Shown in pieces: positions 1-64,000 of a stretch of DNA of 64,000 nt. The DNA is from Clostridiales bacterium (GTDB taxonomy: Bacteria > Bacillota > Clostridia > Lachnospirales > Lachnospiraceae). The position numbers and the translations under genes were made by a program. The DNA is taken from positions 62,001 through 126,000 of the forward strand of contig JAMPHY010000006.1 in the NCBI GenBank assembly GCA_023663185.1, given 5' to 3'. A model generated the notes under the pieces. That model was not told where the DNA came from. It saw only the letters and a program-made list of their open reading frames with translations, and ran no database searches. Position 1 is the stretch's first letter; each line of letters starts with the position of its first letter.

Positions 1-1003
1 AGTACAAATCCCACACTGTCTCATTGCCTGTAAGTCCGGCGTAATTTAATGCAAGACTGTAAAGTTTTTCAGTCTGCTCAGGATTGACCTGATAGAAGGA
101 AAGTGGTGAAATATGGAACCTCACTTCGCCCGCCATCTTCTTGCTTATGTCTATTGATTTTAAAATTCTGATACTGTCCTCTATATAGTCCTTTCCCCAC
201 AGCGTCCTTGTTTCTTTCCCCATGATAACATTATTTCTCTCGGTATTGGTATTAACAGAAATGCTTGCAATATATCTTCCAGCTAGCTCTATCTGTGTCA
301 GCTTTTCCACCAGTGTCTTTTCTAACGGCAGCGTCTTACCGTTAATAATCAGGCACACCATAATTTCGCCGGACGCAAATCCTGTACGAATCAGGATATG
401 CCGAATCAATCCTTCGCCTGTTGTCTCACGGTAAGCGGGGACGTTATTTTCTCTCATGTATGTCAAAATAGTTTCCAGAATTTGTTTATTCTCTTTTGCT
501 CCTATCGCGCAGTCCGTATTATGTATAATGTCGTGTGTGCGTCCGGCGTAAAAGCCTGCGACCAGATTGCCGTTTCTATCATATCCTACCGGATACTGCG
601 CTTTATTTCGGTAATGCCAGATATTCTCCATGCCGATTATCGACTCCATAATCGTATCTACATATTCCGGCGCGAAACCACCGATACGGATAAGGTTATT
701 CCTTATTTTATTATGTTTAAATTCAAGCTGCTTCTCATATGACATCGCTTGAATTTGGCAGCCGCCGCACTGTCTATGAAAAGCGCAGCGTGGCTCTACA
801 CGAAAAGAAGAAGGCGTTATCACCTTCTCCAAACGTGCGTAGCCGTAATTCTTTTTTATTTTCGTAATCCTTGCTTCTACTATGTCTCCGATAACGGCGT
901 CTTTAACAAAAAGGGCGTAGCCGTCTATCCTGCCGATTCCCTCTCCGTCATTGCCTATATCTTCAATCTTTACCGTTACGATATCGTTTTTCTGAAATTC
1001 CAT
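1..1003 (-). CDS. rlmD: 23S rRNA (uracil-5-)-methyltransferase, RlmD family (3' part outside window)
   Basis: Reading the minus strand from the ATG at 1003 gives an open frame that runs off the left edge, about 334 residues. The N-terminus (about 1-60) is a TRAM-like RNA-binding domain. It is followed near residues 73-82 by a Cys-x5-Cys-x2-Cys cluster (CAFHRQCGGC), typical of the 4Fe-4S site of RlmD/RumA. Near the edge the frame reads FHISPLSFYQVNP, a signature of this family just before the SAM-binding motif. The SAM site and catalytic Cys would lie outside the window. The family methylates U1939, and in some Firmicutes also U747, of 23S rRNA using SAM. It lies 13 bp downstream of the yhaM-like gene and is probably cotranscribed. 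The exact target uridine cannot be decided from this part. Confidence 0.93.
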   Translation of the reverse strand, partial: MEFQKNDIVTVKIEDIGNDGEGIGRIDGYALFVKDAVIGDIVEARITKIKKNYGYARLEKVITPSSFRVEPRCAFHRQCGGCQIQAMSYEKQLEFKHNKIRNNLIRIGGFAPEYVDTIMESIIGMENIWHYRNKAQYPVGYDRNGNLVAGFYAGRTHDIIHNTDCAIGAKENKQILETILTYMRENNVPAYRETTGEGLIRHILIRTGFASGEIMVCLIINGKTLPLEKTLVEKLTQIELAGRYIASISVNTNTERNNVIMGKETRTLWGKDYIEDSIRILKSIDISKKMAGEVRFHISPLSFYQVNPEQTEKLYSLALNYAGLTGNETVWDLY

Positions 1004-1016
1004 GCGCGCCCTCGCT

Positions 1017-1961
1017 CTATTCCATCATGGTACATTTGACATTAGAATCAAACAATCTGTTAAATCCAAGCCAGCCTGTTTCTGTTGTACTATTCAATAG
1101 TTGCGTAAAGGTCTGGAGCTTTGCGTCGGTATTGTCTGCAAAATGCAGGGCAAGCGCTTCCATAATCGCAGGCTTCTTCGGTGAGCCGAACTCGTATTCA
1201 CCTTGATGCGCTAGTATACAGTGTTTCAGCTCGTTTTCAAGGATTGGTGGAAATCCTTTTATCTCCCTGATTTTTTCGCCTACCATCTCTGCCCCTATTA
1301 CGATATGTCCTAGAAACTGTCCGGCATCGGTATAGTCATTTTCGGGAAAAAGAGACAGTTCTCTGACCTTCCCTATATCGTGAAAAATCGCCGCGCTGAT
1401 AAGCAGGTCTCTTTGTAAAAGCGGATATTGGCTGCAATAGTAATTGCAGAGTTTAGTTACGCTTAGGGTATGTTCAAGCAGCCCGCCCATAAAGTTATGA
1501 TGTATAGTCTTTGCCGCCGAGGATTTACGAAACGCCTTAACGAAGTCTTCATCATCGACAAAGAATGCTTTTAACAGCGTTTTTAAATATGTGTTCTGCA
1601 CGCTTTCGATGAAGCCAAGCAGCTCCTTCATCATTTCGTCTATGTTTTTACTGCTGACCGGAAGGTATTCCGCCGGATTGTACTCTCCCTCGCTGCAGCG
1701 CCTGATTCTCTTTACATTGACCTGTAATGCCCCCTGAAAACATACTACGTCGCCATGTACCTGTATATAATCCAAAGCTTCAAATTCTTCAATCCCCGCA
1801 TTATTCGGGTCCCATACCTTAGCGTCTATTGTACCGCTCTTATCCTGTAAAATCAGATTATCATAGGGTTTTCCGTTCTTTGTAACCGCAGATTGTTTAT
1901 GTTTGCACATATATATCTCGGACATTCTATCCCCTTCTTTATAATCCTTAATATACTTCAT
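1017..1961 (-). CDS. yhaM: 3'-5' exoribonuclease YhaM family (OB fold + HD domain)
   Basis: The protein of about 314 residues starts at MKYIKDYKEGD, the usual YhaM start. An in-frame ATG 12 bases upstream (1973) is an alternative. Residues about 10-100 form an OB-fold nucleic-acid-binding domain. About residues 150-280 are a metal-binding HD domain, with HHNFMGGLLEHTLS and IFHDIGK supplying the His/Asp ligands. Family members are cytoplasmic 3'-5' exonucleases acting on RNA and ssDNA. The length matches B. subtilis YhaM (about 314 residues). It sits between an HtrA-like gene and rlmD on the same strand. Nothing suggests decay. Confidence 0.92.
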   Translation of the reverse strand: MKYIKDYKEGDRMSEIYMCKHKQSAVTKNGKPYDNLILQDKSGTIDAKVWDPNNAGIEEFEALDYIQVHGDVVCFQGALQVNVKRIRRCSEGEYNPAEYLPVSSKNIDEMMKELLGFIESVQNTYLKTLLKAFFVDDEDFVKAFRKSSAAKTIHHNFMGGLLEHTLSVTKLCNYYCSQYPLLQRDLLISAAIFHDIGKVRELSLFPENDYTDAGQFLGHIVIGAEMVGEKIREIKGFPPILENELKHCILAHQGEYEFGSPKKPAIMEALALHFADNTDAKLQTFTQLLNSTTETGWLGFNRLFDSNVKCTMME

Positions 1962-1977
1962 AGTCCACACCATCTCT

Positions 1978-1992
1978 CAGGCAAAATGCCTG
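1978..1992. other. short inverted repeat just upstream of yhaM
   Basis: CAGGCA-AAA-TGCCTG is a perfect 6-bp inverted repeat with a 3-nt loop, 16 bases upstream of the yhaM start. On the minus strand it is not followed by a U-run, so it is unlikely to terminate the HtrA-like transcript. It could affect translation initiation of yhaM or be chance. Confidence 0.3.
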
Positions 1993-2043
1993 TATTTTCC
2001 TTTCTTTATTTTAATAAACAATTACTAATTTCTATTTCACGCC

Positions 2044-3429
2044 CTACATTTCCCCCAGCGTAACCTCAACATTCATTCTTTGAAACCCTTCAATCCCCTG
2101 CCGCATCAGTGTAATCGTGATAGCTTCATTTGGGTTTGCCTCATAAAGTATATTCAGCAGCCCGTTATAATTTAAAATTTCCGTATCTCCTATCTGTACA
2201 ATGACGTCGCCGCTTTGGATTCCCGCTGTCATGGCAGGCGAATCCATTTCTATTTCCATGACATACGCGCCGAGCGGAACTCCCGATTCCAGATAAGCCT
2301 CCTGCGGCACATCTGTTCCGTGGATACCCAGATAGGCGCGCGCCTGATTATTTGACATCTTGGTTATAGTCTTTTTTAATTCGGTTATCCCATATGCAGA
2401 AATCAGGTTTCCACGGTCTCTACTGTTATAAGAATTATCAATAATGCCTATTACCATGCCTTTCATATTGATTATTACTCCGGTTGCATTTGTGCTTCCG
2501 TATATATCCGTGGTTATCAGTTTATATGCCGAATCCACATGGTCTATAACGGTTCCGCTCGATGTAATTATCCCATAACTCACAGAGCCGCTCGTACCGG
2601 TCGGGCTTCCTACCGCAATCACAGGGATTCCAATCAAACTGCCCGCGCTTGAGCTTCCTAGACTTGCAATTTTTATCGTATTAATGGTTATTTCTTCCAT
2701 CAAAGACAGTGGTACAGACAGAATGGCAAGTCCCGTAGACTCATCTTCTTTAACTATTTCAGCCTCCGCCTTTGTATTATTACAAAATGTTACGAGTATC
2801 CTCTCGGCATTTCTGATATTTTTCATACTTACCAATATAAGCAAATCCCGCCCATTATCCGCCACGATTACTCCCGACGCTTCCGCTTCGCTCTCATAGG
2901 GGTTATTAATCCAGTCTACATCTGAGGTCACGCCGGTAACTGTCACTATTGAGCGTCCGGCGTCTTTTGCCAGTGCAGCAAGCTCGCTATACAATGATTG
3001 GTATTCAGACAGTCCGAACGTCACCTGTGAGAGCAGTTCTTCTATCTGCGCGTCCTCAAGCTCTATCGACGCTTCCTCTTCTTCCGCTTCTATCATTTCC
3101 TCAGTAAGCATGTCCTCCGGACTCATTTCTTCTTCCTGAGTGACGGTTTCCTCCTGAAACTGCACCTCTTCCGGCTCCTCTTCGGGATAGAGCCAGTTAT
3201 TGATAACAGGCTCTAAGATTAAAAAGGTAAGACACGCCACAATGCCAAACACCACAGCCATTACCGCCGTAATTATCGTTCTGCGTAGAAGCTTCTTTTT
3301 ATTGACAGGTTTCTGCTTAATCTTTTCACGCAAAAAATCCGTCTCCATAGACGGCGCATATTCCGCCTGCTCTTTTACTTCGTCAGCCCGGACGTCTTTT
3401 TCAGTTTTATTTGTGTTATCATCAGCCAT
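2044..3429 (-). CDS. membrane-anchored HtrA/DegP-like protein with PDZ domain, catalytic triad absent
   Basis: The 461-residue protein has a charged cytoplasmic N-terminus (1-50), one TM helix (about 52-75) and a Glu-rich stretch (about 80-130). A trypsin-like S1C fold follows (about 155-350), then a C-terminal PDZ domain (about 365-455). The fold is recognisable from blocks such as ASGVIVADNGRDLLILV and VIAVGSPTGTSGSVSYGI. The triad positions are not conserved: the usual His (NNHV) reads SMKN, the Asp (TDLAV) reads TGLAI, and the Ser motif (GNSGG) reads GSTNA. It is therefore predicted to be a pseudoprotease, perhaps a scaffold or peptide sensor outside the membrane. A GAGGAG precedes the ATG by 12 bases. 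It is divergent from mutS2. Confidence 0.88.
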   Translation of the reverse strand: MADDNTNKTEKDVRADEVKEQAEYAPSMETDFLREKIKQKPVNKKKLLRRTIITAVMAVVFGIVACLTFLILEPVINNWLYPEEEPEEVQFQEETVTQEEEMSPEDMLTEEMIEAEEEEASIELEDAQIEELLSQVTFGLSEYQSLYSELAALAKDAGRSIVTVTGVTSDVDWINNPYESEAEASGVIVADNGRDLLILVSMKNIRNAERILVTFCNNTKAEAEIVKEDESTGLAILSVPLSLMEEITINTIKIASLGSSSAGSLIGIPVIAVGSPTGTSGSVSYGIITSSGTVIDHVDSAYKLITTDIYGSTNATGVIINMKGMVIGIIDNSYNSRDRGNLISAYGITELKKTITKMSNNQARAYLGIHGTDVPQEAYLESGVPLGAYVMEIEMDSPAMTAGIQSGDVIVQIGDTEILNYNGLLNILYEANPNEAITITLMRQGIEGFQRMNVEVTLGEM

Positions 3430-3554
3430 GTACTAAACAGGCTCCTCTCTACATATTCCCTGAAACTAAGTATATCTTTTTCGTAGTAAATTTACAAGGT
3501 TTATGGTAAGATATTTACATAGCAGTTGTAAAACTCAAGATTATGAGGCGCGAT

Positions 3555-5930
3555 ATGAACAGCAAAGTACTACATGTTTTAGAATATGACAAAATTATAG
3601 AGCAGTTGGTGGAGAAGGCGACCTCCACTCCCGGCAGGAAATTGTGCAGGGAGCTTGTCCCGATGACAGACCTTAGTGAAATTAAGCTTGCGCAGACTCA
3701 GACTGCGGACGCGCTCAGCCGTATTTTTAAAAAAGGCTCTACGTCTTTCGGCGGCAATAAGGATTTGGGAATGACTATCAAATCACTTACCGTCAAAAGC
3801 TCATTATCGATTTCGGAGCTTCTTAATATCGCCGCCCTATTGGAGAATGTCAGCCGTATTAAAGCTTATGGACGAAGCGATAGAGACGATACGCCTGACG
3901 ACAGTTTAAGCGAATATTTTAATAGTTTGGAGCCGTTGACGCCCTTAGCAAATGAAATCAGAAGATGTATTTTATCGGAAGAAGAAATCGCCGACGACGC
4001 CAGCCCGACGCTTAAACATATCCGCAGAAGCATGAATATTACCAACGACAAAATACACTCGCAGCTTAATTCAATGATAACAGGTTCATACCGCACTTAT
4101 CTACAGGACGCGGTAGTTACTATGCGGGGCAACCGCTACTGCATACCGGTCAAGGCGGAATATAAGGGACAGGTTTCGGGCATGGTCCACGACCAGTCCT
4201 CCACGGGTTCGACTTTTTTCATTGAGCCTGCTGCCGTAGTCGCTCTGAATAATGAGCTTAGGGAACTCGAATTAAAAGAAAAAGCCGAAATAGAAGTTAT
4301 CCTTGCAGATTTGAGCGTTCAGGCAGGCTTGCACGCCGACGAGCTTCTAGGCGACCACAAGCTTATGACGACATTGGATTTTATTTTTGCCAAAGCTAAT
4401 CTTGCCATGGAGGAAAACGCTTCTATTCCCATATTTAACACTGAGCGCCGTATACGAATCCGCAAAGGGCGGCACCCTCTTTTAAATAAAAAAAGCGTCG
4501 TTCCGATTGATATTGAGCTTGGTAAGAACTTTGACTTGTTAATTATTACCGGTCCCAATACGGGCGGCAAGACGGTCTCGCTTAAAACCGTGGGACTGCT
4601 TACCCTGATGGGACAGGCGGGGCTTCATATTCCTGCTCTTGAGCGTTCGGAATTATCCGTTTTTACGGAAGTCTATGCCGATATTGGAGACGAGCAGAGT
4701 ATTGAGCAAAATCTCTCTACTTTCTCCTCGCATATGACAACTATCGTCTCTATTTTACAAAATGCAGATTCAGATTCCTTATGTCTGTTTGACGAGCTGG
4801 GGGCAGGCACTGATCCGACAGAAGGTGCGGCGCTTGCTATCTCCATTCTGGATTATCTGCACGATAGGGGTATTCGCACTATGGCGACTACGCATTACAG
4901 TGAGCTTAAGGTCTATGCCCTTACTACGTCCTTTGTGGAAAACGCCTGCTGCGAATTTAACGTTGAAACGCTGCGTCCGACTTACCGCCTTTTAATCGGT
5001 ATCCCCGGTAAGAGTAACGCTTTTGCTATCTCTTCTAAGCTGGGACTGCCCGACTATATTATAGAAGATGCTAAAAAGCATATAACTAAGGACCAAGAAA
5101 GTTTTGAGGATTTACTTTCCGATTTGGAAAGCAGCCGTATCACGATAGAAAAAGAACGTGCGGAGATTGCTTCTTATAAAGAAGAGATAAAGTCATTGGA
5201 AGAACGGCTTAAGTCCAAGCAGAATAAAATTGAGCAGTCAAAGGCGCAAATTCTACGGGAAGCCCACGAGGAAGCGCGCCAGATACTTCAAGACGCCAAA
5301 GACCTTGCCGACGAAACTATCCGCACTTTCCAGAAAGCCGGAATGGATTCTTCCGTAAAAGACTTGGAGAAATCGCGCCAGAAGGTGCGGGATAAAATTT
5401 CCGAGAAAAATTCCAAGCTGTCCATAGCCGCCGACAAGCCTACGCATAAACTGCTTCGTCCGAATCAATTATCGCTTGGCGACTCGGTAAAAGTAGTGTC
5501 TATGGGGCTTACAGGTACCGTAAGTTCTCTTCCTGACAAAAACGGCAAGCTATTCGTACAGTGCGGTATCATACGTTCTCATGTATCCTTAGACGACTTA
5601 GTGCTGTTGGAAGAAAAACCGACGATATCCGTAGATAAACTACAACGCAGCGGTTCAGGCAAGATTAAAATGTCCAAGTCCTATAATGTTTCCACGGAGA
5701 TAAATCTGTTAGGAAAAACGGTGGACGAAGCGCTTTTTGAACTGGATAAGTATATGGACGACGCCTATCTTGCGCACCTCCCCAGCGTGCGTATCGTACA
5801 CGGGAAAGGCACCGGAGCTTTAAGAAAAGCCGTGCAGACTTATCTTAAACGGTGTAAATATGTTAAAAGTTACAGGCTGGGCGAATACGGCGAAGGCGAC
5901 GCCGGTGTTACTATCGCAGAATTTAAGTAA
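3555..5930 (+). CDS. mutS2: endonuclease MutS2
   Basis: This is a MutS-family ATPase with a C-terminal Smr nuclease domain; related proteins act in anti-recombination and ribosome rescue. I chose the ATG at 3555 (MNSKVLHVLEY, 791 residues) over the in-frame ATG at 3543. GAGG lies 6 bases before 3555, and family members begin with this motif. Walker A is GPNTGGKTVSLKT (near residue 333) and Walker B is CLFDELGAGTDP. A long Glu/Lys-rich coiled coil spans about 510-620. The Smr domain (about 715-791) contains IVHGKGTGALR. Its length matches the family (about 785). It is followed after 59 bp by a two-component system on the same strand. Confidence 0.96.
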   Translation: MNSKVLHVLEYDKIIEQLVEKATSTPGRKLCRELVPMTDLSEIKLAQTQTADALSRIFKKGSTSFGGNKDLGMTIKSLTVKSSLSISELLNIAALLENVSRIKAYGRSDRDDTPDDSLSEYFNSLEPLTPLANEIRRCILSEEEIADDASPTLKHIRRSMNITNDKIHSQLNSMITGSYRTYLQDAVVTMRGNRYCIPVKAEYKGQVSGMVHDQSSTGSTFFIEPAAVVALNNELRELELKEKAEIEVILADLSVQAGLHADELLGDHKLMTTLDFIFAKANLAMEENASIPIFNTERRIRIRKGRHPLLNKKSVVPIDIELGKNFDLLIITGPNTGGKTVSLKTVGLLTLMGQAGLHIPALERSELSVFTEVYADIGDEQSIEQNLSTFSSHMTTIVSILQNADSDSLCLFDELGAGTDPTEGAALAISILDYLHDRGIRTMATTHYSELKVYALTTSFVENACCEFNVETLRPTYRLLIGIPGKSNAFAISSKLGLPDYIIEDAKKHITKDQESFEDLLSDLESSRITIEKERAEIASYKEEIKSLEERLKSKQNKIEQSKAQILREAHEEARQILQDAKDLADETIRTFQKAGMDSSVKDLEKSRQKVRDKISEKNSKLSIAADKPTHKLLRPNQLSLGDSVKVVSMGLTGTVSSLPDKNGKLFVQCGIIRSHVSLDDLVLLEEKPTISVDKLQRSGSGKIKMSKSYNVSTEINLLGKTVDEALFELDKYMDDAYLAHLPSVRIVHGKGTGALRKAVQTYLKRCKYVKSYRLGEYGEGDAGVTIAEFK

Positions 5931-5989
5931 TATTCAGCAGGTCAGTGAATTTACAACTTTAAATAATCAGGAAAGGCAGGGTTCCCAAA

Positions 5990-6691
5990 ATGGTTAGTAA
6001 ACAGAAGATTTTAATTGTAGACGACGATAACAATATCGCAGAGCTTATTTCTCTCTATCTGACAAAAGAATGCTTTGAAACTATGATAGTAAACGACGGC
6101 GAATCCGCGCTTACTGCCGTTAAAAGTTTTGAACCAAACCTTATGCTGCTTGACCTTATGCTGCCCGGCATCGACGGTTATCAAGTCTGCCGCGAAGTCC
6201 GCAGCAAATCTTCCCTGCCGATAATAATGCTTTCCGCCAAAGGTGAAGTTTTTGACAAGGTCTTAGGGTTAGAGCTTGGCGCTGACGATTATATGGAGAA
6301 ACCTTTTGATTCTAAAGAACTTGTTGCAAGGGTAAAAGCTGTCCTACGCCGCTATAAGCCTGCGGCGTCCAGTGTGGAAGCTTCCGATATAAAATGTGTG
6401 GAATACCCTGACCTTATCATTAACCAGACTAATTATTCCGTTATCTATATGGGTAAGACCGTGGAGATGCCGCCGAAGGAATTAGAGCTGCTTTATTTCC
6501 TTGCCGCCTCTCCTAACCATGTTTTCACCAGAGAACAGCTTCTTGATCAAATCTGGGGATATGAATATATCGGCGATACACGTACCGTCGATGTACATAT
6601 AAAGCGCCTGCGTGAAAAAATAAACGACCACGACAGTTGGCGAATTGCTACTATATGGGGAATCGGATATAAATTTGAGGCAAAAATATGA
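5990..6691 (+). CDS. OmpR/PhoB-family response regulator
   Basis: The 233-residue protein has an N-terminal receiver domain: the acidic pocket is VDDDN, the phospho-acceptor Asp sits in LMLLDLMLPG near residue 53, and the conserved Lys is in MEKPFD. A C-terminal winged-helix DNA-binding domain (about 135-230) contains the transactivation-loop motif TREQLLDQIWGYEYIGDTRT and the recognition helix VDVHIKRLREKI. It overlaps the histidine kinase gene by 4 bp (ATGA), so the two form a translationally coupled cognate pair. The regulon and stimulus cannot be inferred from the sequence. Confidence 0.95.
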   Translation: MVSKQKILIVDDDNNIAELISLYLTKECFETMIVNDGESALTAVKSFEPNLMLLDLMLPGIDGYQVCREVRSKSSLPIIMLSAKGEVFDKVLGLELGADDYMEKPFDSKELVARVKAVLRRYKPAASSVEASDIKCVEYPDLIINQTNYSVIYMGKTVEMPPKELELLYFLAASPNHVFTREQLLDQIWGYEYIGDTRTVDVHIKRLREKINDHDSWRIATIWGIGYKFEAKI

Positions 6692-8112
6692 GAAAAACTT
6701 TATATTTTAAATTCCTTCTTGCATATATAATTTTTGGCTTTTTCGGCTTTGTAGTCGTCGCTACTTTCGTATCCAGCATGACTCTGGACCATTTGAAAAA
6801 GGACAGGGCGGACTCTCTCTACCGTGAGGCAACACTAATCGCCAATACTTATGCCTCCGATTTATATAACAGTGAAACAACTCTGGAAGCCGTAAAAAAT
6901 CAGTTAGACGCCCTTTCTGTCTATCTTGACGCAAGTATCTGGATTATCAACCCTTCCGGACGTATGGTGTTGGATTCTTCTACGCCTATGGACGTGGAAA
7001 ATGAAGTGGTGATTGAAAATTTTGATCCTACCATTACAGAGGGTTCATATTATACCACCGGTGATTTTTTCGGTACTTTTAGCGAAGATACTCTCAGTGT
7101 ATTTGCACCGATTACTTCCGATTTTAAAGTAAAAGGCTATGTCGTCATACACTCGTCCATGAGCAGTATTCAGACGGCGACCGACAATATGCTGAACATT
7201 TCTTATTTCATGCTTATTATATTATTCCTGCTCTCGTTAATAATCTTGATTTTCTTTACAGAGCTGGTCTATATTCCCCTGCGAAAAATCACCGAGGCAA
7301 CCGAGCAGTACGCAAGTGGAAACATGCACTACGAGGTTTCCGTCGAAAGTGTAGACGAAATGGGTTATCTTGCGGCAATGCTTTCATACATGGCAAGTGA
7401 AATCGCGCGTTCCGAGGACGAGCAGAAGCTTTTCGTCGCCAATGTTTCCCACGACTTCCGCTCGCCGCTTACGTCGATAAAAGGATATCTGGAAGCAATG
7501 CTGGACGGTACGATTCCGCCGGAAATGAATGAGAAGTATCTGACGATAGTATTAAATGAAACTGAGCGCCTTACCAAGCTCACCAACAGTCTGCTCACAT
7601 TAAACAACCTGAATACCAAAGGTATGCTGTTAGAGCGGACGGATTTTGATATCAACGCCATAATACGTAATGTCGCCGCTTCCTTCGAGGGAACCTGTAA
7701 AGAAAAGAAAATCGCCATAGAGCTTGTAATGACCGGAGAAAGAATGTATGTCTCCGCCGATATGGGAAAAATTCAACAGGTACTCTATAACTTATTAGAT
7801 AACGCGATTAAGTTTAGCCACCACGATTCTATTATAAAGATAGAAACAACTGATAAGCATAATAAAGTGTTTGTAAGCGTCAAGGATTCCGGCATAGGAA
7901 TCCCGAAAGATAATCTGAAACTTATCTGGGACAGGTTTTATAAATCCGACATATCCCGTGGTAAAGATAAAAAGGGGACTGGATTAGGGCTGGCGATTAC
8001 GAAGGAGATTATTCGCTCGCATGGGGAGAATATTAACGTTATAAGTACAGAGGGCGTGGGAACGGAGTTTATTTTCTCGCTGGCTAAGTCGGATATGGAA
8101 GATGAGGATTAG
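6688..8112 (+). CDS. membrane sensor histidine kinase (HAMP, HisKA, HATPase_c)
   Basis: The 474-residue kinase has an N-terminal TM helix (about 8-30), an extracytoplasmic sensor region (about 31-165) and a second TM (about 168-190). A HAMP domain (about 190-243) follows. The HisKA motif VSHDFRSPLTSIKGYLEAM carries the phospho-accepting His (near residue 254). The ATPase domain has an N-box (NLLDNAIKF), G1 (DSGIGI), F-box (WDRFYKSD) and G2 (GTGLGLAI). It is predicted to phosphorylate the regulator encoded by the overlapping upstream gene. The sensor domain looks like a small Cache/PAS-like fold; the ligand is unknown. Confidence 0.95.
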   Translation: MRKTLYFKFLLAYIIFGFFGFVVVATFVSSMTLDHLKKDRADSLYREATLIANTYASDLYNSETTLEAVKNQLDALSVYLDASIWIINPSGRMVLDSSTPMDVENEVVIENFDPTITEGSYYTTGDFFGTFSEDTLSVFAPITSDFKVKGYVVIHSSMSSIQTATDNMLNISYFMLIILFLLSLIILIFFTELVYIPLRKITEATEQYASGNMHYEVSVESVDEMGYLAAMLSYMASEIARSEDEQKLFVANVSHDFRSPLTSIKGYLEAMLDGTIPPEMNEKYLTIVLNETERLTKLTNSLLTLNNLNTKGMLLERTDFDINAIIRNVAASFEGTCKEKKIAIELVMTGERMYVSADMGKIQQVLYNLLDNAIKFSHHDSIIKIETTDKHNKVFVSVKDSGIGIPKDNLKLIWDRFYKSDISRGKDKKGTGLGLAITKEIIRSHGENINVISTEGVGTEFIFSLAKSDMEDED

Positions 8113-8146
8113 AAGTATATGAGTCCATGCTCCGTGAAGTATACTG

Positions 8147-8650
8147 CTATATGTCTTGGGTTCTCCAGTGTAGGTGATGAAGTTCTCCTGCAATCTGCAT
8201 GTTACTAAAATTATTCTGCCTGAGCGCCTCATACAATACTATTGCAACTGCGTTGGAAAGGTTTAGCGAGCGTATTTCGTCGAGCATGGGAATCCTGATA
8301 CAGTGTTCTTCGTTTTCTATGAGAATTTCTTCCGGAATGCCGCCGCTTTCTTTGCCGAACATAATAAAATCGTCCGGTTTAAAAGCGGCTTCCGTATATA
8401 ATTTTTTTGCTTTGGTCGTCGCCAGCCATATTGTTGCATTCGGGTGGCTGTCCAAAAATTCCTGATAGTTCATGTAGCGTGTCAAATCAAGGTGCTCCCA
8501 GTAATCCATACCTGAACGCTTGACGGATTTTTCATCAAGCCTAAAGCCCAGCGGTTCAATCAGGTGCAGACTCGTTCCCGTCGCTACGCACGTTCTTCCT
8601 ATATTTCCAGTATTCGCCGGTATCTCCGGCTGATGTAATATAACGTGCAT
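8147..8650 (-). CDS. trmL: tRNA (cytidine(34)-2'-O)-methyltransferase TrmL
   Basis: The 167-residue SPOUT-class methyltransferase begins MHVILHQPEIPANTGNIGR, a hallmark of TrmL/YibK. Further family blocks are the FGKESGGIP loop and IPMLDEIRSLNLSNAVAIVLYEALR, which forms the trefoil-knot SAM site. TrmL methylates the 2'-OH of the wobble base C34 or cmnm5U34 in tRNA-Leu isoacceptors. AAAGG precedes the ATG by about 9 bases. It converges with the histidine kinase gene, 34 bp away. No strong terminator hairpin is visible between them. Confidence 0.94.
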   Translation of the reverse strand: MHVILHQPEIPANTGNIGRTCVATGTSLHLIEPLGFRLDEKSVKRSGMDYWEHLDLTRYMNYQEFLDSHPNATIWLATTKAKKLYTEAAFKPDDFIMFGKESGGIPEEILIENEEHCIRIPMLDEIRSLNLSNAVAIVLYEALRQNNFSNMQIAGELHHLHWRTQDI

Positions 8651-8716
8651 ATGCTCACGCCTTTCTTAGTCAACAACCCTATCGCAGTCAGTCACTTGAC
8701 TCATTGCCTGTGAGAG

Positions 8717-9892
8717 TCACTGTACTTTCGCCGCCCGCAGTCTGCCAATAAAATCTGCCAAACGCTGCATGGCAGTCTTGATGTTCTCCATCGACGCCGC
8801 GTAAGAAATACGAAGGAAACCTTCGCCGCAGTCACCGAATGCTGTCCCCGGAACCACAGCCACTTTTTCTTCCTGCAAAAATTTCACCGCAAACTCATCG
8901 CTTGTCATGCCGAACTCTTTAATACATGGGAAAACATAAAATGCGCCAAACGGTTCAAAACATTCCAGTCCCATTTCCTTAAACGAGTGCATAAGATACC
9001 GTCTTCTCTGATTATACGCTTCACGCATTTCTTCTATATCATCATCGCCGTTTTTTAACGCTTCTACGGCTGCATACTGGCTGGTGGTAGGAGCGCACAT
9101 AATCGCAAACTGGTGTATCTTAAGCATCTGCGAAATAATTTCCTCCGAACCGCATGAATATCCAAGCCGCCAGCCTGTCATTGCATATGCTTTGGAAAAG
9201 CCGTTGATTAGAATCGTTCTTTCCCGCATACCCGGAATCTCTACAATGGAAACATGTTTTCCCTTATATGTAAGCTCCGAATAAATTTCATCGGAAATCA
9301 CATATATATCATGCTTAATAATTACCTCTGCGATAGCTTCCAAATCCTTCTTTTCCATAATTGCGCCCGTAGGATTGTTAGGAAAAGCCAAAATCAGAAC
9401 TTTAGTCTTATCTGTAATTGCCTCCTCTAATTCCTTCGGCGTTAAGCGAAATTCATTCTCCGCCTTTAACTCTATGATAACCGGAACGCCGCCCGCTAAT
9501 ATAGCGCATGGCTCATACGACACATAGCAGGGCTGCGGTATCAGCACTTCGTCGCCGGGATTAAGCATTGCACGAAGCGCCACATCGATTCCCTCAGAAC
9601 CGCCTACCGTCACAAACACCTCATTATTCGCATTATACTCTACGCCATGCTTTCTTTTCAGATAATGGCAAATCTCTTCTTTAAGCTCTTTAAGTCCCGC
9701 GTTGGAAGTATAGAAGGTACGCCCTTTTTCCAGAGAATATATGCCCTCGTCCCTGATATGCCACGGCGTATCAAAATCCGGCTCTCCGATACTAAGCGAA
9801 ATTACATCGTCCATCTCGCTTACGATATCGAAGAATTTTCTAATGCCCGAAGGTTTAAGCTGTGTTACCTTATCAGCTAAGGGGTTTCTCAT
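8717..9892 (-). CDS. PLP-dependent class I/II aminotransferase
   Basis: The 391-residue fold-type I aminotransferase resembles the PatA/aspartate-aminotransferase group. It has the PLP lysine in INGFSKAYAMTGWRLGY (near residue 233), the Asn/Asp cofactor motifs FPNNPTG and YVISDEIY, and a C-terminal Arg motif GFLRISYAAS for the substrate carboxylate. It starts with ATGA overlapping the stop of the Lrp/AsnC regulator gene, so the two are co-translated. The pairing suggests amino-acid-responsive control. Substrate specificity is not determined by the sequence. Confidence 0.92.
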   Translation of the reverse strand: MRNPLADKVTQLKPSGIRKFFDIVSEMDDVISLSIGEPDFDTPWHIRDEGIYSLEKGRTFYTSNAGLKELKEEICHYLKRKHGVEYNANNEVFVTVGGSEGIDVALRAMLNPGDEVLIPQPCYVSYEPCAILAGGVPVIIELKAENEFRLTPKELEEAITDKTKVLILAFPNNPTGAIMEKKDLEAIAEVIIKHDIYVISDEIYSELTYKGKHVSIVEIPGMRERTILINGFSKAYAMTGWRLGYSCGSEEIISQMLKIHQFAIMCAPTTSQYAAVEALKNGDDDIEEMREAYNQRRRYLMHSFKEMGLECFEPFGAFYVFPCIKEFGMTSDEFAVKFLQEEKVAVVPGTAFGDCGEGFLRISYAASMENIKTAMQRLADFIGRLRAAKVQ

Positions 9893-10371
9893 GGCGTCAC
9901 CTTCTCTCTTGTGTCTTCGTACTTCTTCGCCAATATGGTGCCGTGGTCTTTATATTTTTTCAGAATAAAATGAGTCGCGGTACTAAGCACGGTATCCAGC
10001 GTGGAAAGTTTATCCGATACAAACGCGGATATCTCCTTTAATGATTTGCCCTCTAATGAAACAAGCAGGTCATAACCGCCGGAAATCAGATATACGGAAT
10101 TGACCTCCGGATATTTATAAATGCGCTCCGCTATATTGTCAAAGCCCTGTCCGCGCTGCGGCGTAACCCGAACTTCTATTAACGCCGAGACTTTTTCAAT
10201 CGAAGTTTTCTCCCAGTCGATGAGCGTATGGTAGCCGCAGATAATTCCTTCCTTCTCCATTGCCGCCAGTTCGTTTACAATATCAATCTCTTCCACTCCC
10301 ATCAGAACCGCCAGTTCTTTCATATCTATGCGGCTGTTCTTTTCAATTATCGCTAATAATTTCTCTCTCAT
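9889..10371 (-). CDS. Lrp/AsnC-family transcriptional regulator
   Basis: About 160 residues from the ATG at 10371 (MREKLLAII), chosen because AAGGTG lies 8 bases upstream. An upstream in-frame ATG at 10395 has no ribosome binding site. The N-terminal winged HTH (about 1-55) is followed by the RAM effector-binding domain with the beta-alpha-beta pattern VYLISGGYDLLVSLEG. Such proteins form octameric feast/famine regulators that bind amino acids. Overlap with the aminotransferase gene by 4 bp suggests it regulates that operon. The C-terminal tail after residue 135 is Lys-rich. Confidence 0.9.
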   Translation of the reverse strand: MREKLLAIIEKNSRIDMKELAVLMGVEEIDIVNELAAMEKEGIICGYHTLIDWEKTSIEKVSALIEVRVTPQRGQGFDNIAERIYKYPEVNSVYLISGGYDLLVSLEGKSLKEISAFVSDKLSTLDTVLSTATHFILKKYKDHGTILAKKYEDTREKVTP

Positions 10372-10407
10372 ATTATGTACACCTTTTCCTTTCATAATAA
10401 TATCTGC

Positions 10408-11385
10408 TTATTGCAACTTATATATCTGGTCTGCTTTAGGCGGCTCTAAGAAACGCTTCTCGTCTTCGTTATATAAAACCCTGTCGTTTCCCGCCGTAGT
10501 CTTGCCGACAATGACCGCCGGCACGCCCGCTCTTTTAAGGTTCTCACTTAAGCCTACTCCATCGTCCGTTGTCATAAGAAGACTTCCGCCTGATAACAGC
10601 TCATATGGATTCAAGTCAAAAAACTCGCAAATCTCAATCGTTTCCTGCCTGATTGGTAATTTCTTTAAATCAATTTCCAGTCCGACGCCTGCGCCCTGTG
10701 CCATTTCCCACAAAGCGCCGAAAATACCGCCCTGTGAAACATCATGCAGCCCGCAGACACCAGACTTAAGGGCGGCGGCAGCCTCCGGTAAAATAGAGAA
10801 AAATTGTCTAAACTCCTCCGCCTCATCTATCATTCTTTCGGGATATCTGGTAAGCAGCTTATCCCTATATTTTAAGGCAATCATCTGCGTGCCTTCCAAA
10901 CCTATCCACTTGCTCACTACTATGTCCTGTCCCGCTTCAATTTTCCGCGGCTTATCCGTCTTTTTTCTCTTGCCTATTCCCGTCACCGTCAACATCGGCT
11001 TGCTTATGCCCTGTGTGGCTTCGGTATGCCCGCCTATTATCTGGACATTGCAATTTATACATATTTCTTCCGCCTGCTTCATCATTTCACGCAGTTCACT
11101 CTCTTCAATATTCTCAGGGAGCAGACATGAAAGCAGCACTCCAACCGGCTCCGCCCCTGCTGCCGCTATATTATTTAGCGCCCTGTGGACGCCGTGCATA
11201 GCGATAATATCTATAGACGCGCTGACCGGATTAGTAGAAACAACCGTCTCCTCGTCTTCTTCAAACGACATAACGGCACAGTCTGTTCCCACGCCTGCGC
11301 CGCATAAAACTTCTTTACGTCTTTTTCCTATTTGCTTCAAAACGGAGCGTTTAAGCGCATTCTCCGTTATTTTCCCATTTCTCAT
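10408..11385 (-). CDS. AIR synthase-related protein (HypE/ThiL/PurM-like)
   Basis: The 325-residue protein belongs to the PurM/AIR-synthase ATPase superfamily. Visible blocks are GVGTDCAVM, AMHGVHRALNNIAAAGAEPVG and IGGHTEATQGI, then GLHDVSQGGIFGALWEMA and LLSGGSLLM, which resemble HypE. Bona fide HypE makes the thiocarboxamide for NiFe hydrogenase cyanide ligands and ends in a Cys. This protein ends IYKLQ without a terminal Cys, and no hyp genes are nearby, so it is probably not HypE. It lies between the Lrp gene and the vanW gene on the same strand. Its role is unknown; an ATP-dependent step in small-molecule metabolism is a reasonable guess. Confidence 0.8.
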   Translation of the reverse strand: MRNGKITENALKRSVLKQIGKRRKEVLCGAGVGTDCAVMSFEEDEETVVSTNPVSASIDIIAMHGVHRALNNIAAAGAEPVGVLLSCLLPENIEESELREMMKQAEEICINCNVQIIGGHTEATQGISKPMLTVTGIGKRKKTDKPRKIEAGQDIVVSKWIGLEGTQMIALKYRDKLLTRYPERMIDEAEEFRQFFSILPEAAAALKSGVCGLHDVSQGGIFGALWEMAQGAGVGLEIDLKKLPIRQETIEICEFFDLNPYELLSGGSLLMTTDDGVGLSENLKRAGVPAVIVGKTTAGNDRVLYNEDEKRFLEPPKADQIYKLQ

Positions 11386-11405
11386 AAATATTTGTCAACT
11401 CTTTT

Positions 11406-12926
11406 CTATGGCGACATCATAGCTGCCGCCGCTGCTGCTTCTGCAGCCGCCTGTGCTGCCGCTGCCTGTGCCTGCGCATTAGCTTGTGCAGCCTTATATG
11501 CGTTTACCGTAGCTTTTACTTGGTCGATACTGCCGGTTGCAACAGCCGCCATAATTTCATTATACGCCAGTGGATCTGACGTAGCGATTCCCACCGTTGC
11601 ACATCTGGGCGAAGTTATATAATTACTGCTGTTTACCTGCTCTCTACTGACTTCCACGCCGTCAACCGTAACTACTTTCCATAACTGAGCCCTGCAGCCG
11701 TTATGAGCTGATTGAACCGAGCAATAGCCAAGCGGTCTCGACGCATCCGTATTTATTATCTCGTGATCCGGCTCTGTCCGCTCCAAGACTTTACTTTCAA
11801 AAGTAACCTGCCTGTTGCTATCTCTGGTCTCTACTCCATATATTGTAAAAGTAACCTTCTTGTCCGGCGTAGTATATCCCTCGATATATATAGGCATACC
11901 TGTATTGTTTACAAATCTGAAATCCTTACCCGACGATTCCGCAATTGCTGCATCAGCAGATGGATCTACATATGTGACCGTCATAGAGTGATTATTTCTC
12001 TGTGTTACATCGAGTTCTGACCTTAAAACCGCGTTATATAGAGTAGTTGACACTTGGCAGACTCCGCCGCCCACACTGTCTACTACCTGACCGCTCAGAT
12101 ATGAAGCCGCCATATAGTATCCATTGTCGGTGGTAATCGGTGATATCGCTTCACACGCCGAAAACTCGTCGCCCGGATATATAGTATGCCCGTCAATGAG
12201 CCTGCAAGCGTTCGCCACATTCGCGCCCCTGTTATCATTGGAGCTGCTAAACGAAGTTGTAAATGTCCCCAGCACATCTTTTACCTGCGCCAGCTCTTCC
12301 GCCGTACCGCGCGGCTCAATTATTTCAACCGCTAAATCAATATCGCAGTCGGTCCCGTCCCATTTGCTGACAAGATAATTATATATTTCTGCCACAGAAG
12401 CATTCGTATCGATTGCAATTCCCGTCTGTCCTTCGGTAATCTGAAACTCCTCGTCCACTTTCGTCAAAGTTGCGTCAATCGCTTCCTGATTATATAGAGC
12501 TCCCTGCTCTTCTACTATTGCCTTAATCAACGCCGTATCAAAATCAAATTCTATCCGATAGACCTTATTTTGATATTCCAAATCTTTAAGCGCCTTATAG
12601 CACTGGACTATATTTCCGTCTTTACCTATGGCTACGGCGTCATATACAATCTCCGGATTCCCCCATTCAATCCCGATTTCCGCCGGCGTAGTGGTAATAT
12701 TTTTATCATCAAACGCATGAAGCGTAATCTGTACATCGGCAAGCGAATCCACATAACTCTGTATGGCGTCTTGCGCCTCGCTCACGGTCATTCCGGAAAG
12801 CTCAATGTCATTTGCATAAATTCCGGATTCAATTTTTTCTTCTTTGGCATATGCCGTCATGCTCATTGAAAAAATGGCAACGTATACTGCCGAAATAACA
12901 GCAAGACATTTTCCAATTCTTCCCAT
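11406..12926 (-). CDS. secreted VanW-family protein with peptidoglycan-binding-like repeats
   Basis: The 506-residue protein has a signal peptide (about 1-27, cleavage after AYA). Residues about 30-210 look like two PG_binding_4-type repeats, and the VanW domain (about 215-370) contains GGGVCQVSTTLYNAVLRS. After the VanW domain there is a beta-rich module with VSREQVNSSNYI that resembles a G5-like domain. The tail is about 28 residues of almost pure Ala/Gln/Asn, ending AAAMMSP. VanW proteins are envelope-associated and occur near glycopeptide-resistance genes but are common core proteins in clostridia. The Ala-rich tail is unusual and could be a cell-wall spacer. Confidence 0.88.
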   Translation of the reverse strand: MGRIGKCLAVISAVYVAIFSMSMTAYAKEEKIESGIYANDIELSGMTVSEAQDAIQSYVDSLADVQITLHAFDDKNITTTPAEIGIEWGNPEIVYDAVAIGKDGNIVQCYKALKDLEYQNKVYRIEFDFDTALIKAIVEEQGALYNQEAIDATLTKVDEEFQITEGQTGIAIDTNASVAEIYNYLVSKWDGTDCDIDLAVEIIEPRGTAEELAQVKDVLGTFTTSFSSSNDNRGANVANACRLIDGHTIYPGDEFSACEAISPITTDNGYYMAASYLSGQVVDSVGGGVCQVSTTLYNAVLRSELDVTQRNNHSMTVTYVDPSADAAIAESSGKDFRFVNNTGMPIYIEGYTTPDKKVTFTIYGVETRDSNRQVTFESKVLERTEPDHEIINTDASRPLGYCSVQSAHNGCRAQLWKVVTVDGVEVSREQVNSSNYITSPRCATVGIATSDPLAYNEIMAAVATGSIDQVKATVNAYKAAQANAQAQAAAAQAAAEAAAAAAMMSP

Positions 12927-12986
12927 AACCTTCCGCCTTTCTTATTCATTGATTACTTATTAAAAATATGATAAACTAATCTTTGG

Positions 12987-13094
12987 CTACATAACCGTAC
13001 TTACCAAAAGCGGCAATACCATTGCAAGAATCAGTATAATTGCGATGACCGCCGATACAACCTGTTTTGATTTTTTATTATGCCATGAAAACAT
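12987..13094 (-). CDS. 35-residue single-pass membrane protein
   Basis: A short frame too small for ordinary gene calls is preceded by a perfect AGGAGG 8 bases before the ATG. It encodes a Lys-rich start (MFSWHNKKSKQVV) followed by a hydrophobic helix ending LVSTVM. The layout (basic start, then one TM, about 31-35 residues) resembles the Firmicute stressosome anchor Prli42, but the identity is not certain. It lies alone between vanW and a divergent gene. The strong ribosome binding site argues it is translated. Confidence 0.6.
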   Translation of the reverse strand: MFSWHNKKSKQVVSAVIAIILILAMVLPLLVSTVM

Positions 13095-13129
13095 AGTAAA
13101 ACCTCCTGCCTACTGAAAGGATATTATAT

Positions 13130-13738
13130 ATGAAATTTCCCTTTTTTGCAAGTTTTATCGTCTTTATAGTATGGCTCTCCTACGAGATTGCTAAACACAA
13201 TCGTATTGACGCTGCCGTAAATCAGGAGTTCTGGCGTAAAGAGCATAGAGCCGGCAAAGTATCAAAAAAATCACTTGATAAGCTTGACTACATCACGATT
13301 CCTTACGAGCGCCTTCCTATGCAGGTTCTTAAGGACGATGAGCAGGCTGCCGAATATATAGAGACAATCAATTCTTTATCCGACTCGCCAATCGTCAATT
13401 TTACCGGCATTACCAATACCGATTTAAAGCTGCAGTACGGAACTTTAAATATTGACAAACTCAGCAGGTATGACCAGAACTATACCATTTTAGCAAGAAC
13501 CTTAGACCGCTGGGCTGCCTATTTATACAAAAAAGGCTATATTGCCGATGCGCGTAATATTCTTGAATTTGCCGTGTCTACCAAAACAGACGTAAGCGGC
13601 TCGTACAAACTTTTATGCCAAATTTATAATGAAGAAAATACGCCTGAAAAGATAAAGGCGCTTTACCCAATCGCTGAATCTGTAAATTCGATTATGAAAA
13701 ATACTATCGTCCGTATTCTGCAAGAATCTGAGCAATAA
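13130..13738 (+). CDS. membrane-anchored hypothetical protein with TPR-like C-terminus
   Basis: The 202-residue protein has an N-terminal TM or uncleaved signal helix (about 1-19), a basic linker and a predicted helical C-terminal half. In that half the segment LDRWAAYLYKKGYIADARNILEFAV looks like one tetratricopeptide repeat pair. AAAGGA precedes the ATG by 9 bases. Its last 35 bases overlap, tail to tail, the 3' end of the opposite-strand exonuclease gene. I do not recognise the family. It may be a small envelope or cytoplasmic-face assembly factor; no catalytic motif is visible. Confidence 0.7.
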   Translation: MKFPFFASFIVFIVWLSYEIAKHNRIDAAVNQEFWRKEHRAGKVSKKSLDKLDYITIPYERLPMQVLKDDEQAAEYIETINSLSDSPIVNFTGITNTDLKLQYGTLNIDKLSRYDQNYTILARTLDRWAAYLYKKGYIADARNILEFAVSTKTDVSGSYKLLCQIYNEENTPEKIKALYPIAESVNSIMKNTIVRILQESEQ

Positions 13739-14405
13739 AACGGCTTGCTTCGCTGCGGGTAAGCTTCTCTACATCATAGTCTACTTTTAGTTTATGCTTG
13801 TCCAGTAATTTATATAACTGATTTTTTTGCGGAATAGTAATCGCCGTTTCCCTCTTTACACGATATTTTAACTGCATGGGCTTAAAATCCTCTTCGTGTC
13901 CTTCATAAAAAAGCTCTACAAGCTTATTATATAGCTCAATCGTCGCTTTTGCATCAGCGACAGCCCTATGCGCGCTATGTTCAATTCCAAAATGCCTGCA
14001 TAGAAACTCAAGACTTCTGCTTTCCAAATCAGGCAGATATTTCCTTGCCAGCTTCAATGTATCAATTCCCATTTTTTCAAAAGAAAGCCTGTTATTGACT
14101 GCCGCCCTTTTCACAAAAGAATAATCAAACAAAACGCTGTGTCCAAGCAGCACGTCGTCGTCTATAAAGCTAAGAAGTTCCGGAAGAATCTCGTTTATTG
14201 CGGGAGCATTCTCAAGCTGCTTATCGACTATTCCGGTCAACTGCGTTATGCACTCTTCCAAAACTCTCGCAGGATTAACAAATGTTTCAAACGTAGCTTC
14301 AATTTTGCTATTCTTAACCCTGATAGCGCCGATTTCTATAATTTTATCTTTGCGCGGTTCCAAGCCGGTAGTCTCTAAGTCCAGACACACATACGAATCT
14401 ATCAT
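13704..14405 (-). CDS. DnaQ/PolC-type 3'-5' exonuclease (DEDDh)
   Basis: The 233-residue protein has an exonuclease domain (about 1-165) with ExoI DLETTG (Asp8/Glu10), ExoII GHSVLFDYSF and ExoIII HRAVADAKAT, giving the DEDDh set. The C-terminal 60 residues (IPQKNQLYKLLDKHKL onward) form a small helical domain seen in clostridial homologues, possibly for nucleic-acid or partner contact. It starts 4 bp inside the end of nth (ATGA), so the two DNA-repair genes are translationally coupled. Probable role: trimming 3' ends during repair or RNA turnover. It is not the replicative proofreading subunit, which in these bacteria lies inside PolC. Confidence 0.9.
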   Translation of the reverse strand: MIDSYVCLDLETTGLEPRKDKIIEIGAIRVKNSKIEATFETFVNPARVLEECITQLTGIVDKQLENAPAINEILPELLSFIDDDVLLGHSVLFDYSFVKRAAVNNRLSFEKMGIDTLKLARKYLPDLESRSLEFLCRHFGIEHSAHRAVADAKATIELYNKLVELFYEGHEEDFKPMQLKYRVKRETAITIPQKNQLYKLLDKHKLKVDYDVEKLTRSEASRFIAQILAEYGR

Positions 14406-15034
14406 GAGCGTTCTCCATAGTCCTTACAATGCTCTTTCAGAAAACATTCTTCACATTTGGGCGTGGGCGCTTTGCAAATCTGCCTGCCAAGCGTAATAAT
14501 CTGAATATTCCAGAGAATCCAGTGATCCTTCGGCAGCGCCTTCATAAGCTCCATTTCAACTTTTACGGGATCGTCCTCCTTCGTTATTCCCAGCTTCTTG
14601 GAAATACGCTTCACATGAGTATCCACCACTATACTCGGCTCATGGTAAATATTTCCCCTTATGACGTTTGCTGTCTTACGTCCCACGCCGGCAAGCGAAG
14701 TAAGGTCTTCTATGCTGCGCGGCACCTCAGAGCCGAATTTATCACGCAAGTCTTTACAGCAGGCGATGATATTTTTCGCCTTATTATGATAAAATCCGGT
14801 CGAATGAATATCCTGCTCTAATTCCTTTAAATCTGCGTTGGCAAAATCCTCTATACTGGTGTATTTCTTAAATAGGTCTTTGGTTACGATATTTACCCTT
14901 GCGTCTGTGCATTGCGCACTTAAAATGGTCGCAATTAAAAGCTGCCATGCGTTTTCGTGAGTTAGGTAGCAGGTGTAGTCGGTTCCGTAATGTTCGTCAA
15001 GCAGGGCGATGACGGCTTTAACACGGTTTGTCAT
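14402..15034 (-). CDS. nth: endonuclease III (base-excision repair glycosylase/AP lyase)
   Basis: About 210 residues from the ATG at 15034 (MTNRVKAVIALL), chosen because AAGGAG lies 9 bases upstream. The longer frame to 15103 would translate part of a repeat element. It has the helix-hairpin-helix LAGVGRKTANVI with the catalytic Lys, the catalytic Asp in IVVDTHVKRISKKLG, and a C-x6-C-x2-C-x5-C 4Fe-4S cluster near the C-terminus. It removes oxidised pyrimidines and nicks AP sites. It is coupled to the downstream DEDDh exonuclease. Confidence 0.96.
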   Translation of the reverse strand: MTNRVKAVIALLDEHYGTDYTCYLTHENAWQLLIATILSAQCTDARVNIVTKDLFKKYTSIEDFANADLKELEQDIHSTGFYHNKAKNIIACCKDLRDKFGSEVPRSIEDLTSLAGVGRKTANVIRGNIYHEPSIVVDTHVKRISKKLGITKEDDPVKVEMELMKALPKDHWILWNIQIITLGRQICKAPTPKCEECFLKEHCKDYGERS

Positions 15035-15070
15035 ATGAATTGTCTCCTTTGTTAGTGGTGGTTCACTCAC

Positions 15071-15207
15071 GTTGTACAATATATACAAAACAATGCAGGG
15101 CACGCTTTCGCTACGTTGCCGCCAGTAGCGGTACTAAGCTCGAAAATACCTCGCTAAGTACCGACGGCGGCAGAGTACCCTGCGTTATTTTGTATATATT
15201 GTACAAC
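15071..15207. repeat. 137-bp palindromic MITE-like element
   Basis: Both ends match in inverted orientation for about 33 bp: GTTGTACAATATATACAAAA at the left and its complement at the right, then GCAGGG-xAC with three mismatches. Inside are nested shorter inverted repeats (TTGCCGCC/GGCGGCAG and CGGTACT/AGTACCG), so the whole element could fold as one long hairpin. It carries no coding capacity. It lies in the gap between nth and the radical SAM gene, immediately upstream of the nth ribosome binding site. Such elements are typically non-autonomous transposons or bidirectional terminators. Confidence 0.7.
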
Positions 15208-15235
15208 TTATGCTGTGAAATAATTAATTGTTTCC

Positions 15236-17059
15236 TCAAGTTCTGATAACTGTATACTCCGCTTCATATGTCAGTGGGTTACGGTTTTTATAGTTAAACT
15301 TAACCATTAGTGGCATATCAAGTCTTTGGCAGCGCAGGCTGTCGTCGGTCTCCCAGACCGGATAATCAAAAACATCTATATGCGTAAACTGGTCTTCCTT
15401 ATGAATGTTTCTTATGTTCTGTTTATAAGGGCTTAAGTCTTTTGCAAAGTTCGGTCTACTCTTAATATTTTCTCTTAAATATAGGTCAAAAGTCAATACC
15501 TGACGTGTAATTTCTTTGTCCGGCAAGGACGGTTCTTCTTTTTCGGTAAAGCGCGGGCTATTCATAACGTAATCAAGCAATATCTGATAACGCTGTATTC
15601 TTGAGGGAGTCATAAGAGAATATCCGCCCTCATGATAAAACTCTGATAACTCCTTATACATTGTAAAGGCGTCCGGAAATGCTTTTTGCAATAAAGGCAT
15701 TGTATATGTGAACTGATTACTATTATAATACAGTTCGACCATTTCCTCTACCTGCTTCAAAATACGAAGCTTCTCGTATGAGAGCCATTTAGTAGAAAGA
15801 ACTTCATATGGCGGACAGTCTGTATACTGTATACCGTAAGAGACTGCTTTTTCATACATATAAGAACCTTTCAGAACCTTTAAAAAACCAAGTTGGAGTT
15901 GATGAGGCTGCATTTCATATACTGTATTAAAAGAGTGTGTAAAGCTTTCATAATCTTCAAACGGCAGTCCGGCTATTAAGTCCAGATGCACATGAATATT
16001 TCCGTTATTTATTATTTTCGCCACGACTTCACGCAGCAGGCTTAAATCGCTGTTTCTCCTTATCTCTTTTAAAGTCGCCGCATTAACAGTCTGTACCCCG
16101 ATTTCCATCTGCGCCAGTCCGGAACGCAACTTAGCAAGAATCGCCAAATCTTCCTCGGAAATAATATCCGCCGCAATCTCAAAATGAAAGTTAGTTACGC
16201 CATTATCATGCTCCGCCAAATACTTCCATATTTCCCGCGCATGTTCTCTGTTACAGTTAAAAGTCCTGTCTACGAATTTTACCTGTTTTACCCTGCTGTC
16301 GAGAAAAAACTGCAACTCTTTCTTAACCGTTTCGATATCCCGCAGACGCACGGTTTTATCTATGGACGAAAGACAATAGCTGCATCTGTACGGACAACCT
16401 CTGCTGCTTTCATAATAAATAATTCTGTTTTCAAATGAAGAAAGATTATTATATAGAAATGGCAGTTTGGATATGTCCATCGGTTCGCGAAGCGGCGTAT
16501 GGCGGATTTCTTCTCTGCCTGTACTCAGCTTGGCACGGTATACAATGCCTAATATTTTATCCAGTGCTTTAACCTCTACCTTGACACCTTCTGTTTTTAA
16601 TCCTTCTACCCTTAAGCTCTCTTTCTTTAAGCCATCTTCCTTTAAACTCTCCGTCATTATGCACTCATTGGAACAGTAATACTCCGCCAGTTCTTTAAAA
16701 GTTTCCTCTCCCTCGCCCGTCATAATTCCGGCAACCATTGGATTCTTTTCCATAGTCTCGTCAGGATTGTATGAAACCTCCGGTCCGCCAAGCCATATAT
16801 CCATATCTTCCATTATTTTCGGCAGTTCCGCTATAATAGAACTTACCATGCTCCAATTCCAGATGTAGCAGGAAAAAGCCGCCACATCAGGCTTTCTTCT
16901 GAAAATATCGGCAAGAATTTCTTCTTTTCTGTTATTGATGGTATACTCTGCGATTTCTATATAAGGCGCAAACTGCTCACCCGCATACGCGCGCAGGCTG
17001 TATACGGCGGGGTTGGAGTGTATATATTTGGCGTTAATGGCGATTAGGAGAATTTTCAT
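15236..17059 (-). CDS. B12-binding-domain radical SAM protein (DUF4080 type)
   Basis: The 607-residue protein has an N-terminal cobalamin-binding-like Rossmann domain (about 1-130, with WLGGPEVSYNPDET). A radical SAM TIM barrel (about 205-430) follows, with the 4Fe-4S motif CPYRCSYC near residue 222. The C-terminal domain (about 440-607) is the DUF4080 type. Residues about 135-170 are a repetitive insert of short units such as SLKEDGLKKESLRVEGLK, absent from the expected fold. Homologues are common in clostridia but the substrate is unknown. Its first 26 bases overlap the end of the upstream acyltransferase gene. Confidence 0.88.
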   Translation of the reverse strand: MKILLIAINAKYIHSNPAVYSLRAYAGEQFAPYIEIAEYTINNRKEEILADIFRRKPDVAAFSCYIWNWSMVSSIIAELPKIMEDMDIWLGGPEVSYNPDETMEKNPMVAGIMTGEGEETFKELAEYYCSNECIMTESLKEDGLKKESLRVEGLKTEGVKVEVKALDKILGIVYRAKLSTGREEIRHTPLREPMDISKLPFLYNNLSSFENRIIYYESSRGCPYRCSYCLSSIDKTVRLRDIETVKKELQFFLDSRVKQVKFVDRTFNCNREHAREIWKYLAEHDNGVTNFHFEIAADIISEEDLAILAKLRSGLAQMEIGVQTVNAATLKEIRRNSDLSLLREVVAKIINNGNIHVHLDLIAGLPFEDYESFTHSFNTVYEMQPHQLQLGFLKVLKGSYMYEKAVSYGIQYTDCPPYEVLSTKWLSYEKLRILKQVEEMVELYYNSNQFTYTMPLLQKAFPDAFTMYKELSEFYHEGGYSLMTPSRIQRYQILLDYVMNSPRFTEKEEPSLPDKEITRQVLTFDLYLRENIKSRPNFAKDLSPYKQNIRNIHKEDQFTHIDVFDYPVWETDDSLRCQRLDMPLMVKFNYKNRNPLTYEAEYTVIRT

Positions 17060-18209
17060 GGTTTTTACACCTTTTATCTATACTTTTATTTATAATTTTC
17101 ATATAATGCCTCTCAAGAAGAAATATGCGAAGCAGCTCTATGCAGGTACATATTATAAAAACAAGAAATACCGCGCCTATGGAATAAGGTATTATCATCT
17201 TCTCTAAATTGCTTATATTACTAAATAAAACTATCCAGATAAACCAACTGACGCTTTTACTATCATGAATAAGATAAACTCCGAATGTTGCCGACGCTAT
17301 TAGATTTATAGCTTTATTATAATGAATATTAAGCCCCTTGAACCCCATGAACATAAATAATGATATCAAAAATATCGGCAGTTTGTTCATCTCATATAAA
17401 TGCTCATGCGCGCTCAAATCTGCAATCTGCACGTCGCAAAAATCTAAAATGACAACCAATAAAAATGTCAATACTATAAATACAAACGCTAAACAAAAAT
17501 AACGCTTTGCTAATTTTGATGATTTTGCCGACTCTATCGCTTCTAACGATTTTTCAGATTTTAATGATTCTACCGCTTCTGCCGATTTTACTGAAATATC
17601 AGCTTCATCATGCCATAAGCGAATGTATGCCGCTACAGAATACAGGCATATAAACCACAGTAAATTATTGCCTTCAAAGTTTTGACCGGTAACAGTAGGA
17701 ATAAGACACCACAAAATTATGACAACTGCCAAATACCTCTGGTAATTTTTCTTATTCAATGCTTTTAGAAATATATTGAGAAATGGTGATATTAAGTATA
17801 GAACAAAATATGTACTGGCAAACCACCAGCCTTCATAGGTAATGGGAAGCATAGATTTAATAAATGCTTTTATACTGAATGGCTCTAACCCTGAGATAGT
17901 GAAAATAATATATATTAAGACTGAATAGGTAAAGATTTGGAGCCATAATTTAATAATTTTAGATATTTTAATACCGTTTGAGTTGATAAGGAAATAACCC
18001 GATATGAGCACGAAAATATTAACCCCAATTTTCCCGCCCATTAAAATAAATTGATTCCATAACTGTGAAACAGTGATTGTATGAGGCTGGCAGGTGAAGT
18101 TTAGATGTATGGGGATATGATAGGCTATTATCATTATCATCGCTACAATTCTGAGCAATTCTATATTTGACATGCGCATGTCTGTCGGGTTGTTCTCTCT
18201 GTCTACCAT
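17034..18209 (-). CDS. membrane acyltransferase (Acyl_transf_3 family)
   Basis: About 391 residues from the ATG at 18209 (MVDRENN); an upstream in-frame ATG at 18269 lacks a clear ribosome binding site. The family start is SNIELLRIVAMIMIIAYH, whose His is the presumed catalytic residue. About ten hydrophobic helices follow. Between TM segments lies a repetitive Ser/Glu/Lys insert (SVKSAEAVESLKSEKSLEAI), encoded by imperfect GATTTT-rich DNA repeats. Such proteins O-acetylate extracellular polysaccharide or cell-wall sugars. No poly-G tract is present here, unlike the three acyltransferases further right. It overlaps the radical SAM gene by 26 bp. Confidence 0.85.
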   Translation of the reverse strand: MVDRENNPTDMRMSNIELLRIVAMIMIIAYHIPIHLNFTCQPHTITVSQLWNQFILMGGKIGVNIFVLISGYFLINSNGIKISKIIKLWLQIFTYSVLIYIIFTISGLEPFSIKAFIKSMLPITYEGWWFASTYFVLYLISPFLNIFLKALNKKNYQRYLAVVIILWCLIPTVTGQNFEGNNLLWFICLYSVAAYIRLWHDEADISVKSAEAVESLKSEKSLEAIESAKSSKLAKRYFCLAFVFIVLTFLLVVILDFCDVQIADLSAHEHLYEMNKLPIFLISLFMFMGFKGLNIHYNKAINLIASATFGVYLIHDSKSVSWFIWIVLFSNISNLEKMIIPYSIGAVFLVFIICTCIELLRIFLLERHYMKIINKSIDKRCKNHENSPNRH

Positions 18210-18308
18210 ATGATTAATCTCATTTCCAGTCTTATTAAATGTGTTAATTAATATAGTAGAATTATACAACGGTTGATGGGGGTTTTCAAGGTATAGCTAT
18301 TGGACGAT

Positions 18309-21300
18309 TTATAGCGGAATCCATCTATCACCGTCAGGATAGTAAATATGTATATTAGGGAAAATAGCTTCGGGCAAATTTCTATACACATCTCTATTTT
18401 CATAATACCCAAACCAATTACTTGAACTATAAATAATCGGATAGTATTCCGGACCTGCATCCTCTACGCAGCCGTATCTTATGCGTACTTGATGCCCTAA
18501 AGCACGCAGGTTATGTATTCGGATTGCATCATACATATTAGGCAGATAAAAAGCGAGATCATTATCATGCAGAGCAGGAATACCCGGATAACGTCCATAT
18601 AATATATTTGCTAGCTGCCCGCTTTCACATTCCTCATCAAAAGCTTGCTCGCATATGACATATTTAGCATTAGGATTTCCATAATAGAACCATGATTGAG
18701 GGTCAAAATGGCTGCCAACGAAAGCATTCCATTCCGATTTTCCCATACGGAGATTTCCGGGGGCATTTGCAGCCAAAAAGCAAAAATGGGTAATTACATT
18801 GTCGGTAAGTATATTTCCATGAGCAAGACATCTACTGAGGTGTTCCGCCAATCGTACGGTAATCCGATGGTACCTGTTGCCAATGTCCTCCCTATTGTTA
18901 TCTGCAGGATATAAAGCGCTTATAAGAGATTGTAAAAGACCAAGACTGTTTAGGCGGTGTTCAGTGCATATGCGAGCTATAATCACATCAATATCATAAG
19001 AACTTATACTGTGGCAGACAGCATTAAAGTAAGGCTCAAAGTCAGCACGATTTCCATACATATTATGTATATGTTTCCATATATAAGAATCTTCATCAGT
19101 TCGATTAACGTGTTCATATCCTCCGTCTGCTCTTGGTCTTACCCATGCGATATCCGGCTTCTCAAGCAAAGTATTTGTTCCGTCCAAGCCAATACTTGTA
19201 ATGTCATCTGCCGACAGATTATCCAGTTCCCATTTGCTTATATTAAGCGAATAGCTAATCTCACAGTGAGAGCCTTCTAGATAGTTTTTTTCGCGATAAT
19301 AATCGGCACTGTTCTCACCCGTCACCACCCGCTTACTGTCATCTGAGAAAGTAAGTCCATAAGAATTAAGCTTTGAATCATAGATTTTACCTTCGGTATC
19401 CATTAGGACACAATGACTGCTGTCCTCAAGACAATAAAAGCCAAGCAGAGAATTAGAGTCTTTAATAAGAAGGCGCGTGCTGATTAGTTTGTTGTCATTT
19501 GACCAATATGACATATTCGCTGAAAGCCATAATACCTGAATAGTATCATGCCCGTTTAAATATCCGAAAACAGCACTTGAATATACTTTATCGTTGTATG
19601 AAATTCTGCAGTTACCACTACGGTAATCTTTGGCAAAATTGACAGCATCAAAAACAGATTTGCCAGCCTGCGGCGCGGAAATCTTAGAATAAGCTTTTCT
19701 ATAAACATGTGTCGTTGTATTAAGTTCCCGTGCAAAATCATTTTCATAGTCACTTATAGTATCTTCGTGATGTATAAATTCTGCATAATCCCTGACAAAT
19801 CCTTTTGAGTTGCTGCCGATATATTCTGCACAGTCTGCGCACAGTTTAAGACATTCTATATGTACCTTATCTTCCCACAACTTACAGGGCGCATTTTCCA
19901 AAAAATAAAATTCATAATTTGCCTCACCTAAAAATTGCGATTGTTTGCCATCGCTGGATTCACAGCGCCAGCGCAATGTCTCCGTACATTTGCCGTAATT
20001 GTTTTTAAACTCTTCCCGATGAATATCAAGAGAGATTTTAACAGATTTATTTCCGCTAAATGAAATATTTTGTTGAAAATCAGGAAGCACCTTGCCGTCT
20101 TTATTTTCTGCAAAAACCGTGAACTCACCATCATCACCCTTATAAGAAAGAGATTCCTCTAAGCATATATTTGACGAGCCGCCATGCACAAAAAATACCG
20201 CAATCCTTTCATTGTCCTGCGAAATATCTTTTGTGTCAAATTCTATACTTAAATCACCTTTTAGAGATGTTTGTTTGATGAAAGCATATGTCTTTTTCTT
20301 CTTCTCATCATCGTCATCATCATTGTCATCATCTATATCGGTTTGCGGCGGACTAGGTGGGCTAGGAACCGGCGGCACGCCTTTAACAACATTGCTAAGC
20401 AACGCCAAAAGTGTAGCTAAAAGTGCGGCAGCAAGCAACGCCATAATGATATCAGAGACAGAATCCTGATTATCGTCCTCCTGATATAAATAATCCATGA
20501 GCTTTTTTAATGTTCCATTTTGTTTCATGGCTTGAATAAGATCCAATAATTCCTGAGGATCCAAATTGTCGTAATGGCATATAAGTATCTGGGCTTCCTT
20601 CATAGAAAGAATTTCTTTATGTATGAAATTGTGTAAATTTACATCAATTTCCCACGGTTCGCAGTCTGTACGGACACCTTTATTAGGATATATTCCCAAT
20701 TGTTCATGAAGCCATTCCACCAACAGTCTTAGTATAAGATAAATCTGCCAATTTACAAAGTCACTATATGTCCGTTCGCTTTGTGGAGCACGCATACTTT
20801 TATTCTCACGAATACCGGCTCCTGTTCCTTTAGCAAGAATAATCTCGGAACCAGAAGGAAGCATTGCCGTTCCATAGCAGCTTTCCTGCAGCAGTTTATC
20901 ATAAAAATTAAACAGATATAAAACGTCTTTATCAAATACTTCTGGAGGCTGATTTAAATAATCAGATATTTCGCTCTGCGATAAGGCACATTTGATGATA
21001 GCGCAGCTATCCAGATATCCGTCAAATTGCCCAAATTCAAAATCTCCTGTTTCGCTGGAAGGATTATAGCTTATTTCATGTTTAATAACCCCATCAAAAT
21101 ATATCTTTATATGAGAATTACCAAATACAACCGTCAAGTTTGTCCACTGTTTTGTTTTAATGGCAAAAGGAGTATTGTATCTATGTCCGTCGTGTTCAAT
21201 AGAAATTCTGGGAGAACATATACCATATTGGTCCCATAGCCTTATGCACATGTGCGGTGAATTAAACAAGATTCCGTTGTCATATTCGTGATTGAAAGCA

Positions 21301-21929
21301 TAAAAGGAAAACGTCAGAGTGTATTCTTCAGGAAGATGAGAATACGGCATGGTAAGCTTACCATTACGACAGTCGAGGGTATAGACGCAATTTTCAATAC
21401 GACATTGATGAAGATTAACGTCTAAAGAAACGGTTGGCTTTGTAAAATCAATCTGCCTGCTGTAGTCAGTAAGTTTCGCAACAAGGCTGCTCTGTATCTC
21501 TTGTCCTGTAAGCTGACGATGAAATATTGTAACTTTACAAATATACATTTGACATGAACTTTCACCAATCCGCAGATAAGTTACAGCAGCAGGATTAAAC
21601 AGTGCTGCTTGCTGCAATAATAAACTGCCATTACAATAGACAGATATTTTTGTACCGTCATATATTGCAATAATAGTATTTTTACACCGCTGTAGCAGCA
21701 CTGTTTCATCAGAAAAATTGTTAAATCCATCTCCTGTTAATTGGACTCGTCCGTTATCAATTTTTACAAAAAAAGCAGAGCCCAAAGAAAAGAGAACCCC
21801 CTGTGCCGTCAAAGCATCCGGTATGAATTGTGCACTTATTGAAAATTGGTTTACTGACGGAGCATTCCAAGGAATTTCTGCATATCCGCCCGATTCACAA
21901 CATAAGGCATAAAATCCGTTTAAATTCAT
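18309..21929 (-). CDS. 1206-residue LamG-like multidomain protein, no signal peptide
   Basis: Two concanavalin/LamG-like beta-sandwich domains are visible (about 1-160 and 165-320; motifs ISVYCNGSLLLQQ and HIKIYFDGVIKHEISY). A helical region follows (about 380-490), then a hydrophobic Ala/Leu helix (near 495-515), a Pro-rich and poly-Asp linker (about 520-545) and a beta-rich region (about 550-690). The long C-terminal domain (about 690-1206) is unrecognised. AAGGG precedes the ATG. There is no signal peptide, sortase motif or obvious enzyme motif. It lies 30 bp downstream of a gene for another large beta protein. It could be a non-classically exported carbohydrate-binding effector or structural protein; this is inference. 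Confidence 0.7.
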   Translation of the reverse strand: MNLNGFYALCCESGGYAEIPWNAPSVNQFSISAQFIPDALTAQGVLFSLGSAFFVKIDNGRVQLTGDGFNNFSDETVLLQRCKNTIIAIYDGTKISVYCNGSLLLQQAALFNPAAVTYLRIGESSCQMYICKVTIFHRQLTGQEIQSSLVAKLTDYSRQIDFTKPTVSLDVNLHQCRIENCVYTLDCRNGKLTMPYSHLPEEYTLTFSFYAFNHEYDNGILFNSPHMCIRLWDQYGICSPRISIEHDGHRYNTPFAIKTKQWTNLTVVFGNSHIKIYFDGVIKHEISYNPSSETGDFEFGQFDGYLDSCAIIKCALSQSEISDYLNQPPEVFDKDVLYLFNFYDKLLQESCYGTAMLPSGSEIILAKGTGAGIRENKSMRAPQSERTYSDFVNWQIYLILRLLVEWLHEQLGIYPNKGVRTDCEPWEIDVNLHNFIHKEILSMKEAQILICHYDNLDPQELLDLIQAMKQNGTLKKLMDYLYQEDDNQDSVSDIIMALLAAALLATLLALLSNVVKGVPPVPSPPSPPQTDIDDDNDDDDDEKKKKTYAFIKQTSLKGDLSIEFDTKDISQDNERIAVFFVHGGSSNICLEESLSYKGDDGEFTVFAENKDGKVLPDFQQNISFSGNKSVKISLDIHREEFKNNYGKCTETLRWRCESSDGKQSQFLGEANYEFYFLENAPCKLWEDKVHIECLKLCADCAEYIGSNSKGFVRDYAEFIHHEDTISDYENDFARELNTTTHVYRKAYSKISAPQAGKSVFDAVNFAKDYRSGNCRISYNDKVYSSAVFGYLNGHDTIQVLWLSANMSYWSNDNKLISTRLLIKDSNSLLGFYCLEDSSHCVLMDTEGKIYDSKLNSYGLTFSDDSKRVVTGENSADYYREKNYLEGSHCEISYSLNISKWELDNLSADDITSIGLDGTNTLLEKPDIAWVRPRADGGYEHVNRTDEDSYIWKHIHNMYGNRADFEPYFNAVCHSISSYDIDVIIARICTEHRLNSLGLLQSLISALYPADNNREDIGNRYHRITVRLAEHLSRCLAHGNILTDNVITHFCFLAANAPGNLRMGKSEWNAFVGSHFDPQSWFYYGNPNAKYVICEQAFDEECESGQLANILYGRYPGIPALHDNDLAFYLPNMYDAIRIHNLRALGHQVRIRYGCVEDAGPEYYPIIYSSSNWFGYYENRDVYRNLPEAIFPNIHIYYPDGDRWIPL

Positions 21930-21959
21930 AATTATCCCTTTCCTACTATATGCGGATAC

Positions 21960-22958
21960 TTAAGTTCCAATCTTAAGATGGCAGGCTCCAAGCATAATTG
22001 CCTTCCTCGGCTTTAAGGAAATCGATTCTATTCCGCTTATATTACTAAACTTTTTATCCAATTCGATGCCATATTGTGCCAAAATAGAGCTTGAATTGTA
22101 TGTATCAAGGTACCAGAAGATAACATCTATATTTGCCTTGCCATTTCCTAAAATTTCATGCCATGCCATAAGTTTACCCGAATATCCGGCAGGCAGCCGG
22201 ACTGCATGAAAAATATAGTCTGAATCTTCATCGTCTGCATAATAAGTTTTTGATTCGTCAACGCCAAGCGTATCCTCTTTAATACCATAGCGTATCCCCA
22301 ATGTTGATGCATCTGATAATTTAACTTGGAACCCTATCAATGCTGCGGATTCTTTATTAGGGTTTTGGAAGTGGAGAATTTGTTCATGCCTGTGTGTAGG
22401 ACGCAATATTACACTGACGTTTCTAGCTGCTACATTTGTTTTATTAATCCACTCCACATATTTATCATAAGTATTTATCGAAGAATAATCCGGATTTTTT
22501 TCACGGGTTGCAACCGCCACAAAGCAGTTAGGATGTATGCCAATATTATTCTTGTCATAAATAAATGCCGGCGCAACTCCTATCTCTCCCGGTCCCAGAG
22601 ATTTTATATACGCAGCGCTGTTATCTTCGGTTTTCATTTCATATGCCGCCCAATCATTAGGCACATTGCACAGACCAAGATGATTACGGTACAGGTGGAT
22701 ATAAAAATCGTTTACAGGCTGGCTGGAAGTATTTTTGAAGCGGACATAAATATACATTTTACCGCTGTCGTCACTGGCTTCACTAATATCAAAATCATAT
22801 TTATCCTTAAGGTAAACAGCCGGATTATTAATTTTGAATTTCTGAACTACAATATCCGGTGAGCTGTTATGACAATTATGCTCACCTCGGTCATTTAAGT
22901 CCTCACGAATGAAAATAGGTAGAGATTCTTTAAGAATAGTGGATTGTGAATTTGCCAT
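21960..22958 (-). CDS. beta-sandwich-like protein with SPDI motif, partner of the LamG protein
   Basis: About 332 residues from the ATG at 22958 (MANSQSTILKE), chosen because AAGGAGG lies 7 bases upstream. The longer frame to 23036 has no such site. Residues about 25-150 contain NSSPDIVV, MYIYVRFKNTSS and HPNCFVAVATREKNPD. This spacing resembles CARDB/APHP-like domains, where SPDI and YVRVxN mark the first strands. A second beta-rich half follows. It has no signal peptide or TM segment. It is upstream of and probably cotranscribed with the LamG gene. The function is unknown. Confidence 0.65.
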   Translation of the reverse strand: MANSQSTILKESLPIFIREDLNDRGEHNCHNSSPDIVVQKFKINNPAVYLKDKYDFDISEASDDSGKMYIYVRFKNTSSQPVNDFYIHLYRNHLGLCNVPNDWAAYEMKTEDNSAAYIKSLGPGEIGVAPAFIYDKNNIGIHPNCFVAVATREKNPDYSSINTYDKYVEWINKTNVAARNVSVILRPTHRHEQILHFQNPNKESAALIGFQVKLSDASTLGIRYGIKEDTLGVDESKTYYADDEDSDYIFHAVRLPAGYSGKLMAWHEILGNGKANIDVIFWYLDTYNSSSILAQYGIELDKKFSNISGIESISLKPRKAIMLGACHLKIGT

Positions 22959-23106
22959 ACTATTACCCTCCTTATAAGTTAAATCATGTTCAAATTTGTT
23001 ATATTTATTATATAATAATTTGTGACGGGGTAGCATGACAAAAATTGATGGATTTTGAGGTTTTTTTGCGTAGGGGGATAAGGGCGTTTAGATTAGAATG
23101 AACACG

Positions 23107-24213
23107 TTATATCTCCGTATACCCATTTTCCAAAATATCCGCAATACGTTCACAAGCATGCCCGTCACCATATGGATTAGAGGCATGCTTCATCATATCA
23201 TACGCTTCATTATCATTTAACAGCCTGCTGAATTCTTCATAAATCGTGTTTTCCTGTGTACCTACCAGCCTTAACGTTCCTGCCGCAATCCCTTCGGGAC
23301 GTTCAGTAGTATCTCGCATTACCAATACCGGCTTTCCTAAAGACGGCGCTTCTTCCTGAATGCCACCGGAATCCGTAAGAATTAAATAACTGTGCTTCAT
23401 AAAATTATGAAAATCCAATACGTCCAAAGGTTCTATGATATGTATACGCTCTTCGTTGCCAAAAACTTCTTTCGCAGTTTGGCGAACCTGGGGATTCATA
23501 TGTATCGGATAAATCGCCTTTACATCAGAGTGTTCATCCATAACTCGTCGTATTGCGCGAAACATATGACGCATCGGCTCTCCAAGATTCTCTCGCCGAT
23601 GCGCCGTAATAAGAATTAATTTTGAACCATACGCCCAGACAAGCTCCGAATGAGTATAATCTTCTCTAACGGTATATTTCATGGCGTCAATTGCCGTATT
23701 ACCAGTTATCCAGATTTTTCCGGCATCTTTACCTTCTTTGATTAAATTTTCTTTCGCCAGTGCTGTTGGGGCAAAATTATAATGTGATATAATGGATACG
23801 GCTTCTCTGTTAAATTCTTCCGGATATGGAGAAAAAATATCATAAGTCCTTAAGCCAGCCTCTACATGACCTACCGGAATCTGTAAATAAAAACAGGCCA
23901 GCGCTGTTGCAAAAGTTGTGGAAGTATCTCCATGAACCAGTACAACGTCCGGCCTGCTTGTTTGTAATATTGGTTTAATTGTATTAAGAATATTTATTGT
24001 CACATCAAATAGAGTTTGATTGTCTTTCATAATAGAAAGGTCATAATCCGGAATTACTTCAAAGAATTGAAGAACTTGTTCTAACATCTGTCTATGCTGA
24101 CCTGTCACACAGACGATAGTCTTGATATTAGGACGTTTTTTCAGCTCCTTTACCAAAGGACACATTTTGATTGCTTCCGGTCTTGTGCCGAAAACTAGCA
24201 TTATTTTTTTCAT
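23107..24213 (-). CDS. wecB: UDP-N-acetylglucosamine 2-epimerase (non-hydrolysing)
   Basis: The 368-residue enzyme interconverts UDP-GlcNAc and UDP-ManNAc in the cytoplasm. Family blocks are GTRPEAIKMCPLV at the start, VHGDTSTTFATALA, GHVEAGLRTYD, PYPEEFNRE and TDSGGIQEEAPSLGKPVLVMRDTTERPE. The length matches the family (about 370). AAGGAG lies 13 bases upstream of the ATG. Its product would feed the UDP-ManNAc dehydrogenase encoded near 61.3 kb on the same strand, giving UDP-ManNAcA for the polysaccharide. It sits directly downstream of a frameshifted acyltransferase. Confidence 0.95.
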   Translation of the reverse strand: MKKIMLVFGTRPEAIKMCPLVKELKKRPNIKTIVCVTGQHRQMLEQVLQFFEVIPDYDLSIMKDNQTLFDVTINILNTIKPILQTSRPDVVLVHGDTSTTFATALACFYLQIPVGHVEAGLRTYDIFSPYPEEFNREAVSIISHYNFAPTALAKENLIKEGKDAGKIWITGNTAIDAMKYTVREDYTHSELVWAYGSKLILITAHRRENLGEPMRHMFRAIRRVMDEHSDVKAIYPIHMNPQVRQTAKEVFGNEERIHIIEPLDVLDFHNFMKHSYLILTDSGGIQEEAPSLGKPVLVMRDTTERPEGIAAGTLRLVGTQENTIYEEFSRLLNDNEAYDMMKHASNPYGDGHACERIADILENGYTEI

Positions 24214-24233
24214 TGTTTGCTCATGACTCCTTA

Positions 24234-26008
24234 TTATTTATTTTTTTCATGAAATATATCCTCAAAATTCAAAATCTTTGCATAATATTGTGCTCCCGCC
24301 TGTGTTAAATGCCTGCAATCCTGACTGATAAATTTACCTGTATCTGTAAATACTCTTACTTCTCCATTCTCTTGTAAAACAGGATTAATGAAATCAATAT
24401 AGTGTTCACCGCAGAGTTCCAACTCTTTATTATATTGTTCTTTAACATCATCATAAGGTGCGGTCAGTTGAAAATAATCTTCCCTATATCTGCGATTATA
24501 AATATTGCCATTAGACACCCCAAAGCACTTCGTTCCTACGCCCCATAACTCTGCCTCGTTTTTCATATTATTAATAATACATTCCGGAATTTTATTTTCG
24601 CATACTGTACTACCATTTACAAAAATATAATCCGCTTTTGAAATCCTGCCCGCAAAGCTCTCGTCTATAGACGAACCGTATACATACGAAATGTCTATTC
24701 TCTCTGCGACATCGGATTCCATCAACACATTACACCAGTCACGCACAAAACTGTCTCCAACAGCTAATATTTTTATTCTATCATCATCAGAAAATTCTGT
24801 ATCCATCGCATAAACCCTTGCATTATATTCGCTGTGCATTCCCCGATGAATATCAGATGCGCTCACATTCAATTCCGGCACATCTCTCATTACTCCGGCT
24901 TTTAGATAAACATATAATCCAGAACCGGCAACCAGTACAGATAGGCATATACATAGCAGCAAAGCAGTTTTCTTTTTAAAAATAACTGACATTCGTTTTT
25001 CAATCGCAAAATATGAAAATGCTCCTATAAGTAATGTCAAAAGTATACAAACTACATATCCTATAACACCTACATTTCCATTTATGCAGTATCTATAAAA
25101 AGCAATTATAATCTGATGCCATATGTATATACTGTAACTATACATTCCGATTCTACATAGCCTCTGCCCCCCCGAGCCTTCATTCGCATTTCTCCACCAA
25201 ACGTCATTATATACAGTGCAACGGCAGAAACGATTACTGTGATAATTAAAGCAAACTCCTTGACGGACTCTTTGTACGAACCTGGAAAAGCCATTAATAC
25301 TGTTAATATAACGATACTTCCCCACATTATTTTCCTTGCATTATCGTTCTCCAGCTTAATTTTCCCTTTTTGTGCAACGACTGCCAGCACAGCACCCACT
25401 CCAAGCTCCCAGAACCTATATTGTAAATAATAGAACTTATTAGCGGTGTCTCCCGGCATAATATATAATATAAATGACATGAATGTTAAAGCAATTATGC
25501 CTCCCATATAAATCCTTAGGTTATGCTTGAAGCACTTACAAACAATAAACGTATAAATTCCATATACGGCATAGAATTGTATAACCACTCCAAGATACCA
25601 TGTATGCATTAGCGGCTTATATTCTTGAACAGCATCCCAATAATTATGCGTCGTAATAACCTGAAGAATGTTGTTTGCGCCACAAACAGATGCAACTACA
25701 GTTTCCGACAAGTTTTCATAATCATCAGGAAGCATTACAAAATATCCTAACGCTATCGCAAATATACAGCCCACCAACAACACTGGCCATAAACGTATAA
25801 TTCGTTTCACCATAAAGCCCAATAATGAAAAATCTCTAATGTCATTCTTATTTTTAATCACGCTTTTCATAATTAAATATCCGTTTATTACCAGAAAAAT
25901 ATCTACTCCAAGATATCCGTTCGATAATATTCCAAGATGATATAATACTACTGCTATTATTGCTATTCCTTTTATAAAATCAATCATTTCATTTCTATTT
26001 TCAGTCAT
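24234..26008 (-). pseudogene. acyltransferase-SGNH protein, split by a poly-G frameshift (phase OFF?)
   Basis: Two overlapping frames encode one OatA-like protein of about 590 residues. The N-terminal part (ATG at 26008; MIDFIKGIAIIAVVLYHLG) is an Acyl_transf_3 membrane domain. The part read from about 25160 down to 24234 continues with the last TM helices (YSYSIYIWHQ) and a C-terminal SGNH hydrolase domain (AVGDSFVRDW; DCRHLT near the end). The switch occurs at seven consecutive G in the coding strand. With seven G the protein stops shortly after the tract; with eight (or five) the two halves join in frame. This fits phase variation by slippage, but a sequencing error or a fixed mutation is possible. 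Expected role: O-acetylation of surface polysaccharide. Confidence 0.8.
25167..25173 (-). repeat. poly-G tract (G7 in coding strand) at the acyltransferase frame switch
   Basis: Seven C on the plus strand, G7 on the coding strand, inside GCTCGGGGGGGCAGAGG. It is located exactly where the two acyltransferase frames meet. Restoring one G puts KARGG in frame with QRLCRIGMYSYS. Confidence 0.75.
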
Positions 26009-26442
26009 TTCCTATGCTTTTCCCTTCATATTTCAAGTTATGTTTTTATTACGATGGTAATTTTGTACAATACAATATCTTGTAGCTTATTGATAGTTTT
26101 ACAGCATTTTATACTACATAATGATTTTAGTTTTCCTATTATCACAATTTCGTCATATTTTTTCTACATTCTCGTCTACATCCTCTAAAGCATAAATCTC
26201 TTGCTTTATTTTTGTGCATCGCTTAAAATTTATATATAAGAAATCTATCATACATTCTGCAAGGCACTATGTCTTGTCATATGGCTTTACCACTGTGGCA
26301 TATCACCGTTTAGTCCTATTGTTATTATGACTTACCATCGAGCGTTACCAGTCTGTTTTGTAAAGTATTTCTATTTACCATAGTTCATTTATTATAATCT
26401 TATAAAGCTTCATGCTTTAATACCATACGAAAGGCGTTATCT
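26009..26442. other. intergenic region upstream of nuclease copy 1
   Basis: This 434-bp AT-rich gap contains no convincing gene. A 19-base string ending TACTACATAAT at 26104-26122 recurs almost exactly at 35124-35143, just before truncated nuclease copy 3. A TATAAT-like box lies near 26393 and an AAGG ribosome binding site precedes the ATG at 26443. I cannot pick a convincing -35 box. Confidence 0.45.
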
Positions 26443-27399
26443 ATGTCCACTCTTAAAAACAAATCTTCCGCTTCTGCGGAAAAGAACAAAAAACAAACTC
26501 CAAATAAAACCCCAAAGAGGAAAAACGTTGACTGGCATAAAGCGACGTCATGCGCCCTACAGATTGATCTCCGGGGCTACAGCCACCTGCTGAAGTTTGA
26601 AAGCGAAAGCATCCTGAAAGACGGCGATTACAGGATTGACCTGCTCCTTGTCAAAAAAACCGCAGACGTGGCAATCCAAAAAAATATCGCCAAAATATTC
26701 AGCACCTTTAACCTCTTTGAAATCAAGGGTCTGGGCTCTTCCGTAAACACCGACTGCTATTACAAAACTATCGGCTATGCCGGATTCCTGATAGAGCAAC
26801 AGGGCAAGACCAACGAGTTTCTCAATACCGATATCAGTCTTTCATTTCCCTGTATACACTACCCCAGGGAGCTTATTAAGCATTTAACAAAAAGCAGAAA
26901 ATTAACTATTGAAAAATCTGCTCCTGGGGTGTATCATATCAATAAAGAAATTTTTAATGCACAGATTATCGTTATCCGTGAGCTTTCTCCCGATGACAGC
27001 CTATACCTGCGCTGCCTGACGAACAAGCTTACGGATACAGGGCTTATTAGAAGGCTTGCAGAAAACTACCAAGCCCACCATGAGCAAAACCCGGTTATCT
27101 ACACGCAGTATTTGAGCCAGTTAATCATAGCAAACAGCACAGAGAAAGGAGGCAACCCTATGGTTTGTGAAGAACTTCTCAATTTATATGGCACAAGTTC
27201 CGAGGAAATTACTGAAAAGGCAATGGCAAAGGCAGAGGCATATTACCAGCCGAAAATTGATGAATTGTCATCAGCTAATAATGCTCTTACTGCAGAAAAT
27301 GAGAAACAATCCTCAACTATTAATAATCTTTCTTCAACGATAAATTACCTGCAGAACCTCTTAATGCAACACAATATTCCATTCAATTTTGAGGCATAA
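26443..27399 (+). CDS. PD-(D/E)XK-like nuclease family protein with C-terminal coiled coil (intact copy 1)
   Basis: The 318-residue protein has a Lys-rich start (KTPKRKNVDWHKA) and a core with the pattern YRIDLLLVKK, then LFEIKG about 35 residues later. That gives the Asp...Glu-x-Lys arrangement of PD-(D/E)XK nucleases. Residues about 120-225 are conserved in the two decayed copies nearby. The C-terminal 60 residues (about 258-318) are a leucine/asparagine heptad coiled coil ending LLMQHNIPFNFEA. The family is reminiscent of Rpn-type putative transposase/nucleases and is often misannotated. It is one of the few plus-strand genes in this accessory region and is followed by a strong terminator. 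Confidence 0.7.
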   Translation: MSTLKNKSSASAEKNKKQTPNKTPKRKNVDWHKATSCALQIDLRGYSHLLKFESESILKDGDYRIDLLLVKKTADVAIQKNIAKIFSTFNLFEIKGLGSSVNTDCYYKTIGYAGFLIEQQGKTNEFLNTDISLSFPCIHYPRELIKHLTKSRKLTIEKSAPGVYHINKEIFNAQIIVIRELSPDDSLYLRCLTNKLTDTGLIRRLAENYQAHHEQNPVIYTQYLSQLIIANSTEKGGNPMVCEELLNLYGTSSEEITEKAMAKAEAYYQPKIDELSSANNALTAENEKQSSTINNLSSTINYLQNLLMQHNIPFNFEA

Positions 27400-27410
27400 T
27401 GGCATTTTAT

Positions 27411-27440
27411 AAGCCGTCCTTTTCGGGCGGCTTTCTTTAT
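27411..27440 (+). terminator. Rho-independent terminator of nuclease copy 1
   Basis: AAGCCGUCC pairs with GGGCGGCUU (9 bp including one G-U) around a UUUUC loop at 27411-27433, followed by a U-rich run UCUUUAUUU. It begins 11 bases after the stop codon. Confidence 0.88.
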
Positions 27441-27548
27441 TTAGTGACTCTATAATTCATCTGATAATTCTGATTTATCATTTATCCTTTCCCCATTTTC
27501 ATCTACACCTATTGCCAAACATAATGACTATATGCTTCATATACTCAG

Positions 27549-27593
27549 TTAAGTTTCCCTTTTCCATGTATTCACATCTTTTTTACTTATGAA
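27549..27593 (-). pseudogene. vanZ 3' end remnant (14 codons plus stop)
   Basis: The minus strand reads FISKKDVNTWKRET followed by a stop, identical to the C-terminus of the intact VanZ-family gene at 35938-36543. The rest of the gene is missing here, so this is a duplicated tail carried with the nuclease direct repeat. Confidence 0.8.
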
Positions 27594-27646
27594 TACAAGC
27601 ACCATATTCCACTGACTCCATTCGCTTGTTCCCCATTCAATTATCC

Positions 27647-29419
27647 TTATTGAAATTCTACTGTTAATGTATAATTACCGCATCCATCATATTGAGCTGC
27701 TTGAATAAAATAAGATTCCCCTGCTGAAAGAAAAACCTCCACACCTTCATTATTACCAAAGTTATAGCCCTCTTTAAGCTTCTCCCATCCGGAATTAAAA
27801 ACACCCAATCTAAAACTATTCCCCTCTGACACGTTTGAAAAGGTAAATATATAAGTTCCTTCCAACTTCGGTGTAAATGAATAATCATTTTTCTGATCTG
27901 TATATTGGATACTATCAGAGACCGCTCTGAAATCAGTAATATCAGCAGCAGCCTTCTTTTGCCCTATATTTAATGTGTATAACCCAAGCCCTCTATACTG
28001 CTCAACACATATATAATATGTTTCACCTGCTGTCAGCTGTTGCGTTAAGCCATCTCCATTGTCAAGGTTATAATCCGATTTTATTTTTTCCCATCCCGAA
28101 TTATAAATCCATAGCCTAAAATCCGTCCCATTTGGTACATTTGAAAATTCAAACCTATATGTTCCATCATTTCCTGCTACGTATGAATAGTTATTTATCT
28201 GCGCAGTATATTGTATACTATCGGAAACTGCTGTATAATTCGTTAAATCTACAATTTCTTTTTTAGGGCCTATATTCAATGTATATGTTCCAAGTCCCCT
28301 ATACTGCTCAACCCTTATATAATATAATTCACCCGCGTTCAAAGAAGCCGTTAGGCCATCCCCATTATCAAGATCATAGTCTGATTTTATCTTTTCCCAT
28401 CCCGAATTATAAATCCATAGCCTAAAATCCGTCCCATTTGGTACATTTGAAAATTCAAATCTATGTGTTCCACTATTTCCTGCTACATACGCATAGTCAT
28501 TTTCCTGGCTTGTATATTGGATACTATCTGAGACCGCCGTGAAACCAGTAATATCAACAATCACCTTCTTTTGCCCTATATTCAGTGTATATGGTCCAAG
28601 CCCCCTATACTGCTCAACCCTTATATAATATAATTCACCCGCGTTCAAAGAAGCCGTTAGGCCATCCCCATTATCAAGATCATAGTCTGATTTTATCTTT
28701 TCCCATCCCGAATTATAAATCCATAGCCTAAAATCCGTCCCATTTGGTACATTTGAAAATTCAAACCTATATGTTCCACTTACCAAAGGAACATATTCAT
28801 AGTCAATACTTTGCCCTTCACCAGAGACTTTCCCCGGCAGTACTATAATTTCATTGGGTTGGATTTCAGAAGGCACATCCTCTATTGCAATTGCAGTATA
28901 TGTATTAGGCATTATGGAATCTATTTTTAATATTCCTTCATCGATACCAGTTTCATTATTTTGCTCAATAGCCCCATCATCAATTTCTTCTCTTTCCCCT
29001 GGGCTCTCCCTATCACTTGAATCATCGGCGGCTCTGTCATTACTACTTAAGTCATTGGCGGCTCCATCATTACTACTTGAGTCATTGGCGGCTCCATCAT
29101 TACTACTTGAGTCATTGGCGGCTCCATCATTACTACTTGAGTCATTATCAGTTCTACCATTGCTGCTTGAATCATTGGCAGTTAAATCATCACTATTTGT
29201 TTTAACGCCTATAGCGCCTGTCAGGTTACTTTCTTGATTATCTTTACCATTCGCTTTACTAATAAATGAAGCAATTAAAAAGAAGAGAAAACATAATATT
29301 GAAAGAAGCAATAAAAATTGTTTTAAAGCTATTTTCACTTTTTCTTCAACATCAAAAACAAGTAATAAAATTGATGCAATAGCCGATATGGCACTTATAA
29401 TTGTCAACAAATTCATCAT
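27647..29419 (-). CDS. envelope protein with two N-terminal TMs, Ser/Asn repeat linker and four PPC-like domains
   Basis: The 590-residue protein begins with two hydrophobic helices (about 2-21 and 32-53). A low-complexity linker (about 60-150) is built from 10-residue units close to NDSSSNDGAA. Four beta-sandwich repeats of about 100 residues follow (about 180-590), each containing FEFSNVPNGTDFRLWIYNSG and ending YTLNIG. They resemble bacterial pre-peptidase C-terminal (PPC) domains. Repeats 1-3 are nearly identical even in DNA, indicating recent amplification; repeat 4 is divergent. No catalytic domain is present. It is likely an outward-facing membrane-anchored binding protein. A degenerate fragment of the last repeat occurs at 30372-30461. 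Confidence 0.72.
   Translation of the reverse strand: MMNLLTIISAISAIASILLLVFDVEEKVKIALKQFLLLLSILCFLFFLIASFISKANGKDNQESNLTGAIGVKTNSDDLTANDSSSNGRTDNDSSSNDGAANDSSSNDGAANDSSSNDGAANDLSSNDRAADDSSDRESPGEREEIDDGAIEQNNETGIDEGILKIDSIMPNTYTAIAIEDVPSEIQPNEIIVLPGKVSGEGQSIDYEYVPLVSGTYRFEFSNVPNGTDFRLWIYNSGWEKIKSDYDLDNGDGLTASLNAGELYYIRVEQYRGLGPYTLNIGQKKVIVDITGFTAVSDSIQYTSQENDYAYVAGNSGTHRFEFSNVPNGTDFRLWIYNSGWEKIKSDYDLDNGDGLTASLNAGELYYIRVEQYRGLGTYTLNIGPKKEIVDLTNYTAVSDSIQYTAQINNYSYVAGNDGTYRFEFSNVPNGTDFRLWIYNSGWEKIKSDYNLDNGDGLTQQLTAGETYYICVEQYRGLGLYTLNIGQKKAAADITDFRAVSDSIQYTDQKNDYSFTPKLEGTYIFTFSNVSEGNSFRLGVFNSGWEKLKEGYNFGNNEGVEVFLSAGESYFIQAAQYDGCGNYTLTVEFQ
29020..29190 (-). repeat. 30-bp tandem repeats in the envelope protein linker
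   Basis: About five copies of a 30-bp unit (10 residues, Asn-Asp-Ser-Ser-Ser type). The central three are essentially identical and the outer ones degenerate. Copy number is expected to vary by slippage without changing frame. Confidence 0.85.
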
Positions 29420-29646
29420 ATAATCACATCCTGCCCTGCGTTATTTTTACCCATTCTGTACATGGTAATCCCATTTTGATTATCCTTTGGTAATTTTTGT
29501 AGTAAAATGCGCCTTGAATTTATCGCATATCTCTTATACTTATTATATAACGCCTCAAGAAAATATTGTATTACTAAAATTGACATTTTTCGTACTTTTT
29601 TGTTTTATTAATATACTTTGCCATTCTATAAAAGTCTTTCATTTCC

Positions 29647-30207
29647 ATGCTCGCATTACCTAGGGAACTTGTTAAGCATTTAACAAAAAACAAAAAATTA
29701 ACTATTGAAAAATCAGTCCCTGGGGTGTATCATGTCAATAAAGAAATTTTTAATGCACAGATTATCGTTATACCTGAGCTTTCTCCTGATGACAGCCTGT
29801 ATCTTCACTGCCTGAGGGACAAGCTTACGGATGCAGGGCTTATTAAAAGGCTTGCAGAAGACTATTAAGCCCACCATGAGCAGAATCCGGTTATCTACAC
29901 GCAGTATTTGAGCCAGTTAATCATAGCAAACAGCACAGAGAAAGGAGGCAATCTCATGGTTTGCGAAGAACTTTTTAACTTATTTGGTACAAGTTCTGAT
30001 GAAGTCACTGAAAACGCAAAAAACGAGGCAATGAAAGAAGCAGATGCGTATTATCAGCCGAAGATTGATGAGCTGTCATTAGCTAATAATGAATTATCAT
30101 CAATCAACGATGCTCTTACTGCTGAAAACGAGCATCAATCTTCAATAATAAATTATCTGCAGAACCTCTTAACGCAGCATAACATTCCATTCCGTTTTGA
30201 AGCATAA
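29647..30207 (+). pseudogene. PD-(D/E)XK-like nuclease, truncated copy 2 with nonsense codon
   Basis: Homologous to residues from about 130 to the end of copy 1 (26443-27399). The whole N-terminal catalytic half is missing. The CAA codon of copy 1 (ENYQAHHEQ) is TAA at 29866-29868, splitting the frame. The tail resumes as MVCEELFNLFGTSSDEV and ends with a coiled coil of different length (LLTQHNIPFRFEA). A terminator follows. It is presumably non-functional. Confidence 0.85.
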
Positions 30208-30218
30208 GACCATATTTT

Positions 30219-30246
30219 AAGCCGCCCCTATTGGGGCGGCTTTTAG
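30219..30246 (+). terminator. Rho-independent terminator of nuclease copy 2
   Basis: AAGCCGCCCC pairs perfectly over 10 bp with GGGGCGGCUU around a 4-base loop (30219-30242), followed by a short U-run. It is at the same relative position as in copy 1 although the stem sequence differs. Confidence 0.85.
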
Positions 30247-30371
30247 TTCTATTTCCTCATTCCTTCACATTTCCATCTATCCTCTTTTACATTTTCTCGC
30301 GGATTTTTTATAAAAAGATTCGCCGGGGCTTTTCTATAAATAATTAGCCGAATTGCAAATGTATATCTCTC

Positions 30372-30575
30372 TCCACACTTTCATTATTACCAAAGTTATA
30401 GCCTTATTTAAACTTTTCCTGGCCGAAATTAAAAACACCTAATCTAAAACTATTTCCCTCTTACGGTCCCTGTTCTATCATTCTCTATTGCCTTTTCCAT
30501 ATATGTAATGGCATCGTTAAATTTTTCTTTACAATAATACATAATTCCATATGCATAATAAAGCTCAGAGAGAGC
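30372..30575 (-). pseudogene. fragments of a PPC repeat and a TPR motif
   Basis: Positions 30372-30461 match the minus-strand PPC repeat region at about 27738-27830 with scattered substitutions and no open frame. Immediately right, 30463-30575 on the minus strand reads LSELYYAYGIMYYCKEKFND then AITYMEKAIEND, a clear TPR-type motif without start or continuation. The 412-bp gap thus holds gene debris rather than a gene. Confidence 0.6.
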
Positions 30576-30619
30576 TTGTCAAGTGTGTTTGTAAACTTTT
30601 CATTGAAACATGGATTGCA

Positions 30620-31981
30620 TCATTTATTCAAATAAATGCTCCATAAATGCTTTAAAAGTAAATCTTCACCATCTAATATATGTTGAAATTCAGGATTTTT
30701 TATTTGCTGATAATTTACGGATGCACTTTTATCCCAATCCCAGAAGGAAATAAATGCAGGAACACAATTACCTGCTTCTGTCGCCCATTTTAAAGACTGT
30801 GCCGTAATTTCATATATTTGTGTATATGCATATTTTTCCTGTTTACCATATTTTAAAGAATTACAATCAAATGAAAAGGGTAATAAAAAAATATGAGTAA
30901 CGCTGCTAAAATAACTTTTAATGTGGTGATAACTATTTCCAGTAAAAATAGAATCGTCAACGATAATAACTGCCTGATAACCATCTTCTTCTGTTATATC
31001 CAAGTTTTCATTTATCATTTCTACTTTCGCAGGCATTTTTCCATAGAATTTTATATCATTTCGGTTTTGTGAGTATCGTATATTCATTACGGTAGCATGT
31101 ATATCCGATGGCAGTAAATATTTTAATATAATACCTGTATTCATTGCTCCAAAAGCATTGCTTAACAATAAAATTTTATTAAGCCTTTTTTGTGCACAAA
31201 GTGGCGCTAGCTTTAACAAGTAGGCAGCGTATATTAGACACAAGGAATCTCCTTCCCTTATTACACGAATAGCAGACTTCTCTATATCAAAATCCCATGA
31301 GGCTGTAATAAAATCTGTAAGAATTGTTGATTGAAATAATTTGCTATAATTAGACGATAATATATTAAAGCCATCCGTAAAATCGAATTTGAGTAATTTG
31401 GCTATAGCGTCTCCTATTATGTGCGTAAAGTGTTCAGTTTCATCTATAATTGCCAAAAATTTACTTCCCAATAGATTTAAATATTTTTTTTGATTTATAA
31501 ATTCAAACCATCGCAAGGTTGTTAAATCTGCAAATATATACTCTAATAACGATAAAATTCCAATCCAATTTTCAAACGTAATTTCTTTTTGTTTTAAAAA
31601 ACTAAAAGAATATGTGTATTTGTAGTTTGCCCATTTTTCCCCAAACTTTTTCCATAGTTCATTCGATGTATAGGATATTGAACTACTGTGCATCTGCGAA
31701 TCGCAACAATAATATTCGTATCCTCTCAGAAAAATCACATCTTCTTTTATTTCTGCCCTATATTTAAAAAAATCTTGAAGTTCATAATCCATATTTTCAT
31801 ATTGAACGATAGATAATAAAAACCCGCCAAATACATCTACGTTTTCTTTTATATAAAAACTCTCTTTTACACATAAGTGATTCTTTATTTGATAGTTCCA
31901 AGCTATAAAAAACTTGTCCTGAACATCTGCAATTGTTGTATAAATATTATCTATAAAACTATATAATGCACTCTTCGACAT
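30620..31981 (-). CDS. phosphoribosyltransferase-like protein with unknown N-terminal domain
   Basis: About 453 residues from the ATG at 31981 (MSKSALYSFIDN), chosen because GAGG lies 8 bases upstream. The C-terminal half (about 255-400) resembles a type I PRTase. ILLLSNAFGAMNTGIILKYL would be the first strand and loop, and AVIIVDDSIFTGNS is the PRPP-binding motif with two acidic residues followed by TGNS. The N-terminal 250 residues are unfamiliar, aromatic-rich and helical. It has its own extended -10 promoter. It lies downstream of the LysRS-like / two-TM / MazG genes on the same strand. Substrate unknown; a nucleotide or base derivative is inferred. Confidence 0.68.
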   Translation of the reverse strand: MSKSALYSFIDNIYTTIADVQDKFFIAWNYQIKNHLCVKESFYIKENVDVFGGFLLSIVQYENMDYELQDFFKYRAEIKEDVIFLRGYEYYCCDSQMHSSSISYTSNELWKKFGEKWANYKYTYSFSFLKQKEITFENWIGILSLLEYIFADLTTLRWFEFINQKKYLNLLGSKFLAIIDETEHFTHIIGDAIAKLLKFDFTDGFNILSSNYSKLFQSTILTDFITASWDFDIEKSAIRVIREGDSLCLIYAAYLLKLAPLCAQKRLNKILLLSNAFGAMNTGIILKYLLPSDIHATVMNIRYSQNRNDIKFYGKMPAKVEMINENLDITEEDGYQAVIIVDDSIFTGNSYHHIKSYFSSVTHIFLLPFSFDCNSLKYGKQEKYAYTQIYEITAQSLKWATEAGNCVPAFISFWDWDKSASVNYQQIKNPEFQHILDGEDLLLKHLWSIYLNK

Positions 31982-32056
31982 AGAATATACCTCACTATCA
32001 AATACTAAAATCACTATTTTTATCTCTTATTACTTTTTTCATTTTACTTTTTTTAA

Positions 32057-32065
32057 ATTATATCA
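32057..32065 (-). promoter_or_regulatory. extended -10 promoter upstream of the PRTase-like gene
   Basis: The minus strand reads TGATATAAT, an extended -10 box (TGnTATAAT), 75 bases upstream of the start at 31981. A weak -35 (TTTACC) lies 19 bases further upstream. Confidence 0.5.
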
Positions 32066-32117
32066 AAGTATTATTACAGCGGGTAAACCATTTCTTTGAA
32101 TTATTTTCATATTTTCT

Positions 32118-32288
32118 GTTTATATTAAGTTAGAATCAGGTTCAGCATCAATTTTGATTTCAGTCATAACTTGTGCAATTCACCCATTTTTACATTTAAA
32201 TATCTTTATTTTAAAATCAACAACGCCTTCATTCACTATTTTGATGAGTGGCATGGTACTTGTATGCCTCGTGAAGCGAGCGTGCAGA
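32118..32288 (-). pseudogene. possible gene remnant between MazG-like and PRTase-like genes
   Basis: The minus strand has a continuous frame, interrupted by one TGA, reading TSTMPLIKIVNEGVVDFKIK then CKNG, stop, IAQVMTEIKIDAEPDSNLI, stop. It has protein-like composition but no recognised homology and no ribosome binding site. It may be debris of a deleted gene or simply non-coding; nothing else is evident in this gap. Confidence 0.3.
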
Positions 32289-32303
32289 GTTGTTTCAAAG
32301 TTC

Positions 32304-32666
32304 TTAGCCTTTTTCATATTTATCAGAGTATTCTGAAAAAAAGTCTCTTTTCATATTTCTAATATGTTTGTCAATAAACGCCTTGGATAGCTCACAAGGT
32401 GTTATATGATAACGGCGCAGTATCTCAATATAATACATCAGCACATCACTCAATTCTTCCAAAAATGCTACACGCACATTTTCATTCTCCATAATTGCAT
32501 TATCACCTTTCTTTTTAATAATAGCAATTGTTTCTCCAAGTTCTTCAATTAACCAAAGAATATAATTACGTCCATATTTTGCCTCGATAGGTGACCACCT
32601 ATCTTTATTCTTTTCCCAAAGTTCTTGCTGCATTTTCATCATATCTGAAATTTTAAGGTCTTTCAA
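32304..32666 (-). CDS. MazG-like nucleotide pyrophosphohydrolase
   Basis: The 120-residue all-alpha protein shows the MazG/NTP-PPase metal-binding pattern: EELGE (near residue 40) and FLEELSDVLMY (near 70), i.e. ExxE and ExxD. The start is a TTG at 32666, supported by GGGAGG 8 bases upstream. Single-domain MazG proteins hydrolyse NTPs or dNTPs to monophosphates. Here it lies 33 bp downstream of the two-TM gene and is very likely in the same transcript. In this context it may remove a nucleotide intermediate or alarmone; this is inference. Confidence 0.78.
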   Translation of the reverse strand: MKDLKISDMMKMQQELWEKNKDRWSPIEAKYGRNYILWLIEELGETIAIIKKKGDNAIMENENVRVAFLEELSDVLMYYIEILRRYHITPCELSKAFIDKHIRNMKRDFFSEYSDKYEKG

Positions 32667-32699
32667 TCTATTGTCCTCCCGAAATTCTCCATATAAGAG

Positions 32700-33536
32700 T
32701 TAAATAAACTCCGAATATGGTAAAGCCATTTCCCAAATCGCTTCAAAATTTGATTTGTATTCTTTTATTAATGTGGCATTGATTACATTACTAGCTTTAA
32801 CATCTCTCATAATATTTTGATCTCTTTCAAAATAATCATTGGGATATTGAGTATTATCACTACATAACGTACACTCTAAATTATCAACCAAAATAATATT
32901 ACCGTGATATACTATGTTCATTTCTCTTAACTTTGAATAAAATATATATCGTACTTTAAATCCTATAATATCAGACGAATAATATTCTTCAATCTCTTTC
33001 AGTATTTTCTTTGTTTCCGAATCTTCAACATCTATTCTATCCAGAATAAATATTCTCTTTTTGCAAATTTTTTTATTTGCCAAATCCTTATAAATCAGAT
33101 TAATAGACTGCATAGGATTATATTTTGATTTATCATTTAGCCTAAATCTAAGCTTTATCAAACTATCTGCATAATAAGTGCAATATATTAACTTTTTTGC
33201 TTGTCTAATTAACCTTAGTTCTTCGGAAGTTATGTTATTTGCCTTCAACGTTCTCGTCCCTTGCTTCATTTGCTCTAGCAATTCCCTGGTATGTATCAAC
33301 TCCTTTTCTGCCAAAGATTTCCAATACTTATCGCCTATATTATATAGCGAATTATAAAACTCACTATATTCTCTCAAACAGTCTTTTATATATTCTCGCA
33401 TTCCAAGCATGGATAAATCTAATAAAATTGTAATAGAAATAATAAAGAAACAAAACTTAATATCTAAAAATAGTTCTATTATACTTATGATTCCGCCCAC
33501 AATAGCCACAGCTATTTCATATTTATATTTGCTCAT
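32700..33536 (-). CDS. two-TM protein with Rossmann/PLD-like cytoplasmic domain, unknown function
   Basis: About 278 residues from the ATG at 33536 (MSKYKYEIAVAIV); a TTG at 33548 is an alternative. Two hydrophobic helices (about 6-23 and 24-45) form a hairpin, then a helical stretch. An alpha/beta domain (about 115-278) has strands KLIYCTYYAD, KRIFILDRID, FKVRYIFYS, NIILVDN and a final NVINATLIKEY. The strand order resembles PLD-like sensor domains lacking the HKD catalytic motif. It overlaps the LysRS-like gene by 14 bp, so the two are translationally coupled. A membrane effector or sensor of the cassette is plausible. Confidence 0.6.
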   Translation of the reverse strand: MSKYKYEIAVAIVGGIISIIELFLDIKFCFFIISITILLDLSMLGMREYIKDCLREYSEFYNSLYNIGDKYWKSLAEKELIHTRELLEQMKQGTRTLKANNITSEELRLIRQAKKLIYCTYYADSLIKLRFRLNDKSKYNPMQSINLIYKDLANKKICKKRIFILDRIDVEDSETKKILKEIEEYYSSDIIGFKVRYIFYSKLREMNIVYHGNIILVDNLECTLCSDNTQYPNDYFERDQNIMRDVKASNVINATLIKEYKSNFEAIWEMALPYSEFI

Positions 33537-34575
33537 TGGTATTTGCAATCCTTTTTATTTCATCTAATTTATAATTTGTAAAAAACAGTTCTGGCTGCTC
33601 AAACCATTTCTCAATTTCATTCCATATATTTACTACTTGTTTATCAGTTAATAAATTAACATTTGTAAATGCATTTGCATATTCTACAGAGCTTATTTTT
33701 GATTTTGATATCTTACCTTCATTATCAATAATTAATGGTGAAAATAAAAAACTTGGCAATTCATCTATATTGAATTTTAATATGCCTTCGCAAAATATTC
33801 TCATAGGCCATAACCCCGACCAATCGTTTCCTAAAACTTGAACGCTTAAGTTATTATTTTTTTTATCCTTCATTATTAAGGAATAGCCTTTACAAAAATG
33901 TCTTAGAGGCACATTAAGGTCAATATATGTATCATTGTCAATAGAAACCAATTTAAAAAATTCACCATGCTTTGGACAAACACTTTTTACTTTGAATGTT
34001 GAATTATCAAATCCATAAATGTGAGTATGATTACACCCCTTTTCAATTAATCCACATTTTGGACATGCCACCCTCAAATGTATTTTATTGTTTTTAGGGT
34101 CAAACAACTTAGAAAAAAATTCGTAATGCCGAATAACTTCCATAACTGCTTCTCTCATTTCAGGCATTGACTGAATTTGTTCATAAGTGTATATCTCACT
34201 AGTACAATTTGATAACATTTCAATACGTTTTATCATATCCAAAAATGCCTTATAATTTTCGTTAAAATATTTATTATTAACAATTGAGCTTTTATAAAAA
34301 TATGTATCTGAGCCTATATCTACGGTATAGGAAACCGCTGTATCAGAAATGTTATCTAATAGTTCAATTTTAATGTATGTATCTTTCTTGTACAATTTTT
34401 TTAATTCTTGTGCAAGCTTAAAACCAATTAAAAAATTAATCAATGTTCCAATATGTGGTTTACCGCTTAAACGAGCAGCTAAAACAATGGTAAAAGAATC
34501 TTTTCCCTCCGCTTTATATTTAAAGATGTCCAACACGCTATTTACATAATGTGCTATTCCACTATAATATATCAT
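33523..34575 (-). CDS. class I lysyl-tRNA-synthetase-like catalytic domain protein
   Basis: About 350 residues from the ATG at 34575 (MIYYSGIAHYV), chosen because GAGGGG lies 7 bases upstream. It has the class I signatures: HIGH-type ARLSGKPHIGTLINF (near residue 42) and KMSKS-type GKISKSKISS (near residue 285). A Cys pair knuckle (CPKCG...CPKHG) and LGNDWSGLWPMR match the class I LysRS core, where WPxRW is characteristic. The large C-terminal anticodon-binding domain of genuine LysRS-I (over 500 residues) is absent. It probably activates an amino acid without normal tRNA recognition. It heads a coupled operon with the two-TM and MazG-like genes. Confidence 0.72.
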   Translation of the reverse strand: MIYYSGIAHYVNSVLDIFKYKAEGKDSFTIVLAARLSGKPHIGTLINFLIGFKLAQELKKLYKKDTYIKIELLDNISDTAVSYTVDIGSDTYFYKSSIVNNKYFNENYKAFLDMIKRIEMLSNCTSEIYTYEQIQSMPEMREAVMEVIRHYEFFSKLFDPKNNKIHLRVACPKCGLIEKGCNHTHIYGFDNSTFKVKSVCPKHGEFFKLVSIDNDTYIDLNVPLRHFCKGYSLIMKDKKNNNLSVQVLGNDWSGLWPMRIFCEGILKFNIDELPSFLFSPLIIDNEGKISKSKISSVEYANAFTNVNLLTDKQVVNIWNEIEKWFEQPELFFTNYKLDEIKRIANTNEQI

Positions 34576-34611
34576 ACTTAACCCCTCACTTATCTTCTTC
34601 ATGCTTCGCTT

Positions 34612-34677
34612 GCATGAAATATAATCCTTGAATTTTAAAATCTGTACATAATATTGTGCTCTCACCTTTGTTAAATG
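34612..34677 (-). pseudogene. acyltransferase C-terminal remnant
   Basis: The minus strand reads HLTKVRAQYYVQILKFKDYI, matching HLTQAGAQYYAKILNFEDIF at the end of the acyltransferase-SGNH gene (24234-26008), and the DNA is also similar over about 65 bp. Only the tail is left, directly upstream of the LysRS-like gene. It marks a recombination or insertion boundary. Confidence 0.75.
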
Positions 34678-34732
34678 GACTAATAAAATCTCGCGTTTTC
34701 AATAAATCAAGAGTATTTTTTGTATATTGATT

Positions 34733-35071
34733 TCACGGATATTTTAGCAAGATATCCACCATTTCCATTAATATCCTATAATTTTTCGGCGGAAGCGTCT
34801 TTATTTTACCATCAATTGATATATCGCCAATTGCCAACCTACTGCCTTCTTCAATTTCTATTCCAATAAAAAAACTTGAGAGCGGTATTTGTAATCCCTT
34901 GCAGAGCATAAACAGCGTATACAAAGCAGGCATTGTATCTCCTCTTAAAATACTGTAAAGATTGGATGTGCTGACAGATGCTGCCTTCGCTAAATCTGAT
35001 GTCTTCATGTTGCTGTTTTTAATCAACTGCAATAGCCGCTTTGCAATCTGTTTGTTGATTTCATCTTGCAT
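34733..35071 (-). CDS. XRE-family HTH transcriptional regulator
   Basis: The 112-residue protein has an N-terminal helix-turn-helix (about 8-65; MKTSDLAKAASVSTSNLYSILRG) and a short C-terminal region (ILMEMVDILLKYP). AAGGAG lies 10 bases before the ATG. It precedes the LysRS-like cassette on the same strand, but an acyltransferase remnant lies between them. It is therefore uncertain that it belongs to the cassette. A perfect ACTTAAGT palindrome lies about 45 bases upstream (near 35116) and could be its operator. Confidence 0.85.
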   Translation of the reverse strand: MQDEINKQIAKRLLQLIKNSNMKTSDLAKAASVSTSNLYSILRGDTMPALYTLFMLCKGLQIPLSSFFIGIEIEEGSRLAIGDISIDGKIKTLPPKNYRILMEMVDILLKYP

Positions 35072-35141
35072 GATAATCGCTCCTTTTCATCTGGTTTGTG
35101 TTATGGTTTGCTACAACTTAAGTGCATTTTTATACTACATA

Positions 35142-35789
35142 ATCAAGGGGCTAGGTTCTTCCGCAAACACTAACTGCTATTACAAAACCATCGGCTATGC
35201 CGGGTTCCTGATAGAGCAGAATGGCAAGGCCAATGAGTTCATCAATACCGATGTCAGCCTTTCATTTCCCTGTATGCACTACCCCAGGGAGCTTATAAAG
35301 CATCTAACAAAAAGCAGAAAATTAACTATTGAAAAATCTGCTTCTGGGGTGTATCATATCAATAAAGAAGTCTTTAATGCACAGATTATCGTTATACCTG
35401 AGCTTTCTCCTGATGACAGCCTGTATCTTCACTGCCTGAGGGACAAGCTTACGGATGCAGGGCTTATTAAAAGGCTTGCAGAAGACTACCAAGCCCACCA
35501 TGAGCAGAACCCGGTTATCTACACGCAGTATTTGAGCCAGTTAATCATAGCAAACAGTACAAAGAAAGGAGGCAATCCTATGGTTTGCGAAGAACTCTTT
35601 AACTTATTCGGCACAAGTTCCGAGGAGGTCACTGAAAATGCTACAAAAAAGGCAATGGCAAAGGCAGATGCGCATTATCAGCCAAAGATTGATGAGCTGT
35701 CATCAGCCATTAATACCCTATCTTCAAAGATAGATTATCTGCAGAACCTCTTAATCCAGCATAACATTCCATTCAGTTTTGAGTCATAA
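35142..35789 (+). pseudogene. PD-(D/E)XK-like nuclease, 5'-truncated copy 3
   Basis: Homology to copy 1 begins at IKGLGSSANTNCYYKTIGYAG, immediately after the Glu of the ExK motif, so the N-terminal domain with the catalytic Asp is missing. The remaining frame is open to the end (LLIQHNIPFSFES). Its coiled coil is shorter than in copy 1. An open frame extends upstream to 34962 but is only antisense to the HTH gene. It is presumably inactive. Confidence 0.85.
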
Positions 35790-35800
35790 TGGCATTTTAT

Positions 35801-35828
35801 AAGCCGTCCTTTTCGGGCGGCTCTCTTT
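35801..35828 (+). terminator. Rho-independent terminator of nuclease copy 3
   Basis: The same hairpin as copy 1: AAGCCGUCC with GGGCGGCU at 35801-35822, then a U-rich tail CUCUUUAUUU. One base change at the stem foot shortens it. Confidence 0.8.
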
Positions 35829-35937
35829 ATTTATTGACTCTATAATTCATCCGATATTCTGATTTATCATCTATCCTTTCCCCATTCTCATCTACACCTA
35901 TTGTCATACATAATGACTACATGCTTCATATACTCAG

Positions 35938-36543
35938 TCAAGTTTCTCTTTTCCATGTATTCACATCTTTTTTACTTATGAATCCAAACAATATTTTTTT
36001 GATTCCTTTACATATCATAAATCCAATCAACGTGCCAAATACATTGTTCATAATATCATCTGTCTCAAACTTACCGCGTAATGTATAAAGCTGTATGCAC
36101 TCAATAGATAGGCTAAAAAGAAATCCAGCAAGCAGCGACCAGCCAATTTTACGAAAAGGTCTCCACAAAATATAAAGCAAAATTCCCAATGGAATCATCA
36201 AAAGAATATTTTCTATCCATAACGTCAGATGCCAAAGACTTGTTCCCCATGTTGTAAAGGGAACCAGTCTTATAGTATATGCCATTTCTTCACTCCTAGA
36301 AAAAACAGTTATTCCCAAAACCATATAACAGTAAAAACCCAACAAACCAATAAATGGCAGCTTAATGCATGAATAGCAAATCATCTTTAAAGCTACACGA
36401 CGATATACTAACTTGAATATAATAATGCTATAATAAAGCAAGACAAATCCTGCTCCAACAATAGCAGAATCTTTAAAATAATCTTTCCAATATACCCCAC
36501 AATCGTTAAGTATTGTCTCATATACTATCTTTATATTATACAT
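35938..36543 (-). CDS. VanZ-family membrane protein
   Basis: The 201-residue protein has about five hydrophobic helices. The VanZ signatures are LVPFTTWG, ENILLMIPLGILLYIL, LSIECIQLYTLRGKFETDDIMNNVFGTLIGF. VanZ-like proteins confer low-level teicoplanin tolerance in some enterococci, but most homologues have unknown envelope roles. It lies 39 bp downstream of a frameshifted acyltransferase in the polysaccharide locus. Its last codons are duplicated at 27549. Confidence 0.9.
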   Translation of the reverse strand: MYNIKIVYETILNDCGVYWKDYFKDSAIVGAGFVLLYYSIIIFKLVYRRVALKMICYSCIKLPFIGLLGFYCYMVLGITVFSRSEEMAYTIRLVPFTTWGTSLWHLTLWIENILLMIPLGILLYILWRPFRKIGWSLLAGFLFSLSIECIQLYTLRGKFETDDIMNNVFGTLIGFMICKGIKKILFGFISKKDVNTWKRET

Positions 36544-36582
36544 TTACAGGCTCTTTTCAAATTGATACCTTAATTTATACAT

Positions 36583-37657
36583 TTAATTAATTCCATAAAG
36601 CTGCGGAACAAATTTGGATATAATTTTTTCTACTACCAAACAACATATAAGGGTCACAAGCGCTACTGATATCTCAATTACAAAATTGCACTTTTCAAGT
36701 CCAGTTTGAATAAATGGAAAAAGTTTTAAAAACATGATAGGATACTTATGCATAACCAAAATAGCCAACGTCCGTCTCCCGATATACTCCATTAATGGAA
36801 ATCTTTGAATAATATACGATATATAAAACACCCCCCCCGCACATCCACAAAGCATTAAATATAAACAAACCAACATTTCCAAATTTATCCACGCTGGCAT
36901 CTGTATGACCATTTATATATATCCCTATAATTGCTATTAGTATCCATATAATAAATACGAATTTATTTCTTTCAACTATATCGAATCGTATGACTTTTTG
37001 TAACGCATTCCCCCAACTTCTTACCAATAGTCCAATTCCAAAGAAAAACGACATAAAGATTGCTGTTTCTATTTCAAATGGCAACATTAGATCCCACTGC
37101 ATGAAACTTTCTATACAGCCAAATAATAGAAATATTGCCATAACTACGCAATATAGTACCCATGCTTTTTTAATAGAAATCCGATACATTATTTTTAAAA
37201 TCAAAAACCATATTACTTCTACAATTACTAAACATGGAATAAACCATAATGGTCTATAATATTTAAAAAAACCTGTTTCAGAATTTCCATAAAGCAATCC
37301 AATAATATTGGGGATTATTGCAAAATTTCCATACCTTCCGGATTGTAAATGCGATAAAACCACACCTTCCATCAAATAATATATTATTATACTAATACAT
37401 CCCCATACAAAATATGGAAAAAGCAAACTACCTAATATCTTTTTTAGAAACTCTTTAACTGTCCTTTTATCAAAGCAGAACAAATTATCCGTTTCGCTCT
37501 TAATCCTGCAAAAAGTCATTCCTGATAAAATAAAAAAAATAACACTATTAAAAGAATAGCAAAACCAAAACAAAAAACCATACGATGTATGCCCTAAAAC
37601 AATAAATAGAATGCTAAATCCTTTAGCAATATCCAGCCATTCAATTCTTTTTTCCAT
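36583..37657 (-). pseudogene. membrane acyltransferase split by a poly-G frameshift (phase OFF?)
   Basis: Two overlapping frames together encode an Acyl_transf_3 protein of about 358 residues. The first (ATG at 37657) begins EWLDIAKGFSILFIVLGHTS, the family start with the catalytic His. It runs through about eight TM helices, then leaves frame at eight consecutive G (coding strand, after TGC). The remainder (GVFYISYIIQRFPLMEYIGRR and ILVMHKYPIMFL) is the normal C-terminal part. With seven or ten G the halves would join. Expected role: acetylation of polysaccharide subunits. A fixed mutation or sequencing error cannot be excluded. Confidence 0.8.
36831..36838 (-). repeat. poly-G tract (G8 in coding strand) at acyltransferase frame switch
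   Basis: Eight C on the plus strand, located precisely where the two acyltransferase frames meet. Loss of one G or gain of two would restore the full-length frame. Confidence 0.8.
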
Positions 37658-37771
37658 GTTCTTTTCCCTTTATTTAAATGTCTACAATTATCAAATATTG
37701 CATACCATAGATTATAATAACCCAAACAAATAGCAAATAAGACCTTTAGCTGATGTTATAGTGAAAAATCA

Positions 37772-38740
37772 CTATCTTTGCACTGCGGTCAGTTTCATCT
37801 TATCAAGTATATCTATATTATCAAAAAATAAAGGCGTTCCTCCTGTATGAATAAACAAAATGTTCTTATTAACTATATTCCTCTTCTTAATATACTGAAG
37901 CATCCCATTAAATGCTTTTCCGGTATACGTTGGATCAAGTGGAACTCCATTCATAAAAATTGATTTCCTAATTGTTTCCACCACTTCACTACTATAGCAA
38001 CCATAACCGCCACAAATATAATTATCTTCTACTTCGATTTTGCTTTTATCTATCTGCCTGCTTTTATCAAAATATGCTTCAAGCATTGAATATAAGACTT
38101 GCTCCTGATATGCCTTCTTTCGCGAAATTGAAATTCCAACAATTTTCTCTCTTCCGCCGTATATTATTTGCCCAGCAATTATCCCCCCCTGCGTCATCCC
38201 TGTACCTACTGCGCAAAAAATATAATCAAACTCTATGTTCTCCTCAAATGCCCAGCTTTGAATTTCTTTGAATACTTTTACATATGCACGCAGTGGAACC
38301 GCCTCATTACCTTGTCCATACCGGTCTCCATATATGTAATAGGGCTCCCTGCCGTTTTTTCTACACATATCCATAACATTCTGCACTCTTTCAGATATCT
38401 CATTTTTATTACACAAGTGGATATGCGCACCACATGAATGAACAATAATACTGTTATTGGTTTCTATATGCGCACCGCTATTGTCAGAGGGCGAAATAAT
38501 ATGGCACTCTATGCCGTTCTGTATACTAATATTTGCTATTGCACGGCTCAAATTAGACCTAGTATTTCCATATCCAATAATGCACGATTTATTTTGGGAA
38601 TACATATCTTCAAAAAACTCCTGTGCTATCCGTACCTTATTACCACCGAACGAAAAAGGCAACAAATCGTCCCTCTTAATATAAAAATTATTTTCACCAT
38701 ATCCATATACCTGAATAATGGGTGTAATCCATTCCATCAT
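37772..38740 (-). CDS. D-cysteine desulfhydrase / ACC deaminase-family PLP enzyme
   Basis: About 322 residues from the ATG at 38740 (MMEWITPIIQ), with GAGG six bases upstream. It is a fold-type II PLP enzyme: FYIKRDDLLPFSFGGNKVR carries the PLP Lys, and FCAVGTGMTQGGIIAGQ is the phosphate-binding loop. The family includes ACC deaminase, D-cysteine desulfhydrase and diaminopropionate-type lyases. In this locus it may make or epimerise an amino acid used to decorate a sugar, next to ATP-grasp and formyltransferase genes; that is inference. A G7 tract (38182-38188) encodes the conserved Gly-Gly. It is in frame and could switch the gene off by slippage. Confidence 0.85.
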   Translation of the reverse strand: MMEWITPIIQVYGYGENNFYIKRDDLLPFSFGGNKVRIAQEFFEDMYSQNKSCIIGYGNTRSNLSRAIANISIQNGIECHIISPSDNSGAHIETNNSIIVHSCGAHIHLCNKNEISERVQNVMDMCRKNGREPYYIYGDRYGQGNEAVPLRAYVKVFKEIQSWAFEENIEFDYIFCAVGTGMTQGGIIAGQIIYGGREKIVGISISRKKAYQEQVLYSMLEAYFDKSRQIDKSKIEVEDNYICGGYGCYSSEVVETIRKSIFMNGVPLDPTYTGKAFNGMLQYIKKRNIVNKNILFIHTGGTPLFFDNIDILDKMKLTAVQR

Positions 38741-38741
38741 A

Positions 38742-39851
38742 TCACCCCTCTTTAGGAACAGCATATAAAACCAGACATTCTGTCGCCGGATTAGTAAATC
38801 GGAGATAATATGAATACTTTTTACCTCCTGATAATTCTTCTATTTTAGGAATATAATCAACCAATGCCCTATTACCAACTCCAGCAGTAATAATTAGTTT
38901 CGGAGTATAGGAGCATAAAGTCGCCTTTGCTCCATTTAGCAATGGAATAATCGTATTCCCAATGCACATTTTTATCATAGATATTCTGTAAATATCCCTA
39001 CACAAAGCATCAACTGTAGTTACCGGCAATGCAATCCCGCCATGCGAAGCCAGACACGTGCTTTGCGCATCAAAGCAAAAGTAGTCTTCACCTTCATGAT
39101 CACTGATTCCCATGTTGCATATTGTAATGCGTTCATTTTCCTTATACTCATCTATTAATTTTTTACACATTTCAGTCTGAACTTCCACGCATATAATCTG
39201 TTTGTAATCAGGGCATTTTTCTATGAACTTTTTCGTTGATTCCCCATTGTAAGCTCCCAAATCTAAGTAAACCTCTTCATTGGAAAATGTAATAATGTCA
39301 TTGTCAAAATATGATGTAGCATATTTGAATGAAGAATATATCCACGAATTATCTCCTGAAAGCATAGAATTTAAAAATGCTACCATATTTTTTCTCGATA
39401 TTTTGTCTTCCAGCATTTCATAGTTTTGCTCCAAAATATTTATATTTTCTTTTATAAAATCAGGCGAAATACAGACATCATCCCTTGAAACATTATTCAG
39501 ACACCATATATTTTTTATCTGATGATATTTTTTCAGCATATCCACTAATTCATAATGCGAATGTCCAACTATTACTGAAAAATCTATACCTTCCAAAAGC
39601 AAGTCGTCAAGCCTGACAATTGGCAGTTCCTTTGCCGCTATACGAGAATCTAAATTATAATTTTCAACGTTTACAAAACAACCTTCTATACTAATTCTCC
39701 TTTTTTCTAATTCACGTATAACTCCATTAGCTACAGAGCCAACTCCCCATATGTACAATTTCTGACTTGGAAAAGAATTTTTCCAATCAGAAATTTCTTT
39801 AAAATAGTCTTTTTTATAGTTAAAACATAATTGTTCAGATAATCTGCCCAT
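38742..39851 (-). CDS. FkbM-like methyltransferase with N-terminal Rossmann domain
   Basis: About 369 residues from the ATG at 39851 (MGRLSEQLCF); an in-frame ATG at 39878 is less well placed. The N-terminal part (about 25-115; QKLYIWGVGSVANGVIRELEKR) is a nucleotide-binding fold often fused to such enzymes. The C-terminal half (about 190-300) has SAM motif I VYLDLGAYNGEST and motif II CVEVQTEMC. The usual FkbM block IKMDIEGAE reads IKMCIGNTI, so residues near the active site are altered. It may O-methylate a sugar or be inactive. It ends 1 bp from the PLP-enzyme start. Confidence 0.8.
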   Translation of the reverse strand: MGRLSEQLCFNYKKDYFKEISDWKNSFPSQKLYIWGVGSVANGVIRELEKRRISIEGCFVNVENYNLDSRIAAKELPIVRLDDLLLEGIDFSVIVGHSHYELVDMLKKYHQIKNIWCLNNVSRDDVCISPDFIKENINILEQNYEMLEDKISRKNMVAFLNSMLSGDNSWIYSSFKYATSYFDNDIITFSNEEVYLDLGAYNGESTKKFIEKCPDYKQIICVEVQTEMCKKLIDEYKENERITICNMGISDHEGEDYFCFDAQSTCLASHGGIALPVTTVDALCRDIYRISMIKMCIGNTIIPLLNGAKATLCSYTPKLIITAGVGNRALVDYIPKIEELSGGKKYSYYLRFTNPATECLVLYAVPKEG

Positions 39852-39939
39852 TTTATACCATCCTTTCATAAACCTCATTACAATGAGAATTATATTTTAT
39901 TCTTTGATATGCCTTTAATACACTAATATTTTTGATACT

Positions 39940-40704
39940 TTATATAGTTGTTCTTAAATAAAATTTACTGCTTCCACACTCGATATACGCTGGCTCATAT
40001 CCTGGAAAATCAAATGCTCTTACAGTTCTCATAATAATATCTTGTGAATCAGACAAGTTTATTTTTTTATATCTTCCTATGCTCTTCAAGTCAAAATAAT
40101 GATGTTCATATCCTTTATCCAGCAATTCTTTTTGTGCAATAAACTCCGTTATTTCCCCGTTTAATATTGGCAGTATAATTTCTATCATATTTTCATATAA
40201 TACCTTCTGCGTTTTTTGAAACACTGTATATCCTGTATCATCGTTTTCAATTTGAAATTCACACCTTCTTATGATATCCCCTGTATCTATCCCCTCGTCT
40301 ATCCAATGAAGTGTACCTCCACCTATTTTTGAATTAAAAAGGACGGAATAGTTACATGAATATGAACCTGCAAACTCTGGTAGTAACCCACCATGCATAT
40401 TTATAATTCCTTTTTTAAAAATGTCTATTTCCGTTTTCTTTATAATCTTATTATATCTACAACATAACCCTAAATCTAAACTCTTCTTTGAATAATTTGC
40501 CTTAAAATCATCATATGAATATAAGAGTATATTATTTGCCTTGCAATAATCTCCTAGCATTGGTATATCTTCCCACGGATCATTATTATGCGCCTTGGGA
40601 TTAGAACTGACACAGGCAATCAATTCTAATGAACTTTCCTCTTTTATCCACATACATACCTTCGTAGCTATTGGCAAATCCCCAAATACAACTATTTTTT
40701 TCAT
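39940..40704 (-). CDS. formyltransferase (sugar N-formyltransferase-like)
   Basis: The 254-residue protein has the formyl-transferase fold of Fmt/ArnA-N. The catalytic set is INMHGGLLPEFAG (Asn-x-His) with the Asp in WIDEGIDTGDII. It lacks the C-terminal domain of methionyl-tRNA formyltransferase, so a small-molecule target is likely: an amino sugar made by the nearby DegT aminotransferase, formylated with N10-formyl-THF. It starts 3 bp after the ATP-grasp stop, whose GGGGGG run serves as its ribosome binding site. It is tightly coupled in the polysaccharide operon. Confidence 0.85.
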   Translation of the reverse strand: MKKIVVFGDLPIATKVCMWIKEESSLELIACVSSNPKAHNNDPWEDIPMLGDYCKANNILLYSYDDFKANYSKKSLDLGLCCRYNKIIKKTEIDIFKKGIINMHGGLLPEFAGSYSCNYSVLFNSKIGGGTLHWIDEGIDTGDIIRRCEFQIENDDTGYTVFQKTQKVLYENMIEIILPILNGEITEFIAQKELLDKGYEHHYFDLKSIGRYKKINLSDSQDIIMRTVRAFDFPGYEPAYIECGSSKFYLRTTI

Positions 40705-40707
40705 TCT

Positions 40708-41724
40708 TTACCCCCCTAGTATTTTTACCATAGATATATCTTTCTGCCCTATAACACCTATCTTTGCTTCTAATAAATTTCTATCCACATCGTTCCCATT
40801 TAGCCATTGAATTATTGCTCTAGGCAAATCTACTCCTGCTATATGGCTAAACGGATACCCACCGCCAAATCTTGCATTCATTTCTAAAACGTAAACCTTA
40901 TCATCACTAACGAACATATCCACATCCATATTACCAATGTGTTTTGTCAATACCGCTAATCTCTCTGCTGTTTCCCTAATCGCAGGATTTTCAACTATTT
41001 TCGCGCAGTCAGTTTCGCCTGAACGCATACTTATCTTTTTTCGTATAACTGTGCTCCGATAACTGCCGTTCAAATCATTAATAATGTCAATTCCATATTC
41101 CTGCCCATTTATTTTCTGCTGAATGATAACACATTTTTCAACATCAGCCTCTGATTCATATTTAAGATATGAATCGAAAATTCCACGTTTAGCCTTCTTA
41201 AATAGAACATTCAATTCTTCTTCGTTTTCAGCTTCATACATATCAATAGAACCCATTCCCCATCTCGGCTTTATAACCATGGGAAAGCATACTAACTTGT
41301 TTTGTAAAGCATCAAGGACTGCCTGTAAATCATAGAACGTCTGCGGTACATAAAAACCATTTTTTTCCAAAAACTGGTATGTCAGCCATTTATCATTGCA
41401 AATTTCTACAATTTCCATATCTGAAACGATAAGCCTTACTCCGATCTCATCAAATCTCTCACGACTTCTTGCTAAAACAGGAATATCTATGTCAAATAAC
41501 GGAATAATAACATTTATCTTCTCATTCTTGCAATACTCCAAAAGAAACGAAATATATTTATCACTATAAATTATTGGAGTGCAGACCGCTTTATCTGCTG
41601 CTTCCATGGCAGAAGAATATATTGAGCTGTTAGCAGCGTGAACTGTCCCCGTATCCCCCAATACATCCTTAAAATATTTTACTAGATAGCTCCTTCTTCC
41701 CGCAGATGTAAGCAAAATATTCAT
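40708..41724 (-). CDS. ATP-grasp carboxylate-amine ligase-like protein
   Basis: The 338-residue protein has the N-terminal start MNILLTSAGRRSYLVKYF, as in carbamoyl-phosphate-synthase-like ATP-grasp proteins. The ATP-grasp core (about 110-300) contains PMVIKPRWGMGSIDM, the Lys/Glu region QQKINGQEYGIDII and the metal-binding VLEMNARFGGGYPF. Members in surface-polysaccharide loci ligate amino acids or other carboxylates to amino sugars. Its neighbours (DegT aminotransferase upstream, formyltransferase downstream) support sugar decoration. The substrate is not known. Confidence 0.85.
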   Translation of the reverse strand: MNILLTSAGRRSYLVKYFKDVLGDTGTVHAANSSIYSSAMEAADKAVCTPIIYSDKYISFLLEYCKNEKINVIIPLFDIDIPVLARSRERFDEIGVRLIVSDMEIVEICNDKWLTYQFLEKNGFYVPQTFYDLQAVLDALQNKLVCFPMVIKPRWGMGSIDMYEAENEEELNVLFKKAKRGIFDSYLKYESEADVEKCVIIQQKINGQEYGIDIINDLNGSYRSTVIRKKISMRSGETDCAKIVENPAIRETAERLAVLTKHIGNMDVDMFVSDDKVYVLEMNARFGGGYPFSHIAGVDLPRAIIQWLNGNDVDRNLLEAKIGVIGQKDISMVKILGG

Positions 41725-41800
41725 TTCATTCTCCCTTTATTCCAAAACTTCTATGTTTTTACCGCATTGCTATTTCTTCATCACATATGAAGCGCATATT

Positions 41801-42916
41801 TTAATAATTGCATCTGCACTCCAGTATTATCTCGCATATCCTATCTACGTCTTCCATTGAAAGATCCGCATACATCGGGAGTGTCAGTACCCTCTTGCTT
41901 ATATGCAGTGCCGCAGGCGTAAGGTTTGCATTATATCTTCCATGATAACAATCGTATGTATTTGCCAGCGGATAAAAATATTTTCTGGCTCCGATTCCAT
42001 TCTCCGCTAACTTCTCAAACACTTCGTTACGGCTTGTTCCAAACTTCTTCTCGTCAAATATAACTGGGAAATATGCAAAATTATGTTTTACACCTTCCTG
42101 TGTAGGATTTAATGTAATTCCCTCCACTCTTTCCAGATGGCTAAAATATCTTTCTGAAACGAGTTTCCTCTTTTCAATCTCGCCATCCACATGCCTTAAG
42201 TTGCATAGCCCCATCGCGGCGCAGAATTCATTCATCTTGGCGTTTGCTCCCACGCCATCCACTATCTCCGGACCTCGTATCCCGAAATTCTTTAACCGAT
42301 ATAAGTTTCTTCCAAAATCTTCATCACTGAAGCATACCGCTCCGCCTTCAATCGTATTGAACACCTTTGTTGCATGGAAACTGAAGCACGATGCATCACC
42401 GAATGCGCCAACACCTTCCCCTTCATATGTCTCCCCGAAGGCATGCGCGGCATCATATATAACCTTTAACTCATATTTCCTGGCTATTCTTTCGATTTCT
42501 TTGACATTGCAGATATTCCCGTATACATGCACAGGCACAATGGCGCATGTCCGGTCTGTAATTAGTGCTTCTATCTTGCTGATGTCTATTGTGAAGTCAT
42601 CCGGATTTATATCACAGAATACTGGTTCCAACCCGTTACGCACAATGGCATGAGTCGTTGATGCAAATGTAAACGGTGTAGTGATAACTTCTCCGTGCAG
42701 ATTCATTGCCTGCATAGCAAGCTCTAATGCCATGTGCCCGTTTGTTAAAAGATCAATGTTGGGGACATTAAGGTATTCCTTCAATTCCCTCTGCAGTTCT
42801 TTATGCTTGGTGCCCATATTGGTTAGCCAATGGGTTTCCCAGAGTTCTTCTATCTCTTCCATGTATTCATCAATTGATGGCATGGATGAACGTGTAACAA
42901 GTATTTTGTTTGGCAT
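41801..42916 (-). CDS. DegT/DnrJ/EryC1/StrS sugar aminotransferase
   Basis: The 371-residue PLP enzyme aminates a nucleotide-linked keto sugar. Motifs: TTPFTFASTTHAI, VPVHVYGN, VIYDAAHAFGETYEG and the PLP-lysine segment CFSFHATKVFNTIEGGAV, then NFGIRGPE and NAKMNEFCAAMG. The length and blocks resemble FdtB/QdtB/VioA-type aminotransferases. The dehydratase making its keto substrate is not in the window. It is the first gene of the aminotransferase / ATP-grasp / formyltransferase / FkbM / PLP run and follows the flippase gene by 38 bp. Confidence 0.92.
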   Translation of the reverse strand: MPNKILVTRSSMPSIDEYMEEIEELWETHWLTNMGTKHKELQRELKEYLNVPNIDLLTNGHMALELAMQAMNLHGEVITTPFTFASTTHAIVRNGLEPVFCDINPDDFTIDISKIEALITDRTCAIVPVHVYGNICNVKEIERIARKYELKVIYDAAHAFGETYEGEGVGAFGDASCFSFHATKVFNTIEGGAVCFSDEDFGRNLYRLKNFGIRGPEIVDGVGANAKMNEFCAAMGLCNLRHVDGEIEKRKLVSERYFSHLERVEGITLNPTQEGVKHNFAYFPVIFDEKKFGTSRNEVFEKLAENGIGARKYFYPLANTYDCYHGRYNANLTPAALHISKRVLTLPMYADLSMEDVDRICEIILECRCNY

Positions 42917-42954
42917 AATTACTCCTTTGCATTACATCTATTTACTATTGCATT

Positions 42955-44400
42955 TTAAGCTTTATTTTTTGTCCTACGAAATGCTTTTAAAATATCTATA
43001 AGATATAAAAATGAATCTAATTTAAATAAAGCCGAACCCACGATGTAGATTACTGCCCCCAACACAACTTGAATCATAAGTGTAATCAGAACAGGCAACC
43101 CTGCTAATGATACACACCACACTACTGCTCCCATTCCAACCGCCAACAATATACACGGCATGATATCTTTCAACTGTTCCATATATCCATAGTTTAACAA
43201 TTTCCTATTCGGCCAACTGTTTATGACCTGGCTTATTATGCTACTTGCAAGCATGCTGTATGCCATGGCCATCGGGCCAAACCACATAGTTGAAATCAGC
43301 AGCACCAGTCCAGCACATTTTTTAATTACTTCCAACTTTAAGAATAGGTCGCTCCGTCCCATTGCCTTAATCGCATTCAGGTTTGCCGTGTGAATCGGAT
43401 GGAACATAAAGGAAATGCAGAAAATCCTTAAGTACGGTACACATGGTAGCCACTTCGACGTTAAAACCAGTCCTACCGCGAAGTCCGCAGTTGCCACCAA
43501 CCCCATCATTAAAGGCGCCATAACATACACACTCACATTAATCGCCCTTCTTGTCATGTCTTTCACATTCTGACGGTTGTCCTGAACACTTGACATTACT
43601 GGAAACAGAACGCTATCAATGGCACTATTGACATTAGATACAACAAAATTGGGGAACTGTCTTCCCCTATTGTAATAAGCCAGATCCGCCGATGAATACA
43701 TTTTACCAATAATTAACTGTCTGATATTGTTATAGCCCTTATCAAGCAACGTTGAAATCAACAGTTTCCATCCATACGAAAATAATTTCTTTAATCGTTG
43801 AACCGAAAAAACGTTATGAGGACGCCATTTAACCGTAATCCACAAAATAACCGTATCAATTATTACGTTAATTACATGCTGCACAACCAATGCCCAAACA
43901 CCATATCCTAGCATTGCCATTGCAATTCCCACACACGCTGCTGTAACCGTTCCGCCAAGCGTGGCAAAGAAAAATTTCCTAAACATCATATTTTTGGATA
44001 CATATGCTTGCTGTATATTTTTGACTCCAGACACAATAATGGTAATTCCAAGCACACGGATTAATGCAGATAAAGAAGAATCCCCATAAAACCGCGCAAT
44101 TAATGGTGCACATAGAAAAAGGAGTACATAAAGTACTCCACAAAACATTACATTTGTGTAAAATACCGTAGAAAAATCCAAATCATCTGCATCTTTTTTT
44201 TGTATCAGTGCATTCCCCAGTCCACTGTCCACGAATACCTGTAGGATAGTCGCAAAAACCGTAATCAAAGCAACAACGCCATAATCTTCTGGTTGCAGCA
44301 TCCTTGCAAGAACGATTGATACAACAAAGGAAACCAGTTGTGCGCCACTACGCTCAGCAAAACGCCAAAATAAATTTGTTAAAACATTATGTTTCTCCAT
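42955..44400 (-). CDS. Wzx-type polysaccharide flippase (MOP superfamily)
   Basis: About 481 residues from the ATG at 44400 (MEKHNVLTNLFWRF), with GGAG six bases upstream. There are twelve to fourteen hydrophobic helices. The start FAERSGAQLVSFVVSIVLARMLQPEDYG is characteristic of the polysaccharide-transporter/MOP family. It flips lipid-linked repeat units across the cytoplasmic membrane for Wzy-dependent polymerisation. It lies between glycosyltransferases and the sugar-modification genes. Confidence 0.92.
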   Translation of the reverse strand: MEKHNVLTNLFWRFAERSGAQLVSFVVSIVLARMLQPEDYGVVALITVFATILQVFVDSGLGNALIQKKDADDLDFSTVFYTNVMFCGVLYVLLFLCAPLIARFYGDSSLSALIRVLGITIIVSGVKNIQQAYVSKNMMFRKFFFATLGGTVTAACVGIAMAMLGYGVWALVVQHVINVIIDTVILWITVKWRPHNVFSVQRLKKLFSYGWKLLISTLLDKGYNNIRQLIIGKMYSSADLAYYNRGRQFPNFVVSNVNSAIDSVLFPVMSSVQDNRQNVKDMTRRAINVSVYVMAPLMMGLVATADFAVGLVLTSKWLPCVPYLRIFCISFMFHPIHTANLNAIKAMGRSDLFLKLEVIKKCAGLVLLISTMWFGPMAMAYSMLASSIISQVINSWPNRKLLNYGYMEQLKDIMPCILLAVGMGAVVWCVSLAGLPVLITLMIQVVLGAVIYIVGSALFKLDSFLYLIDILKAFRRTKNKA

Positions 44401-44441
44401 CACATCTCCACGTTGTAATTTATAATCCTTATATGCCATTT

Positions 44442-45485
44442 CTAATTTTGCTTACGTTTAATCAACAAATCCCACATTTTTCTTATCACAACATACCCCT
44501 TGGGCATATACATCACTAATATATATTTTAACTGTAATTCCAAAAACATATATGCAGTTATTTTTTTTCTTATCTTCCATGGAGATAAATCATACTTTAT
44601 GAGCAATGATTTAATTTCTTTATGAAACTCCGTCCATCGTGCATAAGATATGAACTTTTTAAGTCTGCTTACCTGGATATAATCATGATATTTATAATTT
44701 GTATATTGGTCAAATCGCTCTTCCGCTTCATTATCACGAAGTATTAACTTATACCATTCTTGTGTTCCTTTTTTATTTAACAATGTAGTCCAGCTCGAAA
44801 CTGCGCCAAGTCTTCTAATTGACATCGGTTCATTAAAGTAATATACGGAACCTTTAATCAAACATTTACGTAATATTCCTATATCGCGTGGATAATCTAA
44901 GTCAATATCTAAAATACTTCTTCGAAAAAAATAACTGCTAGTATGAAAAGGATAGGTTCCATATATCCAATAACATTTTACAAGTTCATCTTCTTTTATC
45001 ACATCACTTTTGTTAATATGAAAACATCTGCCTGGCAGTATTCTCGGATTAAATGTTCCATCCTCATTACAAAACTGAACCTTATGCGTAGAGAGACTGC
45101 ATTCCGGATGCTCTTCCATTACATCAAACTGCTTTTGCAATTTATATTTATCATTCCAATAATCATCCCCTTCACAAGAAGCAATATATTTACCTCGAAT
45201 TTTAGGGAAAATATATGTGGCAGATATGTTAATTCCTTTTGATAATTGATTCTCTTTTTGAAAAATCGGCTTTATAATATCTGGATATTTCTCAGCATAC
45301 TCTTTTATAATATCAGGTGTTTTATCGGTTGAAGCATCATCATGTACAATTACTTCATATCGAAAATTTGTTTGTTGCATTATAAATCCATCTAAGGCTT
45401 TTTTAATATATTTTTCGTGATTATACGCCAAACAATATACCGATACTTTTATATCCTCTAATTTATCACTTATTGAGTAATTCAT
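44442..45485 (-). CDS. family 2 glycosyltransferase
   Basis: About 347 residues from the ATG at 45485 (MNYSISDKLEDI), with AAAGGA upstream. The GT-A domain (about 15-220) begins KVSVYCLAYNHEKYIKKAL, has YEVIVHDDASTDKTPDII and a DxD-like SCEGDDYWND. The C-terminus is basic and may be membrane-associated. It transfers a sugar from a nucleotide donor to the lipid-linked repeat unit. Donor and linkage cannot be read from the sequence. It directly precedes the flippase in transcription order. Confidence 0.9.
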   Translation of the reverse strand: MNYSISDKLEDIKVSVYCLAYNHEKYIKKALDGFIMQQTNFRYEVIVHDDASTDKTPDIIKEYAEKYPDIIKPIFQKENQLSKGINISATYIFPKIRGKYIASCEGDDYWNDKYKLQKQFDVMEEHPECSLSTHKVQFCNEDGTFNPRILPGRCFHINKSDVIKEDELVKCYWIYGTYPFHTSSYFFRRSILDIDLDYPRDIGILRKCLIKGSVYYFNEPMSIRRLGAVSSWTTLLNKKGTQEWYKLILRDNEAEERFDQYTNYKYHDYIQVSRLKKFISYARWTEFHKEIKSLLIKYDLSPWKIRKKITAYMFLELQLKYILVMYMPKGYVVIRKMWDLLIKRKQN

Positions 45486-45532
45486 AATTGCATTCCTTTC
45501 CAAACAATATTAATCAAAACATATATACGTAT

Positions 45533-46777
45533 TTATTGTACTTGTATCTTATATACTCTTACTTGATTATTTCGATATTTCATTACTACATTCCAAATAT
45601 ATATTGCATAGAATAATTTCATGAATTCATTATTAGCATAAAGAAGCGGCATTTTTATGCTATAAACCAGTATTATCATATATAGTAACTCTACAATATA
45701 TATATTTACCCCTAACCGAATCATAGTTTTTGCAACAAAGAAATATGTTAAAACCAATATAATAATATACGTTATTCCGCCCAGCCAAAGATAATTTGCA
45801 TATCCCATATCCGTGTATTCCCCATATGAATTCCCATGAATAATATAATCTCCACTTCCAACAAGCCAGCCCAAAAAATCATGAGGCGCTATGAACTTTA
45901 ATCCTGTGTTTGCGCCATAAGTAGTCCTCCCCTGAAATAATTCAAAAATATATCTAAGTCCTCTTATATACCATTGAGAAAATACAGTATCCAATCTACA
46001 TAGATACCAATACAGCAAAGCCAAAATTAATACTATCATTGTAATGATAAAAACTAATCTCGATAATCTTTTAATGTTTTTTTTCACACAAAATATCAAT
46101 ATTGCAATCCCTAAAATAAAAATCAAAAATGGCGTTCTTGCATTGATGAAAGCCGAGAATGCCAGCAATGGAAAATATGCCAGATATTTTTTACTTTTTG
46201 TTGTAACAAATAACCATAACGCTAGAAGCGCTAAAACAATCTGCATTAGAGGCATATAGCTTATCACATTGGCTGAGACTCCATAATATCGAAATGAGGA
46301 AACATTTTCTATCAATTCTTTTCTGACTATCCCTTGCCGAACTACAAAACCAAGATAATAATCCCTTATCTCTGGAAATATAAATATAAACAAGCAAATA
46401 CCGCCCTGTATATTCCCTACTATCAAGAGCAGTTCTATAAACTTTTCTTCATCATTAAAATGGTTATCATAACACTTGTTCATAACAAGATATAAGGCTG
46501 GAAAAATGATTCCAACCCAATAAAAAAAAGGAACAAGCATTGTTCTTGAAATTTTAAAATTGATAAACGAATTAATTAAGGCATAAATAAAAGTACATCC
46601 CAAACTAAAATATAGAAGCTGTGTACCTTTGTTTTTCATGGAGGTTAAGGTTCTTTGATAGAAAAATAAAATATATATCCATGTCACTATGCCAATAATA
46701 TATGAAGTATTTATTCTCCCAAACTGTGGGCAATACAAGATTACAAACAAATACAAAACTATGCCTATATTTTTCAT
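45533..46777 (-). CDS. Wzy-like polysaccharide polymerase (O-antigen ligase-type membrane protein)
   Basis: The 414-residue protein has about eleven TM helices and one larger loop (about 260-315; RYIFELFQGRTTYGANTGLKF, then LVGSGDYIIHGNSYGEY). That loop pattern is typical of Wzy polymerases. Family sequences are highly divergent, so the call rests on topology and position among glycosyltransferases and the flippase. It would polymerise repeat units on the outer face of the membrane. Confidence 0.75.
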   Translation of the reverse strand: MKNIGIVLYLFVILYCPQFGRINTSYIIGIVTWIYILFFYQRTLTSMKNKGTQLLYFSLGCTFIYALINSFINFKISRTMLVPFFYWVGIIFPALYLVMNKCYDNHFNDEEKFIELLLIVGNIQGGICLFIFIFPEIRDYYLGFVVRQGIVRKELIENVSSFRYYGVSANVISYMPLMQIVLALLALWLFVTTKSKKYLAYFPLLAFSAFINARTPFLIFILGIAILIFCVKKNIKRLSRLVFIITMIVLILALLYWYLCRLDTVFSQWYIRGLRYIFELFQGRTTYGANTGLKFIAPHDFLGWLVGSGDYIIHGNSYGEYTDMGYANYLWLGGITYIIILVLTYFFVAKTMIRLGVNIYIVELLYMIILVYSIKMPLLYANNEFMKLFYAIYIWNVVMKYRNNQVRVYKIQVQ

Positions 46778-46852
46778 ATATAAAAAGAATCTCCTAGACG
46801 GATTATACAGAATTTACGATTACCAAAATAATATATATTCCAACTTCTATAA

Positions 46853-47833
46853 TCATTTTTCGTCAAAATATTTCCTCAATACAGCATCTTCAAATATTTT
46901 CTCATCCATTTCATATGCTAACAGTCTTCCCCTTCTATAAGCTTTCAAGGTTTCATAATAATTGCAATTTTTACACAATAACATCCGTATTATCGAGTAT
47001 AAAAGATTAACGTTTCTGTGAAAAATATCCGCATATTTATAATTCATATAAGAACTGCTCTCACACACTTTCTGAAATCGTAAATTGTTCTTTTGATTTT
47101 TTTTAATTAATCCCATATTTAAAGGAATAATATATTCTAAAAAGTAATATTTCCGTTTTTTCCTTTTTATCTGATATTTCTGGTATGCATCAGGATGATA
47201 ATATATTGCTTCTTTTATATATTTTATTTGCAATTTATTTTTTCTTAATCTCAAAGCATATTCTTTGTCTTCATTTCCAACATAACAAACCTTATAATTA
47301 TAATATCCTATTTTTTCAATTGTACTATATGTAATACAAGCCCCTGTAGTTCCAAATGAATTTATCTTCCTTTCATCTGCTATTCCCCCGTGCAGGAATT
47401 TATTACTATGGACATGAAATCCAGATAGCTCTTTTAATGTCTGAACATCGCATACATTGGGAATATATATTCCAATATCCTGATTATATTTTTCATATTG
47501 GTTCAATATATTTTCTATACAATACTTATCAGCAATTCCATCTTGGTCATTTAACCATATTAATTCATACTTTTTTTGAAAGGCAATCCACATACCAAAT
47601 GCGAAGCCAAATGCTGAGCCCTTATTTTCTTTAAATTTTATATATATAAACCTTTCGTTAGCAAACTTCTTATCTGAGATAATCTTTTTATTCTTCCTAG
47701 AAATTTCTTCATTGGAATTATCGACAAATATATAATAATCTATTTTTCTACTTTGTCTTTCAAGAGATTGCAAACACTTGTCAAACTCATCCGAGTCATT
47801 ATATAACACTATAACTGCACATACTTTTACCAT
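46853..47833 (-). CDS. family 2 glycosyltransferase (rhamnosyl/galactofuranosyl type)
   Basis: The 326-residue GT-A protein starts VKVCAVIVLYNDSDEFDKCL, with YYIFVDNSNEE and a DxD-like LIWLNDQDGIADKYC. The C-terminal half contains KCVCYVGNEDKEYALRLRK-like motifs with a late HPD (YYHPDAYQKY), as in rhamnosyl- or galactofuranosyltransferases of family 2. It acts on the growing repeat unit at the inner membrane face. AT content is very high, as in its neighbours. Confidence 0.88.
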   Translation of the reverse strand: MVKVCAVIVLYNDSDEFDKCLQSLERQSRKIDYYIFVDNSNEEISRKNKKIISDKKFANERFIYIKFKENKGSAFGFAFGMWIAFQKKYELIWLNDQDGIADKYCIENILNQYEKYNQDIGIYIPNVCDVQTLKELSGFHVHSNKFLHGGIADERKINSFGTTGACITYSTIEKIGYYNYKVCYVGNEDKEYALRLRKNKLQIKYIKEAIYYHPDAYQKYQIKRKKRKYYFLEYIIPLNMGLIKKNQKNNLRFQKVCESSSYMNYKYADIFHRNVNLLYSIIRMLLCKNCNYYETLKAYRRGRLLAYEMDEKIFEDAVLRKYFDEK

Positions 47834-47909
47834 ATTATAATTTCGTTCCTTTCAAAGTTTTTATAGCATATTATCATATTGTCAAAATTATTTTTCCAAC
47901 AAATAACCA

Positions 47910-48953
47910 TTACATTTTACAATTATTATTAGACCAAACATCCAACAGTTTTCTTAAAACAACTTCTGTTCTATAATTTTCTGCCTCCTTTATACTATTA
48001 TTTTGCATTATCCTACATTGACCCTTATTTCTGTATAGGTAGATAATTGCTTTTACATATTCTTCAATATTATTTTTCTGAATCAGCCATCCATTATGAC
48101 CTTCCTTTACAACCCATGCATAATTAACATTATAATTTGCCAAAATAATATTTCCTGATGCCATTGCATCGATTAATGTATTGGGAAAGCCTTCGGCTTC
48201 CCATTCAGATGGGAATAAATATATATCATATTGTGACATTATCTCAATTACTTTTTCCCTTTCTGCTATACCGCAATACCTTGTCTCCTCAGAAAATTCT
48301 TTCATACAATTATCAAAATCACTCTTATAATTTAAATCAATCGGTCCATATATATCTAATATAAATTTTCCTCTAATCTCTTTATATTCATGTAGGGTTT
48401 GAGCAATTTTTATCGCAATATTAATTCCTTTATGATGATCTATTCTTGAAAGCGTACATATCCGTAAAATGTTATCTTCACCTTTCTTATCCATATTAAT
48501 TGATGTATCTTTAAATGTTTTAAAATTAGGAACTAGCTGCACATTAGTAAATCCCATCTTCTTATATTGTTCTAAATTATAATTTGTTTGTACATAAATT
48601 CCATTAAGTTTTTGGGCTAGTTTCCTGACAAAATAATGATGCCTTAAATATTTATATCTTATTCCTCCAACAACAAATTCATAAATAGGTTTTTTTCTAT
48701 TGAAAAAATAAATAAAAGGCATCGAAATAATATATCCTTTACTTGCCAAAATTATAATCGTAACATCTGATTTCAGATTACCTCTAATAATCTTATTTAA
48801 TGCAATAAATGGTTTTCTTTTACACATAAATAAATCTGTAATAATAACATCATGTCCATTTTCTTTAATATAATTAATAATTTCATTTGTTTTAGTAATC
48901 TGTCCACCTATTAAATTTCCATTTCCCAAACTACAAACAATATTAAATATCAT
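47910..48953 (-). CDS. family 4 glycosyltransferase
   Basis: About 347 residues from the ATG at 48953 (MIFNIVCSLGNGN), with AAGG upstream. It is a GT-B fold with the donor-binding motifs LRICTLSRIDHHKGINIAIKI, YCGIAEREKVIEIMSQYDIYLFPSEWEAEGFPNTLIDAMASG (the E-x7-E region) and the G-rich acceptor-side start GNLIGGQITKTNEII. It transfers an alpha-linked sugar with retention. It is part of the repeat-unit assembly set. Confidence 0.9.
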   Translation of the reverse strand: MIFNIVCSLGNGNLIGGQITKTNEIINYIKENGHDVIITDLFMCKRKPFIALNKIIRGNLKSDVTIIILASKGYIISMPFIYFFNRKKPIYEFVVGGIRYKYLRHHYFVRKLAQKLNGIYVQTNYNLEQYKKMGFTNVQLVPNFKTFKDTSINMDKKGEDNILRICTLSRIDHHKGINIAIKIAQTLHEYKEIRGKFILDIYGPIDLNYKSDFDNCMKEFSEETRYCGIAEREKVIEIMSQYDIYLFPSEWEAEGFPNTLIDAMASGNIILANYNVNYAWVVKEGHNGWLIQKNNIEEYVKAIIYLYRNKGQCRIMQNNSIKEAENYRTEVVLRKLLDVWSNNNCKM

Positions 48954-49056
48954 TTTAACCTTCTTCTCCTTGTTACATTCAGCAAGCATATATGTATGCT
49001 TAACATATATTCTATCTATATTGTGCTCCTACTGAATTCTCTTTTTCGCTTAAAGA

Positions 49057-49080
49057 TATTGGTGTCTCACCACACCAATA
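49057..49080. other. perfect 9-bp hairpin between GT4 and CapK-like genes
   Basis: TATTGGTGT and ACACCAATA pair perfectly around a 6-base loop, about 80 bases downstream of the CapK-like stop. The following U-run is weak, so it may be a partial terminator or an RNA-processing or attenuation site within the long operon. Confidence 0.4.
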
Positions 49081-49157
49081 ACAAATTCAAAAACTTTTGT
49101 CTTCCCCAGTTTGTCTATCTATTTTATCACCAAAATTCCCAATTACTCTTATTCTTC

Positions 49158-50510
49158 TCATTTCAACTCTGATACAACAAATCTCAGCTTTCCGTTATTT
49201 GTACGTGGAATCTTTTCCACATATTGAATCTCATATTGTATGCGATCACCAAATCTTTCATTTATTAATTCCTTTATTTTTTTTTCATCTTTTTCACAAT
49301 ATAAATTGGATTTAACTATAAGTATCTTTACAAATGTTTTTTTAACTTGAACTATTTGTGCCTCAATCACATTATCTGCAGTTTTAAAAGTATGACCCAA
49401 TCTTCCAATTTTACTTCCATCATCTAATACAATGTAATCTTCTACTCTGCCATCTATACTACAAATTTTTCTTCCAAATTGTGTTTTCTCAACTTCCGCC
49501 AAATCATGTGTATCATATCTGAGCAACGGCATAGCTTTATTCCAAAAGCTGGTACCGACAATATGAGTCATTCCATCATCCATTTGTATAAACTCTACAG
49601 CTGAATAATCTTCTATTACATATAATTCTCCTGGTATATAGTCTCTAAAGTATGCAACAGCCTCCGTTTGACCATATGTTTGAAACGGATTTACTGAAAA
49701 TGCCTTCTTAATTTCATTTCTCTGCCTCTCAGTTACACTTTCAGATGCTAAAGTAATAGTTTTAATCTGATATGTTAATCGATACCCTGTTTCATTAATA
49801 AAAGAAGCCAAGAGCCCAACTGCAGATGGATATCCCTGGAGCCATTGCGGTTGATATTTATTCATTGCATCAATATAAGAATATAATGTTTCATTATTCA
49901 TATGAAAAGTGCTAAACATGATTTGTCTTCCTGCATAATTAATTCTATAATATGGCGGTTTTTTCTGTGATGCTGGCACTATAGGTTTTCCCGCAAAATA
50001 AGCACACCACATTCCTCTATGAATGCCAATTTTCTCATGCTCGCGCCAGCCTATTGCCCACGCTTCCGCATCTGCATCATTTGTTATCCTATAATCCAAT
50101 CCCGCTCCCGTAGTTCCACTTGTATGTAGATGTTTTACATAACTCTTATTTTTCACATATTCATCCGACTGAAAATCCTCATAATTTTCTCGAACTATTG
50201 CTTTGTCAATAATAGGTATTTTCCATAAATCATCCAATCCGGAAATCGACTCAATATTAACATTATTTTTATCAAATAATCTTTTATAAAACGGCACATG
50301 CCTATAGCAGTAGCAAACCATCTCTCGTATTTTTGCATCACGATATTGCATCTTTTCTTTCAAGCTCCATTGCTCTCGTTCTTTACACGCAATATAATGT
50401 TTCTTAAAAGTATTTCCATATCTTGTCTTTTGTATTTTCGCCCCTTTTGCTGTAACCGCTGTATTTTGCATAATTAACGGTAAATTATTGTATATTTTTA
50501 TTGCACTCAT
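49158..50510 (-). CDS. CapK/PaaK-like adenylate-forming enzyme
   Basis: The 450-residue ANL-superfamily protein has the P-loop-like LHTSGTTGAGLDYRI, an A5-type QTYGQTEAVAYF and a C-terminal lid (VEDYIVLDDGSKIGRLGH, then IPRTNNGKLRF with the catalytic Lys). It resembles phenylacetate-CoA ligases and the capsule protein CapK. It probably activates a carboxylic acid as acyl-adenylate or acyl-CoA for transfer to the polysaccharide. MaoC-like and AAC(3)-like genes lie immediately upstream in transcription order and likely act with it. Confidence 0.88.
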   Translation of the reverse strand: MSAIKIYNNLPLIMQNTAVTAKGAKIQKTRYGNTFKKHYIACKEREQWSLKEKMQYRDAKIREMVCYCYRHVPFYKRLFDKNNVNIESISGLDDLWKIPIIDKAIVRENYEDFQSDEYVKNKSYVKHLHTSGTTGAGLDYRITNDADAEAWAIGWREHEKIGIHRGMWCAYFAGKPIVPASQKKPPYYRINYAGRQIMFSTFHMNNETLYSYIDAMNKYQPQWLQGYPSAVGLLASFINETGYRLTYQIKTITLASESVTERQRNEIKKAFSVNPFQTYGQTEAVAYFRDYIPGELYVIEDYSAVEFIQMDDGMTHIVGTSFWNKAMPLLRYDTHDLAEVEKTQFGRKICSIDGRVEDYIVLDDGSKIGRLGHTFKTADNVIEAQIVQVKKTFVKILIVKSNLYCEKDEKKIKELINERFGDRIQYEIQYVEKIPRTNNGKLRFVVSELK

Positions 50511-50598
50511 CTATTTTAATTCCTCCTACCAAATCTCAATCACACTTTTCTCTTTCCATCCCTCTATGAGTTTTCAAGTATATGCATTCATTTCCCAA

Positions 50599-51000
50599 TT
50601 ATAACTTCACCACAGCAAACCCCTCAATCAAGACTTCTTTCTTCTGATTTTCAACCGTTGTTTCCAATCTATAAACTTGCTTTTCTTCATTAATAATTTC
50701 ACTCACACATACATTTGCCACACAGACATCATCACAATATAGCGGCTTTTTAAATTTCAAATCTTGTTCTAAATAAATAGTACCCTCACCAGGCAGTAAA
50801 GTCCCTATTACTGTGCTTATCAGACTTCCCGTAAGCATTCCGTGTGCAATGCACTTTTCAAATCCGGCTTTCTTAGCCACATACTCGTTTGTATGTATTT
50901 TATTAAAATCACCCGTCAATTGAGCAAAAACATGAATATCCTCTTCCGTAATTTTTCTCAATAACGACGCCTTATCCCCAATATGTAACTTCTCCGCCAT
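50599..51000 (-). CDS. MaoC-like (R)-specific enoyl-CoA hydratase / dehydratase
   Basis: The 133-residue hot-dog-fold protein has the hydratase-2 motif TGDFNKIHTNEYVAKKAGF (catalytic Asp and His) followed by CIAHGMLTGSLIS and LLPGEGTIYLEQ. It would interconvert enoyl-CoA and (R)-3-hydroxyacyl-CoA. Inside a capsule locus it may prepare a hydroxyacyl substituent activated by the CapK-like enzyme and attached by the AAC(3)-like transferase; that is inference. It starts 1 bp downstream of the AAC(3)-like stop, so they are coupled. Confidence 0.88.
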   Translation of the reverse strand: MAEKLHIGDKASLLRKITEEDIHVFAQLTGDFNKIHTNEYVAKKAGFEKCIAHGMLTGSLISTVIGTLLPGEGTIYLEQDLKFKKPLYCDDVCVANVCVSEIINEEKQVYRLETTVENQKKEVLIEGFAVVKL

Positions 51001-51001
51001 T

Positions 51002-51982
51002 TCATTCTCTCCCAGCCTTATTTTTATGCCTGCGTTTTACGCCATTCTTATAATATCTCCCTGGTATTCTGAAATAAAGTAAATCTCCATTCAAAGCACA
51101 TTGCTCAACATATTTTTCAAATTCATATAAATCCGGTACAACAGACACATTAATATTTCCTATTTTGTCTTCCACAAGCAAGCCTTCTTTACGTAAACGA
51201 TAACATCCATAATATTCAGTCATGTACTTTGTCCAGTACATTTTTCTTACGCGGCACTCTTTTTCTATCACTTTATCATCGGTTTTTATCTCATATTTCT
51301 TCTTCGTATACCATCCTTTTATCGGCCATAATTCATCCAGATAGTCTTCCGCAATATGTATTTCCGATAATGAATGATGTGCATGAATACCCAAGAATAA
51401 AACTTTAGCGTGCCTGTCTACACAGTGTTTCCATGCCGAATGTTTATCAAACGCCAAATCGGACTCCATTTCGTCCGAAAAGAAATCTTTCTTTTCTTTC
51501 CCCCAAGCCGACAACGTATTATTCGGATAATGACTTCTTACTACGTTTTCACTTTGCCAAAATAAATTTGTGAGCATTCCTGTCCATGCTTTTGTTTTAT
51601 TTACGTCATATTGAAAAACTTCCTGGTAAATCTCGTCATACGTTAATTTCTCTTTTGTTTCCGGATATTGTGGATAGGTTGGCAATAATAAAGTCCCCTC
51701 ATTACCCACAATATTTTTTAGAAACTCTATAATTTCTTCAGGATTCAATCCAAATCCTCGGATTCCTTTCATACTTGAATGAACAATTAGCGTATCGCCT
51801 TGTTTTATATTAAAAGATGCGAGATATTTTCGTAGCTCTTCAATATTTATACTCTCTTGCTTTAAGTCCTTTTCATTCGGGATAATCCTCTTTTTCAATA
51901 AACCAGATTCCAATAATTTCTTATAAATAGTCCTAGTTGCCACTTCCGCCGTTGGAAACCGTTCAAATATTTGCTGCATCAT
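51002..51982 (-). CDS. AAC(3)-family N-acetyltransferase-like protein
   Basis: The 326-residue protein has family motifs DTLIVHSSMKGIRGFG, GNEGTLLLPTYP, VRSHYPNNTLSAWG and VLFLGIHAHHSLSEIHIAED. Classical members acetylate the 3-amino group of aminoglycosides. Homologues in polysaccharide loci transfer acyl groups to amino sugars. The context (MaoC and CapK-like genes downstream) favours a biosynthetic role over antibiotic resistance. It is preceded by a long N-terminal extension of about 45 residues. Confidence 0.85.
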   Translation of the reverse strand: MMQQIFERFPTAEVATRTIYKKLLESGLLKKRIIPNEKDLKQESINIEELRKYLASFNIKQGDTLIVHSSMKGIRGFGLNPEEIIEFLKNIVGNEGTLLLPTYPQYPETKEKLTYDEIYQEVFQYDVNKTKAWTGMLTNLFWQSENVVRSHYPNNTLSAWGKEKKDFFSDEMESDLAFDKHSAWKHCVDRHAKVLFLGIHAHHSLSEIHIAEDYLDELWPIKGWYTKKKYEIKTDDKVIEKECRVRKMYWTKYMTEYYGCYRLRKEGLLVEDKIGNINVSVVPDLYEFEKYVEQCALNGDLLYFRIPGRYYKNGVKRRHKNKAGRE

Positions 51983-52001
51983 ATCTTTCTCTCCATTCTA
52001 T

Positions 52002-53021
52002 CTAGCTACCATCTGTTTCAATCCATAATGCTGTGCCATCATACTTCTTTACTGCAACTGGATAAATTAGCAGATTATCTTCCTGTATTACGGCTGGAAA
52101 CATTATTTTTCCATATTGAAATAATTTCATGGGGAAAATATCTTTCTTATATTTAGCTAGCACTTTGCAATTCAAGTTAGAATCAACATAGATTAAATGA
52201 ACCTCATCCGATAATATTCCGGTGCCACGTTTTTGAGAAATCCATGATAAAATCCCTCGATTACTTTCATCAGGTTCCACTGTCGTCGAAAATAAAAAAC
52301 CATTATGAAACGATGTTCCATAAATACAAGAACCATTTATACTGCAAACACTCGTCGGTTCTTCTTCTCTTAACAGATAAATATAATTTTTCTCATTTAC
52401 TGCATCTGTTGCAAAGAGCAATCCTTTGTCTGTGTCAAATCCAACTACGGCTCTATATTTCTGCTGACCAACCCACTTAGGTATAACTGTCTTAAAATCA
52501 CTATCGCTTTCATATATTCCGGAATAATCCCCCCAGTCTCCAGTAAACACATAATACCCCCCGTTTTTTTTAGGTACAATATTGTGAATATGTCGTATCG
52601 TTCCCGCTTCAAATTTGTAGACTTTCTCCACAACCATTTCTTTTGTCAATCCATATATATAAACTTCTCTATGAGCTGAGTTAGAGCCATAGTCTCCCCA
52701 CAGCGCTATCCACTTATCCGATGCCGCGCACATATTTAGCGGTTCAGAAAACTGTTCTCTTACATTCATAGTAAAACACACTTTCTTTGCATTTATATCT
52801 ATGAGGAATAATTTCTTTTGACTGCTAATCAATATATAACTTGTATCAATAACCGCTGCACATTTGGGCTCACGCCTGAACAATCTGACAGTTGCACGAT
52901 TTATGTCTTTCCATGATGCCGGATACAAATCGACTATTTTTTCAAAGTATCCGCTTTTCTTGATATAAATAGCTCCATTTTTATAAAAATAATAATCATC
53001 ATGAAGAAACGCCAGCGGCAT
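52002..53021 (-). CDS. predicted beta-propeller protein of the polysaccharide locus, unknown function
   Basis: About 339 residues from the ATG at 53021 (MPLAFLHDDYY), with AAAGG upstream. In-frame ATGs at 53060 and 53084 overlap the upstream acyltransferase. The protein is beta-rich with repeating blades such as YILISSQKKLFLIDI, WIALWGDYGSNSAHREVYIYG, YYVFTGDWGDYSGIYESDSD and GLLFATDAVNEKNYIYLL, suggesting a sialidase-like propeller. It has no signal peptide and no clear catalytic residues. Related proteins are seen in capsule loci, but I cannot assign a reaction. Confidence 0.65.
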   Translation of the reverse strand: MPLAFLHDDYYFYKNGAIYIKKSGYFEKIVDLYPASWKDINRATVRLFRREPKCAAVIDTSYILISSQKKLFLIDINAKKVCFTMNVREQFSEPLNMCAASDKWIALWGDYGSNSAHREVYIYGLTKEMVVEKVYKFEAGTIRHIHNIVPKKNGGYYVFTGDWGDYSGIYESDSDFKTVIPKWVGQQKYRAVVGFDTDKGLLFATDAVNEKNYIYLLREEEPTSVCSINGSCIYGTSFHNGFLFSTTVEPDESNRGILSWISQKRGTGILSDEVHLIYVDSNLNCKVLAKYKKDIFPMKLFQYGKIMFPAVIQEDNLLIYPVAVKKYDGTALWIETDGS

Positions 53022-53028
53022 ATAGCCT

Positions 53029-54069
53029 TTATTTTCTTTCTTCTGTGTGCTCTGTCTCATAAATGATAACTCCATCCACTCCACAGCAAAATCCTGCTAT
53101 AGATACTCTGGGAATAATATATTTACAGGTTACTAAAGTCAGCGCAATATCTCCTATCCAGATTACCAAAACAATCACTACTGGAATATTAATCTTCAAA
53201 ACCGTGCAAACAAGCGTCCTAAAAAATGTAAGCAGATACCCATTGAATAAATATATCTGCAAAGAATAGCGGCTACATTTAACAAGTAACTGGTGCAGCC
53301 ATTTCGTAAAATAATTTTTCCCCCACAGCCCACTTATCAAATTGGCACAGCAGAATAAAAATATAATTATTGCGATAGCCCTAACAAAGTGCATAATATT
53401 CCCCAAATCATATTGTCTGATTGTTTCAACAGAATCAATCAGACAATACGCAATAAACGAGGCGGTTCCAAGAAATACCTGCTTTCGTCTCCGCCCCCCC
53501 CAAGTTGTCTTTTTAATACAATTTCCAAAAATGAAATATGGAAGATAATAAAACAATCTATTAATCATAAAAAACGAAGGTAGTTCCACGATTTCACAAA
53601 TAAGCAGAAGCAGAATACCAAGTACTATTTTCTTCCACATTCTGTTCACAACTTTCTCTATAAACGGGTAAACTGCAAATAAAATAAACGATGTATATAA
53701 GAACCAATAATTTCCGCCATAGTAAAGAAACTTAGTCATTCCATACGTTATTGATTCCGTACCATTTACAAGCGCTCCCCCAAGTGCCTTGCAAAGCAGG
53801 GTAAATACGCCAAAAAATATATATGGGAGCAATATTCTTTTTGCTTTCTTTACAATATAATCTCTGTAATTCTCACATTTATAAACCGTTCCTGCCAGCA
53901 CAAAAAATAATTCCATATGAAAAGTATATATAAAATGTTGTATTGTTTTACACCATGGGACACCTGATATATCTACCGGATATACAATAAATGAATGTCC
54001 TAAAATCATAAGTATTGCTGCTAATCCTCTTAAAACATCTACTTCATCATTGCGTCTCTTTTGATTCAT
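53029..54069 (-). CDS. membrane acyltransferase with in-frame poly-G tract (phase ON)
   Basis: The 346-residue Acyl_transf_3 protein begins EVDVLRGLAAILMILGHSF (catalytic His) and YTFHMELFFVLAG. About ten TM helices follow to a cytoplasmic end. Eight consecutive G in the coding strand (53494-53501) encode TTWGGRR in a loop after FIFGNCIKK. The frame is open with eight, so the gene is predicted to be expressed. Gain or loss of one G would truncate it. It is the third acyltransferase of the locus with such a tract. Probable role: O-acetylation of the surface polysaccharide. Confidence 0.88.
   Translation of the reverse strand: MNQKRRNDEVDVLRGLAAILMILGHSFIVYPVDISGVPWCKTIQHFIYTFHMELFFVLAGTVYKCENYRDYIVKKAKRILLPYIFFGVFTLLCKALGGALVNGTESITYGMTKFLYYGGNYWFLYTSFILFAVYPFIEKVVNRMWKKIVLGILLLLICEIVELPSFFMINRLFYYLPYFIFGNCIKKTTWGGRRRKQVFLGTASFIAYCLIDSVETIRQYDLGNIMHFVRAIAIIIFLFCCANLISGLWGKNYFTKWLHQLLVKCSRYSLQIYLFNGYLLTFFRTLVCTVLKINIPVVIVLVIWIGDIALTLVTCKYIIPRVSIAGFCCGVDGVIIYETEHTEERK
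53494..53501 (-). repeat. poly-G tract (G8 in coding strand) inside an intact acyltransferase gene
   Basis: Eight C on the plus strand inside the acyltransferase coding region; the surrounding frame is open. It is at the same scale as the tracts that break the other two acyltransferases. Confidence 0.8.
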
Positions 54070-54143
54070 ACATGATATACTCCTTCTAGTTGACCTATAT
54101 TATTACAGTCAAACACCACTTTTCCACATTTTTATTGCAAAAT

Positions 54144-54179
54144 AAAAGACCTAACGCACTATACCGCATCAGATCTTTT
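54144..54179. terminator. Rpn-element terminator hairpin, copy 1
   Basis: On the minus strand AAAAGAUCUGAUGC pairs with GCGUUAGGUCUUUU over 14 bp using G-U pairs, and the complement ends in a U-run, so it could act in both directions. It is the likely terminator for the three-gene operon ending at 54281. Confidence 0.75.
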
Positions 54180-54212
54180 ACTCAGTATTCAATTATTAAC
54201 CATTCCTACTTG

Positions 54213-54264
54213 TCAGATTTCAAGCTCCTTCCATACACTCTTCACCTGCATAACGGTACAATTA
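54213..54264 (-). pseudogene. Rpn-element C-terminal remnant
   Basis: The minus strand reads CNCTVMQVKSVWKELEI, stop. This matches the end of the intact Rpn gene (CGCTVTQVQDIRKAFDI, stop) at 60068. Only the last codons and the terminator survive; the downstream DNA also matches. Confidence 0.75.
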
Positions 54265-54280
54265 CAACTGTACTCTCCTT

Positions 54281-54718
54281 TTAACTGTTTATAGGGTAGA
54301 CCTCATAATATAACTGGTTTCCTACACATACACGCTTTGCATAAAAATTGCTACCAAGCATTATATTACAAACCAGTGTAAATATTGAATCTGCTATTTC
54401 ACATACATCATTTTCCACATTAGCGTTATTAGAATAGATGACCTGCGCACAATCATCAACTAATTGAGTAACCCTTATTTTTAACGGATATCTATTGTTT
54501 TTTATATCCTTTTCATATTTCATAAATTCCATTTTCAGATTATCAACATGTTCATACAAAATATCTAATATTGCAAGATTTTTCAGCCCCTTTTTAATTC
54601 GCGGATTATTTTCTCCGCCAACTTCCAAAAATCCATTAAATTGAGATTTTACTACTTGTATATACTGATCCCCTATATTCCCATAATTAACTCCATAGTT
54701 TATATTTTTTCCATCCAT
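54281..54718 (-). CDS. 145-residue protein with GVNYGNIGD N-terminus, unknown function
   Basis: The start MDGKNINYGVNYGNIGDQYI closely matches that of the next gene upstream (MIGKNVNLGVNTGNIGDSY), while the rest is different. The rest is helical (about 40-115), with a beta C-terminus VGNQLYYEVYPINS. AAGGAG lies 6 bases before the ATG. Gly/Asn-rich starts of this kind occur in proteins of NTPase-based conflict systems, where they act as short adaptor strands, but no NTPase is present here. I do not recognise the family. Confidence 0.65.
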   Translation of the reverse strand: MDGKNINYGVNYGNIGDQYIQVVKSQFNGFLEVGGENNPRIKKGLKNLAILDILYEHVDNLKMEFMKYEKDIKNNRYPLKIRVTQLVDDCAQVIYSNNANVENDVCEIADSIFTLVCNIMLGSNFYAKRVCVGNQLYYEVYPINS

Positions 54719-54730
54719 AACATTCTCCTT

Positions 54731-55057
54731 CTATTTTTGTATTGTTGTTAAAAAGTACGATGACAACTTATCAATAAGATTCCAAAAATTCGGACTTGAC
54801 ACAATCTTTTTTAATCCATTACAAGCAGTTTTTATAAAATGTTTTCGAGGGGTGCTATTCTCTGCTTCTTCCTTGATAACCGAAAGATATTCCTCAGCTT
54901 CTTCTCTCTCTTCTGTTGTAATATCCATTTGATCCATGGTAGATTGAATCTGTGAAAGAATCTGAGACAATTCATCTAATTCAACTTTATTATACTCTGT
55001 ATAGCTATCACCTATATTACCTGTATTAACACCCAAATTCACATTTTTTCCAATCAT
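54731..55057 (-). CDS. 108-residue protein with GVNTGNIGD N-terminus, unknown function
   Basis: The start MIGKNVNLGVNTGNIGDSY is shared with the downstream gene product. Then comes an acidic coiled-coil helix (about 25-70; LDELSQILSQIQSTMDQMD) and a small C-terminal helical domain (ACNGLKKIVSSPNFWNLID). AAGGAGG lies 7 bases before the ATG. It is separated by 12 bp from the next gene and 36 bp from the previous one, so all three form an operon. Function unknown; an adaptor or regulatory role is possible. Confidence 0.65.
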   Translation of the reverse strand: MIGKNVNLGVNTGNIGDSYTEYNKVELDELSQILSQIQSTMDQMDITTEEREEAEEYLSVIKEEAENSTPRKHFIKTACNGLKKIVSSPNFWNLIDKLSSYFLTTIQK

Positions 55058-55093
55058 TAATGCTGCCTCCTTTTAATTTGATTTTAATCTTAT

Positions 55094-55516
55094 TTATAAG
55101 CTTGCTCGTGCCGCATCATATCCTGACTGTATATATACTTTCAAAAATTTTTCGGCGCACTGTGAAGGACCAATCCATAGTACCGCTTCATAGGAATTTC
55201 TAGCATATAATACTACTTTATAAGGAATCCATAGTGAAAGTTCATTTGTCAATTCATCCGCTATATCCTGAAAAATCTTATTGACTGCAATAAACACATC
55301 TTCTCTATATGACTTCACTTTACATTCGTTTTCCAGAATTAGATCTAACTCACCAGCATAATCATTTTCTATCCGTCGTGAGCCATAGTATGATCCGTTA
55401 CAGCGCGGCACTTCATCTTTCAAACAAATTTTTGCTTGCCATTTTATATATGCAATCCACTTCTTCGTATGAAGGTTCTTTTTACAATACTGATATAATT
55501 CTTCTGCATTTTTCAT
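55094..55516 (-). CDS. 140-residue hypothetical protein, first gene of a small operon
   Basis: About 140 residues from the ATG at 55516 (MKNAEELYQYC), with AGGAG 8 bases upstream; the frame is also open to 55540. It is mixed alpha/beta with a Cys-containing helix (NLHTKKWIAYIKWQAKICL), an acidic LDLILENEC strand and a strand pair SLWIPYKVVLYARNSYEAVLWIG. No catalytic motif or TM segment. It lies upstream of the two GVNxGNIGD genes and downstream of an Rpn terminator. I do not recognise it. Confidence 0.6.
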   Translation of the reverse strand: MKNAEELYQYCKKNLHTKKWIAYIKWQAKICLKDEVPRCNGSYYGSRRIENDYAGELDLILENECKVKSYREDVFIAVNKIFQDIADELTNELSLWIPYKVVLYARNSYEAVLWIGPSQCAEKFLKVYIQSGYDAARASL

Positions 55517-55598
55517 AGGCTTTCTCCTTTCGGCTATCATTCTTTCATTGCTTCAAGTATCATGTCGCTCATATTCTTCCAGCACTCTCTAAAAAAAT

Positions 55599-55634
55599 AA
55601 AAGACCTAACGCACCACGCCGCGCCAGATCTTTT
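55599..55634. terminator. Rpn-element terminator hairpin, copy 2
   Basis: AAAAGAUCUGGCGC pairs with GCGUUAGGUCUUUU (14 bp with G-U pairs). Relative to the other copies the changed bases keep pairing. It lies 33 bases downstream of the truncated Rpn stop at 55668. Confidence 0.8.
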
Positions 55635-55667
55635 ACTCAATATTCAATTATTAACCATTCCTAATTA

Positions 55668-55931
55668 TCAGATATCAAATGCCTTCCGTATATCCTGCAC
55701 CTGCGTGACGGTACAATCACATTTCTCTGCAATAGCCTTGTTATCAGTCGTGCCTGCTTGAACTGCCTTAAATACTTTCACGCTTAATGCGACTCCAGTG
55801 TCTATTCCACGCTTCTCGCCTATTTCCACTCCACGCTTTTCACCTATTTTCACTCCGCGTTGTTCTATCCTGTCCAAAACTGCATCCACTCTAACACCCC
55901 CATTTGCTGCCACTTTCTCAGGCTCTTCCTT
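55668..55931 (-). pseudogene. truncated Rpn-family C-terminus
   Basis: About 88 codons homologous to the end of the Rpn gene at 60068: PEKVAANGGVRVDAVLD, a GEKRG repeat (VKIGEKRGVEIGEKRG) and CDCTVTQVQDIRKAFDI. It has no N-terminal nuclease domain. It begins in frame directly after the stop codon of the upstream PIN-like gene, so an element tail replaced or landed right behind that gene. A short internal start could make an 81-residue peptide; function is unlikely. Confidence 0.8.
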
Positions 55932-56537
55932 CTACACCTTTTTAGCATATAGTTCCCTTAATTCTTTCACCCTGTCCTGTCTCTTCTGCATCGCATTTGT
56001 TACCGTAGGATTTATATCTTTCCAGCTTATATCTGCGCCTTGTCTACCTAATATAATCAAAGCGTCATACAATGACTTAACCGATACCTTTCTTTTACTG
56101 GAAAAAAATTTACTTGCAAGCAGTTTTGAGCCTGCATCGTCCGACATAAAGTACATATATCTCATTTTCCCCGCCATATAAAGCGAACGTATCTCTCCGA
56201 GACTTTCTCCTTTTCCTTCATATGTATATATATCACATTCGTTGGGAAAATCAAAATAATTCAATGTTTCATACGCGTCTTTGAAATATTGTTCATACTC
56301 TTCCTTGTCTTCATCTTTTAAATATTCTGCATAGTGGACAATTAAAATTTTGTTGTCATTCAGCAGACTTTTTAAATATTTGTTTCCCTTAAGTTCGGTA
56401 TTTGCTACAAACTCATGCATAACAGGTATCATGCCCAGATTATCCATTACTTTTAAGAATAAACTTGTTCCCATTTCATACTCTGTGATATTCCGAAAAA
56501 AGTCTGCGTCTATTACCGCTTTTATCTGTTCATCCAT
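55932..56537 (-). CDS. PIN-like domain protein (putative toxin/RNase) of an XRE-ImmA module
   Basis: The 201-residue protein begins with a strand AVIDADFFRNITEYE, typical of PIN-type nucleases (first Asp). It then has an acidic MHEFVANTEL, an alpha/beta middle (CDIYTYEGKGESLGEIRSLYMA with acidic residues) and MYFMSDDAGSKLLASKF (late Asp pair). The order of acidic residues fits a PIN-like active site, but the similarity is weak. It lies 2 bp from the ImmA-like gene. In comparable three-gene modules a PIN-like RNase is the toxin; that is inference. Confidence 0.58.
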   Translation of the reverse strand: MDEQIKAVIDADFFRNITEYEMGTSLFLKVMDNLGMIPVMHEFVANTELKGNKYLKSLLNDNKILIVHYAEYLKDEDKEEYEQYFKDAYETLNYFDFPNECDIYTYEGKGESLGEIRSLYMAGKMRYMYFMSDDAGSKLLASKFFSSKRKVSVKSLYDALIILGRQGADISWKDINPTVTNAMQKRQDRVKELRELYAKKV

Positions 56538-56539
56538 AT

Positions 56540-57334
56540 TCAGTCCCCAAAATTATAGCTTTCTTCTCTTACGGCAGTTCGTTCCAAATGAAACAGTTCT
56601 CTGAGACGGGCTATCCTCTTATCCGGATATACCTCATTCTGTTCTAATAAGTTGATATCGCTTTCCATACTTGCCATAGAAAAAGCCTTGTTGACTGTTT
56701 CCAACCGTGTGTACTGATTTTCAACAATCAATCTTTTATAGAGTTCATATTGTTCCTCAAATCCTTTTATAAATTTTTCTTCTTCATGTTCCTCTATATA
56801 TCCCAGTTCAATAAACCTTCTAATAACGGCTTTGTAAGGTGTACAAAAGTAATTCATCAAATATGTTATTAGGCGAACCATCATTTCTGTGTATATATAC
56901 GATCCTTTATAACCATATTCTTTCAACTTATCATTTAATTCTTTTACAAAAATCTCTTTAGGGAGCAGCAGTTCCGCTGCGAAGCGATTAACTAAATCCT
57001 CAGAGTCCAAATCAGGCTGGTCAAGTTTTTCTTTTACATAGACATCAACCTTCCATACGTGACCTAATTCGTGCGCCGCCGTCCATGTTTGTTCCTGCAC
57101 CGCCTTAGTTGTATTGACAAATACAAACTGTTCCATCTTGCCGTTCAATGGCTTCATTACATGACAGCCTTCAATTTTACTGTCATTCAACGCATAATAT
57201 AGAACAACACATTCATTTTTTAATACGTCAAATACATCATCTCTGATGATTTCATTTACAATATTTTTTTCTCTCTTTTTAGCGGTAATAAATTCCTGAA
57301 TCACTGACACTATTTCTTCGTTCTTACCAATCAT
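56540..57334 (-). CDS. ImmA/IrrE-family metallopeptidase
   Basis: About 264 residues from the ATG at 57334 (MIGKNEEIVSVIQ), with AAGG 7 bases upstream; the ATG at 57358 is possible. The Zn motif is WTAAHELGHVWK (HExxH, near residue 97). The third ligand is likely in NRFAAELLLPKEIF, the family signature. It has a helical C-terminus. Such peptidases cleave partner XRE repressors on a stress signal. It is flanked by an XRE gene upstream and a PIN-like gene downstream, all closely spaced. Confidence 0.88.
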   Translation of the reverse strand: MIGKNEEIVSVIQEFITAKKREKNIVNEIIRDDVFDVLKNECVVLYYALNDSKIEGCHVMKPLNGKMEQFVFVNTTKAVQEQTWTAAHELGHVWKVDVYVKEKLDQPDLDSEDLVNRFAAELLLPKEIFVKELNDKLKEYGYKGSYIYTEMMVRLITYLMNYFCTPYKAVIRRFIELGYIEEHEEEKFIKGFEEQYELYKRLIVENQYTRLETVNKAFSMASMESDINLLEQNEVYPDKRIARLRELFHLERTAVREESYNFGD

Positions 57335-57362
57335 CTCGCTGCCTTTCAAAAAAGCCATCTAC

Positions 57363-57722
57363 CTAAATAGACGGCTTTAACCCTTCCTCTACTAAAACTT
57401 CCTGTATATCACAATAAATATCAAATAAGTCTAAGATTTCTTTTTTATTCTCAGCAGTAGAAAATTCTCCCCTGCATTCCAGACAACCTGCACTTTCATA
57501 ACATTCGTCTTCGAGCTGCTCGTATAAAGTTTCTACCGATACCCCTAATGCTTCTGACACCTGCTCCTGTTCCTTCTTGTCAAGAAAAAGGCGCGAATCC
57601 ATAATTTTTTGGATTTCATACTCGGAATATCCCAGTCTGTCTGCAAGCTGTCCAGGCTGCATTCCTTTTTGTTTTAAGTAGAACCGCATATTACTGCCAA
57701 ATACTCTACTTTTCTTTTTCAT
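57363..57722 (-). CDS. XRE-family HTH regulator with Cys-rich C-terminal segment
   Basis: About 119 residues from the ATG at 57722 (MKKKSRVFGSNMRFYL), with GGAGG 7 bases upstream. The HTH (about 8-65) contains MQPGQLADRLGYSEYEIQKIM. The C-terminal part has a C-x5-C-x2-C cluster (ECYESAGCLECRG) that could bind metal. It is the first gene of the XRE / ImmA / PIN-like operon, preceded by a consensus promoter with a palindrome overlapping the -10 box, which suggests autoregulation. Confidence 0.88.
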   Translation of the reverse strand: MKKKSRVFGSNMRFYLKQKGMQPGQLADRLGYSEYEIQKIMDSRLFLDKKEQEQVSEALGVSVETLYEQLEDECYESAGCLECRGEFSTAENKKEILDLFDIYCDIQEVLVEEGLKPSI

Positions 57723-57793
57723 TGTCATCCTCCCGTAGTATATATAACTCCATCTTCACTTTTATATAATATATATCGGTATCTTCCATTAAT

Positions 57794-57802
57794 ATTATAT
57801 CA
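57794..57802 (-). promoter_or_regulatory. second, extended -10 promoter candidate for the XRE gene
   Basis: The minus strand reads TGATATAAT (TGnTATAAT) about 70 bases upstream of the XRE start, downstream of the stronger consensus promoter. Confidence 0.4.
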
Positions 57803-57841
57803 TATTTTTTTGATTTTGAGTCATATTTATAAAACTTCCTA

Positions 57842-57879
57842 ACTTAATTTAAGTATAGCAGACTTGTTATTTATGTCAA
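57842..57879 (-). promoter_or_regulatory. consensus promoter with palindromic operator for the XRE-ImmA-PIN operon
   Basis: On the minus strand TTGACA (57874-57879), 16 bases, then TATACT (57852-57857). A perfect palindrome ACTTAA-T-TTAAGT (57842-57854) overlaps the -10 box, the expected place for an autoregulatory XRE operator. The -35 overlaps the stop codon of the upstream oxidoreductase remnant. Confidence 0.75.
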
Positions 57880-59949
57880 CTATTTAACGCTCTAAGCAAC
57901 ATCTCGCCCCCCAAAAACGCATCTTCAATCACTTCATTCCTTCTCTTCCCATGCAATACATCTGCAATGTACCGATACTCATCACGTATCCCCTTATCTT
58001 GTTTCAACTTCGTCTCCACATGCTTATTCGCACTGTATGTTGTCAAACTTACATAATTATTCAATTCACAAATTGAACCGTTAGAAAATACCCTAAGCTG
58101 CTCTTTAGGATACTTCTTGCTCCCCATCGAAGTATAAATCACATTTCCCACCGCGCCGGATTCAAACTGCAAATTAATCACCGCATTGTCTTTCTTTGGA
58201 TACGCTGCATTATCCGCAAACGCTATCTGTACTCCCGTCAGCCTGCTTTCGTCAAGGCTCTGTATCGTATCGATAAAATGGCACGCCTCACCTACAATGC
58301 GCCCGCCGCCCTTTTTCTCATCCTGCACCCAATGTTCCGCCGGAATAAAGCCTGCATTGGCAATATAACTATAAACTGCTGGGATTTTGTCTGTCTGAAG
58401 CGTTCTCTTAATCTGCTTCACAAGCGGCGCATGCCTGCGGTTTAAGCCGCAGAAAAGTTCACTATTGCCTTTTTCATAGGCTTCCTTAATCTTCTTAAGC
58501 TCCTCTATAGTCAGGCAAAGCGGCTTTTCGCAATAGACATGTTTGCCGGCTTCCAAAGCTTCAACTATAAATTTCGCATGGCTGTTATGCTGCGTCGAAA
58601 TTGCAATTAAATCGATGGAACCATCTTCCAATAATTTTCTATAGTTATTCGTCGTATACTCAAATGAAAACATATCATTTGCCTGAGCCGACGCATTGCC
58701 TCCGGTTGTGGCAAGTCCTTTGAAATTAAACAATCCTGTTTCCTGCATAATCGGAAGCATTGTCGCGCGCGCAAAGTTTCCTGCGCCAATCAAGCCCAAG
58801 TTTATTTTTCCGCTTATTATCCGTTTCTGTGGTACTGTCCGGTTTATCTCGACGTCTTCCGCCATTGATACTGTCGATTTTATCCTGCTGCTTACTGAAT
58901 GCTTCTGCGATATTATTTGGTTATTTTTTATTATACTCTGCCATTTTCCTGCATTTTCTTTATATTCTAATAAGATACCGATATATTTTTCATGCTTCGG
59001 ATTATTTGTCAGCATTTCATAGGCGTCCGGAGCATTTTCAAAAGGAAAAATATGCGTAATCATATCGTCCTGCACCATAGGAGCGCGCAATCTTAAAGCT
59101 TAGCTCTTTATTATAAAACGGGCGTCTGTCCAGATTCATTTTGGTAACGCCAATCATGCAGATAATCGCCCTGTCTCTTGTGATTGCTTCTGACAATTCA
59201 ATAGGCGCGTTGCTATCCGTCGCAGCCGTAATAATGACTTTATCCACGCCTCTGCCATTTGTCAAAGAAAGCGCCGTATCTGCCGCATGGTCGTCTGTTG
59301 AATTAATGAATGCTTTTAGCTTTGTATCAGGAAGTGTTTTATCAGCAACGTCAAAGCCTATTACATCACAGCCATAAGCGTACAATATTCGGGATACAAT
59401 ATGTCCTAACAGTCCTAAGCCAATAACGGCGACTGTCTCACCCGGTGTTACTTCCGCCTGATGAATCCCTTCCAGCGCGATTCCGCCTAATGCGCTAAAC
59501 GCTGCCTGACGTATATCTTCAATCTCATTCGGGACTTTTTCGACAAGGTTGTGTCCGACGCGGTTTACTTCGCTATGATAAGCCGAACCAACCATCGCTA
59601 CAAGGTCGCCTTTGCTTACTTTTGTAACGCCCTTTCCCGCTTCTACGACTCTGCCCACACCGGAATATCCCATAGGCATTGGTTCTTTTAACTTTCCAAA
59701 AGCAGCCTCTACGGTTGTAAAGATGCCGTCTGTTGCCATCTTATCTGTTACTTTTTTGACCTGATCCGGTCTTTCTAAGCATTTTTGTATCAGGTTTTTC
59801 TCGCCAAACGAAGTGAGCGTTCTCTCTGTTCCGGCGCTGACGACAGAATATAGCGTTTCGACAATTACCATATTGTCTTTTACTACCGGCGCCGGCGTTT
59901 CATGTATTTTCATTTTTCCATCATTTACTGATAAAAATAATTGTTTCAT
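57876..59949 (-). pseudogene. bi-domain oxidoreductase (Zn-type dehydrogenase + Gfo/Idh/MocA), internal deletion and frameshift
   Basis: The first part (ATG at 59949) is an MDR-like dehydrogenase domain with MGYSGVGRVVEAGKGV and VAVIGLGLLGHIVSRIL, ending SYGAGRYD then out of frame. The second part (readable from 59090) resumes MITHIFPFENAPDAYEML and continues into a Gfo/Idh/MocA domain (NLGLIGAGNFARATMLP, CEKPLCL). In intact homologues of about 700 residues roughly 45 residues separate GRYD and the ITHxF block. They are missing and the frame changes, consistent with a deletion at a GATATGAT microhomology. Homologues occur with heparinase-like and wecB/wecC genes in polysaccharide loci. Both halves may be dead; sequencing error alone would not explain the missing segment. 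Confidence 0.82.
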
Positions 59950-59998
59950 TATAATAAGTATGCCCCTTTCTCACTTTTTCACATTTTATGCAAAAAAT

Positions 59999-60034
59999 AA
60001 AAGACCTAACGTGTATCACCGCATCAGATCTTTT
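59999..60034. terminator. Rpn-element terminator hairpin, copy 3
   Basis: AAAAGAUCUGAUG pairs with CGUUAGGUCUUUU around a GU-rich loop, 33 bases downstream of the intact Rpn gene stop, ending in a U-run. Confidence 0.82.
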
Positions 60035-60067
60035 ACTCAATATTCAATTATTAACCATTTCTAATTA

Positions 60068-61039
60068 TCAGATATCAAATGCCTTCCGTATATCCTGTAC
60101 TTGCGTGACAGTACAACCGCATTTCTTTGCAATAGCCTTGTTATCCGTCATGCCTGCTTGAACTGCTTTAAATACTTGTGCGCTTAAGATAAATCCTTTG
60201 TTCTCACCTATCTTAATTCCACGCTTCTCGCCGCACTTCTCTATTTCGTCCAGAACTGCATCCACACTAACACCCCCATCCGCTGCCACTTTTTCAGGAT
60301 TTTTTTTAATATATCTACAACATTCTTTATAATAGCGCTTATCGCGCTTGATTACACTTATAGCATACCATGTCTCCTTGAACTTCGCAATATAACCTTT
60401 GAGCTTTTCTTTGTCATATTTTTCACGGAGCATATGGAAAAATATCTTCAGGTCTCCGCTAAACTGTTCGACCTGTTCATCAGAAATATGCCTTGCATCA
60501 AGGATGTACACCGGGTAATTCGGAATATACCGCCTAATCCAGTCCTCTTTGTCCACCGATATGTCAAACATGTCATATAGTTCTCGCGGTCCGTCCCATT
60601 CATTGACTCCCACATAGAATATGAGTGTGAGCACCGGGAGAATCTTCGTTCCTTTCGGGACTCCACCGACCGGATTGAAGTCTTCTCCTTTCACGATAGC
60701 GCGTATTCTGGCTTCATTGCACTGGTGTTCATATGCGTCAGCATCATAACCCATGCAGCGTACCGGCATGTAATAATGCACATCCGTTTGTTCTTCTATC
60801 CCTAATATTATACGGAAGCAGACGCCCATCTTTGCCAGTTTTTTGACGTCCCTGAATTTCTCCTTGAATTTCAACTGTCCATCTGCAAGTTCAACTGCCT
60901 TGCCATTCACGCTGTCAAGCTCTGTAAGGTCTTCCGGGCGTATATCTCCAGTTCCTTGAAATACTGCTACATTGAACAGTTCCGCAAATATCGCTGAAAT
61001 CTTTAAAAATTCTTTTGTACCTATATCTATTTTCCCCAT
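60068..61039 (-). CDS. Rpn-family PD-(D/E)XK nuclease / putative transposase
   Basis: The 323-residue protein belongs to the recombination-promoting nuclease group. The core contains FRIILGIEEQTDVHYYMPVRCMGYDADAY (the conserved Glu-Gln and M-P-x-R pattern), then VLTLIFYVGVNEWDGPRELYDMF. The C-terminus has GEKRGIKIGENKG and an HTH-like tail ending RKAFDI. Such proteins promote RecA-independent recombination in E. coli and are widespread, often as multicopy families. It has its own consensus promoter and terminator, and truncated relatives at 54.2 and 55.7 kb. The gene appears intact. Confidence 0.85.
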   Translation of the reverse strand: MGKIDIGTKEFLKISAIFAELFNVAVFQGTGDIRPEDLTELDSVNGKAVELADGQLKFKEKFRDVKKLAKMGVCFRIILGIEEQTDVHYYMPVRCMGYDADAYEHQCNEARIRAIVKGEDFNPVGGVPKGTKILPVLTLIFYVGVNEWDGPRELYDMFDISVDKEDWIRRYIPNYPVYILDARHISDEQVEQFSGDLKIFFHMLREKYDKEKLKGYIAKFKETWYAISVIKRDKRYYKECCRYIKKNPEKVAADGGVSVDAVLDEIEKCGEKRGIKIGENKGFILSAQVFKAVQAGMTDNKAIAKKCGCTVTQVQDIRKAFDI

Positions 61040-61080
61040 TTTCGTTCCTTCTATTTATAGATTTCACATGTGATAGATAT

Positions 61081-61110
61081 AGTGTACCATATTTGATACT
61101 ATTTTGTCAA
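61081..61110 (-). promoter_or_regulatory. consensus promoter of the Rpn-family gene
   Basis: On the minus strand TTGACA (61105-61110), 18 bases, then TACACT (61081-61086), about 40 bases upstream of the ATG at 61039. Confidence 0.75.
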
Positions 61111-61302
61111 ACATATGTTCGATGATTTCTGTTTTATTTTTTCGTTTTCGTTGACATTTTTAAGTCTGTCTCCTTTCTATTCACCGTTTTAAAAGTGCTT
61201 TATAAGATGCCCCTAATCGGACAATTCTTTTCGGACATCATTTGTCCTATTAAAATTCTACTATTTGCAGACATAGTAAATTTAACTTTTTTATCGCCTC
61301 TC

Positions 61303-62526
61303 CTACAGCCTATATACTCCTTCAAGCCCGCACACACGCCTTGTATCAAAAATTACTTTATTTTCCAGCTTGTCCATATGATTACGGATTTCATCATGCC
61401 CTACCATAATCACCACCATATCCACATCTTGCAAAAAGTTATCCAAATCATGATATTGATTTTCCACCACATCTTTTACCACGAACGGATCATATACTTT
61501 CACATGGCTCCCGCACAAATGCCTCTCCATTGATTCAAGCATCTGCAGTGTTGGCGATTCCCGCATATCGTCTACATTTTCTTTATAGGTCAGTCCATAC
61601 AGCCCCACTTTGCTTATGTCTGTCATATGATTTTCTTTCATGATTTCATATATTCTATTCAATACAAAATCAGGCATACCATCGTTTGTCTTCATTGACT
61701 CATCAATTACTTTAGCGAGGCTCGGATAATCGCCTACCAAAAACCACGGATCGACAGAAATACAATGTCCGCCGACTCCGGGACCGGGTTGAAGAATATT
61801 TACCCGTGGATGCATATTGCAAATTCTGATAATCTCGTACACATCCATATCATCATGTCTGCATATCTTAGCAAGCTCATTGGCAAAGGCAATGTTTACC
61901 GCCCTATATGTGTTCTCAACCACCTTTGTCATTTCCGCAGTACAGATATCAGTGACTACAATTTCTCCCTGGCAAAAAGACGCATAATATGATTTAATTT
62001 TTTCTCCGATTTCCCTGCTGTCCGCGCCGATTGTTCTATTATTATGAAGCAGCTCATATATCATATTGCCCGGTATAATTCTCTCCGGCGCATGCACCAG
62101 ATGAATTTTTTTACCTGTTATGTATGCCTCCGACTCAACAATCGGTCTGATTTGTTTATTAATCGTCCCCGGTGAAATCGTTGATTCAATTACAATAATC
62201 GCTTCCTGTTCTGCAACCTTCAAAACCTCTCTGATTGCTGCAATCACATAAGAAGCGTCAACTTTTTTTGAGAATTTATCATACGGGGTTGGTACAGAGA
62301 TTATGTATGTATCTGTAGATTGATACTCTGTTGTAAATTTGATACCGCTTTTCACCGCTGTCTGAAATAATTCCTCTAAACCTTCTTCTTTAAATGTTGT
62401 GCGTCCATTGTTTAGAGTTTTGACAAGCTCTTCATTATAGTCTGTTCCGATAATCTCCACGCCATGCGACGCCATCATAAGCGCAGTCGGTAAGCCAATA
62501 TATCCAAGTCCTATTATATTAATCAT
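61303..62526 (-). CDS. wecC: UDP-N-acetyl-D-mannosamine dehydrogenase
   Basis: The 407-residue NAD-dependent UDP-sugar dehydrogenase oxidises C6 of UDP-ManNAc to UDP-ManNAcA. It has a Rossmann motif IIGLGYIGLPTALMMA, the catalytic Cys in PGPGVGGHCISVDPWFLVGD, IVIESTISPGT and VKVYDPFV near the C-terminus. The Asp/Asn pattern around the active site fits ManNAc rather than glucose dehydrogenases. The partner epimerase gene (wecB) is at 23.1 kb. The gap downstream (61111-61302) shows only the Rpn promoter region and no further gene. Confidence 0.9.
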   Translation of the reverse strand: MINIIGLGYIGLPTALMMASHGVEIIGTDYNEELVKTLNNGRTTFKEEGLEELFQTAVKSGIKFTTEYQSTDTYIISVPTPYDKFSKKVDASYVIAAIREVLKVAEQEAIIVIESTISPGTINKQIRPIVESEAYITGKKIHLVHAPERIIPGNMIYELLHNNRTIGADSREIGEKIKSYYASFCQGEIVVTDICTAEMTKVVENTYRAVNIAFANELAKICRHDDMDVYEIIRICNMHPRVNILQPGPGVGGHCISVDPWFLVGDYPSLAKVIDESMKTNDGMPDFVLNRIYEIMKENHMTDISKVGLYGLTYKENVDDMRESPTLQMLESMERHLCGSHVKVYDPFVVKDVVENQYHDLDNFLQDVDMVVIMVGHDEIRNHMDKLENKVIFDTRRVCGLEGVYRL

Positions 62527-62566
62527 TTTAATAACCCTGCTCCTTCTTTATCCCACGGATTTATGC

Positions 62567-64000
62567 CTAAGCTTCTATCAGTTTTATATCCACACATATT
62601 TTCGTCTCTTTTTCAAATGATGTCCTGATTTCCAGCACTTCTTTTTTCTCCAACCTGCCAAAATCCCGCGCAAATGCACAGATTTCCCCTTCTTTGTGAA
62701 TTACCCCTCTGCTCTCTGCCGGAATCCGAATATCTGCCAGCTTATCAGCACCATGCCATACAGAAGCCTGTCCTTCATTATCCATTACATAATGATAATC
62801 TGGAACTATATGAAAGAACTGCCTAGCCTCATGTTTTTTCTTATCTTTTGCATGAACGCAGTCCATAATTACAATATTCTTTTCCGTCAAATTTATTTTT
62901 CTAAGAAAGCCATCTCCGCGGTATGATTGAAATTTACCGGTTACACACTGATTTTCAATTTTACATTCTATTTTGGACAGTCTTCTTGCCGCCCTGTGTT
63001 CTCCCCATAGCTCTGCCTGTTCTCTTTCATCAATCATAATTGTGTTGTGTGCCTTTGTTGAGCGGAAAAACTGTCTCAATTTTCCCTGATACTGATATGT
63101 TCCTGAGTTAGCAAATAATGTTTTTCCATCTACGGATAGTTCAAAACTCAGGCAGTCACAGTGCGCATGTCCGCCCATATAAGAAGGTCCAATCTGTCCG
63201 CAGTCAAATATTAGAGCATTCTTAGCATTTCCGCCATTCCTACCATTTTTATCGCTTCTGCCGGCATACAATTTATAGTAACCCGCTGCGTCAAAAACCT
63301 TCTTGCTATCTGGTATATTACAGCCTTTTGTCATAAAAACTGTCGTTTCATCAGCTATATTTCCACCTATAACTCCTTGTACTGCTTTCAACAGGCTCCT
63401 CGTACTTTTTGCCACGTTATCGCCTGCGTCGTTAAACAATGGCGTGCCCTGAAATCCGCATGAAATAGATGACAACGCCACTGCCATACGTTTTATTGTC
63501 AATGCAAACTCTAATGCTATGTTATTATTATCCTTCAGCGCCCTATATACCCTCAGCATATCCTCCAGAATAATTTTATGGTATAAGATGCTGCGCTCAT
63601 AGTGGAGTCCGTCCGAAAGAATCTGTTCATCAACCTGCTCTCTGAATTTAACCAAATATCTTCTATAATTATTTTTTTCATCAAACAATATACTGCAGAC
63701 TAAAATTGTCTTTAAATTTTCAAAGTAATGATTTGCCAGCAGAGCCCGCTCTTGTGTTACAAGCAGATATCGATATTGCTGATAAATACTTTCTAACAAC
63801 TTTTTCTCTAAAGCGGTTCCTTTAAGCTTGTCCTGCAATATATTCATACATATTAAAAGATTGGGTATCCGCATAGATATTGTGTATGGTTCAAAGCTAT
63901 CTCTTGCAGGATACTCAATCCACATATTGACATATTCACACCATTTTTTAAAATATACTTCTGTTTTGTTATATTTTTCATCATACATTTTATCGTATGT
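62567..64000 (-). CDS. heparinase II/III-family protein (5' part outside window)
   Basis: The frame is open to the right edge; an internal ATG at 63988 is unlikely to be the true start because the frame continues as TYDKMYDEKY. The visible 477 residues hold the alpha/alpha-toroid part (about 1-260) and a beta-sandwich with SYMGGHAHCDCLSFELSVDGKTL, the family's His-x-His region, then ANSGTYQYQGKLRQFFRSTKAHNTIMID. In intracellular members of polysaccharide loci it may process uronic-acid-containing chains or glycoproteins. Neighbours (wecC, bi-domain oxidoreductase remnant) are its usual partners. Confidence 0.88.
   Translation of the reverse strand, partial: TYDKMYDEKYNKTEVYFKKWCEYVNMWIEYPARDSFEPYTISMRIPNLLICMNILQDKLKGTALEKKLLESIYQQYRYLLVTQERALLANHYFENLKTILVCSILFDEKNNYRRYLVKFREQVDEQILSDGLHYERSILYHKIILEDMLRVYRALKDNNNIALEFALTIKRMAVALSSISCGFQGTPLFNDAGDNVAKSTRSLLKAVQGVIGGNIADETTVFMTKGCNIPDSKKVFDAAGYYKLYAGRSDKNGRNGGNAKNALIFDCGQIGPSYMGGHAHCDCLSFELSVDGKTLFANSGTYQYQGKLRQFFRSTKAHNTIMIDEREQAELWGEHRAARRLSKIECKIENQCVTGKFQSYRGDGFLRKINLTEKNIVIMDCVHAKDKKKHEARQFFHIVPDYHYVMDNEGQASVWHGADKLADIRIPAESRGVIHKEGEICAFARDFGRLEKKEVLEIRTSFEKETKICVDIKLIEA

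Follow-up and report, generated by a model that had tools for sequence, protein, structure and literature searches.

A plasmid- and phage-borne family of stand-alone proteins resembling class I lysyl-tRNA synthetase, with a member in a Clostridiales gene cassette

The window analysed here, a stretch of 64,000 nucleotides from a Clostridiales bacterium, carries five open reading frames on its minus strand, whose coordinates agree with those first assigned to them: an XRE/HTH_3 regulator (34733..35071, 112 aa), a stand-alone synthetase resembling class I lysyl-tRNA synthetase (LysRS-I; 33523..34575, 350 aa, ATG at 34575), a membrane protein (32700..33536, 278 aa, with its start at 33548 or 33536), a MazG-like pyrophosphohydrolase (32304..32666, 120 aa) and a phosphoribosyltransferase (PRTase)-like protein (30620..31981, 453 aa). 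The LysRS-like protein is the core of the present finding. The stop of its gene overlaps the start of the membrane-protein gene, as the preliminary description of this locus had it, and the XRE gene does stand first, ahead of the cassette; its product scores 26.0 bits with Pfam HTH_3 (cut-off 23) and it is the probable regulator. The cassette was also said to lie among copies of a nuclease element, and these Rpn-like repeats are real, all three on the plus strand. The more complete copy 1 (26721..27608) is the repeat partner of two decayed copies: copy 2 (29659..30274; the reference copy, family D1), on the PRTase side of the cassette, matches copy 1 at 63% and 72% (D4 and D8), and copy 3 (35141..35997), on the XRE side, is 80-93% identical to reference copies.

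The signature motifs read earlier from the LysRS-like protein are present, in columns largely invariant across eight family members that are 20-28% identical to the window protein. In the HIGH-like GKPHIGT (34444..34464, minus strand; residues 38-44) P40, H41, G43 and T44 do not vary among the eight, nor do K288, K291 and S292 in the KMSKS-like KISKS (33700..33714, minus strand; residues 288-292). A zinc-ribbon-like insert, C171-x2-C174 ... C200-x2-H203-G204 (33964..34065, minus strand), is invariant in the aligned members and common to the host's true LysRS-I. Of the 25 copies examined, 24 keep PHxGT whole (20 of 21 distinct sequences); copy L011 has lost the HIGH block. The supposed WPMR block, at residues 256-259 (GNDWSGLWPMRIF), proved to occupy a position that is not conserved in the family. 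The WPMR of true LysRS (KIDWPMRW in the host) aligns instead with NVPLRHF of the window protein, where only P and R are retained.

The C-terminal anticodon-binding domain is absent from the window protein, and the 350 residues, against 670 in the class I LysRS of the host, indeed leave no room for one. The active site itself may also have changed. Six residues before the H of PHxGT, at a position that presumably touches lysine, the two true LysRS-I sequences have S, whereas 23 of 24 LysRS-like copies have Q and one has R. This shift suggests, from sequence comparison, a changed amino-acid pocket.

Judged by sequence alone the resemblance to LysRS is weak, and it is carried by fold and profile comparison. 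With the Pfam tRNA-synt_1f domain (PF01921, cut-off 27) the window protein scores 18.2 bits and a Macrococcus copy 21.9, and copies from Pantoea, one Streptomyces and phage Picard give no match at E<=0.1. NCBIfam offers no synthetase family for the window protein, phmmer against the PDB finds no synthetase at E<=1, and the family profile against PDB sequences finds none better than E 0.54. Alignment to the host LysRS-I with hhalign covers columns 18-234 only, leaving the KMSKS part outside. The AlphaFold2 model of the protein (pLDDT 77.2, pTM 0.81; poor right after KISKS, at residues 292-300) nevertheless has class I LysRS 1irx as its best PDB match in Foldseek (E 4.4e-9, TM-score 0.57, rmsd 6.3), so that the proposed aminoacyl-tRNA synthetase (aaRS)-like fold is indeed predicted; the top 50 also hold GluQ-RS (4a91, 1nzj) and BshC (4wbd). 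The phage profile phrog_35625, annotated ‘tRNA synthetase’, matches residues 28-300 at 6.6e-17, and matches the Picard protein at 2.3e-269. Our A1 family profile, in which the window protein is itself included, scores it at about 453 bits. In a midpoint-rooted tree a fork (100/100, branch 8.4) separates the two true LysRS-I sequences from the 21 family rows, and the window protein, which forms a long branch (3.75), may have diverged in function.

These comparisons bear on whether the gene is a degenerate LysRS fragment, carried as decayed or neutral cargo with chance neighbours. The host's own LysRS-I is intact, lies on another contig and is only 15% identical to the window protein, which therefore is not a decayed form of it. 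The setting among decayed nuclease copies, the failure to find the four-gene set elsewhere (24 loci) and the loss of the HIGH block from L011 would all suit cargo. Set against them are the intact host LysRS-I and a 350-residue open frame with intact motifs and family-wide conservation, and we consider this explanation very improbable.

The LysRS-like gene belongs to a plasmid- and phage-borne family, in support of the mobile setting proposed for it. The family is sparse, with 12 plasmid records, three phage records and 10 viral contigs; the phage members include Streptomyces phages Picard and Mojorita (phrog_35625), and two phage copies have a serine integrase gene next door. Overlapping samples of related genomes, 397 from the family, 391 from the class and 398 from the phylum, gave one match each, every time in the window's own genome. 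E. coli genomes gave no match with the Pantoea gene as a DNA query, and four further scans of viral contigs, with the window protein, a window plus Pantoea alignment, and the Pantoea and Macrococcus proteins, returned no relative. Six loci from two pattern scans (five and one) were rejected as false relatives: L024 and L026 are, by eye, repeated CPKHGEF-type zinc-ribbon proteins, L028 holds a ribbon stretch inside what reads by eye as a laccase-like frame, and L023, L025 and L027 were dropped on similar short partial matches. Among the papers listed in literature searches, titles and abstract openings gave no description of a mobile LysRS-like family.

For the preliminary description, recurrent linkage of the LysRS-like, two-TM, MazG and PRTase genes would support a system, and a lack of conserved linkage elsewhere would refute it. 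When every open stretch of at least 40 aa, in all six frames, was searched at the 24 other LysRS-like loci, blastp gave no match at E<=0.1 for the membrane, MazG-like, PRTase-like or XRE protein, and a recurrent four-gene system is rejected as far as searched. By its own standard the proposal thus fails for the set, within the reach of that search, but not for the LysRS-like gene. Linkage of another kind is strong: in all 21 actinobacterial-type loci an ASCH domain lies directly downstream, starting 7-31 bases past the LysRS-like domain, and in six of them the two share one open frame. ASCH was not detected at the window, at the one Pantoea locus or at the two Macrococcus loci. At the latter the downstream protein (P0007) looks suggestive by eye, and was set aside when Pfam, NCBIfam and hhalign (probability 0.2%) gave no support. 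The YqfB amidohydrolase has a Lys21/Thr24/Glu74 triad (PMC6972931); a YqfB-like role for the partner ASCH proteins, as N4-acylcytidine hydrolases, is not supported, because six aligned members, with positions matched by eye, read KxxE where YqfB needs Lys21...Thr24.

Such linkage could mean that the family adds an amino acid to a base within tRNA or another RNA in the manner of GluQ-RS (YadB), with ASCH reading the RNA, in place of the anticodon-binding domain, in the actinobacterial and phage copies. ASCH/PUA-like domains usually bind nucleic acid, and for that reason an RNA acceptor is favoured in the actinobacterial branch. GluQ-RS likewise lacks an anticodon-binding domain; it shares the class I aaRS catalytic domain and appears in the Foldseek list, and some family copies are basic, with pI up to 9.5. 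PUA and ASCH domains are described in PMC7641849 as generally translation-associated and RNA-binding. Several copies, ASCH-fused ones included, are in contrast acidic (pI 5.5-6.6), ASCH goes undetected at three kinds of locus, as above, and the exporter genes adjoining two kinds of copies misfit an RNA acceptor. GluQ-RS itself is also GluRS-derived and has other partners. We regard RNA modification as unlikely for the family, if far from negligible.

The two lineages with exporters have neighbourhoods of a different kind. At the Pantoea locus five same-strand genes overlap by 4 bases or abut, encoding a methyltransferase, the LysRS-like protein, LOG, EamA and Ham1. Two closely related Macrococcus plasmids carry two abutting ATP-grasp genes, the LysRS-like gene and a 137-aa gene, with divergent genes for an MFS protein and an Rgg-type regulator. 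Both sets, each with its exporter, look biosynthetic. The mobile, patchy and regulator-linked spread, as with resistance genes, together with the exporters, would also be expected if the protein consumed a toxic amino acid or aminoacyl-nucleotide analogue as a means of self-protection. Table 1 of PMC9437257 lists aaRS duplicates that serve as resistance factors (IleRS2, SerRS2, TrpRS1) under auxiliary functions, which on our reading of ‘auxiliary’ still charge tRNA; the LysRS-like protein has no anticodon-binding domain and therefore could not simply replace LysRS. The biosynthetic look of the Pantoea neighbours speaks against consumption too, and only a small share of the probability falls to such detoxification.

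At the window, the partners of the LysRS-like protein are less easily placed. Hydrophobic 19-residue windows of the 278-aa membrane protein start at residues 4-30, sufficient for the two TM helices claimed, and the remainder would be soluble. It has no Pfam domain and, in our searches, no match outside its own genome; a single-sequence AlphaFold2 model (pLDDT 35.1) is uninformative. The MazG-like assignment passed narrowly, at 23.1 bits with Pfam MazG (cut-off 22); the protein also matches phrog_12184, a nucleotide pyrophosphohydrolase, at 5.7e-6, and shows by eye an EExxE...ExxD type motif, whose residues we take to be those of MazG. Among plasmids it matched one record, at E 0.9. The PRTase-like protein matches no Pfam family, Pribosyltran included, even at E<=10. 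The one homologue found, from a Streptomyces plasmid absent from the LysRS-like matches, covers 91% of the protein and reads VVHVDDSVFTG where the window protein has the PRPP-loop-like VIIVDDSIFTG; the acidic DD...TG is presumably the PRPP-loop motif of a type I phosphoribosyltransferase. Phages and viral contigs held no relative, and among 200 family and 196 class genomes only its own genome matched. The gene probably starts at ATG 31981 rather than 32014, judging by eye from a ribosome-binding site, which leaves a gap of 322 bases from the MazG-like gene. It had been credited with its own promoter, and a promoter-like site does lie ahead of it (32128-32100, 9 of 12), yet 30000-35400 has 42 such sites where shuffles give 32.2 +/- 4.7, and the claim finds no support. 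That the PRTase-like gene belongs to the cassette is doubtful, and it may simply lie next door.

With the membrane gene overlapping the LysRS-like gene, an anti-phage or stress signalling system comes to mind, in which an aminoacylated nucleotide made by the LysRS-like enzyme would signal to the membrane protein as effector and MazG would limit the signal. Mobile carriers, two phages with an adjoining serine integrase gene among them, would fit, as would a gene for PycTM, of the Pycsar-effector family, on two Streptomyces plasmids, where its end lies 324 bases upstream of the LysRS-like gene. PycTM occurs at these 2 of 24 loci in identical sequence, however, and represents one lineage, while the window membrane protein has no recognisable domain, no relatives found and no counterpart at the other loci. 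No PADLOC model reaches E<=1 with the LysRS-like protein or with the membrane, MazG and PRTase proteins, which also counts against signalling; the XRE protein matches HTH_VI (2.4e-8) and has weaker matches to RmrA, mad1 and PDC-M64C. We think a defence role improbable.

Most probably, the LysRS-like protein transfers an amino acid that it has activated to a non-canonical acceptor. Our preferred reading, to which we give a probability of about 0.45, is that it is a ligase derived from class I LysRS whose acceptor is a nucleotide-derived small molecule and not the tRNA 3' end. The protein would bind ATP and an amino acid, with a specificity probably altered from lysine, and make an aminoacyl-adenylate; the aminoacyl group would then pass to an acceptor other than the tRNA 3' end, most likely an amine on a small molecule that derives from a nucleotide or nucleoside. 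In other lineages the neighbours would make, trim or export the product: ATP-grasp ligases with MFS, methyltransferase with LOG phosphoribohydrolase, EamA exporter and Ham1 pyrophosphatase, or, in another, an ASCH domain with an AAA_28 protein. At the window, trimming or clean-up of the nucleotide would fall to MazG, and export, reception or anchoring of the product to the membrane protein, with the XRE gene in control. Contexts that point to a small molecule are few, namely one Pantoea locus, two closely related Macrococcus plasmids and the window. Of the earlier proposal of an aaRS-derived enzyme with nucleotide chemistry, the enzyme stands, given its missing anticodon-binding domain, intact motifs and nucleotide-related neighbours (window and Pantoea); the recurrent gene set does not.

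Comparison with known systems places the family near several of them. It shares with class I LysRS (PF01921, 1irx) a predicted class I catalytic fold, HIGH/KMSKS-type signatures, the CxxC...CxxHG zinc-type insert and the conserved R of the WPMR block, and differs in lacking the anticodon-binding domain, in its mobile carriers, in the window protein's sub-threshold Pfam score, in the Q/R noted above and in a KxSKS-type motif where the host has KMSGS. Picard and Mojorita (phrog_35625) carry members of the same family, unlike the window in that ASCH follows instead of TM and MazG. PoxA/EpmA is a LysRS paralogue without a tRNA-reading domain and of the class II LysRS fold; it acts on EF-P, and the window family would correspond to it on the class I side. 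MshC, the CysRS-derived mycothiol ligase, is a class I aaRS paralogue that ligates an amino acid to a small molecule, as proposed here, from a different origin and in another gene context. In Table 1 of PMC9437257, MshC and SbzA appear among the aaRS paralogues that act on small molecules; the LysRS paralogues in that table are LysU, PoxA and LysX, and it names none of them as having come from class I LysRS. A more specific proposal, that mobile LysRS-I-derived ligases are the class I counterpart of PoxA and MshC and make an aminoacylated nucleotide or nucleoside that the window membrane protein senses or exports, is tentative and on balance unlikely.

New chemistry is known to have arisen from aaRS paralogues, as with mycothiol, EF-P lysylation and glutamyl-queuosine. 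A family borne on plasmids and phages, with ASCH strictly linked in one branch, would be a compact, testable enzyme system, from which new modified nucleotides, RNA modifications or antimicrobials may come. The host seems to have class I LysRS as its sole LysRS (one genome, 94.8% complete). If the more specific proposal is true, such a host could, on the evidence of that one genome, be insensitive to the product, were the common class II LysRS its target.

The cassette (30620-35071, minus strand) comprises, in this order, genes for an XRE regulator, a LysRS-like protein of 350 residues (34575-33523), a membrane protein, a MazG-like protein and a PRTase-like protein. The host assembly is of 3.83 Mb, the window lying on a contig labelled C51, and no tRNA genes were found within the window. 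G+C content is 29.5% in the cassette versus 37.3% across the window. The cassette is flanked by a nuclease-like element that we take, by eye, to be Rpn/YhgA-like: decayed copies lie on either side, at 29659-30274 and 35141-35997, and a more complete one is at 26721-27608. The three copies also flank a repeat-protein gene. The cassette may have arrived through recombination between these copies. The repeat protein, of 590 residues and encoded at 27647-29419, has hydrophobic segments at its N-terminus, an internal repeat of about 306 bases in up to four copies and 30-base repeats forming a Ser/Asn/Asp-rich array; a fragment of it is found again at 30371-30464. A neighbouring region (39940-49000) resembles, by eye, a surface-polysaccharide cluster with ATP-grasp, DegT-type aminotransferase, flippase and glycosyltransferase genes.

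Evidence from sequence alone for the LysRS identity of the LysRS-like protein is weak. Against the Pfam class I LysRS family (cut-off 27 bits), the window protein scores 18.2 bits and a Macrococcus relative 21.9, and the Pantoea, Picard and one Streptomyces protein give no match at E<=0.1. Searching PDB sequences with the window protein produced nothing convincing, nor did the family profile, for which a Glu-tRNA ligase was best (E 0.54). The protein does match the PHROGs entry phrog_35625, ‘tRNA synthetase’ (6.6e-17), and a profile comparison aligns columns 18-234 with the true LysRS-I of the host at E 7e-6 and 84.5% probability. The predicted fold bears out the preliminary description of a synthetase-like structure: an AF2 model built from the window protein and nine viral-contig relatives (pLDDT 77.2, pTM 0.81; low-confidence stretches include residues 76-88 and 292-300) matches class I LysRS, 1irx, best in the PDB (E 4.4e-9, query TM-score 0.57, rmsd 6.3). 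GluRS, ArgRS, GluQ-RS, GlnRS and MetRS follow, with the non-synthetase BshC at rank 41. The anticodon-binding domain is indeed absent, as had been thought, but the WPMR motif reported earlier is a chance resemblance lying just after G249/D251, where relatives vary; the WPMR block of LysRS aligns with VPLR in the window protein.

The possibility that the gene is a decayed host LysRS can be ruled out, since an intact LysRS-I of 670 residues (378.5 bits) is encoded on a separate contig, C52 (locus L032:1501-3513), with what by eye is a C-terminal MetG-like tRNA-binding extension. No class II LysRS scored above the family cut-off in the host assembly, which is 94.8% complete (best 132 versus 427.6 bits), and class I LysRS appears to be the only one used. 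Full-length LysRS-I occurs in two of 60 genomes searched from the host's family. In a midpoint-rooted tree of 23 rows, two true LysRS-I separate from 21 LysRS-like rows at a fork supported 100/100; the place of the window protein within the latter is unsure because its branch is long (3.75).

Relatives were found by tblastn in 12 of 72,556 plasmid records (Streptomyces seven, Macrococcus/Macrococcoides two, Pantoea, Prauserella and Amycolatopsis one each) and, among 50,697 phage records, in three (two of Picard and one of Mojorita). With the Pantoea or the Macrococcus protein as query, the plasmid search returns an unchanged set of 12 records, the query's own among them. From viral contigs a single pattern scan yielded 10 loci, one identical to Picard; further viral-contig scans with LysRS-like queries gave zero or false loci. 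Among the related genomes sampled the gene occurs in 1/397 of the family, 1/391 of the class and 1/398 of the phylum, each time the window's own genome. Chromosomal relatives are poorly sampled, since the sole locus from the single genome-contig scan was judged false. After omission of the duplicate Picard record (H15), 24 of 25 matches, with 20 distinct sequences, were compared. The Streptomyces NBC_00723 copy (L011:4542-6299) lacks its 5' part including the HIGH block, and its ASCH part is still in frame. Phage annotations already name the protein ‘tRNA synthetase’, and the literature search, with most subscription journals outside its coverage, found no published description of the family; it has thus been seen before but, as far as our searches go, is uncharacterised. 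A table in a review of aaRS paralogues (PMC9437257) gives LysU, PoxA and LysX as LysRS paralogues, none named as derived from class I LysRS.

The linkage to two-TM, MazG and PRTase genes envisaged in the preliminary description does not recur at the loci compared: relatives of the window's XRE, membrane, MazG and PRTase proteins were not found in the stretches around the 24 LysRS-like loci. This counts against membership of the PRTase-like gene, as do the 322-base gap separating it from the MazG-like gene and the differing context of its single homologue, on a Streptomyces sp. NBC_01462 plasmid (91% coverage, 21.5% identity, E 3e-8). That plasmid is outside the LysRS-like plasmid matches and no LysRS-like gene is annotated in the stretch examined. 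The homologue's cluster (L029:6682-15714) looks like a nucleotide-like biosynthetic one, with DegT aminotransferase, HAD, HisA/HisF-like and large methyltransferase proteins and two of phosphoribosyltransferase type, one above and one below the Pfam cut-off. None of the searches with the window membrane protein turned up a relative, and structure prediction gave no usable model of it. The overlap of its gene's start with the stop of the LysRS-like gene, and a PycTM gene at two of the 24 loci, both of one lineage, could be read as signs of a signalling or defence module, but the case is weak and we consider such a role improbable.

Partners elsewhere fall into other sets. An ASCH domain follows the LysRS-like domain in all 21 actinobacterial-type loci (17 distinct LysRS-like sequences), that is, plasmids and phages named as actinobacterial, together with viral contigs that the tree places among them; the count includes the four seed loci whose ASCH proteins built the profile. 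The gap from the LysRS-like domain to the ASCH domain is 7-31 bases, and in six loci the two share one open frame; two partners checked against Pfam score 40.8 and 42.6 bits (cut-off 21.2). An AAA_28-type protein is immediately upstream in five loci (Pfam run on three). ASCH linkage may point to RNA as the acceptor, an alternative that we hold to be rather unlikely though less so than signalling. YqfB is the ASCH enzyme with described small-molecule chemistry (PMC6972931), but the partner ASCH residues are unlike its own, which also tells against a small-molecule acceptor. Pantoea plasmid pJZ29-01 (L004:6255-10035) encodes a methyltransferase, the LysRS-like protein, a LOG/TIGR00730 protein, an EamA exporter and a Ham1 pyrophosphatase, five genes on one strand that abut or overlap by 4 bases; the product is possibly cytokinin-like or a nucleoside. 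Pantoea sp. JZ29 is plant-associated. Two Macrococcus plasmids carry two ATP-grasp genes, the LysRS-like gene and a gene for 137 residues, with a divergent MFS transporter and Rgg-type regulator (families tested on one plasmid).

Across eight family members PHxGT, CPxC...C..HG, R225, G249, D251, K288, K291 and S292 are invariant. Conservation of the HIGH and KMSKS signatures in very divergent copies suggests that the family very probably retains amino-acid activation. The residue six before the HIGH histidine is serine in two true LysRS-I, and glutamine in 23 and arginine in one of 24 LysRS-like copies; this alteration and the lack of an anticodon-binding domain suggest that either the amino acid or the acceptor has changed. 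Partners vary among branches and the small-molecule theme is drawn from three contexts, both points against a small-molecule acceptor. The Pantoea and Macrococcus sets nevertheless resemble short pathways that include an exporter, and a nucleotide pyrophosphatase theme is common to Pantoea (Ham1) and the window (MazG). For these reasons we tentatively favour, at a probability of about 0.45, a reading in which the acceptor of the LysRS-like enzyme would be a small, nucleotide-derived molecule.
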